From Erysipelotrichaceae bacterium (GTDB lineage: Bacteria; Bacillota_I; Bacilli_A; Erysipelotrichales; Erysipelotrichaceae), in NCBI GenBank assembly GCA_017533785.1, contig JAFWII010000001.1, positions 1 to 64,000 of the forward strand: a stretch of 64,000 bases of DNA. The letters are read 5' to 3'. The position numbers were made by a program, and so were the translations under genes. Shown one piece after another: positions 1 to 64,000 of this stretch. Numbering within the stretch: the first letter of the stretch is position 1; the number at the start of each line of letters is the position of its first letter. The notes under the pieces are model-generated. The model made no database searches and was not told the origin of the DNA. It saw only the letters and a program-made list of their open reading frames with translations.

Positions 1-3
1 GTT

Positions 4-1924
4 GTGTGTCGGGCATGACACATCTCCAGCTGGTGAAAGTCCAGCCACAGGTATTTACCGCCAAGTGTAGTGAACCCCAAGTCGAAAGCAGTAATGCCGG
101 GATGAAGGAAGGGGCTAGCGAAACTTCCGAGCCTACGCACAGAAACCTGATGAGGCTAAATGGTGGATGAGGCTGCAACTCAAGCCGAAGTCCAAAAGGT
201 AAACGTAAAACCAAGACAGTAAATCAGGAGGTTGTGGAAGAAAGAAGGAGATGTGCCTTACCCCGAGAGATCCTGCGGACGGTTAAGCCCAGACGCTTTC
301 AAACAGATATGGTAAAGCCGGTCGAAAAAGGTTTACCGCAGTGAAGTCAGCTGAGGTCGTAGTAGGTATTATGCCTTGAATACCAAAGGACCTAATGTTT
401 GTATAGTGCGAATCACTATGCGCAAGATTCAGACAGTCCGAATAAGGGGATAGCCTGCAGGCGGAGAATCGTAATCTCTGACGGCTAAAGGAATTGGGAT
501 GATTCTGAATGATTTACAAGTAGAAAGAGGAGCAGCGAAATGGAATTAATTGAGAAGATTCTGAGTGAAGAAAACATCAACGAGGCAATCAAACGAGTCA
601 AAAGTAATAAAGGCGCACCGGGAGTCGACAAGATGACGGTGAATGAAATTGACGAGTATTTCAGAGTACATAAGGAAGAAATCAAGAACTCAATTATGGC
701 AATGAAATATAAGCCTCAGCCGGTAAGAAGGGTCTATATACCCAAAGCCAACGGAAAGAAGAGACCGCTTGGCATTCCCGTAGTAACAGACAGGGTTGTG
801 CAACAGATGATTGCACAGCAGTTAAATCAGATCTATGAACCCACATACAGTGATCACAGTTATGGGTTCAGAACCGGAAGAGACTGCCACGGAGCGATCG
901 AAGAAGTACTGCAGTATCTGAACGAAGGATATGAATGGGTAATCGATCTGGATATCGAGAAGTATTTCGACACGGTGAATCATGACAAATTGATTTCAAT
1001 ACTCAGAGAGAAGGACAATGACAAAACCACACTGCATCTGATCCGATCATTTCTCAGAGCCGGAGTAATGGAGGACGGTCTGGTATCGTCCACAACAGTC
1101 GGCGTACCTCAGGGAGGTCCGCTCTCACCGGAATTATCAAACATCTATCTTGATAAGTTTGATAAGGAACTGGAGAGCAGAGGACTGAGATTCGTGAGAT
1201 ATGCGGATGACTGCAACATCTTCGTGAAGAGTGAAATGGCGGCGGACAGAGTGATGAAGTCAGTGACCTCGTGGCTGGAAAGGAAACTGTTTCTGAAAGT
1301 CAGTGCTACAAAGACAAAAGTAGTACGGCCGAACAAAAGCAACTTTCTTGGATTCACATTCTGGAAAGGGAAAGACGGCTGGAAGTGCAAACCTGCGGAT
1401 GACCGAAAAAAGAAGTTATACGCGAAAGTTAAAGAAGTGCTGAAGAGGAAACAGGCGGTATCAAGACCGCTGGCAGAAACATTCACCAAACTGAATCAGA
1501 TCATCAGAGGATGGATCAACTACTTCCGAATAGGGAATATGAAAACCTTCCTTGATGAGTTTGGACAATGGCTCAGGCATAAAGTCAGAGTTATTATCAT
1601 CAAGCAGTGGAAGATCTCAAAACGCATTTATATCAATCTGCAGAGACTGAATATTCGATTCAAATGCCGTATGACGGATGAAGAAATTTACAAGGTCGCA
1701 AACAGCAGACTTGGGTGGTATCGCAGAAGCGGTATGTACGTTGTGAATTATCTGCTAAGTCCCAAAGTCTTAGCCATAAAGGAAAAGGATCGACCAGGGC
1801 TGATCGATCCCTTGAACTACTATCTGAGCAGTTCGTGTTAACAATACAAATGTAGCGCCGTATACGAGACCCGTACGTGCGGTGCAACGGGAGGGGCGGG
1901 ACTAACAATCCCCCTCTACCCTAT
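4..1924 (+). mobile_element. Group II intron (complete, with maturase ORF)
   Basis: A self-splicing retroelement. The 5' end has the GTGYG-type start (GTGTG at 4-8), and 6-10 (GTGTC) pairs with GACAC at 17-21 as the first domain I helix. Structured non-coding RNA follows to 539, the reverse transcriptase lies in domain IV, and a domain V-like hairpin sits at 1855-1885 (GCGCCG pairing with CGGTGC, CGC triad). A G-rich/C-rich domain VI helix at about 1890-1918 contains an unpaired ACTAACAA loop that could hold the branch-point A. The 3' boundary is placed at the final AT of CTACCCTAT (1924). The insertion lies 8 bp past the glf stop, antisense to glf, so no gene is broken. Only three bases of 5' exon are visible, so the exon-binding pairing cannot be tested. 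The exact ends are inferred from motifs. Confidence 0.85.
540..1841 (+). CDS. ltrA: Group II intron reverse transcriptase/maturase
   Basis: A 433-residue intron-encoded protein that helps the intron RNA splice and reverse-transcribes it at a new target. The RT domain covers about residues 20-270, with the finger motif around PKANGKKRPLGIP, the YGFRTGRDCH region and the catalytic YADD box at 221-224. The maturase (GIIM) domain follows at about 320-410 (RGWINYFRIG and RLGWYRRSG). The protein stops soon after the maturase domain, so the HNH endonuclease domain of LtrA-type proteins is absent, as in many bacterial introns. The reading frame is intact. GGAG at 527-530, within AGAGGAGCAGCG, sits at a suitable distance before the ATG. 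The family call is secure; I did not assign the intron class. Confidence 0.95.
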   Translation: MELIEKILSEENINEAIKRVKSNKGAPGVDKMTVNEIDEYFRVHKEEIKNSIMAMKYKPQPVRRVYIPKANGKKRPLGIPVVTDRVVQQMIAQQLNQIYEPTYSDHSYGFRTGRDCHGAIEEVLQYLNEGYEWVIDLDIEKYFDTVNHDKLISILREKDNDKTTLHLIRSFLRAGVMEDGLVSSTTVGVPQGGPLSPELSNIYLDKFDKELESRGLRFVRYADDCNIFVKSEMAADRVMKSVTSWLERKLFLKVSATKTKVVRPNKSNFLGFTFWKGKDGWKCKPADDRKKKLYAKVKEVLKRKQAVSRPLAETFTKLNQIIRGWINYFRIGNMKTFLDEFGQWLRHKVRVIIIKQWKISKRIYINLQRLNIRFKCRMTDEEIYKVANSRLGWYRRSGMYVVNYLLSPKVLAIKEKDRPGLIDPLNYYLSSSC

Positions 1925-1932
1925 TTGCTTGA

Positions 1933-3084
1933 TTACATATTGCTGGCTTTCAGCAGCGCCCGCTCGACGATTGAATCCATGTTGTAGTATTTGTATTCGG
2001 CAAGCCGTCCGAGAAGGATCAGATTGGGATAAGACTTGGCCATCTCGACATAATCCTTATACATTTTCTGATTATCGTCTGTGAAGACCGGATAGTATGG
2101 AATGTTGCCCTTTTCCGCGTCTTTGTTGTACGGAAGCGGATACTCTGTATGGATGTATGTAATGTCTGCAGGCTCATTTTCCATGAAATGCTTGTATTCC
2201 GTTATACGGGTAAAGGGATACTGGGATTCTTTGCCCGGGTAGTTTTCTGTGGCTGCTTTCTGGAAGGTTCCGTTATTCTTTTCCAAAACCAGATCGAGCG
2301 AACGATATGGTAGTTCTCCCAGATAATAATCAAACAGTTCGTCCAGAGCACCAGTATAGACCAGGGAGCCTTTAAACGGCTCGCCGTTGAATTTGATGCC
2401 TTCCGCATCCAGACTTATCAGTTCCTTGGCATTGACGCCGAAGCGGATTTCAATATTGTTGCTCTGGAGCATTTTTTTGAATAACGCAGTATAGCCGCGC
2501 TTGGGCATGACCTGATACTTGTCATCAAAATAACCGTCTTTATAGGACAGGCGGACCGGGACACGGGCGGTTACGCCGCTGTCTATTTCCTCAGCTGTGA
2601 GCCCCCACTGTTTCATGGTGTAGTACTTGAAGACGTTTTCGAAAACAAAATCTGCAAGCGCGTTTACATCGGGATTTCTGCTTTTACGAAGCTCCATGAT
2701 CGGGACACGGGCATTACGGCCGTATTCCTTGATCAGCGCCGTCTTCAAGCGTTCCGCCTGATCTGCATGGAAACAGTCATCGATCGAAGCAAAATTGAAC
2801 GGGATCGGAACCGTTTTGTTCTGGATGTGTCCCAAAACACAGTGCCGGTAATCGTACCATTCAGTAAACTGGCTCAGATACTCGAAGACCTTGTCGCTGT
2901 TTGTGTGAAATATATGGGGTCCGTATTTATGGATCAGTATGCCGTCCTGTTCGTAATCATATGCATTTCCGCCAACATGATTGCGGTTTTCGAGAATCAG
3001 GACTTTTTTATTTCTTGCTGAAAGCCTTTCGGCGACAACGGAACCGGCAAAACCGGCGCCGACAACGATGACGTCATAGCGCAT
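1933..3084 (-). CDS. glf: UDP-galactopyranose mutase
   Basis: A cytosolic flavoenzyme that interconverts UDP-galactopyranose and UDP-galactofuranose, giving the donor for galactofuranose residues in surface polymers. The 383 residues match the usual family length. The N-terminus has the FAD-binding glycine motif (VVGAGFAGSVVAERL) followed by the family signatures NHVGGNAYD and GPHIFHT, and the C-terminus has the typical LGRLAEYKYYNMD. The start is supported by GGAG 8 bases upstream. An 82-base gap separates it from the preceding GT4 gene, and a TATACT-like -10 at 3118-3123 could give it its own promoter. A group II intron lies just beyond its stop codon without damaging it. Confidence 0.97.
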   Translation of the reverse strand: MRYDVIVVGAGFAGSVVAERLSARNKKVLILENRNHVGGNAYDYEQDGILIHKYGPHIFHTNSDKVFEYLSQFTEWYDYRHCVLGHIQNKTVPIPFNFASIDDCFHADQAERLKTALIKEYGRNARVPIMELRKSRNPDVNALADFVFENVFKYYTMKQWGLTAEEIDSGVTARVPVRLSYKDGYFDDKYQVMPKRGYTALFKKMLQSNNIEIRFGVNAKELISLDAEGIKFNGEPFKGSLVYTGALDELFDYYLGELPYRSLDLVLEKNNGTFQKAATENYPGKESQYPFTRITEYKHFMENEPADITYIHTEYPLPYNKDAEKGNIPYYPVFTDDNQKMYKDYVEMAKSYPNLILLGRLAEYKYYNMDSIVERALLKASNM

Positions 3085-3166
3085 AGTAAATCTCCAATGT
3101 AAGTTTCCTTGTTTTAAAGTATAGCGAAAAAGTTTGTGTTTTCTATGTGATTAATGTGAAGAAAAC

Positions 3167-4303
3167 CTAAAACAAGTCTTCAAGCTGTTTCAGGATCCTG
3201 TCGTTTTCGTAGTGATAGTTTTTCAATTTGTTTTTATACTGCTTCAGCAGATCCCTGTTTTTCGAAAGCTCTTTTAGCTTGCTGACCATGCCTTCCGTGC
3301 TGTTTTCAACGATCCACCCAGTCTCAGGCAGAAGGATCTGCTCCCCGACGCCGGCAACAGCGGTCGTCAGGATCGGTGTTTCAGATAACAAAGTCTCGAT
3401 GGTGATCGTGGGATATCCTTCGTAGAGGGAAGACATGATAAACAGATCGCTGTCTTTGATCATCGGATACGGGTTTTCCTGCAGCCCGAGCCAGTGGATC
3501 CGTTCATCAACGCCCTTTTGTTTCGCCTGTGCATGGAGCTGTTCGTTCAGTTCGCCGTCACCGATGATCGTTAAGTCATAGTCTTCACTGACTTCAGTGA
3601 AAGCGTCGATCAGGCGGTCAAGCCCTTTCTGCGGGTGAAAACGAGCCACCGTGATCAGTTTGATCTTTTCGGTGTTGTTAGGATAGGGATTCTCGCGGGC
3701 AGCGAGATCGCGGATCCTTTCCTCGTTGATTGGATTGTGGATCACGCAGATCCTATCTGTTTTGAACAGTTTTTGATAGCTTGCTTTTACCGTTTCAGAG
3801 CAGGCGATATTCATATCGATCTTCGTCAGGGCTTCCGTGACTAAAGCCATGTGGTGACGCGAGTAATTGCTTTGTTCGTAATCGACCTGGATCCAGTTCA
3901 GCTTTCGCTTGCTGTCTCCGTATGCAGTAAAGATCGTGCAGAACCCTTCTTTCGCGGAGAACTCGACATCGTAAGTGTGGTCAAGGATCTTTTTCCGCTC
4001 CGCTTTTATCCTGGATCTGATCAGCCCGGTCTTCATATAGAACAACAAGCGCAGTTTATGTATGAGATCGGTTCCTTTGCAGGACGAAAGAGGAAGGTCG
4101 ACAGTGTCAAAAAAGGAGGTCCCGGCGAGCACCCGAACACCGTCGGGGATCTCGCTGAGCAGCTCTCCTCTTTTGTGCAGCACTAAAAGATCGATGTCGT
4201 ATTTGTCCTTGTCGATCATTTTCAGAAGCGTATTCAGAATACGGGCAACGCCGCCCATTGTCATTTCGTCGTTTACGAAAAGGAGTTTTTTCTTATTTTG
4301 CAT
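3167..4303 (-). CDS. Glycosyltransferase family 4
   Basis: A 378-residue retaining GT-B glycosyltransferase that probably adds one sugar to a lipid-linked repeat unit on the inner face of the membrane. The N-terminal domain begins with the GT4 acceptor-side loop (NDEMTMGGVARIL). The C-terminal domain has the nucleotide-sugar binding signature: the VARFHPQKGLDRLI stretch, the GDGELNEQL strand and the EGYPTITIETL motif carrying the EX7E glutamates. It overlaps the end of the preceding GT2 gene by 11 bases and ends the six-gene rmlB/GT cluster before glf. Donor and acceptor cannot be read from sequence. Confidence 0.9.
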   Translation of the reverse strand: MQNKKKLLFVNDEMTMGGVARILNTLLKMIDKDKYDIDLLVLHKRGELLSEIPDGVRVLAGTSFFDTVDLPLSSCKGTDLIHKLRLLFYMKTGLIRSRIKAERKKILDHTYDVEFSAKEGFCTIFTAYGDSKRKLNWIQVDYEQSNYSRHHMALVTEALTKIDMNIACSETVKASYQKLFKTDRICVIHNPINEERIRDLAARENPYPNNTEKIKLITVARFHPQKGLDRLIDAFTEVSEDYDLTIIGDGELNEQLHAQAKQKGVDERIHWLGLQENPYPMIKDSDLFIMSSLYEGYPTITIETLLSETPILTTAVAGVGEQILLPETGWIVENSTEGMVSKLKELSKNRDLLKQYKNKLKNYHYENDRILKQLEDLF

Positions 4304-5231
4304 ATATTCTGTCCAATAGTTTTATATAACGGTGTTTCAGCAGCCAGAAAACGATCCGCTGTTTGAAGGAGTACTTTTCTTTCGGGAGGTCCTCATACCA
4401 GTCGGGGTAAGCCTTCTCAAGCAGATCGATATTTCTGGCGTAATAATCCAGTCTCATATCACGGTCTCCGATCTCTTTAATGCGGAGCGTAGTCATGATC
4501 AGACAGTTTTCGTAGTAGAGAACAGAAAGGTCGCGGTCTGTCAGCCGCAATTCATCGCGTATGTTTTGGATGGAATCATAAATATCGAAGATCCTTGGAT
4601 CTGCGCTGTGAGAGATCGAACCTTCGCGCTGTTTATATAAGTAAAGCGGTTCGGGAACATAGGAAACGTTATTGGCTTCAGCAAGCCAGACAGGCACCAC
4701 CGCAAGGTCCTCATACCATTTCCCTTTAGGGAATCGCTTGTTCTTAATGAAAGCGGTGCGGTACAGTTTGTTGTTTGCAGAGTTATTGATCAGAATGATC
4801 CCGGGATCGTTTGAATACGAGCTGACTTCTTTTTCGGCGCTGACGGTAACATCGGTCTTTCCATCCGGCCAAACATAAAGCATATCGAACACAACAATGT
4901 CGCTGTCGTGCTTTTTTGCTGACGAGTATGTTTTTTCCAGTAAAGACGGCTCGATTTCATCATCGCTGTCGAGGAAGAACACATATTCTCCCTGCGCTTC
5001 CTCAATGCCGCGGTTGCGTGCATCGCTGAGTCCGCCGTTCTCCTTGTGTATTACCCGGAAACGGGGATCGTCACCGAAGATCTCCGCAGCCGCCTGTATA
5101 CTGTTGTCTCTGGTGCCGTCATCAACGAGTATGCACTCGAAATCTTCTAACGTCTGTGATAAGACCGAACGAATACAATCCGGGATCTCTTTCTCGACCT
5201 GATATACCGGGACGATAATGCTTGCTTTCAT
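4293..5231 (-). CDS. Glycosyltransferase family 2
   Basis: A 312-residue GT-A inverting glycosyltransferase. The first strand is SIIVPVYQVEKEI, the nucleotide-binding pair is D37-D38 (VDDGT), the GGLSDARNRG loop is at 66-75, and the metal-binding DSDD is at 88-91. The ATG at 5231 is chosen over an upstream ATG at 5261 because it forms an ATGA stop/start overlap with the preceding gene and has GAGGAA 7-8 bases upstream. It is translationally coupled within a run of GT2 genes, all presumably building the same repeat unit. There are no membrane segments. The sugar is unknown. Confidence 0.92.
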   Translation of the reverse strand: MKASIIVPVYQVEKEIPDCIRSVLSQTLEDFECILVDDGTRDNSIQAAAEIFGDDPRFRVIHKENGGLSDARNRGIEEAQGEYVFFLDSDDEIEPSLLEKTYSSAKKHDSDIVVFDMLYVWPDGKTDVTVSAEKEVSSYSNDPGIILINNSANNKLYRTAFIKNKRFPKGKWYEDLAVVPVWLAEANNVSYVPEPLYLYKQREGSISHSADPRIFDIYDSIQNIRDELRLTDRDLSVLYYENCLIMTTLRIKEIGDRDMRLDYYARNIDLLEKAYPDWYEDLPKEKYSFKQRIVFWLLKHRYIKLLDRIYAK

Positions 5232-6241
5232 TTGGCGTTCCTCATAAGCTTCTGCAGCCATTTATCATATGTACTTCTGGATGATTTCGGGTTAAGCAGA
5301 CGGTAGTTTTTGAGTCTGGCGATCAATCCTTCGCGGGAATAACTGCCGATAAGCGGCGATATTTCTTCTCTGTGGGAAATCAGACGGCGGAACAGCTCAT
5401 AAAACTGATCTCCAAGGGAGAGTTTTATTTTAGGATCCAGAGAAGAATTTCCCAATTCATAGAACAGGACTTTCAGATTCTCGAAGACGCGGAAATAAAA
5501 CGACGGATCTGTGTCAGACAACTGTTCCGCCTGATCCAGCATATGATTGAAAACGGTTATATGCTGGAGGATGAATTTCTCCATATTGGCGCTCATGGAG
5601 TTTCCCTGCCTGTCGATCAGGTAATATGCCAGCGGTTCCGGGTTATAGATGATCTTCGAAGCTTTTGCATACGCAAGAAGATACAGCTCGCAGTCCGTAT
5701 AGCTGACGTGATGTGCGAAGTGAAGACCTTTTACGAGATCGGTGCGGAAGACTTTTCCATGCGGTCCGGGGATTATCTCGCCCGCGACTGGGAAATTGTT
5801 TTCCCCGCGCGAAAAGACAGTATACCCTTTATCCGGCTCCGGAAACATTGAATCGTATTCGATGACGCCATCGCTGTACGCTCTGTATCTTCCGGAGATA
5901 AAAATATCGGCACCGTTTGCGTCGATCTCCTCGCAGGCAGTGCGCAGGCAGTTTTCTTCCAACCAGTCATCTGAATCGCAAATCGTCACAAGAGGGCTCT
6001 TTGCGTTTGCTATACCAACTTCCTGCACGCTTCCGTAACCGCCGTTTTCTTTGTTTATGATCACGAAGCGGGCATCGTTCCCGATCACTCTTTCCGCGAT
6101 CTCCATACTGGCGTCCTTTGTTCCGTCGTTGATGACCAGGCACTCAAAATCCTCCATTGACTGGAGTTTGATCGAGTTGATGCATCTTTCTATATACTTT
6201 TCAACGTTGTATACAGGAACAATAACGCTTATCCGGCTCAT
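5228..6241 (-). CDS. Glycosyltransferase family 2 (GGYGSV subtype)
   Basis: A 337-residue GT-A glycosyltransferase with the usual SVIVPVYNVEKYI start, INDGT nucleotide site and DSDDW metal site. The loop before the metal site is GGYGSVQEVG rather than the GGLSDARN form of its neighbours. The N-terminal domain of the GT2-propeller fusion at 21200-23428 has the same variant, so the two may share an acceptor or donor type. The gene overlaps both neighbours by four bases (ATGA), fitting tight translational coupling in the rmlB-led operon. The C-terminal 100 residues are helical and lack a recognisable domain. Confidence 0.92.
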   Translation of the reverse strand: MSRISVIVPVYNVEKYIERCINSIKLQSMEDFECLVINDGTKDASMEIAERVIGNDARFVIINKENGGYGSVQEVGIANAKSPLVTICDSDDWLEENCLRTACEEIDANGADIFISGRYRAYSDGVIEYDSMFPEPDKGYTVFSRGENNFPVAGEIIPGPHGKVFRTDLVKGLHFAHHVSYTDCELYLLAYAKASKIIYNPEPLAYYLIDRQGNSMSANMEKFILQHITVFNHMLDQAEQLSDTDPSFYFRVFENLKVLFYELGNSSLDPKIKLSLGDQFYELFRRLISHREEISPLIGSYSREGLIARLKNYRLLNPKSSRSTYDKWLQKLMRNAK

Positions 6242-7197
6242 TTCTTCCCTTTCAGTATTAAGTATAACTTCAACAACTGGGGATGAAAATAAATGAAATC
6301 ACCCTTGTATCTGCTAAGTTTGTATTTGGATCTTATGTCTCCAAAGGTGGAAAGCATGTATTCATAGCTCTTCTTTATAAAACTGTCTCTGAGTGCCTTA
6401 TTGTTGGATGTGACAGCGAGTTTCATTTTGTCGATGATATTCAGGATTGCCTGCGCTTTGATCTCTTCTTTATACAGATCGTATATGTTCTTCTGTTTAT
6501 AGAAATCGATGATCGAATCGGTCATTTCGAAAATCGAGAAACACTTAGTGCTGAACTGCGCAGTTATGCTTCCTTTCCGTCCGACAAAATAGTTGATCAG
6601 TTTGTCGTTGATGAAGCTGATCGTGTTGGCGGTTACGACGATACGGAAAGTTCCGCTGAAATCTGTGTAAAACCCGGGAAGATAGCGAATGCCGTTCTCG
6701 GCAAAAAGTTCTCTTCGGTATATCTTATCCCACACGCAGTTTTCGATCTCCATAAGGATCTCCGGATGTTCTGACAAAAGGTATCTTCCCGTCCGGACAG
6801 GACATGCTTCTTTGACCAGGTTGCCATCTTCATCCTTGTATGTGCTTCCGAACACTGTGATGTCGCAGTTATAATGCCGGATCGCCATGAGAGCCTTCTC
6901 TATGCACTGATCTGTATAGTAGTCATCAGCGTCAAGAAACATGATGTATTCCCCGGATGCCTTATCCAGCCCGAGATTACGGGCTGCCGCCTCACCCTGG
7001 TTCGTTTCGTGAAACAACTTAAAACGCGGATCCCGTTCTGCGAAAGACGTTGCGATCTGGCAGCTTCCGTCGGTGCTGCCGTCATTGATCATGATTACTT
7101 CAAAGTCTTTTTCTGTCTGCCGGGAAAGACTGTCAAGACATCTCTTGAGGTAGTTCTCGACATTATAGATCGGGACAATTACGCTGACTTTACTCAT
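6238..7197 (-). CDS. Glycosyltransferase family 2
   Basis: A 319-residue GT-A glycosyltransferase with the SVIVPIYNVENYL start, INDGSTDGS nucleotide-binding segment, GEAAARNLG loop and DADD metal site. The ATG at 7197 overlaps the stop of the tandem GT2 gene as ATGA, so I prefer it to the ATG five codons upstream. The basic C-terminus (residues about 280-319) may bind the membrane surface near lipid-linked substrates. It is part of a series of four consecutive GT2 genes, probably acting one after another on the same oligosaccharide. The specific linkage is not predictable. Confidence 0.92.
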   Translation of the reverse strand: MSKVSVIVPIYNVENYLKRCLDSLSRQTEKDFEVIMINDGSTDGSCQIATSFAERDPRFKLFHETNQGEAAARNLGLDKASGEYIMFLDADDYYTDQCIEKALMAIRHYNCDITVFGSTYKDEDGNLVKEACPVRTGRYLLSEHPEILMEIENCVWDKIYRRELFAENGIRYLPGFYTDFSGTFRIVVTANTISFINDKLINYFVGRKGSITAQFSTKCFSIFEMTDSIIDFYKQKNIYDLYKEEIKAQAILNIIDKMKLAVTSNNKALRDSFIKKSYEYMLSTFGDIRSKYKLSRYKGDFIYFHPQLLKLYLILKGKK

Positions 7198-9210
7198 TTT
7201 GTTAAATACCAATGCCAGAAGGACATGGTTCCGCGGTTATTGGTAAACAAAAACGCCATATTCTTAGGTCCGAACGTTTTGATGTATTTATTCTTTCTGT
7301 AAGCTGGGAATTCCTTTTTAACGTAATCGAACGCTTTGGACATCAGTTCTTTATAGTGATCCGTCCGCAGGAAACGGAATGCGCCGTATACGAGGAAGTG
7401 TTCGATAAACAGATACTCAAGTTCATCACGATAAGTGTCATAATCTCCCTTTTCCTTAAAAGAAGCGATGACTCTGTCGAAGATCGTAAAGATGTCATAC
7501 ATTTTCGGAGAATACCCCGACCCAAGGATCGATGTTCCGCGCTGCAGATAGTGAATTCCGATGTGGTGGTAATAACCGATCCGGCAGGCGTGGGAGAAGA
7601 TATTCAGAGTTACGGGAATATCTTCATACCAGAGACCGACAGGATATTCCGCCTTCAGCTGCTTCAGCATTGAATGCCGGTAGAGTTTGTTCCAGGCAAA
7701 CAGAGGCGAAAGGAACAGCCGTTTGTTGATCTCCTCGGTGATCAGAGATAAACCTTCTTTGTACATCGGTTCTTTTTCGCTGTTTTCCCACACATATTCA
7801 AGGTCAGCTACAACAAGATCCAGATTGTTCTTTTCGGCAAGTTCCAGCATTCCCTTGTAGAAATTTAGTTCAGCATAGTCATCACTGTCGATAAATGCTA
7901 TATATCTTCCGTTGGCGCGCTGAAGACCGAAGTTCCGGGCGTCGCTTAAACCGCCGTTTTCCTTAATGAACGGTCTGACGATATCCGGGAATTCTTCAGC
8001 GAAACGATCGATGATCTTTTGGGAATTGTCTTTCGTACCGTCATTGACAACGAGGATCTCGTAATCGTCAAGACCCTGCGAGACCAGAGAGGAAAGACAG
8101 GTTTCCAGATACTTTTCAACATTATAGACCGGTACTATGATACTGAGTTTTTTGGAATAGACGCCGTCATCGCTGAAAGGCTTGTTGATTGTCGAAACAA
8201 AGATTTCGTTTTCATATGCTTTGCGGTTTTCGTAGCCTCTGGAAAGATACCAGTGCCAGAATCCCATTGTGGATGTATTGTTGGAGGCGAGGAAAGCTCT
8301 GTTCTTGCTTCCGAGCGTGGATATATAAGGGTTATGTCTGTAATTCGGAAAATAGGATTTGACGAATTCGAACGCCTTCGGCATCAATTCCTGATAGTGC
8401 TGAGTTCTGAGGAAGCGGAAAGCTCCGTAGATCAGAAAATGCTCGATGAACAGGTACTCAAGCTCATCGTGATACGTTTCGTATAAACCTTTTTCCTTAA
8501 AGGCGGCAATTACTTTTTCGAAGATCGTAAAGATGTCGTACATCTTCGGAGAATACCCCGACCCAAGGATCGAAGCGCTTCGCTGAAGATAATAATACTT
8601 TCCGCTGGTGATCCTTCCGATCTTTTTGGCGTTTGCGCAGTATAAAAGAGCTACCGGAATATCTTCATACCAAAGACCCTTATAGAAAGAAAGGTCCAGG
8701 GAGTCGAAAAGATCTTTTCGGAAGAGTTTGTTACAGACAGAAAGCGGAGAAAGGAAGAGCGCTTTGTGGACGTCCGGATTGACCTTGGCGTTCAATCCTT
8801 CTTTCAGCATCGGTTCTTTTTCGTTGTTTTCCCAGACATATTCAAGGTCTGCGACAACAAGATCCAAGCCGTCCTTTTCAGCAAGATCGATCATATCTTT
8901 GTAGTAGTTCATGTCGATAGAATCGTCACTATCTATAAAAGAGATATACTTACCGTTGGCTCTTTCGATGCCGAAGTTCCGCGCGTCGCTCAGACCGCCG
9001 TTTTCTTTTATAAACGAAAAAACCTTCTCCGGATACTTTTCGACATATTTGTCGATAATATCCTGAGAGTTATCTTTCGTTCCGTCGTTTATTACGAGAA
9101 TCTCATAATTTTCAAGTGTTTGGTTTACCAGCGATGTTAAGCATGTATCCAGATACTTTTCAACATTGTATACAGGGACGATGATGCTTAATATCGGCTT
9201 TGCCGTTGCC

Positions 9211-9224
<14 letters not shown>
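7194..9224 (-). CDS. Tandem double-domain GT2 glycosyltransferase
   Basis: A 676-residue protein with two complete GT2 units in a row, roughly residues 8-340 and 358-676. Both have the SIIVPVYNVEKYL strand, a NDGTKDNSQ nucleotide site, the GGLSDARNFG loop and a DSDD metal site, and both end in a similar segment (GTMGFWHWYLS and GTMSFWHWYLT). The halves are clearly homologous but differ at many positions, so this is an old duplication rather than an assembly artefact. It may add two sugars in succession or alternate between two linkages, as other dual-GT2 polymerases do. The ATG is preceded by GAGGAA and overlaps the end of rmlB by 14 bases. Confidence 0.92.
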
Positions 9225-10230
<1,006 letters not shown>

Positions 10231-10263
10231 GATTTTCACCCTCCATACAAGTGATTCTTCCAT

Positions 10264-10292
10264 ATTATACACCATTAGCAAAGTGCCCGTAA
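10264..10292 (-). promoter_or_regulatory. Putative sigma-A promoter for rmlB operon
   Basis: On the minus strand a perfect TATAAT (10269-10264) lies 17 bases downstream of a TTACGG (10292-10287). Transcription would start near 10257, giving rmlB a short leader that includes its GGAGGG ribosome binding site. It lies back to back with the promoter of the divergent gene at 10377. Confidence 0.55.
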
Positions 10293-10340
10293 TTGGTCGG
10301 GATAAAAATGCGTCAGTGCCTGATGAAAACCGCTGCGAAA

Positions 10341-10370
10341 TTGCATTTCACATTTGCCGTGCCCTATAAT
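10341..10370 (+). promoter_or_regulatory. Putative promoter giving a leaderless mRNA (10377 gene)
   Basis: TTGCAT (10341-10346) and TATAAT (10365-10370) are separated by 18 bases. Only six bases lie between the -10 box and the ATG at 10377, so transcription should start at or within a base of the A of ATG. There is no ribosome binding site before this ATG. Confidence 0.6.
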
Positions 10371-10376
10371 AAATCT

Positions 10377-12293
10377 ATGATTAGGTTGATTTTGCTGTAT
10401 CTCTGCATAATCATAATGACCGTTTTCATCCAGATCATTTTGAATGTTGGTTTTGGAAAAGCGGTCGTGATGACATACACAACCGCCGTGCTGATCATGC
10501 TGACAAGCAGTTATTTGGGGAAGCTCTCGTATTTTAAATACCTTTTGGCTGCTCTTCTTGTTTTTCTGACGGCTCTGTCGTTCTTTTTTGCAAGAAAACG
10601 AGGCATTGGTGTTACAGATATTCTGCGAAACAGCATATCTCCCGCCTTTGTAATGTATTCAGCCGCATTCATTTATTTGTATGCTGTTATGCAAACTAAG
10701 GGATTTACTCAGATCGACGACTTTTTCAGATGGTCACCGAAAGTGCAGGAAGCATTGAGATTGGACGCGTTGTATACGAAAACAGAGTATTCCTATATCA
10801 ACCCCAACTTTTATCCGCCCTTAACTACTTTGGTCTCCGTATTCTTCAACAAAATGCTCGGCGGTTTTTCAGAGTCGACCTCATTGTTTGCAATGGGATC
10901 ATTCTGTTTCGCTCTTCTGCTTCCGTATTCAGATCGGCTGAAGTGGAGCTTCATGGATGCGGTCAAAGCGCTGCTTCAGTTTTTGACGATCGTTGCTTTA
11001 TTGCTGAGCGTGAACCTTAATCCAACGATGAACGGTCAGGTGTTTGTTTTCAATACAACGTATCCCGACTGGATCACCGGACTGATGATCGCATACGGGT
11101 TCTTACTGATACTATGGTTCAACAATACGGCAAGCGACTACGTCACGTTTTGTTTTTTGAACACAGCTCTTTTATTGACTGACAGAATCTGCATTGCGTT
11201 CAGTTTGCTGCTTGTTGTAACGTTTTTCATGCGCCTGCTTATTAAGAGCGAACTGAACAAAAAGCGCATTCTGGCCTATGCTGTTTCCGCTTTGGTGGTT
11301 CCGTTGTTCATTTACTTCAGCTGGAGGGTTTATCTTAGTACATTTGCACCCAATCTGTTATTCTACATTTCCGCGCCGGTTTCCAAATCTGCTGCGGTTT
11401 CCGAAAGTACAGTTTTGCAGAGCGCGGGATTATTTAGTGCGATCGCACTGAGAAGGCGTTTCTTCTTCCTTGAACTCGCCGGATATCAGAAACAGATATT
11501 CGCTGATTTTGTCAGGTTTTTCTTTACTGAGCCGGTCTATATCCATCCGTTCCGAATTTCTTTCTTTGCGTTTTTGATGATCTTTCTTGTCGCTATGATC
11601 GCGGTATTCTTTGCGTTTGGCAGGAAAGAAAAGCAGATTCCGGTAGTTGCCGTATTCTATGTTCTGGGCGGTATCGCTTATGCGGCAACTCTTTGTTACA
11701 CATATATGTTTAGCTTCTCTTACGAGGAGGCGATCAGCTTGGCAGTATACGGACGTTATATGCAGAGTTATACAATTGCCGGTCTGGTTTTGCTGATCTA
11801 TACGGCGCTCTCTTATATAAAGCATAATTCCATGAGCGCTTTAGCGCTTCTGCTGGCAGTTTGTTTCTTTGAACCTGTAAGTGCTGAAACGATTATGCCG
11901 ACTCCCGGCAAAGAAAAATACAAAGAAAAAGAAAGAACCGTGATCAAGAACTATGTCGACACAGAATACAGCGAAGAGCCGACATTGATCGTCGATTCGA
12001 AAGACATATGTTACTACTATCTGATTCGCAGTTTGTATGCAGAAAAGGCAAGAAATGTCAGACTGTATCAAGATACCAGCAGCTCTACCGCTGATGAATT
12101 TGCGGAGAAATGCGAGAATAAGGAGTTTGTTCTGATCGGGGAAGCGGGCACATATTTTATTGATAATATTTGGGAGAAACTGAGCGACACCCCCTGCTAC
12201 AATTCGACGCTGTACCGGATCATTCACGAAGAAAACACCATCCGCTTTGAGATGGTGTATAGTTTTGAAGCAATGGCCGAAGAAATAAAGTAA
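10377..12293 (+). CDS. Polytopic membrane protein, possible GT-C-type enzyme
   Basis: I do not recognise a named family. The 638 residues contain about ten to twelve hydrophobic segments, starting with a signal-anchor-like helix at residues 1-22, and end in a soluble domain of about 150 residues (from about 490) probably outside the membrane. After the first helices an acidic pair is followed by an aromatic cluster (QIDDFFRWSPK) and then NPNFYPPLTTL. This resembles the first external loop of GT-C enzymes that use lipid-phosphate sugars, but I can only infer that function. The ATG at 10377 is preferred to the more upstream frame start because a TATAAT ends six bases before it. The gene is monocistronic and ends two bases from the convergent rmlA. 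Confidence 0.75.
   Translation: MIRLILLYLCIIIMTVFIQIILNVGFGKAVVMTYTTAVLIMLTSSYLGKLSYFKYLLAALLVFLTALSFFFARKRGIGVTDILRNSISPAFVMYSAAFIYLYAVMQTKGFTQIDDFFRWSPKVQEALRLDALYTKTEYSYINPNFYPPLTTLVSVFFNKMLGGFSESTSLFAMGSFCFALLLPYSDRLKWSFMDAVKALLQFLTIVALLLSVNLNPTMNGQVFVFNTTYPDWITGLMIAYGFLLILWFNNTASDYVTFCFLNTALLLTDRICIAFSLLLVVTFFMRLLIKSELNKKRILAYAVSALVVPLFIYFSWRVYLSTFAPNLLFYISAPVSKSAAVSESTVLQSAGLFSAIALRRRFFFLELAGYQKQIFADFVRFFFTEPVYIHPFRISFFAFLMIFLVAMIAVFFAFGRKEKQIPVVAVFYVLGGIAYAATLCYTYMFSFSYEEAISLAVYGRYMQSYTIAGLVLLIYTALSYIKHNSMSALALLLAVCFFEPVSAETIMPTPGKEKYKEKERTVIKNYVDTEYSEEPTLIVDSKDICYYYLIRSLYAEKARNVRLYQDTSSSTADEFAEKCENKEFVLIGEAGTYFIDNIWEKLSDTPCYNSTLYRIIHEENTIRFEMVYSFEAMAEEIK
12231..12266. terminator. Possible bidirectional terminator inside coding sequence
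   Basis: A perfect 8-bp stem (ACACCATC 12235-12242 with GATGGTGT 12251-12258) and an 8-base loop lie in the last codons of the 10377 gene. On the minus strand, reading out of rmlA, the stem is followed directly by TTTTC. On the plus strand it is followed by ATAGTTTT. It could end the rmlA operon about 40 bases after its stop. The stem is only half G/C, so its strength is uncertain. Confidence 0.45.
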
Positions 12294-12295
12294 TA

Positions 12296-13180
12296 TCAGA
12301 GGCTGGAAAAGTATTCGTTATCTAATACGCGGCGCAGGTGTTCTCCGTAGCTTGTCTTTGAGTATTCATCCGCCGCTTTTTGCATGGTTTCTTTATCGAT
12401 CCAGCCGTTTTTATATGCGATCTCTTCCGGTACCGAGATCTTGATGCCGAGTATTTCCTCGACTGTACGAACGAAATTATTCGCGTCGTTCATGGACTTT
12501 GTTGTGCCTGTATCAAGCCAGGCAAAACCACGTCCGAACAGTTCACAGTCTAATCGGTCTTCATCAAGATAGAGTTTGTTCAAATCGGTTATTTCCAGTT
12601 CTCCGCGGGCAGAAGGAGCCAGATTTGCCGCCTTTTCCAATACGTCATTCGGATAGAAGTAGAGTCCGACGGCAGCGTAGTTGGACTTCGGATGTTCCGG
12701 CTTTTCTTCCAGCGAAAGAACATGACCGTTGTTATCGAATTCGATCACGCCATATCTTTCCGGATCTCTTACGAACTGTCCGAAAATCGTGGCGCGGCCG
12801 TGATTGTTCGTTGCCTGCCTTAATAGTTTGGTAAATCCGTTTCCGTAAAATATGTTATCGCCCAGGACCAGGCATACATCTTCATCGCCGACAAAGTCTT
12901 TTCCGAGAATAAAAGCTTCAGCGAGTCCATTTGGCTTTTCCTGAACTTTATAAGTGAAGTTTACCCCGAATTGGCTCCCATCTTTCAATAAAGCCTGAAA
13001 CTTCGGTGTATCCTCTGGAGTGGAGATGATCAAAATATCACGGATTTTTGCAAGCATAAGCGTGCTGAGAGGATAATAGATCATCGGTTTATCGTAGATC
13101 GGCAGCAATTGTTTCGATACTGCTTTTGTGACGGGATATAAGCGTGTTCCGCTTCCTCCTGCAAGAATGATGCCTTTCAT
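12296..13180 (-). CDS. rmlA: Glucose-1-phosphate thymidylyltransferase
   Basis: Makes dTDP-glucose from dTTP and glucose-1-phosphate, the first step towards dTDP-rhamnose and dTDP-amino sugars. The 294-residue length and motifs are canonical: GGSGTRLYPVT with the catalytic Arg, the KPMIYYPLS stretch, LVLGDNIFYG with the metal-binding Asp, the VIEFD segment, EEKPEHPKSNYAAVGLYFY, and the EITDLN and WLDTGT segments. The ATG at 13180 follows AGGAGG; an upstream in-frame ATG would run into the HAD gene. It is the last gene of the aminotransferase-ugd operon and ends two bases from the convergent membrane-protein gene. Confidence 0.97.
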   Translation of the reverse strand: MKGIILAGGSGTRLYPVTKAVSKQLLPIYDKPMIYYPLSTLMLAKIRDILIISTPEDTPKFQALLKDGSQFGVNFTYKVQEKPNGLAEAFILGKDFVGDEDVCLVLGDNIFYGNGFTKLLRQATNNHGRATIFGQFVRDPERYGVIEFDNNGHVLSLEEKPEHPKSNYAAVGLYFYPNDVLEKAANLAPSARGELEITDLNKLYLDEDRLDCELFGRGFAWLDTGTTKSMNDANNFVRTVEEILGIKISVPEEIAYKNGWIDKETMQKAADEYSKTSYGEHLRRVLDNEYFSSL

Positions 13181-13182
13181 GA

Positions 13183-13752
13183 TTATTTCCTCCTGGGCCA
13201 ATCGGTTGGCTTGTTTTGTATGATCATATATGCTTTGTCAGCCAGATCAGCCAGCGGCTGATCTGAGAATGAATCGGAGTAGAACTCGTCTATATGCGGA
13301 TCTTCGATCGCTTTTCGCAAACGGTTGACCTTCTCTTTTCCCCAACAGTTTTCGCCGCTGTATTCCCCGGACATTTTGTCAACTTCAGATGCAAGCAAAT
13401 GTGTAATGCCGAGCCTTTCTGTGATCTCTTTTAGAAGGAAATAAGGTGATGCGGAGATGATCATATCGTCTGGTCTTTGCTGGTCAAGATACCATCGGTA
13501 GATATATTGCTGGTGCTGATCCCAGAAATCTTTGACCTCTTCGTCGATATTCTTAATGTAACGGAAAGACCGGTAGAATTTCTCCTTCATCTGCGTTTTA
13601 GAGTGAAGATGAAGGACATAGCCAAGTCCGCCAGTCAGGAAACCCGGGATGTTTCTGGCCAAAGCGGCAGGTTGCCTTTTCATTAGGAATTTGAAAAAGT
13701 CTACGGTAGAATCATGCGCATAGATCGTTTTATCAAAATCATATACGTTCAT
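13183..13752 (-). CDS. HAD-superfamily phosphatase (PSP-like)
   Basis: A 189-residue haloacid dehalogenase-fold hydrolase. Motif I is DFDKT at residues 5-9 (nucleophile D5, acid/base D7), motif II is the serine in ISASP, motif III the lysine in WGKEKV, and motif IV SDSFSDQPL. The helical cap between motifs I and II places it with phosphoserine-phosphatase-like subfamily IB. Small HAD phosphatases in polysaccharide loci often dephosphorylate sugar phosphates or prenyl-linked phosphosugars, but the substrate here is unknown. It starts on the last base of the preceding membrane-protein stop (TAATG) and ends two bases before rmlA. Confidence 0.88.
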   Translation of the reverse strand: MNVYDFDKTIYAHDSTVDFFKFLMKRQPAALARNIPGFLTGGLGYVLHLHSKTQMKEKFYRSFRYIKNIDEEVKDFWDQHQQYIYRWYLDQQRPDDMIISASPYFLLKEITERLGITHLLASEVDKMSGEYSGENCWGKEKVNRLRKAIEDPHIDEFYSDSFSDQPLADLADKAYMIIQNKPTDWPRRK

Positions 13753-15251
13753 TAGTCGGTCTCCTTGTAATAGAAGATGATCTTATCCGGCGACTGCGGG
13801 ATCTGATAGTATTCTTTGAATGTTTCAAAGTGATAGTCATCGCCGATCTCAACGTCGGCGCCGTGAACTGTGTAGATCGGGAAGCGGGGGATCCAAGCCT
13901 CTTCATCCTCCGGGTGTTCACGGTAGTATTGCAGGATCTCGAGCCTTTCGGCTTGGGCTTTGCCGACCAGGTTATACTTCGTCAGGTACTCGTTTGTCCG
14001 GTCGAACAGGATCGCCAGCATCAGGATCGGCAGGACATACTTTACAAATCTCGGAAGTTCAAACGCATCGTTGATTAGAATGATAACCACGATCAGGAAG
14101 TATACGAGATAAAGGGCGCTTCTGGAGCCGTAGATCGGGGACATCAGCATCACCAGGACAGAGGTTCCTGCCAGTATCAGCATGAACAGGGTCTTGTCGC
14201 GGTAGTAGTTCGCGTCAAAAGAAATGAAGATCGATACAAAGGCAGAAAGGATATAAATTGGCCAAAAGATCATTGAGTAGATACTGTTTCCGTACTGAGT
14301 CGGCAGATCCAGATGCAAAACAAAACTGAAGACTGTAAACACACCCGCAAGCATCACCAGCGACAGAAGAACGCGCAGAACGGGATGCTTGTGATGTTTG
14401 GAGAACCAAAGCAGCAGAACCACAACGATCGAGAAGATCGCGATCAGATAGTTATTCTTTATAAAACTCATTTCCAAAAAGTTCGGATAAGCGGATGCGA
14501 TCTTTTCGAAAACGCTCTGAGAAGCCCATTCAGCACTGTCACGTATCATTCTGATGCGGGCTCCCGGGGATAATCTGCAGATAGCGAACGACAGGATGCT
14601 GAAAACCAGATTCAGAGAAAGATAGGGAATGATCCTTCTTTTGTTGAAAAAGGCATATACAAGCATGAATACGACAGCAACGATCATCGTTGCGGCGATA
14701 TTCTCCATCATCAGGCCGATGATAAACAGCAAAAGATTGGACAGGACAGAAAGGATTTTAATCCGTCCGCTCATGATGTCGCTTTTGAACATCTGATCAC
14801 ATATACATAGGTACCCAAGAGCAAGGCATAAGGGCAGTACATATGTATAGCCCATCAGCCAGGTATAAGTCTCCATGCGCAGATTATCGTCAACAGACAG
14901 CATGACCGCAAGCATCAGCAGTACCGCAGAGAGCTTTTTCTTTTTAATTCGGCCGAGTCTGTATGCGAACAGAAAGATCAGAGTGAATGTCAACGGATTG
15001 AGCACGTTGTAAAGCCACTTGCGGCAGGCAACAGTAAACCCGTAGAATTCCGAGAAGATCCTCCCGGACCAGTTGTTGTAGAAAGCTATTGTAAGTTCAA
15101 TGGGATTGCCGCTTTGTCCGTTCAAACAGTATCCCCAGTCATCTCCCGCAAGCGGAGTTTTAACTGTTATATAGCTGAAAAGGGCCAAAACAAAGATGGC
15201 CCCAAGCAAAGGATATGTGTTTTGTTCAAAAAAGCGTCTAATCCTTTTCAT
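13752..15251 (-). CDS. Polytopic membrane protein, DUF6056-like
   Basis: A 499-residue protein with about eleven transmembrane helices. After the first helix it carries TPLAGDDWGYC, an acidic-aromatic first loop typical of the uncharacterised DUF6056 family and similar in placement to the acidic residues of GT-C glycosyltransferases. A short soluble tail (about 440-499) follows the last helix. It is coupled to ugd (TGATG overlap) and to the HAD phosphatase (TAATG overlap), so it probably acts in the same pathway, perhaps transferring a sugar from a lipid-phosphate carrier outside the cell. The family match is from memory of the motif; the function is inferred. Confidence 0.75.
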   Translation of the reverse strand: MKRIRRFFEQNTYPLLGAIFVLALFSYITVKTPLAGDDWGYCLNGQSGNPIELTIAFYNNWSGRIFSEFYGFTVACRKWLYNVLNPLTFTLIFLFAYRLGRIKKKKLSAVLLMLAVMLSVDDNLRMETYTWLMGYTYVLPLCLALGYLCICDQMFKSDIMSGRIKILSVLSNLLLFIIGLMMENIAATMIVAVVFMLVYAFFNKRRIIPYLSLNLVFSILSFAICRLSPGARIRMIRDSAEWASQSVFEKIASAYPNFLEMSFIKNNYLIAIFSIVVVLLLWFSKHHKHPVLRVLLSLVMLAGVFTVFSFVLHLDLPTQYGNSIYSMIFWPIYILSAFVSIFISFDANYYRDKTLFMLILAGTSVLVMLMSPIYGSRSALYLVYFLIVVIILINDAFELPRFVKYVLPILMLAILFDRTNEYLTKYNLVGKAQAERLEILQYYREHPEDEEAWIPRFPIYTVHGADVEIGDDYHFETFKEYYQIPQSPDKIIFYYKETD

Positions 15252-16417
15252 CAGTCACGTTTAAAGATGTCGCGTGTATAAACCTTATCTACTACATCAT
15301 CCAGATCACTGTTATAGCGATTAGTGATGATCAGATCGGCTTTCTTCTTAAATTCATCCAGATCATTGATGACCGGCGAACGGAAAAAGTCAGGATCTTT
15401 CAAAGTCGGTTCGTATACGATGCAGGGAATGCCTTTGGCTTTTATGCGCTTCATTATGCCCTGGATAGCGCTGGCGCGGAAGTTGTCGGAATCGCTCTTC
15501 ATGGTCAGGCGGTATACACCGACACATTTCGGATTTCTGGCAATGATCTGATCGGAGATGTAATCCTTACGCGTACGGTTGCTTTCAACGATCGCCTTGA
15601 TCAGGTTTTCCGGAACGTCGCGATAGTTGGCAAGCAGCTGTTTGGTATCTTTCGGCAGACAGTAACCGCCGTAGCCGAATGACGGATTGTTATAAAAGAA
15701 ACCGATACGCGGATCAAGGCAGATACCCTGGATCAGTGCAGATGTATCTAATCCTTTTGTTTCTGCGTAAGTATCCAGTTCGTTAAAATATGAAACGCGC
15801 AGAGCGAGGTATGTGTTGGCAAAGAGCTTGATCGCCTCTGCTTCAGTCGATTGCGTGAACAGGACGGGGGTATTTTCATCAAGCGAAGCTTCTTTCAGCA
15901 AGTTGGCAAAAGTTTTGCCGTCTTCTCCTTCATCACCGACAACGATGCGACTGGGGTGTAGATTATCGTATAAGGCTTTTCCTTCGCGAAGGAATTCCGG
16001 AGAGAAGTAGATCCTATCGTGGCCGTATTTTTTACGGACACTTTCTGTATAGCCGACCGGGATCGTCGATTTGATAAAGATCATTGCGTCGGGGTTATAA
16101 CGTAAGGCTGTTTCGATTGCATCTTCGACAGAGCTTGTATCGAAATAATTTTGTTTCTCATCGTAGTTGGTCGGTGTTGCGATGACGATCAGGTCTCTGC
16201 CGGTATATGCTTCCTCTTTTGAAAGTGTTGCCTTAAGATTAAGTTCTTTCTCTTTGAAAAACCGTTCGATCTCTGCATCGACGATTGGAGAAATGCGTTT
16301 ATTGATCTTATTAACTTTCTCCTCGATGATATCCAGTGCGATGACTTGATGTCTTTCGGAAAATAGAGCGGCTAAAGAAAGTCCGACATAGCCTGTTCCT
16401 GCGATTGTAATTTTCAT
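15251..16417 (-). CDS. ugd: UDP-glucose 6-dehydrogenase
   Basis: Oxidises UDP-glucose to UDP-glucuronate with two NAD+. The 388 residues are the usual length for the compact Gram-positive/enterobacterial Ugd type. Motifs include the N-terminal NAD site [10 protein letters not shown], the [10 protein letters not shown] strand, [20 protein letters not shown], the central-domain segment [20 protein letters not shown], and [12 protein letters not shown] with catalytic C253. Its product is the substrate for the epimerase at 23843-24820, giving a likely route to UDP-galacturonate. The start overlaps the aminotransferase stop as ATGA. Confidence 0.96.
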
Positions 16418-17562
16418 TTTGTCGTATCTCCTTGCTTGTTGTAGAATTCATGGATCGCATTCGCGACCTCGGTAATCTCTTCTTCGGTCAAACCGTAAAA
16501 CATAGGTAAACGGAGGATCCGTCTGCTCTCGGCGGTTGTGTTTATATCTTCTCCGACAAAGCGACCGAACATTCTGCCGGCCTTTGCGGAGTGCAGTGGC
16601 TGATAATGGAAGGACGCATAAATGTCTTTTGATTTCAGATATTTGCGCAGCGCATTCATTTCATCAAAGTCTTTTGTTTTGACATAGAACATGTGTCCAT
16701 TGATCTCTGCCTGTTTTGGAACAAACGGCAGATCAAGTTTTCCTGTTTCTTTCAGGTCTTTAAGCTTTTCGTAGTATGACCAAAAGCTCTTCACGCGGTC
16801 TTTGTTTATTTCATCGAACTTCAGCATCTGCGGGTAAAGGTAAGCTGCCTGAAGTTCAGAGGGCATGTATGAGCTGCCCTTATCGACCCAGGTATAAGCA
16901 GGGACAAGGCCCTGTTCAAAAGCGTATGCGTTTGTTCCCGAATCTCTTAGAATATAAGCCCGGTCGATCAAGTCCGGATTGTTGATGAAGATCGCACCGC
17001 CTTCGCCCATAGTGTAGTTTTTGGTCTGATGGAAGGAGATGCAGCCGATGTCTCCGAATGTTCCAAGTGCTTTTCCGTTCCATTTCGCTCCAAGTACCTG
17101 GGCGGCATCCTCGATAACGAGGAGTCCGTGTTCTTTTGCGATTTCGCAGATCTTTTCCATTTCGCAGCCAACGCCTGCGTAGTGCATGACCATGATAGCT
17201 TTGGTCCTCTCGGTGATTGCAGCTTCGATCTTGGTTTCATCAATTGCCATAGTCTCTTTGTGGCAATCAATAAACACCGGTGTTCCATGGAAAAGCGTAA
17301 TGCAGGCGGCGGTCGTCGGGAAGGTAAAAGAAGGAACGATCACTTCATCCCCGGGGCCGATGTCTGCCAGCAAGCATGCAAATTCCAGAGCGTCCGTACC
17401 GGTATGGGTCAAGAAAACTTTGCGACAGTTTGTCTTTTCTTCAAGAATCTCCTGATCTTTTATAGTATATGGACCATCGCCCATTAAGTGGCGTGACTTG
17501 ATTACATCCAGAACGTATTGTTCCGCGCCTTCTACATAAGGGGCTTTATTAAAAGGGATCAT
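16414..17562 (-). CDS. dTDP-4-amino-4,6-dideoxyhexose transaminase (WecE/RffA-like)
   Basis: A 382-residue PLP-dependent sugar aminotransferase of the DegT/DnrJ/EryC1 fold. The PLP lysine is K181 in SFHQTKNY, a signature of the WecE/RffA group that converts dTDP-4-keto-6-deoxyglucose to dTDP-Fuc4N. The active-site segments [22 protein letters not shown] and [10 protein letters not shown] are also present. Its substrate would come from RmlA plus RmlB. I see no WecD-type N-acetyltransferase, so the amine may stay free or be modified elsewhere. It leads the operon, has AGGAGG before the ATG and TATAAT at 17585-17590, giving a normal leader of about 15 bases. Confidence 0.9.
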
Positions 17563-17584
17563 TTGCGGTCCTCCTATCTAAACT

Positions 17585-17590
17585 ATTATA
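17585..17590 (-). promoter_or_regulatory. Putative -10 box for the aminotransferase-ugd-rmlA operon
   Basis: A perfect TATAAT on the minus strand, 22 bases before the ATG at 17562 and upstream of AGGAGG. No good -35 is visible at 16-18 bases; that position falls in the U-tract of the preceding terminator. This unit has an ordinary leader, in contrast to the leaderless pattern elsewhere. Confidence 0.5.
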
Positions 17591-17610
17591 CTGTTTTTTC
17601 CTCTAAAAAG

Positions 17611-17636
17611 AAAAAAGACGCGGAGAAGCCCGCGCC
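17611..17636 (-). terminator. Rho-independent terminator of the wzx-wzy operon
   Basis: Read on the minus strand, a 7-bp G/C-rich stem (GGCGCGG, 17636-17630, with CCGCGTC, 17623-17617; one G-T pair) has a six-base loop and is followed by six Ts. It lies 23 bases beyond the stop of the polyprenyl-phosphate GT2 at 17659 and separates that operon from the aminotransferase operon. Confidence 0.85.
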
Positions 17637-17658
17637 TTGTCTTTTGCTGATTTTAACC

Positions 17659-18588
17659 CTAGTGTTTTTTGTTGTAGTCTTCCCAACGCAGCACATCCAG
17701 TTCGTGCTCCCGTCTTTCGACATTGCGCTCGTGATCCAGGATCAGACCGAGCATAAGAGACAGGAAGGATAATACGCAGAGAGAGCTTGCAAGTATCGCA
17801 CTTGGAACTTTGCTGACATATGCAGTTTTAATGAATTCTCCGATGACCGGTATCCCGACAATCAAGCCAAGAACAAGGAACACCAGAGAAAAGACAGCGA
17901 AGAACAGCAGAGGCCGGTAGTCTTTCCATAAGTCAAACAGTTTGACCAGTACTTTAAATCCATCCCTAAAAGTCGACAGTTTGGATGATGAGCCTTCCGG
18001 GCGGTCACGATATGTGATCGGCACGTTTGCTATATGATAGCGGTACACCAAAGCGCTGATCGTAAGTTCGGTCTCAATTTCAAATCCTGGAGATAACACT
18101 GCGACCGTTTTTACAAAACGCTTGGAAAATGCTCTGTAGCCGGTCATGATATCTTGAATATTGTTATCAAAGATACGGTTAATCAAGCCTCGGACGAGAT
18201 TATTCCCGAGGTTATGAAAACCGCGCTTGTTTTCAGAATAGTAGGTGCCGTTGGACAGGCGGTCACCAATCACCATATCGGCACCGTTTTCCACTTCGGC
18301 GATCAGTTTGTGGACTTCCTCAGCAGGATATGTATCATCGCCATCGACCATGATGTAACAATCTGCGTCGATATCCCGGAACATCGTGCGAACGACGTTG
18401 CCTTTTCCCTGCATCGTCTCTTTCCTGAGGATCGCACCGGCTTTGACAGCCAGCTCCGCAGTTTTGTCCTTTGAATTGTTGTCGTAAACGTAGATTTCTG
18501 CCTCCGGCAGTTCGCGTTTAAAATCGCTGACAACTTTCTCTACTGTCAGCTCTTCGTTATAGCACGGGATCAATACAGCAATTTTCAT
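17659..18588 (-). CDS. Membrane-anchored GT2, polyprenyl-phosphate sugar transferase-like
   Basis: A 309-residue GT2 of the dolichyl-phosphate-mannose-synthase type. Residues 1-220 are the catalytic domain, with VLIPCYNEELTV, YDNNSKDKT, the MVDGDDTYP metal site and a TGYRAFSKRFVK acceptor-side motif. Two C-terminal transmembrane helices follow (about 228-252 and 264-287). Such enzymes load a sugar onto undecaprenyl phosphate for use by GT-C enzymes outside the membrane. It is the last gene of the wzx-wzy operon, 11 bases after the preceding GT2, and is followed by a strong terminator. Confidence 0.92.
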   Translation of the reverse strand: MKIAVLIPCYNEELTVEKVVSDFKRELPEAEIYVYDNNSKDKTAELAVKAGAILRKETMQGKGNVVRTMFRDIDADCYIMVDGDDTYPAEEVHKLIAEVENGADMVIGDRLSNGTYYSENKRGFHNLGNNLVRGLINRIFDNNIQDIMTGYRAFSKRFVKTVAVLSPGFEIETELTISALVYRYHIANVPITYRDRPEGSSSKLSTFRDGFKVLVKLFDLWKDYRPLLFFAVFSLVFLVLGLIVGIPVIGEFIKTAYVSKVPSAILASSLCVLSFLSLMLGLILDHERNVERREHELDVLRWEDYNKKH

Positions 18589-18599
18589 AGTGCTCTCCT

Positions 18600-19571
18600 T
18601 TATTTCAGGATCTTCATGACATATAAGAGTCGGAACAACGGAACAGAGTTCATGTAGATAAACCTGTTCGTGTGGGAGAAGTAAAGATTTTTCTTCCCGC
18701 CGTTTTTCAGATAGCGGTTCTTGCGATACTCGGGAAATTGGCCGATTAGGAAGTCGTATCCTTTTTCCAGCGTTTCTTTCCGAAGCTTCTTATCGTTGAT
18801 CCGGCATGCCCGGAGGTAGGAACTGCCGAGGAAGAAACGGATCGTAAGATATTCCAGCTCGTCTTTGTATTCCTCAAAAGCACCGTTGTTTTTGTAGTAA
18901 TCGTAGATCCCCTTGAATACCTGGATCATATCATTGATCTTTAAATTGAAAGTGTGAGTGATCGAACCGACGTGCTGCTGGTAATGAACAGACAGCCCTT
19001 CTGCGTAGGATACCTTTTCCATAGATAACGCCAGGCGGTAAAGGAAGGATGCATCTTCATAGACCAGACCGTTTGGGAAACGGATCCCGGAGGCTCTCAC
19101 CCATGAGGTACGATACACTTTATTCCAAAGGGTCGCATACATCTTTTCGAGGATCTCGTGACGATCTTTGTAGCCGGTGTCTTTTCCCAGACGTGTCGTT
19201 CCGTCGTCGTATTCCCAGAGGAAATCGGCAAAGCATATATTGCTGGATTCCTGCTCGATCTTTTGGAGCATTTTTGCATAAATATCGTTCTCGACTGTGT
19301 CATCACTGTCAAGGAATGCGAAGTACGGAGTTTCTATATGATCCAGTGCATAGTTACGGGCAGCTGCGATTCCTTCGTTTTCTTTTGACAGCAGCCTGAT
19401 GTTGCTGTGATTGTCAAGGTAAGGGGAGAGAACTTCAACGGTCTTATCCGTTGACCCGTCATCAATAACTAGAATATCGATCGGCTCTGTGACATTAAGA
19501 AGCGAATCGATGCAAATATGGACTGTTTTTTCTCCGTTATAGACCGGAACGATTACTGTCAGCTTATTCAT
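18600..19571 (-). CDS. Glycosyltransferase family 2
   Basis: A 323-residue GT-A glycosyltransferase: TVIVPVYNGEKTV start, IDDGSTDKT nucleotide site, EGIAAARNYA loop and DSDD metal site. Its C-terminal part (FPEYRKNRYLKNGGKKN) is recognisably like the ends of both domains of the tandem GT2 at 7194-9224, so these are paralogues. It overlaps the polymerase gene by eight bases, which fits assembly of the repeat unit that the Wzy-like protein polymerises. Confidence 0.92.
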   Translation of the reverse strand: MNKLTVIVPVYNGEKTVHICIDSLLNVTEPIDILVIDDGSTDKTVEVLSPYLDNHSNIRLLSKENEGIAAARNYALDHIETPYFAFLDSDDTVENDIYAKMLQKIEQESSNICFADFLWEYDDGTTRLGKDTGYKDRHEILEKMYATLWNKVYRTSWVRASGIRFPNGLVYEDASFLYRLALSMEKVSYAEGLSVHYQQHVGSITHTFNLKINDMIQVFKGIYDYYKNNGAFEEYKDELEYLTIRFFLGSSYLRACRINDKKLRKETLEKGYDFLIGQFPEYRKNRYLKNGGKKNLYFSHTNRFIYMNSVPLFRLLYVMKILK

Positions 19572-21135
19572 GGGCTAACCTCTGCCACAGTCCGGCACAG
19601 CAGAAAGAGATAAACAAGGAAGTAGTCAGTTCATCTATGACGTGTCCGGAAAGATAAGACGCGCCGAGTCCCATGCAGATCGCCATCATAAACAGAATAT
19701 TGATCATTTGCCATTTCTGTTTCTTATATCCGAGGATTAGTTTGACTGCCAGGAACAAAGCAACTACGATCCATGGCAGCATGATCAAAACAAATCCGAT
19801 CGGTCCGTAACTGAAGAACTGCTGTTTGAAATCCTGCTCAATGACGATCCCGCCGCGCATGAATGTACCGAATCCCATGCCAAAAGCTTTTTCCTTAGCG
19901 TTCAGAGGATCGTATTTGTATCTTGTAAATATATTCTCGATCTGTCTGCCTGATACTCTTTGCTCAAGCTCGTAATCCAGCATCAGATCTACCCAGAACT
20001 GCGGATCGTGATGATAATCATACCAGTCGGTATAATAGACCGGCGGCGTAACTCCTAAAAGATTGGCGTTGATCGCCAGATCTTCGAATACATAAGTATA
20101 ATAGTTGAACCATTCCTCGGAATAAGGAACAAGATTTTCTCCCTGCCGTTTGACATTGTCGCGCGCATCGGTACGGACCGAGTCCGTTTCGATCAATACA
20201 CCGTAATCCATTGCGTCGATCTGCTGGTTCTGATAAGCGGGACCGTATGGAATGACAGCTGTACACAAAACCGCCATAACGATGGTGTATATCATGAATA
20301 AGATATCTCTCTTTTCGATCTTCAGGATGCTGAGGATAAAAAGGATCATAAATACAGCGACCGGAACCAGAGCAGAACCGTAAGTCGCAACTCTCGTCGA
20401 AAGAATGATCATGGACAGGGAGTGGATCATAATCAGGATCCCCAGGCCGGCCTTTTCTTTTTTGTCTTTGGAACGCAGCAGGAAATAGTAAAGGAACGGT
20501 AACACCATCAGCATCAGAATGCCGATCGTGTTTCCTTCTTCGAAAAAGAATTTTGTCGCATATTTGCGCGGGTGATACATTTCCTCATCAAAAGGAAGAG
20601 AGAACCATGTGAGGAAGTTGGCGATTGTGTATCCCTGATATGTCGACCTGCCGAAAACAAACAGGTTGGAAATAAAGATCGGCAGCGCTGTCAGGCAGGA
20701 AGATGCAACCGTTACCTGTTTGACGAATTCCTCCCGAATCTCTGCCTTGTAGAATACATAAATATAGACCAGCGGGATCATCAGGGTCAGAGTATAGATC
20801 GTTTCGTCCAAGAAGGAGAAATACCAGTTTTCCGGGAGATAGAGCTTATACTGGAGTTCAGCGGCATTTCTGCAGTGCAGAAGATAGTAAACCCCGAAGA
20901 AAACAAGGTATGGAATAAAGACCTTCAGAACCGCGGCTTTCCTTTTCTCAAACAGAAAAAAGACGACAAGAACCGCAAGCGGAAGAACAACGAAGTCAAT
21001 GACCGTTGTCAGCCGCACAGGAACAGCTTCGCCGATGAGATAATCCAGCTCGATAAAAGGATGCAGAGCAAGGATGACGAAAAGAACCGGGAATACCAGC
21101 GAACGCAAACGATTCTTTTCAGCGGTCTTTTCCAT
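19564..21135 (-). CDS. O-antigen polymerase/ligase-like membrane protein (Wzy-type)
   Basis: A 523-residue polytopic protein with about ten to twelve hydrophobic segments. A large external loop (about residues 295-420) precedes the last helices, the layout of O-antigen ligase/polymerase proteins. Arginine in the STRVATYGSA segment and the large loop are the family's usual functional features. It probably joins lipid-linked repeat units delivered by the flippase encoded upstream. The ATG at 21135 is chosen because AGGAGAGAG precedes it and because the ORF's first ATG, at 21162, lies one base from a TATAAT and would not be on the transcript. Confidence 0.85.
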   Translation of the reverse strand: MEKTAEKNRLRSLVFPVLFVILALHPFIELDYLIGEAVPVRLTTVIDFVVLPLAVLVVFFLFEKRKAAVLKVFIPYLVFFGVYYLLHCRNAAELQYKLYLPENWYFSFLDETIYTLTLMIPLVYIYVFYKAEIREEFVKQVTVASSCLTALPIFISNLFVFGRSTYQGYTIANFLTWFSLPFDEEMYHPRKYATKFFFEEGNTIGILMLMVLPFLYYFLLRSKDKKEKAGLGILIMIHSLSMIILSTRVATYGSALVPVAVFMILFILSILKIEKRDILFMIYTIVMAVLCTAVIPYGPAYQNQQIDAMDYGVLIETDSVRTDARDNVKRQGENLVPYSEEWFNYYTYVFEDLAINANLLGVTPPVYYTDWYDYHHDPQFWVDLMLDYELEQRVSGRQIENIFTRYKYDPLNAKEKAFGMGFGTFMRGGIVIEQDFKQQFFSYGPIGFVLIMLPWIVVALFLAVKLILGYKKQKWQMINILFMMAICMGLGASYLSGHVIDELTTSLFISFCCAGLWQRLAHE

Positions 21136-21163
21136 ACTCTCTCTCCTGTTCTCTGTCCGCATG

Positions 21164-21192
21164 ATTATAGCGGCTTTTATGCTGTTTGTGAA
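21164..21192 (-). promoter_or_regulatory. Putative internal promoter before the polymerase gene
   Basis: Minus strand TTCACA (21192-21187) and TATAAT (21169-21164) are 17 bases apart, close to sigma-A consensus. Transcription would begin near 21157, leaving about 22 bases of leader with an AGGAGA site before the ATG at 21135. It would allow the polymerase and two GT genes to be expressed apart from the upstream half of the operon. Confidence 0.6.
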
Positions 21193-21199
21193 ACTGTGC

Positions 21200-23428
21200 C
21201 TATTTGATAATACTGTCTAGTAGGATGTGGTAAGTCTTGCGGACTCCCTCGCAGACTGTATCGATCGTCAGGCTCTTTCCCTCTTTATCGAAACGCGGAT
21301 GAAGATCACAGCGTTTTGTGCCCTGATACTGCTTGCCGGAGTAGAAACGTCCGAGCAGCTGGACATCTCCGGTAGCACGGTCGATCAGGATAAGCTTGCT
21401 CTTACAGGTATAGTCCGGATATGTATCTGTAACGATATAACGCTCTTTATACACGGTCGGATGACCGTCATCGACCAGCAGTTCATGATTGAACGGGGTT
21501 TCGTTGCCCTCAAGATCGATGTAGGCGTAGCCGTCTGTTCCGTCTTTCCTGCGCAGATAACCGAAAAGCAGCTCATTGTTGATCCAGCACATATGAGAAA
21601 CCATTCCGTTATTTGCCAGAACTTTGAGCTCCTTGGTCTCAAGGTTCATCAGCATCAGCCGGGTAGTCTTCTTCCCGTCGTTGAAATAGCGGTGCAGGAA
21701 GATCACGTTGCGAGAATCCGGCGACAGGTCAAGGTGGTTGACTTTATGGATGGCTGTCTTGCTGTTTTCTTCCTGTTCGAATTCCTTGATCTTTTGGAGC
21801 GAAATAAACAGCGACCCCCTGTTTTTCTCCATATCGAGATAATAGATGCCATCCTCGCTGTCTTCCGGAAGCGTCTCGTACGGAAGATTGAAATAACCGT
21901 AATCCGGTCTCAGCTTCGCCAGACGCGAGAAATTCAGGGTCAGGGCAAAGCCGTCCGGAGAAACGGTATAGACCGGCAGCTCATAGATCTTTTCTTCTCC
22001 GGTCGACAAAGTAATTCTTTTTGAACGATAGTGTTTTCCGTCGAAAAAGTTATGAACGATCTGGTCGTCGTTTAGCCAGGTAGCCATAGACCCTTGCTGC
22101 CAGTTCCAGGTATTCGTCTCTGATACTTTTACGCCATCTACGAGTATGTCGATCGGCTGCTTCAGATCGAGCGATGTACTGTTAACCCGGTGCAGTAGGC
22201 TTTTTCCGTACGCGACACAAGGCTTATCATAATACCCGAAGAAGGTCGTGCCTTCCTGAATAAGAGGAGCGGCCTGAACGCCATCGCTCAAAAGAACTTT
22301 CGGATCGTTCCGGGTCTTAATGTATTTGGCGTGGAAATGATATTTTTCGTACAGCTTGTTCAGAGAAGGACTGTTGAGAACGTAATTCTTCACTGTCTGT
22401 TTTAGAGAACCATAGAGCCGCTTATGATAAAGCTTCTGATAATTCCTATGAGAGTTCTTCTCATCCAATAAGCCGGCTTTTTGTTTGCGGATGACTGCAT
22501 TATCGTTTTGATAATGATCATTCATCTTCAGGATCCCGTCTTTATAAGGGATCAGTTCTTTCAGAAAGCTGTAAAGGAGTTCGTATTTCTGTTCCTTTTC
22601 GGCAGGTTCTGCCTTGATGTCGTCTATCTTGTAATAAACGGAGTAGAACGTTTCAAATAAACGATAGGCAAAAATGTCGCTATCGATCGTACACTGACTT
22701 ACGATTTCTTTAAACACTGTTACAAACGCATCTACTACGGTCGGCTTGAGATCGGTCCTCGTATTTCCTGCGCGGTTGATCAGATAATAGGAAAGCGGTT
22801 GTTCGCAATAAACGACAGTGTCGACCCGATTCAAAGTATAGAAATACAGAAGATTGTCGGTATAACTCACTTTATGCGGGAACCGGATATTCTTAACAAT
22901 TTCCAGAGGATAGAGCTTGGAATGCGGAGAAGGTTCCAGGAAATAAAGCCCGGCAAATTCCTTCTCACTCTTTTTGTATAGATGTCCGTCCTCGAGGACG
23001 CCGAAATCGGGATTATAGGATTTATCGAATTTGACTTCATTATTGTCACTGAAAACGAGATTTTTCGATCCGACGACAAGATCGGCTCCCGTATTCTCCT
23101 GATAGGAGACTAAAGTGCTAACAGCTTTTGGATCAAGATAATCATCCGGATCACATATCAGAATGTAATCGGCATCGCTCTTCTGAAACACAAGCTCAAG
23201 CACGGAGCCATATCCGCCGTTTTCTTTAATGATCGGCACGATACGCGGGTCTTTGGCTGCATACTCATCGATAATCATCTGCGAGTTGTCGGGAGTTCCG
23301 TCATTCACGACGAGCACGTCAAAAAATGGATAATCCTGCCGCAGGCAGGAATCCAGACATTTGGCAATATATTGTTCGACGTTATATGTTGGGACGATGA
23401 TCGATACTTTTTTCATTCCGATAGTCAC
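21200..23428 (-). CDS. GT2 fused to a beta-propeller-like C-terminal domain
   Basis: A 742-residue two-part protein. Residues 1 to about 330 are a GT2 domain with SIIVPTYNVEQYI, NDGTPDNSQ, the GGYGSVLEL loop and CDPDDYL metal site. Residues about 365-742 consist of repeated four-strand-like segments (for example DLSPDSRNVIFLHRY, LMLMNLETKELKVL, LILIDRATGDVQLL) like TolB/WD-type propeller blades, preceded by FFGYYDKPC. The propeller may bind the growing glycan or a partner protein. The frame opens with a GTG (23428) overlapping the upstream stop; an ATG four codons on (23416) is also possible. The GT call is firm; the propeller is inferred from strand repeats. Confidence 0.85.
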   Translation of the reverse strand: MTIGMKKVSIIVPTYNVEQYIAKCLDSCLRQDYPFFDVLVVNDGTPDNSQMIIDEYAAKDPRIVPIIKENGGYGSVLELVFQKSDADYILICDPDDYLDPKAVSTLVSYQENTGADLVVGSKNLVFSDNNEVKFDKSYNPDFGVLEDGHLYKKSEKEFAGLYFLEPSPHSKLYPLEIVKNIRFPHKVSYTDNLLYFYTLNRVDTVVYCEQPLSYYLINRAGNTRTDLKPTVVDAFVTVFKEIVSQCTIDSDIFAYRLFETFYSVYYKIDDIKAEPAEKEQKYELLYSFLKELIPYKDGILKMNDHYQNDNAVIRKQKAGLLDEKNSHRNYQKLYHKRLYGSLKQTVKNYVLNSPSLNKLYEKYHFHAKYIKTRNDPKVLLSDGVQAAPLIQEGTTFFGYYDKPCVAYGKSLLHRVNSTSLDLKQPIDILVDGVKVSETNTWNWQQGSMATWLNDDQIVHNFFDGKHYRSKRITLSTGEEKIYELPVYTVSPDGFALTLNFSRLAKLRPDYGYFNLPYETLPEDSEDGIYYLDMEKNRGSLFISLQKIKEFEQEENSKTAIHKVNHLDLSPDSRNVIFLHRYFNDGKKTTRLMLMNLETKELKVLANNGMVSHMCWINNELLFGYLRRKDGTDGYAYIDLEGNETPFNHELLVDDGHPTVYKERYIVTDTYPDYTCKSKLILIDRATGDVQLLGRFYSGKQYQGTKRCDLHPRFDKEGKSLTIDTVCEGVRKTYHILLDSIIK

Positions 23429-23841
23429 GATTTTTTAAACTTGATAATTAGGAAAATGATCAAAAGGATTATGAGAACGACAGCGATAACTGCGAACCAG
23501 GGGAATTTCTTCTCCTTCGGTTCCTCGATCTCGATATACTCCTTCTTGTTGTTTTCGTCTTCTTTTGGTTCGGGTTCGCTTTCCTTTTCTTCCTCTACAG
23601 GAACAACGGGTTCCGGCTCGACTTTCTCCGGCAGTTCAAGTTTGATCTCTTCCTTTGGGAAAACGTTGATTTCGGTAAGATCCGGAACGTCTTCGATCTC
23701 TTCAACGTTGTCAGGTTTGATCTCCGGGAGAGAACGCAGTCCCGTTCCTTGTGTGGGCTGGAGTGTCAGCAGAGTTCCGCAGTTGCAGCAGTACTTTGCA
23801 TCATCGGGGTTTTCTTTCCCGCAGTCACGGCAATACAGCAT
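23425..23841 (-). CDS. Zinc-ribbon, tail-anchored membrane protein
   Basis: A 138-residue protein of unknown role. The N-terminus is a zinc ribbon with C4-x2-C7 and C18-x2-C21. Residues about 30-110 are a low-complexity, strongly acidic Pro/Glu-rich linker. Residues about 113-133 are a single hydrophobic helix followed by a basic tail (KFKKS), which predicts a cytosolic zinc ribbon tethered to the membrane by its C-terminus. It is set inside the operon with one base after the epimerase stop, its own GGGAGG site, and a four-base overlap with the next gene. It may scaffold biosynthetic enzymes at the membrane, but that is speculation. Confidence 0.85.
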   Translation of the reverse strand: MLYCRDCGKENPDDAKYCCNCGTLLTLQPTQGTGLRSLPEIKPDNVEEIEDVPDLTEINVFPKEEIKLELPEKVEPEPVVPVEEEKESEPEPKEDENNKKEYIEIEEPKEKKFPWFAVIAVVLIILLIIFLIIKFKKS

Positions 23842-23842
23842 T

Positions 23843-24820
23843 TTAACAGCCTCCCTTATACCACTCTATAAAGCGGTGAATACCTTCCTTAAAACTGATT
23901 TGCGGCTCGTAGCCGAGTACTTCCCTGGCATGCGAATAGTCACTGTATGTTCTTTTCACGTCACCCGGCTGCATAGGAAGTTGCTGGATTATCGGATCAA
24001 CACCGAGTTCTTCGCCTATTACGTAGATCATGTCTTTCAGTGAGATCGGATGAGAACCGCCTAAATTAAAGATATCATAAACATCTGAATGGCTGAGGAC
24101 GTAGCGCAGAGATCTCACGGTGCCGTCAACGATATCGTCGACATACGTGTAATCCCGGCTGGTCGTACCGTCTCCGAACATCGGAATCGGCTTGTTTTCA
24201 CACATCAGTTTTGTGAATTTGTGGATCGCCAGATCCGGACGCTGACGGGGACCGAAAACGGTGAAATAGCGTAGGCAATGGATATCCATATTGAAAAGCT
24301 TGTGGTAGGTATGGCAAAGCAGTTCCCCTGCTTTCTTTGTAGCGGCGTAGGGAGAGATCGGATGATCGACCCTATCCTTTTCGCTGAACGGCACTTTTTC
24401 ATTGTTGCCATATACAGATGAAGAAGAAATAAAGACAAGCTTATGTTTGTCAAATTCACGCATAACCTCAAGAATGTTCATCAATCCGTTGATGTTAACG
24501 TCAACATATAGCTCGGGATCCTCAATTGAAGGCCTTACTCCTGCCATAGCAGCCCAGGAGATCACTGCATCGATGTCGTTTTCTCTGAAGATGCTGCGCA
24601 GACACTCTTTGTCACGGATATCTCCGCGAACGAGGGAAACGCTTCTCCCCAGTTCTTCTGCCAGTTCGTTGATTTCTGCCACATTCTTTTCTTTTCGCGC
24701 GGGATCGTAATACGAGTTGAAATTATCAATAATGACGATGTCATCGCCTTCTTTGAGCAATCGTTTTGCGCAGGTCGAGCCGATGAAGCCGGCACCGCCG
24801 GTACACAGGATCTTAGCCAT
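23843..24820 (-). CDS. NAD-dependent epimerase, UDP-glucuronate 4-epimerase-like
   Basis: A 325-residue extended SDR. It has GGAGFIGST, the IIDNFNSYYDP segment typical of UDP-glucuronate epimerases, WAAMAGVRPSIEDP, the SSSSVYG strand and catalytic YAATK. RYFTVFGPRQRPDLAI is another signature of the UDP-GlcA/UDP-GalA group. With Ugd at 15251-16417 it would give UDP-galacturonate, fitting the pectate-lyase-like protein at 44636-46582. It overlaps the preceding GT2 gene by eight bases. Activity on UDP-N-acetyl sugars cannot be excluded. Confidence 0.88.
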   Translation of the reverse strand: MAKILCTGGAGFIGSTCAKRLLKEGDDIVIIDNFNSYYDPARKEKNVAEINELAEELGRSVSLVRGDIRDKECLRSIFRENDIDAVISWAAMAGVRPSIEDPELYVDVNINGLMNILEVMREFDKHKLVFISSSSVYGNNEKVPFSEKDRVDHPISPYAATKKAGELLCHTYHKLFNMDIHCLRYFTVFGPRQRPDLAIHKFTKLMCENKPIPMFGDGTTSRDYTYVDDIVDGTVRSLRYVLSHSDVYDIFNLGGSHPISLKDMIYVIGEELGVDPIIQQLPMQPGDVKRTYSDYSHAREVLGYEPQISFKEGIHRFIEWYKGGC

Positions 24821-25790
24821 GGCCGGCCTCCTTTCTGGAACGATATTTATAATATAATTTTAGCATTGTCTTATTCAGATATACAGAATCGTCGCGAGCT
24901 TCCTTGATGGGATACTTCTTTGGATTTGAACCGAAATACTTCTTTTTGAATGCAAAAATATCATCAATGAATTCGTTAACAAAATCGCTGTCAGTCAGTT
25001 TGACTGCTTTGCGCAGGGACTGGATCATGTTGATGGAAAGCAGATAATTCAGTTCTTCCTTATACTGTTCGAACATGTTGTTCTTTTTGAAACCGCTGAC
25101 AACGATCTCGCCGATTTTGAGGATATCCCGCACCTTTCTGTCGATCTGCCGGGTAATGTTCCCTTTGCGGTCTACGATATAACGATACAGGGGTTCGTTC
25201 AGGTAACTGATCTTATTTGCGAAAGCAAGCAGGAAGGGTGTTGTTCCGAGATCCTGATGACGAAGACCAAACGGGTATTCAAGTCCGTGCTCGGTAAACA
25301 GAGATGTTCTGTACAGTTTGTTCCAAGCTGCATTCGGTGTATAAGCCAGAAGCTCTGGTTTGTCTTTCAGAGAATAGCAGCCGCTGAACGCGAGCGGAAT
25401 CACTTCGGTGCTGTTGTTTTCGGAATAGACCTGAGTATATGAGAATACTACAAGGTCGCTCCCGTCATCTTTGATCGTTTTCAGGGATTTTTCGCACATA
25501 TCCGGTTCGCACTGATCATCCCCGTCTATGAACATAACAAAAGGTGCAGTAACATATTTCATCCCGAAATTGCGGGCATCACTAAGCCCGCCGTTCTTCT
25601 TCAATAGCGGAACAAAACGAGTGTCTTCCGCTGCATATCTGTCAATGATTGCCTGGGAACCGTCTGTGGAACCATCATTTACGCACAGGATACGAATATC
25701 TTTGAAAGACTGCTCTTTGAGAGAACGCAGACAGGCATCCACGCAGTTTTCAACATTATAAATCGGAACTACTACATCGATCTCAGCCAT
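24813..25790 (-). CDS. Glycosyltransferase family 2
   Basis: A 325-residue GT-A glycosyltransferase, starting at the methionine just before the first strand (IDVVVPIYNVENCV). It has NDGSTDGSQ, the GGLSDARNFG loop and a variant metal site DGDD in place of the usual DSDD. It sits second in the wzx-wzy operon, overlapping the flippase stop by eight bases and the epimerase start by eight bases. The donor is unknown. Confidence 0.92.
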   Translation of the reverse strand: MAEIDVVVPIYNVENCVDACLRSLKEQSFKDIRILCVNDGSTDGSQAIIDRYAAEDTRFVPLLKKNGGLSDARNFGMKYVTAPFVMFIDGDDQCEPDMCEKSLKTIKDDGSDLVVFSYTQVYSENNSTEVIPLAFSGCYSLKDKPELLAYTPNAAWNKLYRTSLFTEHGLEYPFGLRHQDLGTTPFLLAFANKISYLNEPLYRYIVDRKGNITRQIDRKVRDILKIGEIVVSGFKKNNMFEQYKEELNYLLSINMIQSLRKAVKLTDSDFVNEFIDDIFAFKKKYFGSNPKKYPIKEARDDSVYLNKTMLKLYYKYRSRKEAGHG

Positions 25791-27237
25791 TGTTTCTCCT
25801 CAGCAGTTTGCCAAGCAAACTGGTAAATAATTCTTCCTTGAGCAGGATAAGTGTTAACGCGTAGATAAGAACACCGCCGCCTGCTTGAACGACATTTGTC
25901 AGGATCCGTGCACCCATAACATTTCCGATCAGGAAAACATATACGCTCATTAAGGCACCGGCCAGCAAGTAGATCAGGATGCTCCGGTCAACAGAAAGCT
26001 TCAGGTCATTGCGGACAAAGTTATACTGCACCAATGTAACGGTCAATTCTGCTATACAGGATGCAACCGCAGCACCGTATCCGAGGAACCTTGGTATCAG
26101 GAAAAGATTCAAGAAGAAATTGACGACAGCACCTGAAATAACGGAGGTCGTATACTCTTTTGTTCTTCCGGTCGGTACCAGAAACTGCGTTCCGAAAACA
26201 TTCGACAGCGCAATGAAAAACAGGATCGGTGAGGAGATCTGAACAAGCCGGATCATTTCTGGGACGACATTCGGTGACCTTCTGAGATACCATGGGAAAA
26301 AAGCCGGAGAAACGAAGACCATCGCAAGTACCATCGGGATGCTGAGCGCACAGGCGATCTTGAAAGTTGTTCCAATATAGCCGATCGCCTTTTCTCTGCC
26401 GCCTTCATCGTTATAGAAGACATTTGTTACGCGTGGCAACATTACCGCGCCGATAGAAGTAATGAACTGCAGGAACATTTTTACAAAGCTTTGTGCAGTC
26501 TTGTACAGGTTCAGACTTTGCATATTGCCGCCGATAAAACCGAGCATCGACTGATCCAGCAGAGTATAAACATTAATTGCAATGGTTGGAATAAACAGTG
26601 CGACAGTCCCTCTGAAATGATTCCTATAGGCGTCCTTAAGTGAGAACGGGACCCTTGTAATATACTTTTTCAGCCGGCTGAACATTGCCAGTGAGCCAAG
26701 CAGCTCGGTACCGGTTATGATAACGGTATAAATGACCAGATCTTCCGGGCTCTTAATAAAGAGCAGAAGCAAGCCGACAGAACAGATACGGACCAATGTG
26801 TTCCGGATACTGGCGATCTTGAAGTCTTCAATACCGTAATAGAACCAACTGATGTCGATCGCTGAAGCAAGGATATTAATGAAAAAGATCCAATAGATAA
26901 GCGTGTTTTCTCTGACGGCTACTAGGATATACAGAGCATAGAACGCCGAAACGATGACCATGTTGGCAAACTGCATGAAAAGGATCTCGAAAAATGTGCG
27001 CGAAAGATTCTCTTTATCGTTGCGTACTTTTGCGATTTGCCGGTTGCCATATACGTTTACGCCAAGAACACCGAAAAGAATGAACCAGGACGAGATGTTG
27101 CCTGCGAAGTCCGAGATACCGATTGTCGCTGCGCCTATAGTTGCCTGCAGGAACGGAACGGTGATCACAGGCAGGATCACACGTACGAGCTGGTACAGAA
27201 TGCTATATATGTAGTTTATTAACAGTTTTTTGTCCAT
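25783..27237 (-). CDS. Oligosaccharide flippase (Wzx/MOP family)
   Basis: A 484-residue protein with twelve to fourteen predicted helices and the usual Wzx start (NYIYSILYQLVRVILPVITV) with a conserved early proline and charged residues. It would flip undecaprenyl-linked repeat units across the membrane for the Wzy-like protein encoded downstream. The ATG at 27237 is chosen because a TATAAT ends seven bases upstream and the extra N-terminal codons of the longer frame would be untranscribed and polar. It is the first gene of the wzx-wzy operon. A second, only distantly similar flippase is at 54552-56036. Confidence 0.92.
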   Translation of the reverse strand: MDKKLLINYIYSILYQLVRVILPVITVPFLQATIGAATIGISDFAGNISSWFILFGVLGVNVYGNRQIAKVRNDKENLSRTFFEILFMQFANMVIVSAFYALYILVAVRENTLIYWIFFINILASAIDISWFYYGIEDFKIASIRNTLVRICSVGLLLLFIKSPEDLVIYTVIITGTELLGSLAMFSRLKKYITRVPFSLKDAYRNHFRGTVALFIPTIAINVYTLLDQSMLGFIGGNMQSLNLYKTAQSFVKMFLQFITSIGAVMLPRVTNVFYNDEGGREKAIGYIGTTFKIACALSIPMVLAMVFVSPAFFPWYLRRSPNVVPEMIRLVQISSPILFFIALSNVFGTQFLVPTGRTKEYTTSVISGAVVNFFLNLFLIPRFLGYGAAVASCIAELTVTLVQYNFVRNDLKLSVDRSILIYLLAGALMSVYVFLIGNVMGARILTNVVQAGGGVLIYALTLILLKEELFTSLLGKLLRRNNG

Positions 27238-27244
27238 CCTTACA

Positions 27245-27250
27245 ATTATA
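27245..27250 (-). promoter_or_regulatory. Putative -10 box giving a leaderless mRNA (flippase operon)
   Basis: A perfect TATAAT on the minus strand ends seven bases before the ATG at 27237, so the predicted start of transcription coincides with the start codon. No usable ribosome binding site precedes it (AAGG abuts the ATG). The -35 is poor (TTCCAT at 18 bases). Confidence 0.5.
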
Positions 27251-27393
27251 CGATATTTTGTTATCTCAATGGAATAACAGAGAAATCCCAAAGCAATCCG
27301 TCAAGATGTAATCGATCGTTTATGCTGCTTGTGTTATAGATCTTCGTGTGTCGGGAAGCATTAATCTGTTATATTGAAAACGGAGAATCGAAA

Positions 27394-28395
27394 ATGACCG
27401 AAAACAAAAATAATCCCCTTGTTAGCATTGTTGTGCCAATCTATAATTCCGAGAAATATCTAAATCAATGTATCGAATCGATTGTGAACCAAACATACAA
27501 AAGAATCGAAATTCTTTTGATTGATGACGGTTCAACGGACAACAGCTATTACGTATGTGAAAAATGGCAAAAAAGCGATAATAGGATTAAGCTGATTCGA
27601 AAAGAAAACGATGGGCCTTCGGTTACGCGGAATCTTGGTACATCGAAATCTTCCGGCGATTACGTTTTGTATATCGACTCAGATGACTGGGTTTCTCCGG
27701 CGTTGGTTGAAACGGTCGTCAATGCAGCCACAAAGAAAAAGGCGGATATGGTGGTGTTTCGGTTCGTAATGGTCAATGAAGATGGAAATCAAAAGAAAAT
27801 GAAGTCGGAGCCATTCGAAAAATTGCTTTCCTCTGAAGAGTGTTTAGAGATGTTGCTTAATCGAAAAGCAATCACCAATCATCCTTGGAGATATCTCTAT
27901 TCAAAACGAATCGCTTTAAAAATCGATTTCCCAAAAAACAGAGTATATGAAGATATGTTTGCCACTTACAGAAGAATAGTGGAAGCTGAGGCAATCTATT
28001 GTATAAACGATGAATTGTACTATTACAGAGAAAATCCTTCCGGCATCTACAGAACTTTTTCCTTTAGTTCGATGAATGATTTGATTGACGGAACTTGTGA
28101 ACGCTGTAGTTATATATGCAATAACTATCCCGGATTAAAGACTATTGCGCTTTACGATAAAGAATACAGGCTGGTCCGTGTATTCAACAGGTTATTAAAA
28201 CAGGGAATAACAAAAAGATTTACAGCAGAATACAAAAGCACTAAAGACAGAATATGTTCGGAGATTAGGGATTTGCCTGTTGACCCCAAGTTAGATGAAT
28301 CTACAAAGAAAGAGATAACGGTTCTACAAAAGCATCCAGGATTCGCAGAGCTGTATTGCTATTTGTTGTTCATTAAAAGGTTTATCCATAAATAG
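27394..28395 (+). CDS. Glycosyltransferase family 2 (lone, A+T-rich)
   Basis: A 333-residue GT-A glycosyltransferase with SIVVPIYNSEKYL, IDDGSTDNS, a GPSVTRNLG loop and the DSDDW metal site. The ATG at 27394 has GGAG at 382-385 of the 27,000s, so it uses a normal leader; a TATATT lies at 27370-27375. It stands alone on the plus strand between two minus-strand operons and is followed by its own terminator. By eye it is richer in A+T (AAA, AAT and GAT codons) than the genes right of 47 kb. This suggests separate acquisition, possibly as a side-chain transferase. Confidence 0.92.
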   Translation: MTENKNNPLVSIVVPIYNSEKYLNQCIESIVNQTYKRIEILLIDDGSTDNSYYVCEKWQKSDNRIKLIRKENDGPSVTRNLGTSKSSGDYVLYIDSDDWVSPALVETVVNAATKKKADMVVFRFVMVNEDGNQKKMKSEPFEKLLSSEECLEMLLNRKAITNHPWRYLYSKRIALKIDFPKNRVYEDMFATYRRIVEAEAIYCINDELYYYRENPSGIYRTFSFSSMNDLIDGTCERCSYICNNYPGLKTIALYDKEYRLVRVFNRLLKQGITKRFTAEYKSTKDRICSEIRDLPVDPKLDESTKKEITVLQKHPGFAELYCYLLFIKRFIHK

Positions 28396-28401
28396 GCATC
28401 G

Positions 28402-28433
28402 AAAAAACCGGCAGCGCAAGCAGGCCGGTTTTT
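28402..28433. terminator. Bidirectional rho-independent terminator
   Basis: An 8-bp stem (AAACCGGC 28405-28412 with GCCGGTTT 28424-28431) with an 11-base loop is flanked by six As on the left and extra Ts on the right. It serves the plus-strand GT2 ending at 28395 and the minus-strand teichoic-type operon ending at 28499. Confidence 0.88.
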
Positions 28434-28498
28434 GATTCTATAAACTAAGACGGGTATTTCGCGAAGAGATCATTATCATCCGCAAAAAGTTGCTGTAG

Positions 28499-29668
28499 TT
28501 AATCGCTTCCTAAATAAGCGGCGATGGTATCGCAAACGTTTTTTGAAGATTCGCTGGTATCAATAAAACCGGTGGCCGTATAGAATTTATCCAGTTTTTC
28601 AATATATGATTTGTAATCAACACCGGTAAGATTCTGAATCAAATTGTCTTGTGTTTCCGCGAAAGGAAAAGGAGTTTCATGAAGGTCGAAATATAATCCG
28701 CGCTCTTCTTGGCAGTACTGTTCCAGATCATCGGCATATAGGAATGCAGGTTTTCTGAGAATAGCATATTCAAAGATTCCGCTTGAGTAATCAGTAATGA
28801 AGAAATCGGCCGCCATATAGAGTTTTTGCATATGCGGGTAATGTGTCATATTGATAACTTTATCGGTATACTCACAGATGTTGTTCTCAAGTTTTTCCGA
28901 CCAATGGTGTAGCTTGACGAAGACAAAAGTCTTTTTTCGATAGCGGATCTCCATTGCTTCAATGACTTTTTCAAAATCGATTTTGAAGTGCCGGGGATCG
29001 TTATCCAGTCTATATGTAGGTGCATAGAGAATGACTAAAGAATCCTGAGGAATCCCGTATTCTTTACGAATTTGAGTGTTAACCAGGCCAATCGTATCTT
29101 TGTCATACAGGATATCTGTTCTTGGATATCCGCATTCCCAGAATTTCCCTTTGTAATACGGATATAATCGGGAATAAAGATCGGTCGTCCATTTTGAATC
29201 TGTCAGAAAACAGTCTGTCATGGATAGACTGTGCCGGTCACGGAGGATATCACTGAGTTTGTATTGTTTATACTCGGTACTCATTTTCTTAAAACCCAAT
29301 CCTCCATGCCATGTTTCAAGGAAATACTGTCCTTTTCTCTTGTTTATCCATTGTGATTTTGTTCCGTTATCTACCCAAACTTTTGCGGTTTTAAGCTCTA
29401 TGAACATGCTAAAACTGCCATATCTTACCACATGGACGTAATCCGGAAGTTTGATCGAGTCAGGATCTTTCATCAGCCAGGTCTGTTTGACCTCGGGGTA
29501 CAGCAAGTGAAGTTTTTCCGATACGGCTCTTGGATTGCAGTCGTATCGGGCTCCTGAATAAGCGGTAAAAACAACTTTGTTCTCCAATGGCGCCGCACAG
29601 AAAAGAACGTCCATGATTCTGGAGACTGATCTGAAAGCGATATGTTTAAATAATCCAACTATCTTCAT
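28499..29668 (-). CDS. CDP-glycerol/ribitol glycerophosphotransferase family (TagB/TagF-like)
   Basis: A 389-residue GT-B-like enzyme that transfers a polyol phosphate from a CDP-polyol to a glycan or growing teichoic chain. The C-terminal catalytic domain has the two family hallmarks: TWHGGLGFKK with the catalytic His, and FITDYSSGIFEYA. An APTYRLDND motif lies between them. The short length and N-terminal amphipathic segment resemble TagB primases rather than the long TagF polymerases. It is the last gene of the 28499-39478 operon. The CDP-polyol could be made by the TarI-like enzyme at 31702-32439. Confidence 0.9.
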   Translation of the reverse strand: MKIVGLFKHIAFRSVSRIMDVLFCAAPLENKVVFTAYSGARYDCNPRAVSEKLHLLYPEVKQTWLMKDPDSIKLPDYVHVVRYGSFSMFIELKTAKVWVDNGTKSQWINKRKGQYFLETWHGGLGFKKMSTEYKQYKLSDILRDRHSLSMTDCFLTDSKWTTDLYSRLYPYYKGKFWECGYPRTDILYDKDTIGLVNTQIRKEYGIPQDSLVILYAPTYRLDNDPRHFKIDFEKVIEAMEIRYRKKTFVFVKLHHWSEKLENNICEYTDKVINMTHYPHMQKLYMAADFFITDYSSGIFEYAILRKPAFLYADDLEQYCQEERGLYFDLHETPFPFAETQDNLIQNLTGVDYKSYIEKLDKFYTATGFIDTSESSKNVCDTIAAYLGSD

Positions 29669-29675
29669 GCTGAAA

Positions 29676-30656
29676 CTATTTTTTTATTACTTTATATGCA
29701 TTCCAGAACAATTTGTAAACAGGCAAGCCGAGACGCAACATGTAAAATGCTGCTCTGTCCCGCTTTGGAGTTTTCGGATCTCTTAATACAGACTGCGCGT
29801 TTGCCTTGATGAACGAGACAATGCCGCTCTTAGTATCTTCATTGCCTTTAACGTCGAGCAATTGATTCAATGTGCTGAATCTGGCATATACCCGTCTTCT
29901 GAGGACCGCTTCTTTCAGATCCGGGTATCTGCTGGCCACATAATCAGCCATTTGATCCGTCATCTCCAAAAGATCGAGTTTTTTGGGGTTGTATTGACCG
30001 GTGACTATTGAGTTTCTGCGAATTACATAATGGTATTTAGATTCAAATCCACACGATATTGCTTCGTTCTGGTCAAAAAGAAGGTATGTTGTGCCGATAT
30101 CTTCAAAAAGCTTGCCTTCCGGATAACGGACGTCTTTGAACAGATCCCTATGATACATTTTTGCATAAGCGCATGTATCGACAAGATCGTGGTAACACAT
30201 CATTTCAATCGCTTCTTTGGCGGAAAGAATTCTTTTTGTGTGGTCGCCGTTATCGACAACACGACCTGAATCTTCAAAGTCATTGTAAATTGAGCAGATC
30301 GACAGTTTATATGTTTGGTTATTTAGTAATTCAAAAAGATAGGAGACATAATCGCTCTCGACATAATCGTCGGAATCTATGAATGTTAAGTATTCCCCGT
30401 TGCAACGATCAATACCGTAGTTTCTGGCGCTGGAAAGACCACCGTTTTTCTTGTGGTAAACAGTTATTCTTTTATCGGTCTCGGCATATCTTTCTGCAAT
30501 CGAACCGGAACCGTCTGTACTTCCGTCATCAACCAGTATGATCTCAAGGTTGTGGTAGGTTTGTGACACAACGGAATCGAGGCATCGTGCGAGATATTTC
30601 TCGACATTATAGATCGGTAAAATGACCGAAACTAGCGGCAGACCATTGTTATCCAT
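29676..30656 (-). CDS. Glycosyltransferase family 2
   Basis: A 326-residue GT-A glycosyltransferase with SVILPIYNVEKYL, VDDGSTDGS, the GGLSSARNYG loop and DSDDYVESD metal site. It overlaps the SDR gene by eight bases and precedes the TagB-like gene by seven, so it probably prepares the linkage or decorates the polyol-phosphate polymer. The C-terminus is basic and hydrophobic (YKLFWNAYKVIKK), suggesting membrane contact. Confidence 0.92.
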   Translation of the reverse strand: MDNNGLPLVSVILPIYNVEKYLARCLDSVVSQTYHNLEIILVDDGSTDGSGSIAERYAETDKRITVYHKKNGGLSSARNYGIDRCNGEYLTFIDSDDYVESDYVSYLFELLNNQTYKLSICSIYNDFEDSGRVVDNGDHTKRILSAKEAIEMMCYHDLVDTCAYAKMYHRDLFKDVRYPEGKLFEDIGTTYLLFDQNEAISCGFESKYHYVIRRNSIVTGQYNPKKLDLLEMTDQMADYVASRYPDLKEAVLRRRVYARFSTLNQLLDVKGNEDTKSGIVSFIKANAQSVLRDPKTPKRDRAAFYMLRLGLPVYKLFWNAYKVIKK

Positions 30657-31698
30657 TTTTTTCCAGTTCGAAAGAACGGATCATTCTTTCATACATATCT
30701 TGAAGGCTGTGTTTTGGTGTCCATCCCAAAGATTTAAGTTTAGAAACATCCATTTTTGAATACAGAACGGGAGCATATCCGAACTTGCTTGCGTCTTGAA
30801 TATCGAAAACAACGTTAATACCGCCGCACGCGATATCGTCTGCGACTGTTTTCGCCATTTCATGAATACTGCAATAGGAAGAATCGTTTGCAGTGTTATA
30901 CGCTTCCCCGGGCTTTCCGTGGAACATGACGGCCAATATGGCTCTGACTGCATCGGCGGTATATAAATACATCCGTTTTGTTTCACCTTTGGTGTGAAGA
31001 ACTATGTCTTTTTTCTCGATGGCGCATCTTCCAAACTGGACAAATACACGATTGTCTTCATAGGCTACACCGGGTCCGATCGTTTGCGTTAATCGGATCA
31101 CTTTTGCGGGAACGCCGTATTCGCTTGCATATGAAGCGCAAAGCGATTCGCACAATCTCTTGCTTTCCGGATAACAGGAACGAACTTCCATTGTGTCTAA
31201 AGCGCAACTGTGCGTCTCTGAAAGAAGCGATTCTGCTTTCTGGTTTCCATAGACTTCCATTGTCGACAGGAAGATCAAGTTTCTAACCTCTTTTTCTTTT
31301 GCGATTTCGAGAAGATTCTTCGTTCCTGAGTACGCTGTTTCGATGATCTCTACGGGATTAGTAATAAATGATTTGCTGTCTGTGATACTGGCTGCATGGA
31401 TGATGTGGTCAAAGTGAACTCCATTGCCGTGAAAATCGCGAATGTCACAGTTTATGAAATGCAGGTTCGGATCTTGAAGAAAATCCGAAAATGTGATTTT
31501 AGCTTTGTTTTTGTTTCTGACTAAAGCCCATACTTGCGGAGGATTTGAACTTCTTTCGGCGTATTTCAAAAAGAGACTGCTGATATTCTTTCCTATCAGT
31601 CCTGTCGCGCCAGTTATAAGGATATTAGTTCCGTCGAAACGCGAGAGATCAAACTCCTCAAGAATCTTAAGAACATCTTCTTCAATCACCCTGTTCAT
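30649..31698 (-). CDS. Extended-SDR NAD(P)-dependent epimerase/dehydratase-like protein
   Basis: A 349-residue extended short-chain dehydrogenase. The nucleotide site is ILITGATGLIGKNI at about residues 26-39, preceded by an unusual 25-residue N-terminal extension. LSTMEVYG and a catalytic YPESKRLCE follow. It lies directly downstream of a TarI-like cytidylyltransferase (three-base gap). Known CDP-ribitol synthases pair a cytidylyltransferase with a reductase (TarJ, or the SDR half of Bcs1/Acs1), but those are different dehydrogenase types, so here the SDR may act on a CDP-linked sugar or an unrelated nucleotide sugar. Function is unresolved. Confidence 0.82.
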   Translation of the reverse strand: MNRVIEEDVLKILEEFDLSRFDGTNILITGATGLIGKNISSLFLKYAERSSNPPQVWALVRNKNKAKITFSDFLQDPNLHFINCDIRDFHGNGVHFDHIIHAASITDSKSFITNPVEIIETAYSGTKNLLEIAKEKEVRNLIFLSTMEVYGNQKAESLLSETHSCALDTMEVRSCYPESKRLCESLCASYASEYGVPAKVIRLTQTIGPGVAYEDNRVFVQFGRCAIEKKDIVLHTKGETKRMYLYTADAVRAILAVMFHGKPGEAYNTANDSSYCSIHEMAKTVADDIACGGINVVFDIQDASKFGYAPVLYSKMDVSKLKSLGWTPKHSLQDMYERMIRSFELEKNG

Positions 31699-31701
31699 AT
31701 G

Positions 31702-32439
31702 CTATTCCTTTATCTCTGACGGGCTATAAAGCTGTTCGTTTTCTTTTGTCTCGATCATCGCTCTCATGAGGTAGAAGTCTTCCGGTGTTGTTATCTTAAT
31801 GTTTTGGGAAGGGCCATCTACGAGGTAAAGATCGTACCCATAATGCTTCATCATAGTGCAGGAATCGATAAAAGAAGTCCTGCCCTCTTTTATAGCCTGA
31901 TTATGTGCGTTCAAAACATCGTTGAGCCGAAAACTCTGCGGCGCCTTAGCAATTCTTGATTGTTTACGGTCTGGAACCGTTGTAATCCTGTTCGCGTCAT
32001 CGATCACAATAATAGTCTCGGTGACTTTTGAGGTAGTTATGGCGGAACCGTATTCTTTTACGCTCTCGATATTTGCTTCCAGCAGATCCGTTGTGATCAG
32101 TGGACGCACACCGTCGTGGATCAGCACGATCGCTTCGTTATCTTTCGCGACTTCTTTAGCGGCTAAGAGCCCGTTATAAATCGAAAGCTGGCCGGTCTCG
32201 CCGCCCTTAACGATTTTTTGAACTTTTGTTATACGGTATTTCTCAACCAGTTTGTTGAGATAATCGATCCATTGTTCGACGCAGGCAATAACGATTGCGT
32301 CGATCTCATCACAGTTTTGGAATACTTCCAACGTGTGAATGATAATCGGTTTTCCGTATACTTCTAAAAACTGTTTTGGGCGGTCCTTGCTATGCATTCT
32401 TTTGCCGACGCCACCGGCAAAAATAACTCCGATATTCAT
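31702..32439 (-). CDS. TarI/IspD-family cytidylyltransferase
   Basis: A 245-residue CTP-dependent nucleotidyltransferase. It has GGVGKRM, the RPKQFLEVYGKPII stretch typical of TarI (ribitol-5-phosphate) rather than IspD, the HDGVRPL metal-binding segment and KAPQSFRL. It would make a CDP-polyol, such as CDP-ribitol, for the two TagB-like transferases in the same operon. It follows the ABC exporter by four bases with an AGGT site. A paralogue lies at 53733-54452 in a different setting. TarI-type is the best guess; the alcohol substrate is not proven. Confidence 0.88.
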   Translation of the reverse strand: MNIGVIFAGGVGKRMHSKDRPKQFLEVYGKPIIIHTLEVFQNCDEIDAIVIACVEQWIDYLNKLVEKYRITKVQKIVKGGETGQLSIYNGLLAAKEVAKDNEAIVLIHDGVRPLITTDLLEANIESVKEYGSAITTSKVTETIIVIDDANRITTVPDRKQSRIAKAPQSFRLNDVLNAHNQAIKEGRTSFIDSCTMMKHYGYDLYLVDGPSQNIKITTPEDFYLMRAMIETKENEQLYSPSEIKE

Positions 32440-32443
32440 GCGT

Positions 32444-34189
32444 TTACCTCGCTTGCTGGTGGTTGATCTCTTTGACGATCACTCTCTGCGGAGTAACGAC
32501 CAGTTCTTTATTACATATATCTAATACTTCAAGTCTGTGAGTAACGATAATAACTGTCCTGTCTGTCATTTGCTGCAGGTTGCTAAGCAGTTGGTTCTCT
32601 GTTTGGGTATCGAGCGCGCTTGTCGCTTCGTCAAACAGCAGGATCGGATGATTTGAATAAATAGCTCTTGCAATTGCAATACGCTGCATTTGGCCTTCTG
32701 AGAGGCCGTTTCCTCTTTCTCCCAAATGGGTATCGATTCCATCTTTAAGCTTTTCGATGAAAGATGTTGCCCCTGCGATTTCCAGCGCACGCAAGATCCC
32801 CTTTTCGTCGCTGATTTTTTCTTTATCACCAAACGTAACGATTTCCCTGATGGTACCGGCGAGAAGAAGGTTCTGCTGCGGTACATACGCAAAAAGCCCG
32901 CGCCACGATGAATCGAGTGGCCGTGCCTGGTTATCGATGACTATTTCGCGTGTCCCTTTATCAAGCGGATAGAGGCACATCAGCAGCTTTAAAATGGTGG
33001 ACTTACCGACACCGGATTCACCGGTAATGGAAATAAACTCACCCTTGTTGATTTCAAAGCTTATGCCATCAAGAACCTTAGTTGTCTTGTCATCTTTGTT
33101 GCGGGGTCTGTATCTGAAGGAAACATCGTCGAATTTGATCTTATTGAAGCTTTCTTTGTAAATCTTAGCTATGTCTTCGGGAGATATAAATTCACCGTCG
33201 TTGTCGTTCTTATAGGATTCCGCTTCCATCAGACGTTCCGCGCTTCCGATCATGGAGAAGTATTTCGGAAAATAGCCGGAAAGAGTGGAAATCGGTGTTC
33301 TGATCTGATTGATCGCCTGAAGAACGGCTGCAAGCGTACCGTATGTGAGTTCGCCGGTAATGATCTTATAACCGCAATAAACAGCAGCTCCTGCATAAAG
33401 CCCGTCCATGACAAGCGAGAAGCCGGTACTTGTGATATTGGCGTAGTTGTTCCGCCTGATGACACTTTTGTAGTAATCTGTCATTTTTTCATCGGCACCA
33501 TCCATTGTGTCTTTTTCGCGGCTGTAAGAATGGATGATCATAAGCGCAGAGATGCGCTCAAGTAGATACGCCTGCAATCTCGCTTTGGTTTTTTGGATCT
33601 CTTTATGAAGAGACTTTAATTTGACGCGGAAGAAATAAGTAAAGATAAACAGGCCGATAATCAGGAGAAATACTTTATAGTCCAGATTCGGCAGAAGCCT
33701 AATGATCAAGACGGTTGAACCGATGATCCGGACGGTCAATCCGGAAACATTCGGAACAATTGAGACCATACCGTCCGCAATAGTCGAGCAATCACTGTCA
33801 AGTCTGGTCAGCCAGTCACCGGTATGAAGCGAAGTGACTTCAGAATAATCCTTAGATAAAACAAGTTTTAACTGATCAGCTCGAAAAGCGTTCTCCAATA
33901 CAGTTTTCGCTCTTGCTGTAAGGTAACGAATAACTGCTCTGAAGGCGATCATGGTCAGCGTAAAACCAAGAAACAAAATAGCGTAAAAACCAAATCGTTC
34001 TACGTTTCCGCTGGTAGCGGCATCAACGAGGCGTTTAAAGATCCACGTATTAAATACAGCGATGACAGCTGTGGCGACATGCAGAAAAGTCAAAAGGAAA
34101 AAAGAACCCTTTTTTCCTTTTGTCATAACATTTGCCCAGCGTGTAAACTCTTTAAACTTAAGCTCTCTTGGCTTTTTCGGTATGCTCAT
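32444..34189 (-). CDS. Type IV ABC exporter (fused membrane and ATPase domains)
   Basis: A 581-residue half-transporter of the MsbA/MdlB class. Residues 1 to about 320 form a six-helix exporter domain. Residues about 345-575 form the ATPase, with Walker A GESGVGKST, a QQNLLLAGTIREI Q-loop region, signature LSEGQ, Walker B ILLFDEATSALD and the switch His in VTHR. As a single gene it should form a homodimer. It lies in the middle of the teichoic-type operon, so it may move a lipid-linked intermediate, in addition to the separate Wzm/Wzt and flippase systems. Confidence 0.95.
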   Translation of the reverse strand: MSIPKKPRELKFKEFTRWANVMTKGKKGSFFLLTFLHVATAVIAVFNTWIFKRLVDAATSGNVERFGFYAILFLGFTLTMIAFRAVIRYLTARAKTVLENAFRADQLKLVLSKDYSEVTSLHTGDWLTRLDSDCSTIADGMVSIVPNVSGLTVRIIGSTVLIIRLLPNLDYKVFLLIIGLFIFTYFFRVKLKSLHKEIQKTKARLQAYLLERISALMIIHSYSREKDTMDGADEKMTDYYKSVIRRNNYANITSTGFSLVMDGLYAGAAVYCGYKIITGELTYGTLAAVLQAINQIRTPISTLSGYFPKYFSMIGSAERLMEAESYKNDNDGEFISPEDIAKIYKESFNKIKFDDVSFRYRPRNKDDKTTKVLDGISFEINKGEFISITGESGVGKSTILKLLMCLYPLDKGTREIVIDNQARPLDSSWRGLFAYVPQQNLLLAGTIREIVTFGDKEKISDEKGILRALEIAGATSFIEKLKDGIDTHLGERGNGLSEGQMQRIAIARAIYSNHPILLFDEATSALDTQTENQLLSNLQQMTDRTVIIVTHRLEVLDICNKELVVTPQRVIVKEINHQQAR

Positions 34190-34234
34190 ATATTCCTTAT
34201 TCTACAACAGAAAACATTGTTTCCCAAAGAAATG

Positions 34235-35413
34235 CTAATGACTGTTATGCATCAGCGAACGTACCCATACAGCAATACGTTCCGCTGCATTCCCGTCGTC
34301 AACGCACCCTTTTTCCTCCAGGAAAGCGTCAACCTTTTTTTCATAATCGTCCTGATTGAATTGCGCGATGCAATCAGATAATTCGTTATTTGTCTTTCCT
34401 ATCATAAACGGAGTTTCTTCAAGCGGGTAACAAAACTTTGTTACTGTATTGTAGCGCTCCACATCCGGTGCAAAAATGAAGCCAGGCTTTTTGGTTAAAA
34501 CATAGTCAAATATCCAGCTTGAGTAATCAGTGACCCCGACATCACAGACAAGCATCAGTTCCTGGATATCGGCATAATCCGATAGATCACGAACAAATGC
34601 CGGTATTGCAGGTCTTTTTTCGCGAGCTTTTGGATGAAGTTTGATAATCACGGAAAAAACTCCTCCGAAGCGCTTCTCCAGTGCTTCTTTAAGCAGTCCG
34701 TAATTCAGGTCCATGACGTTATCCTTTCTGTGTGTGGGTGCATACAGGACTAACTTGTCAGAGACGGGAATACCATATGTTTTAAACAGTTTTTCCCTGA
34801 TAATCCGGCGCTGCGGCTCGTTTTGCGAAAAGAGTATGTCTGTTCTTGCGTGCCCAAGCCTCATCATTGGGACATTCTTCCAGAATACCGAACGAAAAAC
34901 ATCCTCCTCGAATTTGGAGTTAGTTATTACGTAATCGGTAAGGTTTGACTCTCTATAGATGTCCCGTCTGCCTAAAAACTTTTTCTGGCGCATGAGGATT
35001 GCATTATCAAGTCTCTTTATTCCGAGGGAGCCATGCATGGTCTGGATATGGATCTGATCATCTTTTCTAATAAATCCGGCAGTGAAAGCCAGACCATTAT
35101 CGATCCAGATCTTAGATGTATAAGCCTCACGCATCCCTTCTAAAGAAAACGCAGGCACTCTTTTGACATAATCCGGGAAAGTCTTTTGGTCTTCTTCCTT
35201 TTCTGAAGTCAGCCACACGATTCTTATGTCCGGATAAAGTGCGCGGATTTTCTCGGAGATATATTTGGGGTTGCATGTGAATTTGGATGTAATCGTATAA
35301 AAGGCGATTTTATCCGGATCTATACGACTGGCCTTGCGTATAAAAAGATTCAGAGGCAAAGCTGATTCCCGCAGAAGAACCTGAAGTCTGTTTCGGATCT
35401 TATCTTTGATCAT
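34235..35413 (-). CDS. CDP-glycerol/ribitol glycerophosphotransferase family (TagB/TagF-like)
   Basis: A 392-residue relative of the protein at 28499-29668, with the same landmarks: TMHGSLGIKR (catalytic His region), YAPTHRKDN and VTDYSSWIFDYV. The two share fold and length but are clearly diverged, so one may add the first polyol phosphate and the other extend or branch. The ATG overlaps the pyruvyl-transferase stop as ATGA. A 45-base gap without a terminator leads to the ABC exporter. The substrate could be CDP-glycerol or CDP-ribitol. Confidence 0.9.
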   Translation of the reverse strand: MIKDKIRNRLQVLLRESALPLNLFIRKASRIDPDKIAFYTITSKFTCNPKYISEKIRALYPDIRIVWLTSEKEEDQKTFPDYVKRVPAFSLEGMREAYTSKIWIDNGLAFTAGFIRKDDQIHIQTMHGSLGIKRLDNAILMRQKKFLGRRDIYRESNLTDYVITNSKFEEDVFRSVFWKNVPMMRLGHARTDILFSQNEPQRRIIREKLFKTYGIPVSDKLVLYAPTHRKDNVMDLNYGLLKEALEKRFGGVFSVIIKLHPKAREKRPAIPAFVRDLSDYADIQELMLVCDVGVTDYSSWIFDYVLTKKPGFIFAPDVERYNTVTKFCYPLEETPFMIGKTNNELSDCIAQFNQDDYEKKVDAFLEEKGCVDDGNAAERIAVWVRSLMHNSH

Positions 35414-36528
35414 TCTGCCGGCCTCCAGTTGACGATGTTGTCTTCGATGAAAGCAACACTTATTTTCCGTAAATCATTGATTTTTCCATCGATCTCAGCG
35501 AAATTCAGAGGAGGCTGTTCGATGACCTCGTTTTTGTCAATGTATCGATTCAAAAGGCCAAGCCTTCCGCAAAGATCTTCGGTCTTTTTCCCTGTTTTTC
35601 TACTGAACGCATAGAAATTCTTATGAAATAACAAAGAGAAGCATATTCCATGAAATGAACTGGCAAACACAGTATCTGCGTACTTGATCAATGAAAGAAA
35701 CTCCGGAACGCTTGCATCTGTATAGGTTTTATGGCGGAGATGCTCATAGGTGTTATTTGTGATCTCAATGACTTTTAGCCCATGGGCTTTTGCGTATTTT
35801 TTCGCTTCCTTAATGATATGGTTATCTCTTCCGACAGGAGTATATATTAACAGATAAGGATCTTTTTCGATTCTGGGCGAGATAATTCCGCTATACTGGT
35901 TTTCTGTCAACAGCAGAACCGGATCTACCACACAGGAAATGGGTTTTTCGGTAAATTGTTGTGTGAATTCGGCTGCATAAGTCTCCCTGCAGGATAATGC
36001 ATCAAAGTTCTGTATTAGTTGAGCGAAACGATTTTCATGTTTTTTATCGATTCCGTTCCCCATACTAGGAGAATAGGCAACTTTATGTTTATCCTTCATG
36101 CTTGGAAGAGCGAGGAAGAAGGTTTCGTCAAAATCATCATGAAAGAAAACGGGACTCCAGATGACATCGCTTTCGCAAACTAAAACATCATAAGGAAGGT
36201 CGCTTTCTGCGAGTTTCCGCTGTGTATATGCCGTAGAGGAGATCTTCATCTGCGTCTTTTTGAACTCTTCGAAAGCGGTATACCGTTTGCTGTGTGAAAT
36301 CAGCCGGGAAAGCATTCCCAGGGTCCTTCGTACCTTTCCTTTTTTTAGATAGAAAAGGAAAGGATAACGAAAATTCATTCCCTCAAAATGCGGGGTTGTA
36401 TAATCTATCACTTCACAATCTATATTGGAGTAGCCATTCAGAAACTTCTCAAATGCCCAACTATGCAGTATGGCTCCATAGTTCAGATCGTGTGTATTGA
36501 TATTCAAACTTAGTGTGCCAACTCTCAA
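35410..36528 (-). CDS. Polysaccharide pyruvyl transferase family protein
   Basis: A 372-residue member of the family that adds a pyruvate ketal to a sugar, using phosphoenolpyruvate, or in some members acts as a glycosyltransferase-like enzyme. Family features are the N-terminal NINTHDLNYGAIL, the CRETYAAE segment, DPVLLL, and the ASSFHGICFSLLF signature near the C-terminus. I place the start at TTG 36528: GGAGG lies eight bases before it, whereas the upstream GTG at 36537 abuts that same GGAGG. Pyruvyl groups give surface polymers negative charge and can anchor S-layer proteins. It lies 62 bases after the DUF4422 gene. Confidence 0.88.
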   Translation of the reverse strand: MRVGTLSLNINTHDLNYGAILHSWAFEKFLNGYSNIDCEVIDYTTPHFEGMNFRYPFLFYLKKGKVRRTLGMLSRLISHSKRYTAFEEFKKTQMKISSTAYTQRKLAESDLPYDVLVCESDVIWSPVFFHDDFDETFFLALPSMKDKHKVAYSPSMGNGIDKKHENRFAQLIQNFDALSCRETYAAEFTQQFTEKPISCVVDPVLLLTENQYSGIISPRIEKDPYLLIYTPVGRDNHIIKEAKKYAKAHGLKVIEITNNTYEHLRHKTYTDASVPEFLSLIKYADTVFASSFHGICFSLLFHKNFYAFSRKTGKKTEDLCGRLGLLNRYIDKNEVIEQPPLNFAEIDGKINDLRKISVAFIEDNIVNWRPAE

Positions 36529-36590
36529 TCTGAGCACCTCCGAATCTAATGGTTTTACGGATCGGGAAAAATCCGGCGAAAACTGATTGT

Positions 36591-37397
36591 CTAAAAGCTT
36601 TCCGTATACTTTTTATGCAATATCTTTGCGCTTAGGAAGCCGATGATTTTCTTCGTCCACTTCACTTTGCCGATATATAGGTACGGCACTTCCAGCATCT
36701 CTTCTTTTTTGATATAGCCGTTTTCCAGTTCGTGATGCAGCCAAACGTTGAACAAGCGCTCACTGATCCGCCCAATATATCTCTTCTCGAAATCGCTCAT
36801 CGAAGAGGTGTCGACTTTCTTTTCAAGCGAAGATAAGACAGGGAAAAGCCACTCGCAGTATGAGTTCACCAGGTCTCTCGGCATGATAAACATGTTGAAG
36901 ATGTAGACTGATCTTTGATGCATGACCTTTTCAAAAGAAGGCAAATACTCCGGGCTCAGCTCCTGGAGCGTTTCTCTGGTGCGGGCAAGATGCTCTTCGC
37001 TGAATGTATGTGAATAGTGGTCATAGACCGTTTCGATAAAGTAATGGCGCTTTTTGGGCACTATGACTTTATGGTCCTTCAGCAGAGTCTCGCACTCCTG
37101 CCCGGTCAGAACCGATCGCAGGGCTCCGTTCTTTTTCTGAAAAGCTCTGCTTTTCAGGGTGAAATAACGGCGGTAGTGTGACAGGCCAAGATAATCGGAA
37201 TCCAGGTTCTTCCAGCACCAGTAGAGTCCGGTGAGTTCGCAGAACAGGGCGTTTTTGGCGGAGATATTGTCTCCCTCGTCGTCTCTCTGGAAGCCTATGC
37301 TCTCCTTTCCGGAAGCGCCGACCTGCATCGGAAGGTACAGATCGTCCTCCGGGACAGCACAGCTCTTATGGCAGGCGATCAGGATCCTGCAGTTCAT
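36591..37397 (-). CDS. DUF4422 family protein (probable glycosyltransferase)
   Basis: A 268-residue protein of the DUF4422 family, which is common in capsule loci and thought to be GT-like. The signatures ILIACHKSC near the start, YWCWKNLDSDYLGLSHYRRYF at about residues 58-78 and an HQRSVYIFNMFIMPRD segment are characteristic. No membrane segment is seen. It overlaps the phosphoglycosyltransferase gene as ATGA, so it probably adds the second sugar to the lipid-linked primer. Confidence 0.88.
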   Translation of the reverse strand: MNCRILIACHKSCAVPEDDLYLPMQVGASGKESIGFQRDDEGDNISAKNALFCELTGLYWCWKNLDSDYLGLSHYRRYFTLKSRAFQKKNGALRSVLTGQECETLLKDHKVIVPKKRHYFIETVYDHYSHTFSEEHLARTRETLQELSPEYLPSFEKVMHQRSVYIFNMFIMPRDLVNSYCEWLFPVLSSLEKKVDTSSMSDFEKRYIGRISERLFNVWLHHELENGYIKKEEMLEVPYLYIGKVKWTKKIIGFLSAKILHKKYTESF

Positions 37398-39478
37398 GAT
37401 TTCACGCCTTCTTTCTTCAGGACGGAAGCGATCGTCTTGAAGAAGATCTTTATATCAAAGAATAAGGATTGATGTTCTACATAATAGAGTTCCATATCCT
37501 GCCGTTTATGATCTCTGTATTCCGCGTTGTTGCGCGCGTATGCCTGCCAGTAACCGGTCAGACCGGGATCTACTGACAGCAGTTTTGCAACTTCATCGCC
37601 ACTGTAGTTTTTGAAGAGCTCATCTTTCATGATCGGCCGGGGGCCAACGATCGACATCTGCCCCGCGAGGATATTGATGATCTGCGGAAGCTCGTCCAGA
37701 CTGGTCTTTCTCAGAAAGCTCCCGATTCCGGTAATGCGGGGATCATTTTCGATCTTGAATTCCTGGCGGTACTGTTCAAGCTGTTCTTCGTTCAGCAGGT
37801 CTTCCAGCTTACCGGCATCTTTCCGCATGCTTCTGAATTTGTAGACTTTGATCTTTTTGCCGTTTTTGCCGATTCGCTCGTGTGTGTAGAACGGCGTGCC
37901 TCCGTCGTCGGAAATGATGATAACGATCAGAATGAGGAACAGAGGAGAGAGAAGCAGCAGTCCGGTGGCCGAAAGAACGAAGTCGATCACCCGTTTAAAG
38001 GCAACATAAAGAAGGCCGGACTTTCCGTCATATAACTCTTTTTTATATTCTATCGGCGTCTGGAATTCCTGAATAGATTTGCAGATGCCGATCTCTTCGG
38101 ACATGTGAACATCCCCATGTATGCGCAAGGAACGGAAGGTCAGAAAACGCAGTACGCAGAAAATAAGAAGTGACAGATCCTTGAGCACGTTCCAGTTCTC
38201 GATGTAGGTCTGTTCGTCTTCCAATGCTTTTTCCGGATCTTTTTCAACTGCCCAGTTGCCAATGATACCGGGTTTGACTGTCAGAAGGCTTCTTTCCTTC
38301 TCGTGCATCTCAAGATAGCGCGGAAGGCTCGGTGCTTTCGGGCCGACAAAAGACATTTCTCCGGCAAGCACATTCAGGATCTCAGGCATGCCGTCAAGAT
38401 GAAGCGCACAGAGGATCCTGCCGACGGCGGTGTATGGACTGAGCCCGTTTTCAATCCGTTTTTCCGCATCGGTGCGGAAAAGGCGGAAACGGTACTGATA
38501 GAAACGCCGGTTGTTGCGGCCGACCCGAACGCGTTTGACGAGGACGGGACCTGGCGATTCGGCGGCAGTGAAGATCCTGACCACCAGCCAGAGAACACAG
38601 TATAAAGGGAATACAAGCAGTCCTAAAAGAATGTCAAGCAAACGCTTGAACAGTTTCTGCCGTATGGACATCGGCTGCAGATCCTTATAGGTAACGATCG
38701 CCAGATCGCCGATATTATCCAGACTTTTGAAAGACGCGTCGATATCGAATTCCGGCACTTGTACGTGGGCTGTCTTCCCGTGCATCTTGAAATCCTTCAG
38801 AAGACTTGCGACCCGTTCGCTGTTGACCATGTCGGGAACGATGATCACACTGTCGATCTCATTGAGCAGCTGATCGGCAAGCAGACGGTTATATCCTTTG
38901 ACGAGCGGAATGCCGTCGATATCTTTTGCGGATGCGCGGGTATTGAGCGTTCCGACCTTTTCGACTTTGAAACGCCAGTCGACAGAATCGTTGATCCGGT
39001 GTATATAGCCGGCTGCCTTTGCGGGATCGCAGATCAGCAGTACTTTTTCCGGTTTGATCAGCGAGTTCTTACTGGAAAGCAGGCGCTTCTTGAAGAATGA
39101 ACGCAGGAAGAAATCGACGATCACCATAACGGTAAAATAGATCAGCTCAAACAACCGCGAATAGATCCCGCTGATCTTGAAAAAGTTCAGATAAATGATG
39201 ACGAGCGTCATCACAAGGGCGCTGATCTTGACGGAGCTGATAAATTCCTGGTAATTGTTTCGCAGCAGAAAACGGTCATCCTTATAGATGACGAGAAAAT
39301 TAACGATAAAATACGCGATCAGCACGACAAGCAGGAAGTTGTTGTAGTCGCTGAGTTTGCCCGCGAAGTCATGAATAAAATTGCTCCGGATCAGATAAGA
39401 GAGGACATACGCGATAAAAAACGAAGTAATATCCACCGCATTTACGATATACAGGGTGTATCGTTTCAAATTGTTCAT
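37394..39478 (-). CDS. Double phosphoglycosyltransferase; first domain lacks catalytic Glu
   Basis: A 694-residue initiating enzyme that transfers a sugar-phosphate from a UDP-sugar to undecaprenyl phosphate. It has four N-terminal helices (residues 10-130), a Rossmann-like linker (140-265), and then two bacterial sugar transferase domains. The second (about 500-690) is intact, with KFRSM, the catalytic dyad D595-E596 in SLDELPQ, and SIVGPRP. The first (about 270-470) keeps the fold but reads LDGMPE, so D362 is followed by G363 in place of Glu, and KFRSM has become RFRLF. It is probably a non-catalytic or regulatory copy. It leads the teichoic-type operon; a TAAAAT at 39488-39493 lies nine bases before the ATG. 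Confidence 0.93.
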   Translation of the reverse strand: MNNLKRYTLYIVNAVDITSFFIAYVLSYLIRSNFIHDFAGKLSDYNNFLLVVLIAYFIVNFLVIYKDDRFLLRNNYQEFISSVKISALVMTLVIIYLNFFKISGIYSRLFELIYFTVMVIVDFFLRSFFKKRLLSSKNSLIKPEKVLLICDPAKAAGYIHRINDSVDWRFKVEKVGTLNTRASAKDIDGIPLVKGYNRLLADQLLNEIDSVIIVPDMVNSERVASLLKDFKMHGKTAHVQVPEFDIDASFKSLDNIGDLAIVTYKDLQPMSIRQKLFKRLLDILLGLLVFPLYCVLWLVVRIFTAAESPGPVLVKRVRVGRNNRRFYQYRFRLFRTDAEKRIENGLSPYTAVGRILCALHLDGMPEILNVLAGEMSFVGPKAPSLPRYLEMHEKERSLLTVKPGIIGNWAVEKDPEKALEDEQTYIENWNVLKDLSLLIFCVLRFLTFRSLRIHGDVHMSEEIGICKSIQEFQTPIEYKKELYDGKSGLLYVAFKRVIDFVLSATGLLLLSPLFLILIVIIISDDGGTPFYTHERIGKNGKKIKVYKFRSMRKDAGKLEDLLNEEQLEQYRQEFKIENDPRITGIGSFLRKTSLDELPQIINILAGQMSIVGPRPIMKDELFKNYSGDEVAKLLSVDPGLTGYWQAYARNNAEYRDHKRQDMELYYVEHQSLFFDIKIFFKTIASVLKKEGVKS

Positions 39479-39590
39479 AACTAATTTATTTTAACATTTC
39501 TTGAAAGTGATTGACTATCACACGCAACCTTCCCGGGGCTGTTTCTCTTTTATACACGGATTATGATACCGTGTTCTCCGGCCTTTTCGA

Positions 39591-39596
39591 TATAAT
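39591..39596 (+). promoter_or_regulatory. Putative -10 box giving a leaderless mRNA (Wzm/Wzt operon)
   Basis: A perfect TATAAT lies six bases before the ATG at 39603, so transcription should start at the start codon. No ribosome binding site is present. No convincing -35 is visible at 16-18 bases. Confidence 0.5.
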
Positions 39597-39602
39597 GAAT
39601 AT

Positions 39603-40385
39603 ATGAGTATCCGCGGTTTGATGCAGGAACTGAAGAAGAATTCGTTTCTATTCCAGCAGCTGGTGAGCAGAGACTTTAAACAGAAGTACAAGCGTACCGC
39701 CCTGGGAATGCTTTGGAGCATTTTGTCTCCTCTTTTGACACTGTTCATCATGCGGATCGTTTTCCTGCAGTTTTTCGGCAGAAATACTCCTCACTATACG
39801 ACCTATCTGTTTTCAGGAATTATCGTGATGTCCTTCTACAAAGAAGCGACCAAGGCGGGAATGTCCTGTCTTGTCGATAATTCGGCTGTGATCACCAAGA
39901 TCAATCTGCCGAAATACCTGTTCGTATGTTCAAGAAACGTTTCCGCGCTGGTAAACTTCTTCCTAACATTCGGTGTGTATCTGATCTTCTGCGTCATTGA
40001 CTATATCCAGTTTCATGTCGGTTTCTTTGCGCTTATCTATCCAATGGTCACGCTGACACTGATGAATGTCGGAATCGGAATGATTCTTTCCTGCATGTAT
40101 ATCTTTTTCCGGGATACGACGTATCTTTATGACGTGTTTCTGACGCTGCTGAACTATCTGTCAGCGATCTTTTACACGGTCGAGCAGTTCCCGCAGAAAA
40201 TGCAGCGCCTTTTTCTGATGAATCCTGTCTACGCGCATATCAAATACTTCCGCCTTATCGTTATCGAGAACAGCGTTCCGTCACCCGCCTTTCACGGACT
40301 GCTGCTGTTCTATGCGCTGTTCTTCCTGACGATCGGATTCCTTATGTATAAGAGATATAACCACGAGTTTATCTACTATCTGTAA
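39603..40385 (+). CDS. ABC-2 type polysaccharide/teichoic acid export permease
   Basis: A 260-residue Wzm/TagG-type permease with an amphipathic N-terminal segment (LVSRDFKQKYKRTALGMLWSIL, here abbreviated by its ends: LVSRDFKQKY and GMLWSIL) and six transmembrane helices. It exports completed lipid-linked polymer together with the ATPase encoded 13 bases downstream. The start codon follows a TATAAT by six bases without a ribosome binding site. The gene is divergent from the phosphoglycosyltransferase at 37394-39478, so the two units probably serve the same polymer. Confidence 0.95.
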   Translation: MSIRGLMQELKKNSFLFQQLVSRDFKQKYKRTALGMLWSILSPLLTLFIMRIVFLQFFGRNTPHYTTYLFSGIIVMSFYKEATKAGMSCLVDNSAVITKINLPKYLFVCSRNVSALVNFFLTFGVYLIFCVIDYIQFHVGFFALIYPMVTLTLMNVGIGMILSCMYIFFRDTTYLYDVFLTLLNYLSAIFYTVEQFPQKMQRLFLMNPVYAHIKYFRLIVIENSVPSPAFHGLLLFYALFFLTIGFLMYKRYNHEFIYYL

Positions 40386-40398
40386 TCTCCGGAGGAAT

Positions 40399-41175
40399 AT
40401 GTCTGTAATTGAATGTAAAAACGTAAGTATTCGCTATATAACAGGGGATCTGAAAGCGATCGGACTGAAAGAATATGTTATGCGGAAGCTTACCGGCCGT
40501 TATCATGTGAGAGAATTCTGGGCGGACAAAAACGTCACCTTTTCTCTTGAAAAAGGGGACATGCTCGGTATTATCGGTTCCAACGGCGCCGGGAAAAGCA
40601 CTTTGCTCAAAGCGATCACCGGCATCATGCGTCCGGCTGAAGGCACGATCCGGGTCGAGGGACAGATCGCTGCTCTGCTGGAGCTGGCCAGCGGGTTCGA
40701 TGAAGATCTGACTCTGAAGGAAAACACATATCTGCGCGGAGCGATGCTCGGATATACAAAAGCCTTCCTGGATGAAAAATACGACGAGATCATTTCCTTT
40801 GCGGAACTTGAAGAATTTGAGGAATACACTTTCAAACAGCTGTCAAGCGGAATGAAATCCCGGCTTGCCTTTTCCATTGCCTGTCTTGTTGATCCGGATA
40901 TTCTGATACTGGATGAGGTCCTCAGCGTCGGAGACGGCGCCTTCCGTAAAAAGAGCAGGCAGAGAATGAGAGAGATCCTCAGCGGCGGCGTCACCGGTAT
41001 CCTTGTTTCGCATTCGATCGAACAGATCAGGGAAATGTGCAATAAGGTCCTCTGGCTTGATCACGGTCATCAGATCGCTTTTTCGGAGGATGTTTCAGCC
41101 GTTTGCGACGCTTATGAGCAGTTTCTCAGGACAAAGAAGATCCCGAAGGAATGGATCAAGGGGGAACGAAAATGA
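40399..41175 (+). CDS. ABC transporter ATPase (Wzt/TagH-type, no carbohydrate-binding domain)
   Basis: A 258-residue ATPase partner of the preceding permease. It has Walker A GSNGAGKST, the Q-loop/TLKENTYLRGAMLGY stretch of polysaccharide exporters, signature LSSGMKSRL, Walker B ILILDEVLSVGD and the switch His in VSHS. It ends soon after the switch region, so the C-terminal carbohydrate-binding domain that reads chain-end modifications in Wzt of E. coli O8/O9a type is missing. GGAGGA precedes the ATG. The CheR-like gene overlaps its stop. Confidence 0.95.
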   Translation: MSVIECKNVSIRYITGDLKAIGLKEYVMRKLTGRYHVREFWADKNVTFSLEKGDMLGIIGSNGAGKSTLLKAITGIMRPAEGTIRVEGQIAALLELASGFDEDLTLKENTYLRGAMLGYTKAFLDEKYDEIISFAELEEFEEYTFKQLSSGMKSRLAFSIACLVDPDILILDEVLSVGDGAFRKKSRQRMREILSGGVTGILVSHSIEQIREMCNKVLWLDHGHQIAFSEDVSAVCDAYEQFLRTKKIPKEWIKGERK

Positions 41176-42008
41176 CCGCAATGCTGCAATCGGTGAAGAA
41201 AGCAGTAAAAACAGTCATCAGCCTGTTCAGCGAAGACTGGCATTATTACAAAAGAATCATCGAACTGGTCCCGGAACTGTCAAAATATAAGGAATACCAG
41301 ATCGAGTTCGTAAAGGAAACGGCACAGAAGCAAAACTGCCGCAGCGTCAGAGAATACTATGAGCTTCTTCGCCGCGATGCGGCGGAGCTTGCCCGGTTCA
41401 AGCAGAATCTGACGTATGTGGGTTCTCATTTTTTCCGCGGCGAAGACTGGCAGTTTTTCTCGGAGAGATGTTTGTCTTCATTTAAGGGAGCGGACAGAGT
41501 AAGGATCTGGTGTGCAGCCTGTTCGTCCGGTCAGGAAGTCTACAGCGTCATCGCCGCACTTTCTGAATATATTCCTCTGGAAAAGATCGATGTCCTCGCC
41601 AGCGACTACAACGATGAGATGATCGCAAAATGCGAAGCGGGCACCTATTTCAATATGCATCTAAAAGAGATCCCGGAAAAGTATCACCCTCTCTTGGAAA
41701 AAAACAAGACGAAATTCACGTTTAATGAGGAAGTCAGAAAGCGGATCGCAACAAAAAACGTCAATCTTCTGACTGACGTGTATCCTGATAGTATTGACAT
41801 TATCTTATGCCGAAACGTTCTGAAATTCTTTTCTCCGGATGTCATTGAGGAATGTCACGGAAAACTGTGCAGAGCGCTGAAGGAGGGCGGATTCCTTTTT
41901 CTTTCCAACGATGACAACAGCAAGAAGGTAGAGTTTATAAAGGATCCGGAAAAACTGGGAATGATCCAGCTGGAGGACCGCTGTATCTATCAGAAGAGAT
42001 CTGTCTGA
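41172..42008 (+). CDS. CheR-family SAM methyltransferase
   Basis: A 278-residue protein with the CheR layout: an N-terminal helical region to about residue 75, SHFFR at 85-89 (CheR has TxFFR), SAM motif I at about 112-125 (IWCAACSSGQEVYS), the SDYNDEMI acidic segment after strand 2, and ILCRNVLKFF with GGFLFLSNDD. CheR normally methylates glutamates of chemoreceptors, but no chemotaxis gene is nearby. The ATGA overlap with the ABC ATPase and a GGGGGAA site argue for co-translation with the exporter. Methylation of the polymer end or of a protein in the export complex is possible. Start 41172 is preferred over the upstream ATG at 41151. Confidence 0.9.
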   Translation: MTAMLQSVKKAVKTVISLFSEDWHYYKRIIELVPELSKYKEYQIEFVKETAQKQNCRSVREYYELLRRDAAELARFKQNLTYVGSHFFRGEDWQFFSERCLSSFKGADRVRIWCAACSSGQEVYSVIAALSEYIPLEKIDVLASDYNDEMIAKCEAGTYFNMHLKEIPEKYHPLLEKNKTKFTFNEEVRKRIATKNVNLLTDVYPDSIDIILCRNVLKFFSPDVIEECHGKLCRALKEGGFLFLSNDDNSKKVEFIKDPEKLGMIQLEDRCIYQKRSV

Positions 42009-43201
42009 GGACAGACTTCCTTGATGATAGCGTACCATTGATTGAGGATCTTGCCGGGGGCATAATCTCCGGCTTTTTCTTTTTCTCTGCGGGAATACTC
42101 TTCTCTGAGACAAGGATCATTGATCAGTTTTCTGATCGCTTCCGCAAGAAATACCTCTGCCGGTTCAAGAGGTTCGTCGATCAGCTGTTTTCCGGAAAAT
42201 TCCGGAATCAGGACGCCGTATTCGGCATATTCGATAGACGATGTTTTTTCGCTGCAGTCTGTATCGGGAGCCAGCAGTTCCCGCGGGCCGGAATGGCAGT
42301 CTGCGGATACGATGGGCAAACCGCAGGCGAACGATTCAAGCAGAACATTGCTGAAACCTTCGTTCAGCGAAGTGCAGACATAAAGGGCAGACCGCTTCAG
42401 ATACCAGAAGGAGTCCGGGTCGAAGGGCTCCAGGAAAACACGGTTCGGCAGACCGTTTGCTGCGATGACTCTGCGAAGATAGGCCTCGGTCTCTCTTTTT
42501 CCGAACAGATACAGATTGACATTCGGGCAATCGGAGGAAGCCGCCGCAAAAGCGCGGATAAGATGCTGCTGTGCCTTGCGCGGACAGAAATGTCCCATGC
42601 TGACGATCTTCAGGGACGGATCGGAAAGAAAACGTTTCTTTTGTTCGCTGAACCCGGTATTCTCAGCCGGCTCAGGCCTATAAAAGTTATATATCGTACA
42701 GGTCTTTTCTTCCGGAGCTTTGAAATTGGCGACCAGATCTCTCCGGCAGTCTTCCGAGACCGCGACGATCTTATCGGCTCTCCGGTTGGCGATGATCATT
42801 TTGATCTTTTTCAGATGATACCGTTCTTTTTCAAGGAACGTTGAGTAGTGATTGCGGACGGAAATGATGTTTTTCTCACCGCAATTCGTCAGAACGTTGA
42901 GGATATTGGCGGTCTCAAGAAAACTGATGCAGATATCCGGCTTCAGCAGTTTTTTGAGTTTTCGGATGCTGCGCAGTTCTTTCACATACATTGCGATCTT
43001 GCTGTTCAGCCGGTGCCTGTTCGGAATATTCAGGGAAATGATCCTGACACGTCCGTCAAAAGGATATCCGGGGCAGTTTTCGGACGCAAAAATCGGAACG
43101 ACCCATACCTGGTGGTCGCCGCACAGCGAAGATGCTATGTTCAGGCAGGCTCTTTCGGCCCCTCCGCCTTCAAGACTGTCGATCAAAAAGATGATGTTCA
43201 T
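41990..43201 (-). CDS. Glycosyltransferase family 4
   Basis: A 403-residue GT-B glycosyltransferase. The start is IIFLIDSLEGGGAERACL, with the acceptor-side GGGAE loop. The C-terminal domain has SMGHFCPRKAQQHLI, LFGKRETEAY and the NEGFSNVLLESFACGLP signature with the EX7E glutamates. It resembles the next gene upstream (43244-44560), including the SADCHSGPRELLAP segment, so the pair arose by duplication. It converges with the CheR gene with a 19-base overlap of coding ends. Confidence 0.92.
   Translation of the reverse strand: MNIIFLIDSLEGGGAERACLNIASSLCGDHQVWVVPIFASENCPGYPFDGRVRIISLNIPNRHRLNSKIAMYVKELRSIRKLKKLLKPDICISFLETANILNVLTNCGEKNIISVRNHYSTFLEKERYHLKKIKMIIANRRADKIVAVSEDCRRDLVANFKAPEEKTCTIYNFYRPEPAENTGFSEQKKRFLSDPSLKIVSMGHFCPRKAQQHLIRAFAAASSDCPNVNLYLFGKRETEAYLRRVIAANGLPNRVFLEPFDPDSFWYLKRSALYVCTSLNEGFSNVLLESFACGLPIVSADCHSGPRELLAPDTDCSEKTSSIEYAEYGVLIPEFSGKQLIDEPLEPAEVFLAEAIRKLINDPCLREEYSRREKEKAGDYAPGKILNQWYAIIKEVCPQTDLF
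42053..42084 (+). terminator. Rho-independent terminator of the Wzm/Wzt/CheR operon
   Basis: A 7-bp stem (GCCGGGG 42053-42059 with CTCCGGC 42067-42073, one G-T pair) with a 7-base loop is followed by TTTTTCTTTTTC. It lies 45 bases after the CheR stop but inside the antisense 3' coding end of the convergent GT4 gene. Confidence 0.85.
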
Positions 43202-43243
43202 AAACTGCTTTTCTTAAAAGTTCTACACTGAAAATATACACTA

Positions 43244-44560
43244 TTATGATATACATTCAATAGTTTCTTCCCATGACGCAAGGATCTTCTCCTTTGTGTA
43301 GCGAATAAGACAGTCGCCTGTTGATGATGCATAATGCTCTCTGAGTTCAGGTTTTTCGATCAGTTCGTTCATTGCTCCGGCCAACATGTTCTCCTCCGGT
43401 TCTGCCGGTTCCTGGATCAGCGTGTTGCCTGAAACTTCGGGAACGAGGATCCCGTACTCGGCATATTCGATCCCTCTGGTCTTTGCGGAGCGGTCTGTCT
43501 GCGGTGCGAGTATCTCCCGCGGTCCGGAGGAACAGTCGGTGGAGATGACCGGCAATCCGAGCGCCATTGCTTCGATAAGCGCGTTCGGGAAGCCTTCGTT
43601 GAACGATGAAAGAACGAACGCGTCCCCGTGTTTCAGATAGGTATAGGGATTACTGCAGAAACCGGGAAGCAGCACGCTGTCCTGCAGACCGTTTTCTGCG
43701 ATGATCTTTTCCAGAAGAGGTTTCGTGTTTTCGCCGTTCTTTCCTTCTCTGCCGAGGATCACCAGAAGCGCATCCGGGTGTTTGCGGACGACTTCCCTGA
43801 AAGCGCGGATCATATGCCACTGGCCTTTCTTGGCAGTCAGCCTGCCCGAGGAAAAGAAGACAAAACCCGCTTTATCGATCTTCTTGATCAGTTCGCCGTT
43901 TTCTTCCGGCTCCTCGCTGAGCTTCCGGATATGCTCCTGATCAAAGTAGTTGCTGATGACGGAGATTTTTTTCGGCTCGACGCCGAAAGTTCGGATCAGG
44001 TCGTCTGCCGTTTCTTCTGAAACCGCCACGATCCTGTCGGCTTTCTGACAGGTCTCGATGATCTGTTCCCTGCCTCCCGGTCTTCTGACTTCCGCAGGGG
44101 CAAACGGTCCGCTCAGATAGCTTCGGATCGAGACAATAGTCTTCTCGCCGGCTTTTGACAGAACATTCAGATAGTTGGCGGAATTCAGAAAACTGACCGC
44201 GCAATCGATCTGCAGTTCCTGCTTGATCTTTTTTAGGGCTTCTGCCTGCGGATTTGCGGAGAGCTTCCTCTTTTTATTGATCAGGCTGACCGGCAGGATC
44301 TTGAATGCGATCTTTTTCAGGATCTTTTTGAACCTGCCGTCTTCCTCGCTTCTGCTCTTTCCATACAGTTGCGGATACATCCGCTCGTGCAGGCTGATCA
44401 GTTTAACGTTTTCCGAGAGCGGATACTCTTCGTTTCCGTCCTTCATGATCGTCGTCAGCAAAAACACTTCATGTTTTTCTGACAGGCATGAAGCAAGTGA
44501 CGCGATGACTTTTTCGGCACCGCCTCCGGAGAGGCGGGGGACGATGAACATGATTCTCAT
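43244..44560 (-). CDS. Glycosyltransferase family 4
   Basis: A 438-residue GT4 enzyme paralogous to the one at 41990-43201. It has MFIVPRLSGGGAEKVI, SSGRLTAKKGQWHMI, VILGREGKNGENTK and the NEGFPNALIEAMALGLP signature, plus STDCSSGPREILAPQ. A basic insertion at about residues 85-105 distinguishes it from its paralogue. No clear ribosome binding site precedes the ATG. The 75 bases upstream, to the lyase-like gene, contain no terminator, so the three genes may be co-transcribed. Confidence 0.92.
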   Translation of the reverse strand: MRIMFIVPRLSGGGAEKVIASLASCLSEKHEVFLLTTIMKDGNEEYPLSENVKLISLHERMYPQLYGKSRSEEDGRFKKILKKIAFKILPVSLINKKRKLSANPQAEALKKIKQELQIDCAVSFLNSANYLNVLSKAGEKTIVSIRSYLSGPFAPAEVRRPGGREQIIETCQKADRIVAVSEETADDLIRTFGVEPKKISVISNYFDQEHIRKLSEEPEENGELIKKIDKAGFVFFSSGRLTAKKGQWHMIRAFREVVRKHPDALLVILGREGKNGENTKPLLEKIIAENGLQDSVLLPGFCSNPYTYLKHGDAFVLSSFNEGFPNALIEAMALGLPVISTDCSSGPREILAPQTDRSAKTRGIEYAEYGILVPEVSGNTLIQEPAEPEENMLAGAMNELIEKPELREHYASSTGDCLIRYTKEKILASWEETIECIS

Positions 44561-44635
44561 TTTTGATCTAGAAATCTGTTGGCTGGATATTTGAAACCTC
44601 TGTGAAGTAACGGATATGTTTCATTCGGAAGATAG

Positions 44636-46582
44636 TCACTGTCTTTCTTTCCCGAGTTTCCGGAACCGTCGTTTGCGGGCTGACCGGTTCAGCACGTTTG
44701 CCGGCGCGAAAAACGCGCTTGGCGTCTTGATGTTCAGAATGAGAAGGCGGCGCAGATCAGTCAAACCGCTGCGGAAGCGCATGACCGGAGCGTTAATGTC
44801 GAGTTTTTTGAAGATCTCAGTTGTTCCTTCTTCTTCAAGACGCTTGTTCCGGACACTGACTGTGCCGGTAACGATGTGGCAGGAATCTGCGGGAAGGAGA
44901 TTCTCAAGTTTCCACGCCGGCTCTCCGCCACGGGATGTTTTCAGTGAATAGGAATCGCGGGAAGGTGAAGAACCGTTTTGCCAGGAGACCAGATCTTTCA
45001 GTTCCGAAAGCGGATTGGAGTTGGAAGAGAAACCGCGCTGTCCGTTGCCGAACGCAGCCGAACTGAGAATGTGATGGCAGACCGGCTGATCTTCCCCGCC
45101 CAGTTTATAACCGCAGCCGCGGTTGCGGAGCGCCAGACAGTTTTCGATCGTCACTTCGCCGATCGGTCCGATCGTACGCTTGGTGAACAGGTCAAAGCCG
45201 TCATCGGCATTGTCGCAGGCGGCACATTCGTAAAAACAGTTGCCGTTACCGACTGACAGCTTTGCGCCGAATCCGTCGGCATCTGTCGCCGCTTCATCGG
45301 CGTTATCATGCGAATCACAGAAAGCGACCAGATTGTATTTCGGCCAGCGGTCCATCTCCGTTCCCGGGAAGGAACAGATCAGGAACCCGCTGTCGCCATT
45401 CGAACAGGCTTCGCAGTTCTTTATTACATTATGGCTGCCACAGATGTGGATACCGTTTGACCGGCTGTTTTTAAAGACGATCCCATCCAGCTGCCAGTAG
45501 TCCCCCCTGAGTATCATCGCCGGTGTTCTCTGCCTGATACGGGAGCCGTCTATGACTGCGCGTCTCGGGTGTTCAGCCGTCAGTGTTTTCGGGTGTCCCG
45601 GTCTTCCGTTCGCGGATTCTCCGATATAGAAAGAAGTCTCCGGGAGATATACTCCGTCTTTCAGAATGATCTTCTTAACGTTTGGAGCATTCAGGACGGT
45701 CTGCAGATCAAGCGGCTTGTCTGCTGTGCCCGGATTTTCAGGCTGACCTGCGGGGGAAGCATACACTGTGTCCGAAAAGGGTCCGGGGGAAGGAGACTGC
45801 CCAATGATCAGGGAAGCAGGGTACGGATATTCAGTGATGGAAGAATGGACGGAATCTTCAGGAGTGTGGCTGAGGACGCCGGATGACGTCTCGAATATCA
45901 GTTCAGAGATCTCGACTGACAGATCGCCCGCGACTGCCAGGCCAACGTATATATGACCGGGGTCCTGTTTTGTCAGAAGGTCGCTTCCGGGGAATAGGAA
46001 TTCCTCCGTTTTTCCTGCGTGTGAAACGGCTGCACGAAAACCGCGGTCGGTCTTTTCCAGCAGAAAGAAGTACTCTTCCTCTCTGGTCAAAAGCGGATCA
46101 CAAAAGTTCGGCGGGACAGATCTGCTTGTATCGCGGCTGCGCACGGTGTCATTCTGCGCCGGTGATCCGTCATAGCCGGAAATGATCCGCAGTCCGCATC
46201 CGAATTCGTGGAAAGTGTTCATTCTGTATCTGCCGATCGCCAGGGAATTCCGGAAACGCTGGTCTTTCCCGGTCGAGACAGCTGTATCCGCAGCGAGCAG
46301 TCCGTATCCGGAAAGCCAGTCGGGATACTTTTTCGAGTCCGGAGACAGATGAAAACGCCCGGACAGAGAAAAATTCTGCTGTCCGGGATCGACCTCGGTA
46401 AAGCAATAGATAAAACTGTCTTCAGTATCGCTGAATTTCCCCTGAACGGATTCTATTTTCAGAACATCCTCGCGGAGAACATCGATTTCCTTCTCGTTAC
46501 CGACGCCGGAGATCTGATAGGTATCCCCGTGATGATGGATCTTTCCGCTGCTGTTCCCTAAAGCTCTAATGCAAAACTTCAT
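44636..46582 (-). CDS. Polysaccharide lyase family 9-like (pectate lyase) protein
   Basis: A 648-residue protein with an N-terminal beta-rich domain (about 1-225, LamG/jelly-roll-like by appearance) and a right-handed parallel beta-helix (about 260-600). In the helix, D436, D460, D461 and D464 have the same spacing as the calcium-binding Asp209, 233, 234 and 237 of Dickeya Pel9A, and K493 in YKLGG fits its catalytic lysine. This predicts cleavage of polygalacturonate-like chains. There is no signal peptide or membrane anchor, which is odd for a lyase. The start ATG 46582 has a TATAAT ending ten bases upstream. UDP-galacturonate can probably be made here, so it may trim or epimerise the cell's own polymer. 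Confidence 0.85.
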   Translation of the reverse strand: MKFCIRALGNSSGKIHHHGDTYQISGVGNEKEIDVLREDVLKIESVQGKFSDTEDSFIYCFTEVDPGQQNFSLSGRFHLSPDSKKYPDWLSGYGLLAADTAVSTGKDQRFRNSLAIGRYRMNTFHEFGCGLRIISGYDGSPAQNDTVRSRDTSRSVPPNFCDPLLTREEEYFFLLEKTDRGFRAAVSHAGKTEEFLFPGSDLLTKQDPGHIYVGLAVAGDLSVEISELIFETSSGVLSHTPEDSVHSSITEYPYPASLIIGQSPSPGPFSDTVYASPAGQPENPGTADKPLDLQTVLNAPNVKKIILKDGVYLPETSFYIGESANGRPGHPKTLTAEHPRRAVIDGSRIRQRTPAMILRGDYWQLDGIVFKNSRSNGIHICGSHNVIKNCEACSNGDSGFLICSFPGTEMDRWPKYNLVAFCDSHDNADEAATDADGFGAKLSVGNGNCFYECAACDNADDGFDLFTKRTIGPIGEVTIENCLALRNRGCGYKLGGEDQPVCHHILSSAAFGNGQRGFSSNSNPLSELKDLVSWQNGSSPSRDSYSLKTSRGGEPAWKLENLLPADSCHIVTGTVSVRNKRLEEEGTTEIFKKLDINAPVMRFRSGLTDLRRLLILNIKTPSAFFAPANVLNRSARKRRFRKLGKERQ

Positions 46583-46592
46583 GGCCTTTATC

Positions 46593-46621
46593 ATTATAGT
46601 GGATTACAGTCGCGGCGTGAA
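46593..46621 (-). promoter_or_regulatory. Putative promoter for lyase-GT4-GT4 operon
   Basis: Minus-strand TTCACG (46621-46616) and perfect TATAAT (46598-46593) with 17-base spacing. The predicted start is about four bases before the ATG at 46582, too short for a ribosome binding site. Confidence 0.55.
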
Positions 46622-46676
46622 TTCGTTTTGTAAAACTGATTTTACCGGGTTCCACAAACCTGCTGGGAAAACGGTA

Positions 46677-46704
46677 TTACTGATACGCTTATTTGGTATA
46701 TCAT
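46677..46704 (+). promoter_or_regulatory. Putative promoter giving a leaderless mRNA (lipid kinase operon)
   Basis: TTACTG (46677-46682) and TATCAT (46699-46704), 16 bases apart; six bases later comes the ATG at 46711. There is no ribosome binding site. It is divergent from the lyase promoter. Confidence 0.45.
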
Positions 46705-46710
46705 TTAATT

Positions 46711-47616
46711 ATGAAAATCCTTCTGCTGATCAATGGCGTTGCCGGAAACAATTTCGGTAAAAGAAACGCATATAAGATCATTGAAAAACTGTCATTGCAG
46801 GGAAACGAAGTTTTCGTTTTTCCGATCCTTCCAAGCGAGGGTCTCGAATCTTCAGAGATCATTGCGTCACACCGCGGGGAATTCGATGCCGTAGCCTGCT
46901 GCGGCGGCGACGGCACTTTGCATTACGTGATCAACGGGCTTCTGAAAGACGGGCAGAAAAAGCCGATCCTGTATATTCCTGCCGGAACGACAAACGATTT
47001 CGCAAAGACGCTGGGGATCCCGCCGGCTTCGGACAAGACATTGAATCTGCTGGAAAACGGCGAACTGCTGACATTTGATATCGGCCGGTTCAATGATGAA
47101 TACTTTGATTATGTCGCCGCTTTCGGAGCGTTTACGGATGTCAGTTACAGTACCGACCAGAACGTAAAGAATCTGCTCGGATATTCCGCTTATCTGTTTC
47201 AGTCTCTCGGCACTGCGACGGACGCGCTGAACATGAAGATCCGGATGAGAGTCGAAAGCGAGGAATACAGCGGCGAAGGCGAATTCATCTACGGTTCCGT
47301 CAGCAACTCCTATTCGCTTGCCGGCATAAGAACGCCACTGCTTTCGGAAGTGAAACTCAACGACGGGAACTTTGAAGTCGCTCTGGTCAAGGCGCCGAAG
47401 AATGCCGGCGATCTGCTGGAGATTCTGCGCTCGGTATCGACCGGGGAGCTGGATGACAAGCACATCAAGATCTACCGGACCAAAAAAGTCAGTTTTCATT
47501 TCGAACAGGAAGTGCCCTGGACGCTGGACGGCGAGTTTGGCGGATCGTATAAGGATGTTGAGATCCGGGTCGTTCCTGAAGCGGTCAGCATCTATACAGA
47601 GAAGAAGAGATCATGA
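46711..47616 (+). CDS. Diacylglycerol kinase-family lipid kinase (DgkB/YegS-like)
   Basis: A 301-residue soluble lipid kinase. The catalytic nucleotide motif GGDGT is at residues 65-69, followed by PAGTTNDFAKTL, and the C-terminal beta-sandwich has the family's DGNFEV and WTLDGEFGG stretches. In Gram-positives such enzymes recycle diacylglycerol left by lipoteichoic acid synthesis. Heading an rml operon, it may supply phosphatidate or phosphorylate another lipid carrier. The ATG at 46711 is favoured by the -10 box six bases upstream; codons before it would not be transcribed. It overlaps the next gene as ATGA. Confidence 0.92.
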   Translation: MKILLLINGVAGNNFGKRNAYKIIEKLSLQGNEVFVFPILPSEGLESSEIIASHRGEFDAVACCGGDGTLHYVINGLLKDGQKKPILYIPAGTTNDFAKTLGIPPASDKTLNLLENGELLTFDIGRFNDEYFDYVAAFGAFTDVSYSTDQNVKNLLGYSAYLFQSLGTATDALNMKIRMRVESEEYSGEGEFIYGSVSNSYSLAGIRTPLLSEVKLNDGNFEVALVKAPKNAGDLLEILRSVSTGELDDKHIKIYRTKKVSFHFEQEVPWTLDGEFGGSYKDVEIRVVPEAVSIYTEKKRS

Positions 47617-48614
47617 AAAACATCATTTTCAATAAACATGGTTCTGCCGTAAAGAATTTCTTCCGGGACCTGATCGAGTCTCCGGACACGCTCGCCATCG
47701 ACGTCAACGTTCCGTGCAAAAACAAACTGCTGGATCTGATCCGCATGGTCCACACCAGTCAGACGATCCGAAAAAAGGTGAATCTGCCTTTTCAGGATAT
47801 CTGGTTCTCCATGAAGGAGATCCGTGCATTCGCGGATGAAGTCTCCAATTTCATCTTTGTGAGCGAAGCTCTGGCTTTCATCAACATCGATGTGCTGAAG
47901 AAGATCAAAAGGGAATATCCGAAAAGCCGTTTTATCGTGATCGTGTTCGATTCCATGCATGCGGACGTACGGAATCTGGTTGTCGGCCGTCCGCTGATAC
48001 TCGGTTTTCCATGGGATCTTGCCCTGTCATTCAATCAGGATGACTGCGACGAGTTCGGATTCCGGAATCTTGAACTGAAATACTACTCAGTACCGGAGAT
48101 CTTCCGCAACAGGGAGAAATCCGAGGTGCACAGCGATATCTCCTACATTGGCGGCGCCCAGCCGAACGACACCCGGGTGGCGAAGATCCGCGAGATCTAC
48201 CGTTATCTGGTCGGAAGACAGGTCAGCTGCAATTTCGTGATCACGAACTGGCCGGACCAGAAGGACGGCATCCGCTACGAAAAAGACTATATCCCGTACG
48301 AGGAATTCGTGCGGATCGAGAACGAAAGCAACTGCATCCTGGAAGTCGTCAAGGAAGGACAGCGGTCCAATACGGCAAGATATTTTGAAGCCGTTCTGCT
48401 GAACAAAAAGCTGCTGACAAACAACCCGAACATCAAGACCCTGCCGTTCTATGACGAACGCTATATGCGCTGTTTCGAAACGGTCTATGATATCGACCTG
48501 CAGTGGGTCAGAGCCGCGGAACCGGTCGACTACCATTACAACGGTGAGTTCTCACCGGTCCATATCCCTGCATTGATCGAAAAGTATCTTGCCGAAAAAG
48601 GAGATCAGTCATGA
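47613..48614 (+). CDS. Unknown protein, possible GT-B-like glycosyltransferase
   Basis: A 333-residue soluble protein that I do not recognise with certainty. The second half has features common to glycosyl_transferase group 1-like capsule proteins: SDISYIGGAQPNDTRVAKI, NFVITNWPDQ, the YEEFVRIENESNCILEV stretch and GQRSNTARYFEAVLLNKKLLT with a potential nucleotide-sugar-binding glutamate. It is coupled to the lipid kinase and rmlD by ATGA overlaps on both sides, so it could be a rhamnosyltransferase; that rests on context only. Confidence 0.75.
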   Translation: MKNIIFNKHGSAVKNFFRDLIESPDTLAIDVNVPCKNKLLDLIRMVHTSQTIRKKVNLPFQDIWFSMKEIRAFADEVSNFIFVSEALAFINIDVLKKIKREYPKSRFIVIVFDSMHADVRNLVVGRPLILGFPWDLALSFNQDDCDEFGFRNLELKYYSVPEIFRNREKSEVHSDISYIGGAQPNDTRVAKIREIYRYLVGRQVSCNFVITNWPDQKDGIRYEKDYIPYEEFVRIENESNCILEVVKEGQRSNTARYFEAVLLNKKLLTNNPNIKTLPFYDERYMRCFETVYDIDLQWVRAAEPVDYHYNGEFSPVHIPALIEKYLAEKGDQS

Positions 48615-49564
48615 AAACAATCGTTACCGGAGTAAACGGACAGCTTGGATATGATCTTGTCTTCAGACTGCTTTCGGACGGAAATACAGTCATCGGAACG
48701 GACCTTGTCCCGGCGGATATCGTTCTGAAAGATCCGGAAGAAGCGGCAAAATACCGTTTCCGTGTGCTGGATATCACGGATAAGGAAGAAGTCCTGAAAC
48801 TGATCGGAGAGGAAAGACCGGACGCAGTGATCCACTGCGCGGCCTGGACGGCCGTGGACGCAGCGGAGGATGAGGACAAAAAGGAAAAGGTCTTTGCCGT
48901 GAACGTTTCCGGAACCGGCTATCTCGCGGAAGCCTGCAGGGCAGCCGGTGCCAGGATGGTCTATATCTCGACGGACTATGTCTTCAACGGAAAGGGCAGC
49001 AGACCCTGGGATCCCGATTCGAAGGAGTTCGAACCGCTGAATGAATACGGCAGGACGAAACTGGAGGGAGAGCGCAGAGTCGCTTCCCTGCTTGAACGCT
49101 TCTTCATCATCCGGACTTCCTGGGTCTTCGGTCTTCACGGAAACAATTTCGTAAAGACGATGCTGCGCGTCGGCAGAAACCGGGAACAGGTGACTGTCGT
49201 CTGCGACCAGATCGGAACGCCGACATATACGAAAGACCTCGCGGATCTGATCGCGGAAATGATCCGGACGGAGAAATACGGATACTATCACGCCTCAAAC
49301 AGCGAATGCCGGCCGGGGGAATACATATCCTGGGCGGATTTCACGGAAGAGATCTACCGCCAGGCAGGATATGCGACAACGGTAAAAAGAGTGACGACGG
49401 AAGAGTACGGCTTAAGCAAGGCAGCCCGCCCGGAGAATTCCCGGCTGGACAAGACAAAGCTTGCAAGAAACGGCTTCGCTCCGCTGCCGGACTGGAAAGA
49501 CGCACTTCACAGATATCTGATAGAATTGGATATGGAGAAAAACAATGGGACAGATCAAAGTTGA
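48611..49564 (+). CDS. rmlD: dTDP-4-dehydrorhamnose reductase
   Basis: Last step of dTDP-L-rhamnose synthesis: NADPH reduction of dTDP-4-keto-rhamnose. The 317-residue SDR has TGVNGQLGYD, DAVIHCAAWTAVDAAEDE, STDYVFNG and the catalytic YGRTKLEGE, then RTSWVFG and DQIGTPTYTKDLA, all RmlD signatures. It is coupled to the preceding gene (ATGA), and rmlC begins within its last 20 bases. The C-terminus has about 25 residues beyond the usual end. Confidence 0.97.
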   Translation: MKTIVTGVNGQLGYDLVFRLLSDGNTVIGTDLVPADIVLKDPEEAAKYRFRVLDITDKEEVLKLIGEERPDAVIHCAAWTAVDAAEDEDKKEKVFAVNVSGTGYLAEACRAAGARMVYISTDYVFNGKGSRPWDPDSKEFEPLNEYGRTKLEGERRVASLLERFFIIRTSWVFGLHGNNFVKTMLRVGRNREQVTVVCDQIGTPTYTKDLADLIAEMIRTEKYGYYHASNSECRPGEYISWADFTEEIYRQAGYATTVKRVTTEEYGLSKAARPENSRLDKTKLARNGFAPLPDWKDALHRYLIELDMEKNNGTDQS

Positions 49565-50138
49565 GTATAACGTTAACGGAATCGAAGGACTGTGCGTGAT
49601 CACGCCGGCAGTCCATGGCGACGCGCGCGGATATTTCATGGAGACCTATAACCGGAACGACATGAAGGAAGCCGGTCTGGAGTTCGATTTCGTTCAGGAC
49701 AACCAGAGCAGCAGCTCAAAGGGCGTACTGCGCGGACTTCATTATCAGATCGAACATCCGCAGGCAAAACTCGTAAGAGTGATCCGTGGTTCCGTGTACG
49801 ATGTCGCTGTCGATCTCAGGAAAGACAGTCCGACTTTCGGCAAAGCGCACGGCGAGATCCTTTCCGATGAAAACAAAAAGCAATACCTGATCCCGAAGGG
49901 CTTTGCCCACGGTTTTCTCGTGCTGTCAGATATTGCCGAGTTCTGTTATAAATGCGACGACTTCTATCATCCCAATGACGAGGGAGGGATCATCTGGAAC
50001 GATCCCGATCTAAGGATCGACTGGCCGGAGCTCGTAAAGGACCTAGCCGGCGACTACAGTCTGCGGGACGGGACGCCGCTGAACCTGTCCGAAAAGGACA
50101 GGAACCAGAAGACGTTTAAAGAGTACTGCGGAAGTTAA
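49545..50138 (+). CDS. rmlC: dTDP-4-dehydrorhamnose 3,5-epimerase
   Basis: A 197-residue cupin epimerase converting dTDP-4-keto-6-deoxyglucose to the rhamno form. Motifs: GDARGYFMETYN, QDNQSSSSKGVLRGLHYQ with the catalytic His, KLVRVIRGSVYDVAVDLR, and PKGFAHGFLVLSD. GGAGA precedes the ATG. The gene starts inside rmlD, out of frame. Its TAA shares a palindromic TTAA with the stop of the convergent GT2 gene. Confidence 0.97.
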   Translation: MGQIKVEYNVNGIEGLCVITPAVHGDARGYFMETYNRNDMKEAGLEFDFVQDNQSSSSKGVLRGLHYQIEHPQAKLVRVIRGSVYDVAVDLRKDSPTFGKAHGEILSDENKKQYLIPKGFAHGFLVLSDIAEFCYKCDDFYHPNDEGGIIWNDPDLRIDWPELVKDLAGDYSLRDGTPLNLSEKDRNQKTFKEYCGS

Positions 50139-51073
50139 CGACGAAGAAGAAGCGCAAGCCTTTGCAGCTTCTTTTCATTTGTGTCGGTCATATACAAAAC
50201 GTTGTAGTACCTGCTGAAATAGCGGAATGCTTTCCATTTGTTTTTTCCGGACAGTCTGTACCGGAAGTATTCTGCGCTTTCTTCGAGCACTCTGCGGTCT
50301 TCCGGCCGCATTTCTTTTTTGAGCAGTTCCTCGCAGAGTATGATGCTGTAGCGGTAGGAAGCCATGGTGTTCGTGACATTCAGGAAGTTCTGCAGTTTCC
50401 GGAAGAAAGTCATTTTTTCGTTTGTCGTCACGTTCGTCTGATGCTGGCGGTATTCCAGGATCACCTTATCCGAATAAATGATACCGTTGTTTACGGCTGC
50501 CGCGAGGCCAAGCCAGCGGTCATGATAGACAACGCTTTCCGGCATCGGCAGCGCGAACGGGATCAGCCGCCTGCGGAAGAGGATCGCCGAACCCTGAACG
50601 AAATTGGCATACGCCAGTCTTCTCAGATACTCTTCCCTGGTGAAAGGAAGACTTTTGATATCGAGTACATCCCGCATCGTTCTGCCCATAGAATTGCCGC
50701 TGTCGTTGATCAGTCTGGAATTTGCGCAGGCAAGGTCGTTGTCTCCGATCATCGTCATGAGCGTTTCGAGATGGTCTGCGGTCCAGATGTCGTCCTGGTC
50801 TGCCAGCGCGATATATTCTGCCCGACAGAGGGAGATCGCTTTTTCAAAGTTTCTGATAAAGCCGAGGTTCTCCGCATTCCTGCAGACTCTGACCCTGGAG
50901 TCCTTTTTCGAATACTCTTCGGCGATCTGAAAAGTGCCGTCGCCGGAGCAGTCGTCGACTATGATCAGTTCAAACGATCCGTAAGTCTGCGCGAGGATCG
51001 ATTCGATCTGTTCGCGAATGAACTTTTCACCGTTAAAAGCCGCCATCGCGATGCTGATCAGCTGTTCACTCAT
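50135..51073 (-). CDS. Glycosyltransferase family 2 (rhamnosyltransferase-like)
   Basis: A 312-residue GT-A enzyme: ISIAMAAFNGEKFI start, VDDCSGDGT nucleotide site, NLGFIRNFEKAI loop, ADQDDIW metal site and the VVYHDRWLGLAA segment. The AxFNGE start with DQDD and HDRW is typical of the subgroup that includes rhamnosyl- and galactofuranosyltransferases, so a dTDP-rhamnose donor is plausible but not proven. It is last in the cytidylyltransferase-TPP-LicD operon, overlapping licD by eight bases. Confidence 0.9.
   Translation of the reverse strand: MSEQLISIAMAAFNGEKFIREQIESILAQTYGSFELIIVDDCSGDGTFQIAEEYSKKDSRVRVCRNAENLGFIRNFEKAISLCRAEYIALADQDDIWTADHLETLMTMIGDNDLACANSRLINDSGNSMGRTMRDVLDIKSLPFTREEYLRRLAYANFVQGSAILFRRRLIPFALPMPESVVYHDRWLGLAAAVNNGIIYSDKVILEYRQHQTNVTTNEKMTFFRKLQNFLNVTNTMASYRYSIILCEELLKKEMRPEDRRVLEESAEYFRYRLSGKNKWKAFRYFSRYYNVLYMTDTNEKKLQRLALLLRR
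50145..50175 (+). terminator. Terminator of the rmlD-rmlC operon, inside opposing gene
   Basis: A long hairpin just after the rmlC stop: an outer stem (AAGAAGC 50147-50153 with GCTTCTT 50167-50173), one bulged A, an inner stem GCAA/TTGC and a four-base loop, followed by TTCATTT. It lies inside the antisense 3' coding end of the GT2 at 50135-51073. The minus-strand read-out is also T-rich, so it might act both ways. Confidence 0.75.
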
Positions 51074-51905
51074 CCTGACCCTCAGCGCTTTCTTTGTAGT
51101 AGACCTTATAGGAATGGTGCGTTTTCTGTGCGGCGTCTTTCGGCGGCGTCATATACGTGTCGCCATAGAACTTCGACAGGATCTTTGCATGGTCCTTCGG
51201 GATCCGGAATGCAAGGTCTTCAAATGGAACGGTGATGAATTCTCTGAACCATTCGCTTTCCAGGATCTCTTTTTCGCCGCGGTTGGCGGCAACGATGAAT
51301 CCGCAGTATTTCGTATAATCCTTATCCTCGTATTTGCGGCAGGTCTCATCCAGTTCCCAGATGAGTTTTTTCAGTCTGCCTTTCGGGGAAAGGGCTTTGA
51401 TGATGAAGATGATGACGTTCCGGTACCAGGATCTCTCCCTGATGATCTTCCATTTCTGCACGTCGATCTTTCTCCGCAGAGCGATCGTCTTTTTAAACAG
51501 GTCTCTCGCCTCTTCGGGCGTGTCGCCGACGAAATCCAGCGGGAAGACGTCGAGAAAAACGCCGATCTTGATGTCGGAATCGACCGCTTCCTGCATCACG
51601 GTTTTGTTGTGGATGATCTTGGCGAACGGGATGTAGAGATCCTCGTTCTGAAGGATCGAGATCAGTTCATAGTCCGGATTCGTCCGTTCCTCGTTATAGA
51701 TACGGATCAGCTTTTCGTAATCTTTTCTGGGCAGTCCGACATCGATATCGTCGTCCCAGGGAATGAAGCCCCTATGCCGCACGGCGCCGAGCATGGAACC
51801 GCCGGTCAGAAAATAATGAAGATCGTGCGCATTGCAGAACGCGTCAAAATCCTTCATCATCTCCAGCATCATCTGTTTCTGTTCAGCAAGTGTGATCTCT
51901 CTCAT
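51066..51905 (-). CDS. LicD-family phospho-ligand transferase
   Basis: A 279-residue member of the LicD family, nucleotidyltransferase-fold enzymes that transfer phosphocholine, or other phospho-alcohols, from a CDP-activated donor to a glycan. The active-site signature GGSMLGAVRHRGFIPWDDDIDVG is at about residues 36-58 (Gly-Gly-Ser and Asp-Asp-Asp-Ile-Asp). No choline kinase or LicC-type gene is in view. Instead a TarI-like cytidylyltransferase and a TPP enzyme precede it, so the ligand may be something other than choline. It lies 17 bases after the TPP gene. Confidence 0.92.
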   Translation of the reverse strand: MREITLAEQKQMMLEMMKDFDAFCNAHDLHYFLTGGSMLGAVRHRGFIPWDDDIDVGLPRKDYEKLIRIYNEERTNPDYELISILQNEDLYIPFAKIIHNKTVMQEAVDSDIKIGVFLDVFPLDFVGDTPEEARDLFKKTIALRRKIDVQKWKIIRERSWYRNVIIFIIKALSPKGRLKKLIWELDETCRKYEDKDYTKYCGFIVAANRGEKEILESEWFREFITVPFEDLAFRIPKDHAKILSKFYGDTYMTPPKDAAQKTHHSYKVYYKESAEGQDE

Positions 51906-51922
51906 AGTTCAACAAATAAAGC

Positions 51923-53719
51923 CTATTCATAGGCTTTATTCAGTTCCTCCTTTAAGACTTCCTCATCCAGATACGGATAGAGGTTTTCGTAGGTCGGCAT
52001 GATAAACGTTCCGTCGCCCTTGGCATAGGAGCGGATCCGCGGCTCGATCTCGAGATCCTTGGAGACGAAGACTTCGCAGACGACCGGTCCTTCTGCCGCC
52101 AGCGCTTCGCTGACGACTCCCGGAAGGTCTTTGACGTCTCTGCAGGAAAGATAGTTCAGACCGTAGGCGCGGGCGATGTTCTCGTTGTTCGGGATCGGGA
52201 CTCTGTCGGACGCGTCGGTGCCGAAGGTCGGATTGATGTTGTAGGAGCTCTGCGACATGCGGACGAACTGGTAGCCGTCGTTGGATACCAGGAAGATCTT
52301 GACCGGGATCTGGTTCACAGCGATCGTGGCATACTCGTGGATATTCATCTGCAGAGCGCCGTCGCCGACAAAGACGAGGACCTGGCCTTTTCCTTTTCCG
52401 TCGCGGTTCGCTTCTGCGAGACCCATGGAAGTTGCCCAATAGCCCATCGCGGACAGACCGCCCGAGATGAAGACTTTCTGACCTTCCTTCACATCCCATG
52501 CCTGCGCAACGACACTGCAGGAGGAGCCGGTATCGGCTAAAACGATATCATGCTCTTTTGCCTGCTTCGTTACTTCGTTGACCAGCATGTAGGAATTCAG
52601 GACATCGGTATCGATGTATCTCTTCTGCAGGACGGGGTAGCGCTTCAGCCAGTCCTGGCAGCAGTTGACCCATTTTTCATGGCTGCCCTTCAAGCCTTTT
52701 TTGTATGCCCGTTCGAGCGCCTTATGCAGGAAATCGTTAAGATCTCCTTCTACCGGATCGTCGATCTTCAGCTGATACTTGTTGAATTCGGTCGGATCGC
52801 ATTCGATCAGGATCTTATAGGACTGTTTGGAGAATTCAGGAACGTTGTAGCCGGTCGTATTCGGTGCCAGATGACTTCCCAGGATCAGCAGGATATCGCA
52901 AGTCTGGATCGCGAAATGTGAGGAGCGGTAACCGTGGTTTCCGCAGCGGCCGGCGAAGTATCTGCTGTCAGTCAGGATCGAATCGATGCCCATACGGGAG
53001 TTGACGACCGGGATATCCATTCTTTCGATGAATTCACGGAACAGCCCGGTACTGTCGGAAAGGCGGATGCCCTGGCCGGCGAGGATCAGCGGACGCTTTG
53101 CATTCATGAGCTTGTCGAGGATCTCGTCGACCTTTTCATCGCTGACGGTCTTGATCTTTGCCTTGTAGGGTTTCGGCGGGAATTCACAGGGACATTCGGC
53201 GCCCTGGATCGTGATCGGCACGTCGATGCATACCGGACCCGGTCTGCCGTTTTTCGCGAGCCAGAAAGCTTCGCTCAGCACTTCCGCTGTTTTGGCCGGA
53301 TCATCGAGAACATAGGCTTTCTTGGTCACGGGCTTGACGATCTGCTCGGAACGGACGTCCTGGGTGCCGTACTGGCGCATATTGTTGTCGCGCTCGTAGC
53401 GCAGGTGATTGTGGTTGGAGTCACCGGTGAAAAGAACCAGCGAACCGGAATCGACATACGCCTGTGCCAACGCGGTCACGGTATTGGTCAGAGCCGGACC
53501 GTTGGTGACGAAGGCGACGCCGGGCTTTCCGGAAACGCGTCCGTAACCTTCTGCCGACATGACGGCCGGCTGTTCATGGTTCGTAAAGGTAAATTTCAGT
53601 TTCTTTGCCTGGGAAAGAGCCTTGCAGATCCACAGCGCCGCGCCTCCTACGATGACATAGGCGTGTTCGATCTTTTCCTCTTCCTCGAGGTATTTTACGA
53701 TATACTCCGCAACGTTCAT
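51923..53719 (-). CDS. Acetolactate-synthase-like TPP-dependent enzyme
   Basis: A 598-residue three-domain TPP enzyme of the pyruvate-decarboxylase/acetolactate-synthase type. The N-terminal PYR domain has the catalytic E49 in NHEQPA, a central Rossmann-like domain covers about 195-330, and the C-terminal PP domain has the TPP/Mg motif beginning G452-D453-G454 (GDGALQMNIHE). It therefore probably decarboxylates a 2-ketoacid and may join it to an aldehyde. No regulatory subunit or other valine-synthesis gene is nearby. Sandwiched between a cytidylyltransferase and LicD, it probably makes the alcohol precursor or modifies a sugar, as YerE does for CDP-yersiniose. Substrate unknown. Confidence 0.9.
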   Translation of the reverse strand: MNVAEYIVKYLEEEEKIEHAYVIVGGAALWICKALSQAKKLKFTFTNHEQPAVMSAEGYGRVSGKPGVAFVTNGPALTNTVTALAQAYVDSGSLVLFTGDSNHNHLRYERDNNMRQYGTQDVRSEQIVKPVTKKAYVLDDPAKTAEVLSEAFWLAKNGRPGPVCIDVPITIQGAECPCEFPPKPYKAKIKTVSDEKVDEILDKLMNAKRPLILAGQGIRLSDSTGLFREFIERMDIPVVNSRMGIDSILTDSRYFAGRCGNHGYRSSHFAIQTCDILLILGSHLAPNTTGYNVPEFSKQSYKILIECDPTEFNKYQLKIDDPVEGDLNDFLHKALERAYKKGLKGSHEKWVNCCQDWLKRYPVLQKRYIDTDVLNSYMLVNEVTKQAKEHDIVLADTGSSCSVVAQAWDVKEGQKVFISGGLSAMGYWATSMGLAEANRDGKGKGQVLVFVGDGALQMNIHEYATIAVNQIPVKIFLVSNDGYQFVRMSQSSYNINPTFGTDASDRVPIPNNENIARAYGLNYLSCRDVKDLPGVVSEALAAEGPVVCEVFVSKDLEIEPRIRSYAKGDGTFIMPTYENLYPYLDEEVLKEELNKAYE

Positions 53720-53732
53720 GGTTTGTCCCTTT

Positions 53733-54452
53733 CTATTTGAGTGTATTCTCCGACACGTGGCCGGTGGAGGTGATCAATGCTTTGAAAAGCAGCAGGTCTT
53801 CTTTGGAGGTGATCTTGAAGTTCAGGTCGGAACCGCGGACGAACCAGACGGTGTATCCGCATTCGATCAGCAGGGTACAGGTCGCAACGGAACTGGTGAT
53901 CCCTTTCGCAAGGCCTTCCTCATGCAGTTTCAGGAGGTCGCCGAGATGCATGGTGTGCGGGGTCTGGGTGCGGTAGAGGATCTCGCGGTCGATGCTTTCG
54001 ACGGATTTGATCTTGTCATATGTTACGAGCATCGCTTCCTTGGTGTCGATGGCGGTAACGGCGTTTCCGTGTTCTTTGCAGACGCGGATATTGTCCGTGA
54101 TGATCTGCGGTTCGACGTAGGGACGGCTGCCGTCATGGACCATGACGATGTCATCCATGCTGCATTCCTTTGCAACGACTTCGAGGACTTTTTCGATCGA
54201 TTCCTGACCGGTCGCTCCGCCTTTGACGATGCCTTTCAGTTTGGTGATATTGAACTGTTTGGCATACAGGTCCATAAAACCTTCCCAGCCTTCCAGCATC
54301 GCGACGTAGATCGCGTCGATCTCCGGGTGGTTCTGGAAGCATTCCAGGGTATAGATAATGATCGGTTTATCGTAGACGTTCAGGAACTGTTTCGGTACAG
54401 CCTGTCCGGTCCTGGTGCCGACTCCGGCAGCGGTAATGATCGCAATGTTCAT
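53733..54452 (-). CDS. TarI/IspD-family cytidylyltransferase (second copy)
   Basis: A 239-residue CTP transferase with TAAGVGTRTG, the VPKQFLNVYDKPII stretch, VHDGSRPYVEPQII and YRTQTPHTMHLG. It keeps the PKQFL and HDGxRP motifs of TarI/IspD, but the nucleotide-loop Arg-Met of the paralogue at 31702 (GKRM) is here GTRT. It leads the four-gene operon with the TPP enzyme (13-base gap), LicD and GT2, so it probably makes the CDP-alcohol that LicD uses. AGAGG lies about ten bases before the ATG. Confidence 0.88.
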   Translation of the reverse strand: MNIAIITAAGVGTRTGQAVPKQFLNVYDKPIIIYTLECFQNHPEIDAIYVAMLEGWEGFMDLYAKQFNITKLKGIVKGGATGQESIEKVLEVVAKECSMDDIVMVHDGSRPYVEPQIITDNIRVCKEHGNAVTAIDTKEAMLVTYDKIKSVESIDREILYRTQTPHTMHLGDLLKLHEEGLAKGITSSVATCTLLIECGYTVWFVRGSDLNFKITSKEDLLLFKALITSTGHVSENTLK

Positions 54453-54514
54453 AGAAAAAGACCTCTTCTTATCCCTTTAAGTCTATCACATCCGGCCTGA
54501 TAAGCCGATTGAAA

Positions 54515-54544
54515 GTGACAGCCCGCAGCGACTATTGATATAAT
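54515..54544 (+). promoter_or_regulatory. Putative promoter giving a leaderless mRNA (second flippase operon)
   Basis: GTGACA (54515-54520) and perfect TATAAT (54539-54544) with 18-base spacing; seven bases later the ATG at 54552. Transcription should begin at or next to the ATG. The 99-base gap to the divergent cytidylyltransferase holds nothing else recognisable. Confidence 0.55.
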
Positions 54545-54551
54545 TGGAAAA

Positions 54552-56036
54552 ATGGAAAAGGAAAACAGGAAATCAGTCGCCGGAAACGTTACCTACCATC
54601 TGCTGTTCCGTCTGGTGATGACGCTCTCCCCGCTGATCGTGGCACCGCATCTGGCGAGAGAACTCGGAGCATCGAATCTGGGGATCTTTTCCTTTGCCCT
54701 TGCCAACGCGGAGTATTTCATCCTGTTTGCCAGAATGGGAATCGACCAGCACGGCACCCGCACGCTGGCGGAAAACATCAACGACAAGGACAGGTTCTCC
54801 CAGATCTTCTGGGATCTTTATGCCGTCCAGTTTCTGATGTCGCTGATGTGCATTGCCCTTTATCTGGTCTACACCTTCGTATTTATCAGCGAGAACCGCA
54901 CGATCACGCTGATCCTGGTATTGATGCTTCTGAGCACGATGCTGGATATCACCTGGCTGTTCTACGGTCTTGAGGAATTCAAAATGCTTTCCCTGCGCAG
55001 CACTTTCCTGAAAGTTCTCGAAGTGATCTGCGTTATCACGCTGGTCCGTAAAGATGGTCCGGCTCTTCTGATCTATGCTCTGATCATCGGGACAGAGACC
55101 CTTTTGAATTCGCTGGTCCTGCTGCCGCTGGCGCGCAGGTACATCGTATTCAAGAAACCGGATCCGAATCGTATCCGAGCTCACATCCGCCCGCTGATGC
55201 TGCTGTTCGTACCGCAGCTGGCAGTCACCGTTTTCCACAATATGGACAAGACGATGCTGGGACTTATGGCGGCGTATGAGGAAGGCGGCTACTACTATAA
55301 CGCCAACAAGCTGATCAATGTGCCGGCGACCGTCACGACCGGATTGTCGGCAGTCTTTCTGCCCAGAGCAGTTACTGTCTTCGCTGATGAAGATAAAGAG
55401 AAACGTGACCATTTCCTTAACCGCTCTTTTGAGTTTTCAGCTTTTCTGAGCGCCGGTATGACATTCGGTATCATCGGCTGCGCCAAAGATTTCATCCCGG
55501 TCTTTTTCGGCCTTGATTTCATGCCGTGTATCCTCCTGACCTATCTCTTCGCGCCGGTCCTGATCTTCAAAACGGTGTCGAATCTTTACCGCGCGGAGTA
55601 TATGATCCCCAAACACCAGGACAGCCTCTATATCTATGCGGCAGCAGGTGCTGTCGTCGTCAATCTCATCCTGAACTTCCTGCTGATCCCGCGGTTCGGC
55701 GCTTCCGGTGCTGCAGTTGCGACGGCGGTAGCCGAAGCCGTGCTGATGCTGATCCAGTTCAGGGGATACGGCGGAGACGCCCAGGCTTTCCGCTGGCTGA
55801 AGGCCAATCTTATCTATATCTTTTTCGGAGCGCTGATGTTCGGATTTATGAATCTGCTTTCCCGTCTCGGCATCGGAGTGATTATGCGTATCGTGACCGA
55901 GATCCTGGCCGGAGGCTGTTTCTATATGCTGCTGTGCCTCCTTTACTGGGTCTTTTTCAGCCGGGATAAGGATGTTCTGACGCTGATAAGGCACGAGATC
56001 TCGAAGTTTAGCGGAAAGCAGCAGGGGCAGGGCTGA
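54552..56036 (+). CDS. Oligosaccharide flippase (Wzx/MOP family), second copy
   Basis: A 494-residue protein with about fourteen helices: N-terminal VTYHLLFRLVMTLSPLIVAPH, a YYYNANKLINVPATVTT segment and NLILNFLLIPRFGASGAAVAT near the C-terminus, all typical of Wzx. It leads the rightmost operon and would flip the repeat unit built by the following GT genes. It differs clearly from the flippase at 25783-27237, so two separate lipid-linked oligosaccharides are likely. Confidence 0.93.
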   Translation: MEKENRKSVAGNVTYHLLFRLVMTLSPLIVAPHLARELGASNLGIFSFALANAEYFILFARMGIDQHGTRTLAENINDKDRFSQIFWDLYAVQFLMSLMCIALYLVYTFVFISENRTITLILVLMLLSTMLDITWLFYGLEEFKMLSLRSTFLKVLEVICVITLVRKDGPALLIYALIIGTETLLNSLVLLPLARRYIVFKKPDPNRIRAHIRPLMLLFVPQLAVTVFHNMDKTMLGLMAAYEEGGYYYNANKLINVPATVTTGLSAVFLPRAVTVFADEDKEKRDHFLNRSFEFSAFLSAGMTFGIIGCAKDFIPVFFGLDFMPCILLTYLFAPVLIFKTVSNLYRAEYMIPKHQDSLYIYAAAGAVVVNLILNFLLIPRFGASGAAVATAVAEAVLMLIQFRGYGGDAQAFRWLKANLIYIFFGALMFGFMNLLSRLGIGVIMRIVTEILAGGCFYMLLCLLYWVFFSRDKDVLTLIRHEISKFSGKQQGQG

Positions 56037-56038
56037 GC

Positions 56039-57208
56039 ATGAGAGTTTTGTATATCAACAGCGTGATCGATTTCGGTTCGACCGGCCGTATCGTCCGGGA
56101 TCTGGCAAATGCCCAGACCGAGTCTTTAGTCTGCTTCGGCCGCAAGACAGGAAGGTCAGAAGACTATAGAATGACTGCACTGCCGGGCAATATCGAAGGC
56201 GCACTGGCGGCCATCCTGTTTGACCGCAATGGCTTTGCCAACAGAAAGGAAACGCGCCGGCTCGTCGCTCTGATCCGGGAATACGACCCGGATATCATCC
56301 ATCTGCACAATCTTCACGGATACTACCTCAATATCGAGACTCTGTTCGATTTTCTGAAACAATACAAAAAACCGGTCGTCTGGACCCTGCATGATTGCTG
56401 GAGCTATACCGGTTACTGCCCGTATTACGACGCAGCCGGCTGTGAAAAATGGAAGACCGGCTGCAAGGCGTGTCCCTATCCTTTTGCCTATCCGTTTTCT
56501 CTGTTCAAGCAGCATACCTCGGAGAATTACGAGAGAAAAAAACAGATCTTCAACGGTGTCGGGAAACTTACGATCGTTACACCGAGCGTCTGGCTGAAAA
56601 ACGAGGTTCAGCACTCTTTTCTTTCCGCCTATCCGGTCAGAGTTATCCCGAACGGGATCGATCTGAAAAACTTCAATCCGGAAGGAAGAAAGAAGAACGG
56701 GACTTTTTCGATTCTGTTTGCAGCCAGTTACTGGACGAGGGAAAAAGGAAGCGAGGAGATCCAGAAACTGCTTCCGCTCTTGAACAAGGACATCCGCGTC
56801 GTGATCATCGGTCAGGGCTCTGAAGCGTTTAAGAACGCTCCCAATGTTACTGCACTGCCGCGGACGTCATCCCAGGCAGAACTCGCCGGACATTACCGGA
56901 ACGCGGATCTTTTTGTCAATTTGACCCTGCAGGACAATTTTCCGACCGTCAACATAGAAGCGCTGAACTGCGGAACGCCGGTCATCACCTACGCGACCGG
57001 CGGCAGTCCGGAGATCGCTGATGAAAAGACCGGCGCAGTCGTTCCGAAAGGCGACTATAAGGCGATGGCTGAGCTGATCAACCGCCTCAGCACTGAGAAT
57101 CCCTTCCTGGCTGCGGAATGCGAAGCCAGAGGAAAACGATTCTCTGTCGCGAATATGGCGGCTGCGTATGCATCCCTTTACAAGGAACTGTATACTATAA
57201 GTGACTGA
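56039..57208 (+). CDS. Glycosyltransferase family 4
   Basis: A 389-residue GT-B enzyme. The N-terminal domain has VIDFGSTGRIVRDLA, then HLHNLHGYYLNIE and a cysteine-rich stretch (WSYTGYCPYYDAAGC and KTGCKACPY) found in a GT4 subgroup of colanic-acid/WcaC-like transferases. The C-terminal domain has FAASYWTREKGSEEI, VIIGQGSE and DNFPTVNIEALNCGTP with the EX7E motif. It starts two bases after the flippase stop. The sugar donor is unknown. Confidence 0.92.
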   Translation: MRVLYINSVIDFGSTGRIVRDLANAQTESLVCFGRKTGRSEDYRMTALPGNIEGALAAILFDRNGFANRKETRRLVALIREYDPDIIHLHNLHGYYLNIETLFDFLKQYKKPVVWTLHDCWSYTGYCPYYDAAGCEKWKTGCKACPYPFAYPFSLFKQHTSENYERKKQIFNGVGKLTIVTPSVWLKNEVQHSFLSAYPVRVIPNGIDLKNFNPEGRKKNGTFSILFAASYWTREKGSEEIQKLLPLLNKDIRVVIIGQGSEAFKNAPNVTALPRTSSQAELAGHYRNADLFVNLTLQDNFPTVNIEALNCGTPVITYATGGSPEIADEKTGAVVPKGDYKAMAELINRLSTENPFLAAECEARGKRFSVANMAAAYASLYKELYTISD

Positions 57209-57252
57209 CAGAATATAAAAGGCTGCCGTATATCTCCGGGAAAACGAGAACT

Positions 57253-58326
57253 ATGACCATGGAAGAAAACAGCATCCGCTATCCGATCGTCATCCCTGCA
57301 TATAAGCCAACTGAAAAGCTGGTCGTTTTGTGCAGAGGACTTATTGAATTGGGGATCCGCGATGTCGTCATCATTGACGACGGCAGCGGTGAGCAGTACC
57401 GGGAAATCTTTTCCAGGATCCGTGAAGAGTTCCCGTTCCGTGTGATCGTTCACGGAACGAATCAGGGAAAAGGCAGGGCGCTGAAAGACGGTTTCGCGTA
57501 TCTTCTGGAAGATAAGAATGTGAAAGGCTGCGTGACCGCGGATGCCGACGGACAGCATAGGCCGGAAGACATTCACCGCTGTCTGCAGCAGCTTGAGGTT
57601 GAGACCGGAAAAATGATCATGGGCGTGCGGGATTTCTCGGATAAGATCATTCCGCTGACTTACCGTGTATGGAACAACGCGACGAAGATCATCTTTTCCT
57701 ATATCTACGGATCGAAACTGCCGGACTGTCTCTGCGGTCTGCGCGGTCTGCCGCGTTCCTTTATGGAAAAAATCGCCAACCTGCCCGGCGAAAGATACGA
57801 GTACGAGATTAACGTGCTAATCGAGGCGACCCAGACGATCGGCGTTTTGGATATACCGATCGCCACGATCTTCGATGAAAAGGGGCATTTTACCTCGCGC
57901 GATTCCTTCAGGATCTACCGGATCTTCCTAAAGGTATTTCTGACCTTCATTTTCTCGTCTGTTTCATCCACGGTCATTGACCTGACACTGTTCCATTTTT
58001 CCTGCAACTTTCTCCGTGACCGTTTCCCGCTTGCCTATATCACTTACGCGACGATCATCGCGAGAGTCGTTTCCGCTACCTACAACTATGTGGTAAACAA
58101 AAGAGTCGTCTTCAAGGATCAGACCGATCACCGGCATTCCGGACTGAAATTCCTGATCCTCAGCGTCCTTCATCTGGCGATCAGCGCCTTTGCCGTGACC
58201 GGTCTTGTGACCATGATCAAGGGAGTACCGGAAACGCTCCTGAAGGCAGTCGTCGACACGACTCTGTTCTTTGTCAATTATCCCATTCAGCAGAAATATG
58301 TTTTTGGGGACAAATCCGAACAGTAA
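57253..58326 (+). CDS. GT2 fused to GtrA-like membrane domain
   Basis: A 357-residue fusion. Residues about 8-215 are a DPM1-type GT2 domain (VIPAYKPTEKL, IDDGSGEQ, NQGKGRALKDG, TADADGQHRPED, then CGLRGLPRSF). Residues about 225-355 are four transmembrane helices of the GtrA family (ending VFFVNYPIQQKYVF-like; central YNYVVNKRVVF). GtrA proteins help move undecaprenyl-phosphate-linked sugars across the membrane, so one polypeptide may both charge and flip the carrier. The first ATG at 57253 is used; a second lies two codons on. Membrane-bound. Confidence 0.92.
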   Translation: MTMEENSIRYPIVIPAYKPTEKLVVLCRGLIELGIRDVVIIDDGSGEQYREIFSRIREEFPFRVIVHGTNQGKGRALKDGFAYLLEDKNVKGCVTADADGQHRPEDIHRCLQQLEVETGKMIMGVRDFSDKIIPLTYRVWNNATKIIFSYIYGSKLPDCLCGLRGLPRSFMEKIANLPGERYEYEINVLIEATQTIGVLDIPIATIFDEKGHFTSRDSFRIYRIFLKVFLTFIFSSVSSTVIDLTLFHFSCNFLRDRFPLAYITYATIIARVVSATYNYVVNKRVVFKDQTDHRHSGLKFLILSVLHLAISAFAVTGLVTMIKGVPETLLKAVVDTTLFFVNYPIQQKYVFGDKSEQ

Positions 58327-58343
58327 ATAGTAGAATATAGTCT

Positions 58344-59012
58344 ATGAAGACCCTGGTCATCATTCCCGCCTTCAACGAAGCGGCAAATATCGAGAATCTG
58401 ACAAAGGAACTGATCTCTTTCGGCTATGACTATCTGATCATCAACGACGGATCCACAGATGAGACCGCCGAGATCCTGAGGAAGAACAGCTATTCCTTTC
58501 TCGACCTCAAGGAGAATGTCGGGATCGCGGGCGTGACCAAGGTCGGGTTCCGTTACGCATATGAAAACGGTTTCGACGGGGCGATCGTTATCGACGGAGA
58601 TGGTCAGCATCCGCCGGGATATATCCATGCTCTGCTGAACGAAGTTGCTGCCGGAAGCGACTATGTTGTCGGTTCCCGTTTTGTAACGGAAAAGAAACCC
58701 CTGACTCCGCGCATGCTGGGAAGCCGGCTGCTTTGCCTTCTGATCCGCCTGAAGACCGGCGTTAAAGTGACCGATCCGACCAGCGGAATGCGGGCAATGG
58801 GAAAAAGAGTGCTCGCGGATTTTGCTGAAAACATGAATTTCATCGCCGAGCCGGACGCTCTCTGCTACGTTCTCCGGAAAGGATACAAAGTCCGGGAGAT
58901 CCAGGTCGAGATGAAAGAACGGGAAGGCGGCGTTTCCTATTTTGCCAATCCGTTCAAATCTGTCCGTTATATGGTCAATGTGATCCTATCGATCCTTTTT
59001 GTACAGTGGTAG
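58344..59012 (+). CDS. DPM1-like GT2, polyprenyl-phosphate sugar transferase
   Basis: A 222-residue GT2 lacking transmembrane helices: VIIPAFNEAANI, INDGSTDETA, ENVGIAGVTKVG, VIDGDGQHPPG metal site and DPTSGMRAMGKRV. It is the short, soluble form that normally partners a small DUF2304 membrane protein, which is encoded next. A TAGAAT ends seven bases before the ATG and no ribosome binding site is seen, so an internal leaderless start is possible. It presumably charges undecaprenyl phosphate with a second sugar. Confidence 0.9.
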   Translation: MKTLVIIPAFNEAANIENLTKELISFGYDYLIINDGSTDETAEILRKNSYSFLDLKENVGIAGVTKVGFRYAYENGFDGAIVIDGDGQHPPGYIHALLNEVAAGSDYVVGSRFVTEKKPLTPRMLGSRLLCLLIRLKTGVKVTDPTSGMRAMGKRVLADFAENMNFIAEPDALCYVLRKGYKVREIQVEMKEREGGVSYFANPFKSVRYMVNVILSILFVQW

Positions 59013-59019
59013 GTATAGT

Positions 59020-59376
59020 ATGAACAGAACTTTACAGATCTTCTTATTTGCATTCTCGCTTTTATCTCTGATCATGATCCTGCGGAGCGTCTACCGCAAC
59101 AGGATGAATATTCACTATGCGATGATCTGGATCATTTTCGGCATCGTTCTGATCGTTATCTCGATCTTCCCGCGGCTGATCTCCTATCTGTCCAGGATCC
59201 TTGGCATTTATGCCCCTGCAAATACGATCTTCCTGGTGACGATCTTCTTCCTGTATGCCCTGAGTTTCTATGCATATTTAAGGATCTCCAAGCTGAACGA
59301 TCAGATCCAGTCCCTGAATTATGAGATCGCGCTTTTGAAGAAAAAGTTTGAGGAAAACAGCAAAGAACAAGAATGA
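59020..59376 (+). CDS. DUF2304 small membrane protein
   Basis: A 118-residue protein with three hydrophobic helices (about 3-20, 33-55, 66-90) and a charged C-terminal coiled-coil-like segment (KLNDQIQSLNYEIALLKKKF). This is the DUF2304 family, regularly found next to DPM1-like GT2 genes in bacterial polysaccharide loci and thought to anchor or assist them. The ATG at 59020 is preferred to the frame's first ATG at 58999, which lies inside the preceding GT2. The stop overlaps the next start as ATGA. Confidence 0.88.
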   Translation: MNRTLQIFLFAFSLLSLIMILRSVYRNRMNIHYAMIWIIFGIVLIVISIFPRLISYLSRILGIYAPANTIFLVTIFFLYALSFYAYLRISKLNDQIQSLNYEIALLKKKFEENSKEQE

Positions 59377-60590
59377 AACGAATGCTCGTGATCGCCGGCG
59401 CCTTTGTGCCGGTCAATGATACGGTCACTCTGCTGACCTATAAACGTCTGAAACATCTGGACTGTGAGTTCGATGTTTTATTATTGACCGGAAAGACCGA
59501 TACGAGCCTTGAAGAGGAACTGAAGAAGGATCCTGATTATAAAAAATTCCATTTTTATCCTGTCGCCGACTATGACAGCACGATCTCTATAGCTAAGCCG
59601 TGGAGACTGCCGCTGAGTCTTATCAATCTGAATAAGTATAAAAGAGCCGCACTTCGGCTCGCACAGAAGAACCGTTATGATTATCTGTACACTTCTTCGG
59701 TGCCGGGGATCAGCCACAGCGCCGGTCTTCTGGTCAAAAAGCATTTTCCGGAGATCAAATGGTTCGCCTCGTTCTCGGATCCGATCAAGAACTCCCCCTA
59801 TAAGAACGATCCCTATCTGGCAAAGAGGAATCCGGTCTACCGGCTGATGTTTTCGGTGGGTTCCGAACTGTATATGGGGGAACGCTATGAGAATGACGGT
59901 ATCCTGGCGGATAAACTGATCTTTATTTGCGAGGAAGAAAGAGACTATATCGTTTCCCAGCATGATGATCCGGAAGGACTGAAAGAAAAATCTCTGATAC
60001 TTCCTCTGGTGTATGAGAAAGACTGGTCGATGTACAGACAGATGGTGGAATCAGAGAGGCATGAGCATACTCCCAGACGGGCCGTTCATCTTGGACGCCT
60101 GTACGGATTGCGCAGGATCGATACGTTTATTGAAGCCCTGCGGGAACTGAAACAGGAGGATCCGGAACTGAAGAACAGGATCATATTCGAACAGTATTCC
60201 GAGATCCAGAAAGAAGACGTCGAAAAGATCCGTGAATATGGTTTAGAGGATGTCTTCAGGATCTATCCGAAGGTGAATTACCAGAAGGCCGTCGAGATCA
60301 TGAAGAACGCGGATATCCTGCTGCTGTTTGACACGATCATGGACGGCGCGCCCGTTCAGCCGTATCTTCCCAGCAAGATCCTTGAATACCTGCTGCTGCG
60401 GAAACCGATCCTGGGAATCTGCCAGGACAATTCCCCTAGTTACAGGATCCTGAAAAGATACGGACACCGCGCAGCATATGCTCCTTCCGAGATCCGAGAG
60501 TCGGTAAGTGCGATCGTGCAGGATCATTCAGTGTACGATTATCCTCTGGATGATCTTGATTCCGAAAATCATCTGCTTGATCTCAGTTAG
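59373..60590 (+). CDS. Glycosyltransferase (GT-B fold, GT4-like)
   Basis: A 405-residue protein with the layout of a GT-B glycosyltransferase. Visible are GAFVPVNDTVTLL in the N-terminal domain, YLYTSSVPGISHSAGLL, WFASFSDPIKNSPY, and in the C-terminal domain HLGRLYGLRRIDTFI and LPSKILEYLLLRKPILGI, where SKILEYL corresponds to the donor-binding glutamate motif. Motifs are looser than in the other GT4 genes here. It is coupled to DUF2304 by ATGA and is followed nine bases later by the acyltransferase. Confidence 0.85.
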   Translation: MKRMLVIAGAFVPVNDTVTLLTYKRLKHLDCEFDVLLLTGKTDTSLEEELKKDPDYKKFHFYPVADYDSTISIAKPWRLPLSLINLNKYKRAALRLAQKNRYDYLYTSSVPGISHSAGLLVKKHFPEIKWFASFSDPIKNSPYKNDPYLAKRNPVYRLMFSVGSELYMGERYENDGILADKLIFICEEERDYIVSQHDDPEGLKEKSLILPLVYEKDWSMYRQMVESERHEHTPRRAVHLGRLYGLRRIDTFIEALRELKQEDPELKNRIIFEQYSEIQKEDVEKIREYGLEDVFRIYPKVNYQKAVEIMKNADILLLFDTIMDGAPVQPYLPSKILEYLLLRKPILGICQDNSPSYRILKRYGHRAAYAPSEIRESVSAIVQDHSVYDYPLDDLDSENHLLDLS

Positions 60591-60599
60591 AAAAAGAAA

Positions 60600-61664
60600 A
60601 TGAAAAGAAGACTGGTTGGTTTAGATTATTTAAAAGTTCTGGCAACGCTGATGGTGCTCGCGCTGCATGTTCATATCTACCGTATCGACTTTGTTCAGAG
60701 CGGCAAGATGATCAATGTCGTACAATATGCGTTAAGACTTATCAGCGAAGGCGTTCCGCTGTTTGTGATCACAAACGGGTTTTTACTGTTCCGCAAGGAA
60801 GCCATCAACGTTAAAAAGGTCTATTCGAAAGCGCTGCTGTATTTCGTTCTTTATCTGGTGTTCGGAACGCTGACGATCCTCATAGTTAATGCTGAAGAAA
60901 AAATGACTGTGAACGCGTTCATGGCGGAGCTGCTGTCGATCTCTTCGGGAAAGCCGTACACCGGCTCTCTCTGGTTCATACAGAGCCTGATCGCCATATA
61001 TCTGATCTTTCCGCCGCTGCACTATATGTATAAAAATAATTATCCAGTGTTTCTGAGTCTTCTTAAGGTAGTTCTGCTGTTTTCGGTCGGTCTGAACACG
61101 GTCAATCTGATCGGAGAGATCTTCTTCAGGATAGACGCCGATAAATTCTCGGCTTTTGCCGGTGTTACCTCCGCATTTGAGAATTTTGATCCGTTCCGTA
61201 TCTCATCATTTCTTCTGTTTTTCATGCTTGGGGCATATGTGGAACGCAATCTTGATAAACTGAAAGCCAAGCTCGGGAAACTCTGGCTGGCTTCTGCTCT
61301 GTGCTGGGCGGCCTCAGTATTCTATGCTCTGACGATGAGCAGAATGACGATCCATCTGCTGGAGCCGGACTTCTGTTACGGTTCCGTCTTTATGGTCATT
61401 CAGGTCATCACGGTCTTTGTAACGTTCCTTCAGATTCCCGAGAAAAGCAATCTGTTCGAAAAAGCGGCCGGTTATATCTCTTCGTGCTCACTGTGGATCT
61501 ATTTTGTGCACAACATCGTGATATTCCTTTTGCTGTCACGCCTGCCGTTCTCTTCAATGAGCCAGCGGCTGATCTTTCTCGCGGCGGTGTTCCTGATCTC
61601 GCTGATCATCGCATCAGTTATTCATCCGATCGAAAAAGCACTGTCTGCACGTCGGGGCGGATGA
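60600..61664 (+). CDS. Acyltransferase family 3 membrane protein
   Basis: A 354-residue polytopic acyltransferase with about ten helices. The N-terminus LDYLKVLATLMVLALHVHIYR carries the family histidine; IYFVHN lies near the C-terminus. These enzymes move acetyl or succinyl groups from a cytosolic donor to sugars of surface polymers. With the AlgI/AlgJ-like pair downstream, this gives two independent acylation routes in one unit. No strong ribosome binding site is seen before the ATG. Confidence 0.92.
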   Translation: MKRRLVGLDYLKVLATLMVLALHVHIYRIDFVQSGKMINVVQYALRLISEGVPLFVITNGFLLFRKEAINVKKVYSKALLYFVLYLVFGTLTILIVNAEEKMTVNAFMAELLSISSGKPYTGSLWFIQSLIAIYLIFPPLHYMYKNNYPVFLSLLKVVLLFSVGLNTVNLIGEIFFRIDADKFSAFAGVTSAFENFDPFRISSFLLFFMLGAYVERNLDKLKAKLGKLWLASALCWAASVFYALTMSRMTIHLLEPDFCYGSVFMVIQVITVFVTFLQIPEKSNLFEKAAGYISSCSLWIYFVHNIVIFLLLSRLPFSSMSQRLIFLAAVFLISLIIASVIHPIEKALSARRGG

Positions 61665-61693
61665 TTGTCCGGCAATGCCAAAAAGCATATAAT
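61665..61693 (+). promoter_or_regulatory. Putative promoter giving a leaderless mRNA (MBOAT gene)
   Basis: TTGTCC (61665-61670) and perfect TATAAT (61688-61693) with 17-base spacing, six bases before the ATG at 61700. There is no ribosome binding site. It lies in the 35-base gap after the acyltransferase gene and would let the O-acetylation pair be transcribed separately. Confidence 0.6.
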
Positions 61694-61699
61694 TAAGCC

Positions 61700-63055
61700 A
61701 TGGAATTCAACTCCCTGTTTTTCGTTTTCATCTGGCTTCCGGTCTTTGTTTTAGCAGCTTATCTGACAAAGAATCAGCCGTTCTATAAATACATTCTCTT
61801 TTTGTTTTCCTGCGGCTTCTATATCCTCAGCGATGTGAAGCACTTCCCGTTGCTGGCGGGAATGGTCATCTGCACATATCTATTTGGCATCCTGGTGTCA
61901 AAAAGAAAGAACAGTTACTTTCTGTATTTGTTCATTGCGGTGATCTTCCTGTCTTTTTTTAAATACGGAAACTATGTTCTGAATCACTTTTCCTCATATT
62001 TTTCAGCATCTCCGCTGCGCCTGGTTATGCCTGCAGGAATCAGCTTCTACGTGTTTACGGCGATCTCGTATGTGAGTGACTGCTTTTACGGAACCGTCTC
62101 AGCAGAGAAAGATATCGTTCTTCTGACAGATCATCTGACTTTCTTCCCGACGGTCATCTCGGGACCGATCCATCGGTACGGGGATTTTAAAAAGTATATG
62201 GAAGAGCCTTGTATCAATACAGATTCGATCGCGAACGGCATGAGAAGGTTCGTTCTCGGACTCGGAAAAAAGACGCTGATCGCAAACCAGATGGCAGTGA
62301 TCGTGAATAAAGTCTTCTCCGCAGATACGGAGCTGTCTTTTTTACTTGCCTGGTACGGACTGGTCGCGCTGGTCCTGCAGATGTATTACGATTTCAGTTC
62401 CTACTCTGATATGGCGATCGGTATTGCGAAGATGATCGGATACCGTGTGCCGGAAAACTTTGACCACCCGTATCTGGCGACTTCTTTCAGCGAGTTCTGG
62501 AAAAAGTGGCATATCTCGCTGACGAACTGGTTCCGTAATTATGTTTATATTCCGCTAGGTGGAAACCGGGTCAGCCTGCTCCGCTGGATGCGGAACATGC
62601 TCATCGTCTGGCTGCTCACCGGCATCTGGCACGGTTCAACCTTCAACTTCGTAATCTGGGGCTTGTATAACTGCTTCATTCTGATCTTTGAAAGAAAAGT
62701 CTTCCGGGTGGGGAATCCGTTTTTGGGCTGGATCATCACAATGGTGTTGATCGCAGGCGGCTGGCTGATCTTCAAAACAAGTTCGCTGACACAGCTGCTG
62801 GTATTCGTAAAGGCCCTGGCCGGCAGAGGCTCGCCGCTGAACATGTTCTATATCCGTTCGCTGGATATCCTTTATCTTCTGCCTTTCGTGCTCGTTGCGG
62901 GAGTGCTTCTGTTTGTTCCGCTGGTCAGGATCAGTGAAGCAGTGAAAGAAAGGTTTTCCGTTTTATATGATGTATTCCTGCTTGCGCTGCTGATCATGTC
63001 TGTCGTCTTCATTATCAGCGGATCGTACTCTGCGTTTATTTATTTCGGGTTCTAA
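61700..63055 (+). CDS. MBOAT O-acyltransferase (AlgI/DltB-like)
   Basis: A 451-residue membrane-bound O-acyltransferase with about eleven helices. Signatures: LRLVMPAGISFYVFTAISY, VISGPIHRYGDF, YYDFSSYSDMAIGIAKMIGY, FWKKWHISLTNWFRNYVYIPLGGNR (given by its ends: FWKKWHISL and YIPLGGNR), and the catalytic His at residue 311 in GIWHGS. It passes an acyl group across the membrane to the AlgJ-like protein encoded next, for polymer O-acetylation. D-alanylation by a DltB role is unlikely because no dltA, C or D gene is present. Confidence 0.95.
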   Translation: MEFNSLFFVFIWLPVFVLAAYLTKNQPFYKYILFLFSCGFYILSDVKHFPLLAGMVICTYLFGILVSKRKNSYFLYLFIAVIFLSFFKYGNYVLNHFSSYFSASPLRLVMPAGISFYVFTAISYVSDCFYGTVSAEKDIVLLTDHLTFFPTVISGPIHRYGDFKKYMEEPCINTDSIANGMRRFVLGLGKKTLIANQMAVIVNKVFSADTELSFLLAWYGLVALVLQMYYDFSSYSDMAIGIAKMIGYRVPENFDHPYLATSFSEFWKKWHISLTNWFRNYVYIPLGGNRVSLLRWMRNMLIVWLLTGIWHGSTFNFVIWGLYNCFILIFERKVFRVGNPFLGWIITMVLIAGGWLIFKTSSLTQLLVFVKALAGRGSPLNMFYIRSLDILYLLPFVLVAGVLLFVPLVRISEAVKERFSVLYDVFLLALLIMSVVFIISGSYSAFIYFGF

Positions 63056-63057
63056 AT

Positions 63058-64000
63058 ATGAAAAACAAATTGCCTGTGTTTGTATTGATCGTTCTGTTTT
63101 TCCTGGGTACAGGAATCTTTGTTTTCCCGCAGAATGAAGTATCCGTATCCGAAAAAAGAAACCTGGCGACGAACGAATCGATAAAGGCCGGAGATATTCT
63201 CGGCGGCTCTTTCTCGGCGAATGTCGAGAATGTGATGAAAGACCAGTTTTATTTCCGTGACAGTATTACAGGTTTTTACTATCGTCTGAAGACGATCCTG
63301 AACCGTTATCTCGGTTCCGGAAAAAGCAGTATCGACTATGTCTATCTAAACGAAAACGTGATCGAGCTCGATGACGGGTATTTGATAAACAACGTTTTGT
63401 TCTACAACGAAGAGGATCTCGATATCGCCGCTTCCAAAGGCTACAACCTGAACGAGGTCGATCTGAAGTATCCGGAGATCAAAACATATGTTTATTTCCC
63501 GACCAGAATGGAGGAGATCCTGGATGTCCAGGGCAATTCTCCGGAGACCTCAAACTACGGTCTGGGTTACCGGGAAGCTTTCAGGATCCAGCTGAATCCG
63601 AATATCACCTACGGATCCTTGAAGATGGACGGCATCGAAGACCACAAAGCGTACTTCTATAAATCCGATTTCCACTGGAATCACATAGGTGCCTATGAGG
63701 CATATAAAGACATCGTGCGGATGATCGGACAGGATTTTGAGATCGGTGATCCGAAAGAGATCGCGGAAGAGATTTGCTATGACTATGAGTTCCGCGGAAA
63801 CATCAGCAGCCAGATCGGTCATCTCGGGGAAGCGGATCATATCTGTGATTACAGGTTAACCGATATCGGTGAGCATACTCTGATCGCGGACGGCGAGGAA
63901 ACGGATCTGTCAGGTGTAAAGCGGGAATACGCGGAATCCGGCAACAGCAGTCAGTATTCGGACTATGATATTTACTTCGGAAACAACTATTTCGAAAGGA
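63058..64000 (+). CDS. AlgJ/DHHW-like O-acetyltransferase partner (cut by window end)
   Basis: The first 314 codons of an open frame that runs off the window. Residues about 5-25 are an uncleaved-type signal anchor, placing the rest outside the membrane. An N-terminal EVSVSEKRNLAT and a KDQFYFRDSI segment are usual for AlgJ/AlgX and DHHW-family proteins, and FHWNHIGAYEAY supplies the catalytic Asp-x-His pair (KSDFHW). The serine block of the SGNH-type site would lie beyond the window. It begins two bases after the MBOAT stop, and the pair forms a standard polysaccharide O-acetylation module. Confidence 0.88.
   Translation, partial: MKNKLPVFVLIVLFFLGTGIFVFPQNEVSVSEKRNLATNESIKAGDILGGSFSANVENVMKDQFYFRDSITGFYYRLKTILNRYLGSGKSSIDYVYLNENVIELDDGYLINNVLFYNEEDLDIAASKGYNLNEVDLKYPEIKTYVYFPTRMEEILDVQGNSPETSNYGLGYREAFRIQLNPNITYGSLKMDGIEDHKAYFYKSDFHWNHIGAYEAYKDIVRMIGQDFEIGDPKEIAEEICYDYEFRGNISSQIGHLGEADHICDYRLTDIGEHTLIADGEETDLSGVKREYAESGNSSQYSDYDIYFGNNYFER

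Follow-up and report, generated by a model that had tools for sequence, protein, structure and literature searches.

The gene on the minus strand at 37394-39478 of the window, the whole stretch of 64,000 nucleotides of Erysipelotrichaceae DNA that was analysed, raises the question of why a single protein carries two monotopic phosphoglycosyl transferase (PGT; Bac_transf, PF02397) domains, the first of which (D1) has a degenerate catalytic motif and the second (D2) an intact one. The gene encodes 694 aa from an ATG, and its stop codon (37394-37396) is included in the coordinates. The sequence-only reading of this DNA had placed the gene correctly, without stating the strand, and had described two sugar-transferase domains within one chain. 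Scored singly, D1 and D2 reach 118 and 208 bits, respectively, both above the Pfam cut-off of 27. The residues that it quoted are also correct: D595-E596 within SLDELPQ of D2, and, in D1, G363 in place of Glu and R330-F-R332-L-F in place of the KFRSM box.

Pfam assigned to the 694-aa protein a weak CoA_binding_3 domain (PF13727, 28.7 bits) and two Bac_transf stretches. The protein has the composition of a large PGT of the WbaP type, namely a four-TMH bundle, the DUF domain PF13727 and then a catalytic domain, with an extra degenerate PGT domain intervening. All parts lie on the minus strand. The N-terminal TM bundle (aa 1-135; 39074-39478) has model helices at 3-34, 42-62, 75-99 and 108-135 and aligns with that of WbaP. 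The Rossmann-like DUF domain (aa 140-268; 38675-39061) was delimited by Pfam, the model and structure alignment, and is predicted to end in a beta-hairpin (strands aa 250-256 and 259-265). D1 (aa 275-455; 38114-38656) follows, then a linker (aa 456-488; 38015-38113) with a predicted helix at 456-473, and finally D2 (aa 489-692; 37403-38014). The general EPS_sugtrans model TIGR03025 is passed (420 vs a cut-off of 295.55), and TIGR03022, the WbaP galactose-phosphotransferase subfamily, is not reached (387 bits with two stretches counted; curated cut-off 403). The protein is the sole Bac_transf protein in the assembly (1.8 Mb, 88% complete). Two polytopic-type PGTs (PF00953) are also encoded there, so primers are available for other polymers.

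The state of both domains was read from an alignment of 24 D1, 24 D2, 36 small-PGT and 43 large-PGT domains. No D1 domain (0/24) has the catalytic Glu (PglC E94), which all 103 other domains possess (24/24 D2 and 79/79 ordinary small and large PGTs); its position in D1 is taken by Gly in 17, Arg in 4, Asp in 2 and Lys in 1. Since this loss, confined to D1, recurs in another 23 non-redundant tandem proteins whose assemblies are independent, it is not due to chance or sequencing error. The nucleophile Asp (PglC D93) is Ala in three D1 domains and Ser in one (L041/L046/L047 and L050). L041, L046 and L047 form a Lachnospiraceae branch in which D1 reads HLAR, both dyad residues being gone. Because the Asp is kept in 20/24, including D362 here, this lone sequence would be insufficient to prove the death of D1; in the alignment it is the family that proves it.

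The loss extends beyond the dyad. The Gln of DELPQ and that of WQ are mostly gone from D1. The equivalents of PglC Arg88, Arg111 and Arg145, which are needed for substrate orientation or Und-P binding (PMC12802240; PMC10519829), are degenerate in D1 and fixed in D2, and the GPRP Arg is replaced in D1 by Lys, His, Tyr or another residue. D1 is shorter by about 16 residues in the stretch from the KFR box to the dyad, a region that in WbaP contains a mobile helix-turn-helix close to the active site (PMC10942596). D1 retains the Asp (D168) that stabilises the reentrant helix. In place of the lost catalytic motif D1 has a signature of its own, RFR and H-x-x-x-x-P. The equivalent of PglC K59 is Arg in 24/24 D1 domains, as is that of R61 (R330-F-R332; 38483-38491), and the residue two before the Asp, which is Ser or Arg in nearly all other domains, is His in 24/24 (H360-L-D362-G363-M-P365 in place of S-L-D-E-L-P; 38384-38401). 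D2, by contrast, has all catalytic residues: D595 and E596 in the motif S593-L-D595-E596-L-P-Q599 (37682-37702), and K547, R590 and R614 as the equivalents of Lys59, Arg88 and Arg111, each present in 24/24. The claim that the first domain is catalytically degenerate thus holds for the family, where relatives were checked for an intact D1 and none was found among the 24. The reentrant-helix proline, a motif described as strictly conserved (PMC12802240), was considered as an additional sign of death, D1 having D-x8-P and D2 D-x12-P, and was rejected: among the intact PGT domains of L054, L058, L068 and L109-L131, D-x8-P occurs in several small PGTs, and the proline of D-x12-P is missing from many large PGTs of Lachnospiraceae.

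It might be argued that D1 is still an enzyme, with an altered chemistry that uses the retained Asp, since D362 is widely kept and the HLDG signature is conserved rather than random. However, the four D1 domains with Ala or Ser at this position are retained nevertheless, the Glu has given way to any of four residues, and the site no longer has its basic and Gln residues, so that we regard this explanation as very unlikely. A ligand-sensing role deserves more weight. D1 may be a pseudoenzyme that binds a uridine nucleotide or UDP-sugar, not Und-P, through a pocket formed by RFR and His and thereby sets the activity of D2. The invariance of the two Arg and the new His is consistent with this, as is the drift of the D1 positions corresponding to Arg88 and Arg145, which in PglC bind Und-P (PMC10519829). 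WbaP is inhibited by UMP, for which an extra site in its DUF domain has been proposed (PMC10942596). On the other hand, the conserved RFR and His could serve folding alone, and the variable GPRP residue counts against this reading. We consider ligand sensing possible, although doubtful.

As the sequence-only reading had proposed, the structure was predicted, and the prediction indicates that D1 keeps the PGT fold. An AlphaFold2 model built with 20 family members had a mean pLDDT of 80 and a pTM of 0.62, and D1 is among its best-modelled parts. Of solved structures, PglC fits modelled D1 (aa 270-457; Z 18.4, 2.3 A, 177 residues). Residues 4-447 of the model superpose on WbaP as TM bundle, DUF domain and D1 in the WbaP order (Z 19.9), with a whole-chain rmsd of 18.9 A, indicating that the domain orientation in the model differs or is uncertain. 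At a pTM of 0.62, the placement of D2 against D1 is not to be trusted. WbaP dimerises via the beta-hairpin that follows its DUF domain (PMC10942596). D1 therefore has the Bac_transf profile and, as modelled, the PGT fold, but not the Asp-Glu dyad, and is to be regarded as a homologue, not an enzyme, of the PGT superfamily.

How widespread is this arrangement? In 244 genomes of the same family, Erysipelotrichaceae, we found tandem relatives that have both PGT domains (L004-L014), a further two (L016 and L017) whose N-terminal part is shortened, and some fragments at contig edges. A scan with a D1 profile of one genome per species (84,980 species) gave 19 tandem loci, some of them in genomes already found, from Erysipelotrichaceae (including Catenisphaera adipataccumulans), Lachnospiraceae (Bilifractor porci) and other Clostridia (Baileyella intestinalis). 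By tblastn, Lachnospira eligens ATCC 27750 has a tandem protein with 38% identity over the full length, EUBELI_RS14090 (WP_012740591.1), which is annotated only as 'sugar transferase' and is encoded directly after CpsB, Wzz and CpsD genes. Tandem PGTs are thus a conserved family of 24 non-redundant proteins from Erysipelotrichaceae, Lachnospiraceae and other Clostridia, cultured Lachnospira eligens, Bilifractor, Catenisphaera and Baileyella among them. Elsewhere they are rare: a tandem PGT was found in 2/348 Lachnospiraceae genomes, one being the genome on which the search was centred. No further one came from the class (395 genomes), the phylum (392) or the order of Baileyella (297), and viral contigs gave no relative. 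Nor was a stand-alone D1 homologue found beside a small PGT; the small PGTs closest to D2 (L018, L069 and L071) have no degenerate partner adjacent. Two candidates were rejected as tandems. The match in Staphylococcus massiliensis (L052) is an ordinary intact PGT (MDELPQ), and L104/L136 is a PGT fused to other transferase-like parts. The latter protein, from Baileyella intestinalis (L136:5505-7550; 682 aa), has two N-terminal parts that look glycosyltransferase-like by eye and an intact PGT domain.

If D1 no longer catalyses, it could be a decaying remnant with no selected role. D1 branches are longer than those of D2, indicating faster evolution, and L016 and L017 (L137), from two same-family genomes, have lost most of the TM bundle along with the DUF domain and the C-terminal part of D1, whereas D2 and the DUF4422 neighbour described below are intact. 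This persistence of D2 makes it possible that D1 is partly dispensable. By the Nei-Gojobori method, however, the dN/dS of D1 in full-length pairs was 0.11 (L043/L044), 0.10 (L041/L047) and 0.21 (L046/L047, where synonymous sites are near saturation); the corresponding values for D2 were 0.09, 0.05 and 0.10. D1 is therefore less constrained than D2 and yet far from neutral, and the comparison of coding sequences places it under strong purifying selection, with a dN/dS of about 0.1-0.2. A looser value of 0.22 was obtained for L016/L017, where the N-terminal part is lost. Across 12 diverse D1 domains 17 columns are invariant, D1 has the full fold in the model, and it has been retained in two Bacillota classes. 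It is most improbable that such a domain is mere debris. The view of the sequence-only reading that D1 is a pseudoenzyme is strengthened by the loss of the Glu throughout and of the Asp in 4/24, the kept fold and the purifying selection. With a homologous fold, catalytic residues lost across orthologues and maintenance by selection, D1 is a pseudoenzyme as judged from alignments and model, and both its death and its retention are well supported.

In the trees, D1 forms one clade (100/100) and D2 another (99/99); in a tree of 127 rows D1 is again one clade and D2 one group except for a fragment at a contig edge. The tandem and the death of D1 thus fit a single origin. In the free tree, the neighbours of D1 are large-PGT domains and those of D2 are small PGTs, a pattern that would result if a small PGT had been appended C-terminally to an older large one. 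A single clade of D1 and D2 was not rejected (AU p 0.16), nor were two other placements, and the trees are compatible with D1 either arising from a duplication of D2 or being the original large-PGT domain.

The next gene (36591-37397, minus strand), whose ATG overlaps the PGT stop codon, encodes a DUF4422 protein (PF14393; a GT111-type glycosyltransferase) and is a conserved neighbour of tandem PGTs. A DUF4422 gene lies directly downstream in 15 of the 24 tandem loci with room for it, compared with 3/76 ordinary PGTs (Fisher p 3e-9) or 2/15 ordinary PGTs of the same family (p 0.003), p values that are optimistic because the loci share ancestry. In L041, L046 and L047 the tandem gene is near glyA-like genes, not DUF4422. 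The sole UDP-galactopyranose mutase of the assembly, the source of UDP-Galf, is encoded in the same locus at 1936-3084. In Klebsiella WbbM, a DUF4422 domain occurs in the GT111 galactofuranosyltransferase part (PMC12269835). The linkage and the mutase together point to a likely pathway in which D2 would make an Und-PP-sugar and the DUF4422 protein would add the next sugar, perhaps Galf.

The window holds further genes of note. An ABC-2 transporter pair is encoded at 39603-41172, divergently from the PGT gene. There are genes for Wzx-like proteins at two sites, 25786-27291 and 54552-56033. A CheR-type methyltransferase gene (PF01739, 116 bits; 41151-42005, plus strand) overlaps the end of the ABC transporter ATPase gene, and a polysaccharide locus is an odd site for an enzyme of a chemotaxis family. 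At the edge of the locus is a group II intron reverse transcriptase/maturase (RVT_1, GIIM; 540-1838, plus strand). At 30649-32439 the gene for an IspD-type cytidylyltransferase precedes that for an epimerase/dehydratase, an arrangement reminiscent of TarI/TarJ-type pairs. Together with a LicD gene at 51069-51905, these genes suggest phosphate-containing decorations of the polysaccharide.

Taken together, the protein is a WbaP/CpsE-type large monotopic PGT with two PGT domains in tandem. We think it probable that D1, the original catalytic domain, is now a pseudoenzyme scaffold or allosteric adapter and that priming has passed to D2. D2 would transfer a sugar-1-phosphate from a UDP-sugar to undecaprenyl phosphate, priming the polysaccharide made by the 60-kb locus. 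D1 appears to have the same reentrant-helix anchor as the catalytic domain of WbaP and, like it, to follow the TM bundle and the DUF domain, but has neither the dyad Glu nor most substrate-binding side chains. It would have died once, before the family diversified, and have been kept by selection since. Its most likely role is that of a structural or allosteric adapter in the catalytic-domain seat of the DUF/TM dimer, where it may hold or tune the adjacent D2 and perhaps present the product to the next transferase (DUF4422/GT111). We infer in this way the activity of D2, the inactivity of D1, the scaffold or allosteric role and the docking of the next enzyme. Against the adapter, the invariant residues of D1 (R318, N322, R330, R332, H360 and P365) lie partly around the former active site and may fit a retained ligand site equally well. 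One tentative idea is that the dead domain senses a uridine ligand or the state of the DUF domain within the chain, gates the live domain and so controls the entry of undecaprenyl phosphate into the capsule pathway. Just as tentatively, D1 could then be the first case of a pseudoenzyme domain within the monotopic PGT superfamily, with such an in-chain sensing or gating role.

Undecaprenyl phosphate is scarce, and its division between the cell wall and surface polysaccharides is decided by priming PGTs. The regulation of large PGTs is a largely open field. In a natural tandem with a selected non-catalytic PGT domain, what the PGT fold does in catalysis is set apart from its structural or regulatory roles. 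Such a tandem lends itself to direct tests with proteins of cultured gut commensals. That pseudoenzymes occur next to live paralogues is well known. The sequence-only reading knew of no described example of this arrangement, and we likewise found no description of a pseudo-PGT domain in the monotopic PGT superfamily in the open-access papers searched.

Among known systems, the closest in architecture is WbaP of Salmonella enterica (PDB 8t53), a large monotopic PGT that has the TM bundle, the DUF domain with its C-terminal beta-hairpin and a Bac_transf domain in common with the present protein. WbaP has a single, active PGT domain, whereas here a degenerate domain occupies that seat and an intact one is added C-terminally. 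PglC of Campylobacter concisus (PDB 8g1n, 8e37), a small monotopic PGT, resembles modelled D1 in fold and D2 in sequence (phmmer E 3e-23); unlike D1, it is a stand-alone enzyme with the full dyad. A functional analogy may be drawn to EpsZ/EpsW of Myxococcus xanthus (PMC12802240), in which a large PGT depends on a non-catalytic partner. That partner is a separate response regulator; the corresponding element here would be part of the PGT chain itself, a degenerate PGT domain. AdoMetDC and its prozyme in T. brucei (PMC5201418) likewise place a dead paralogue beside a live one, the dead one relieving autoinhibition. They belong to an unrelated enzyme family and are separate chains, so the likeness is one of analogy only.
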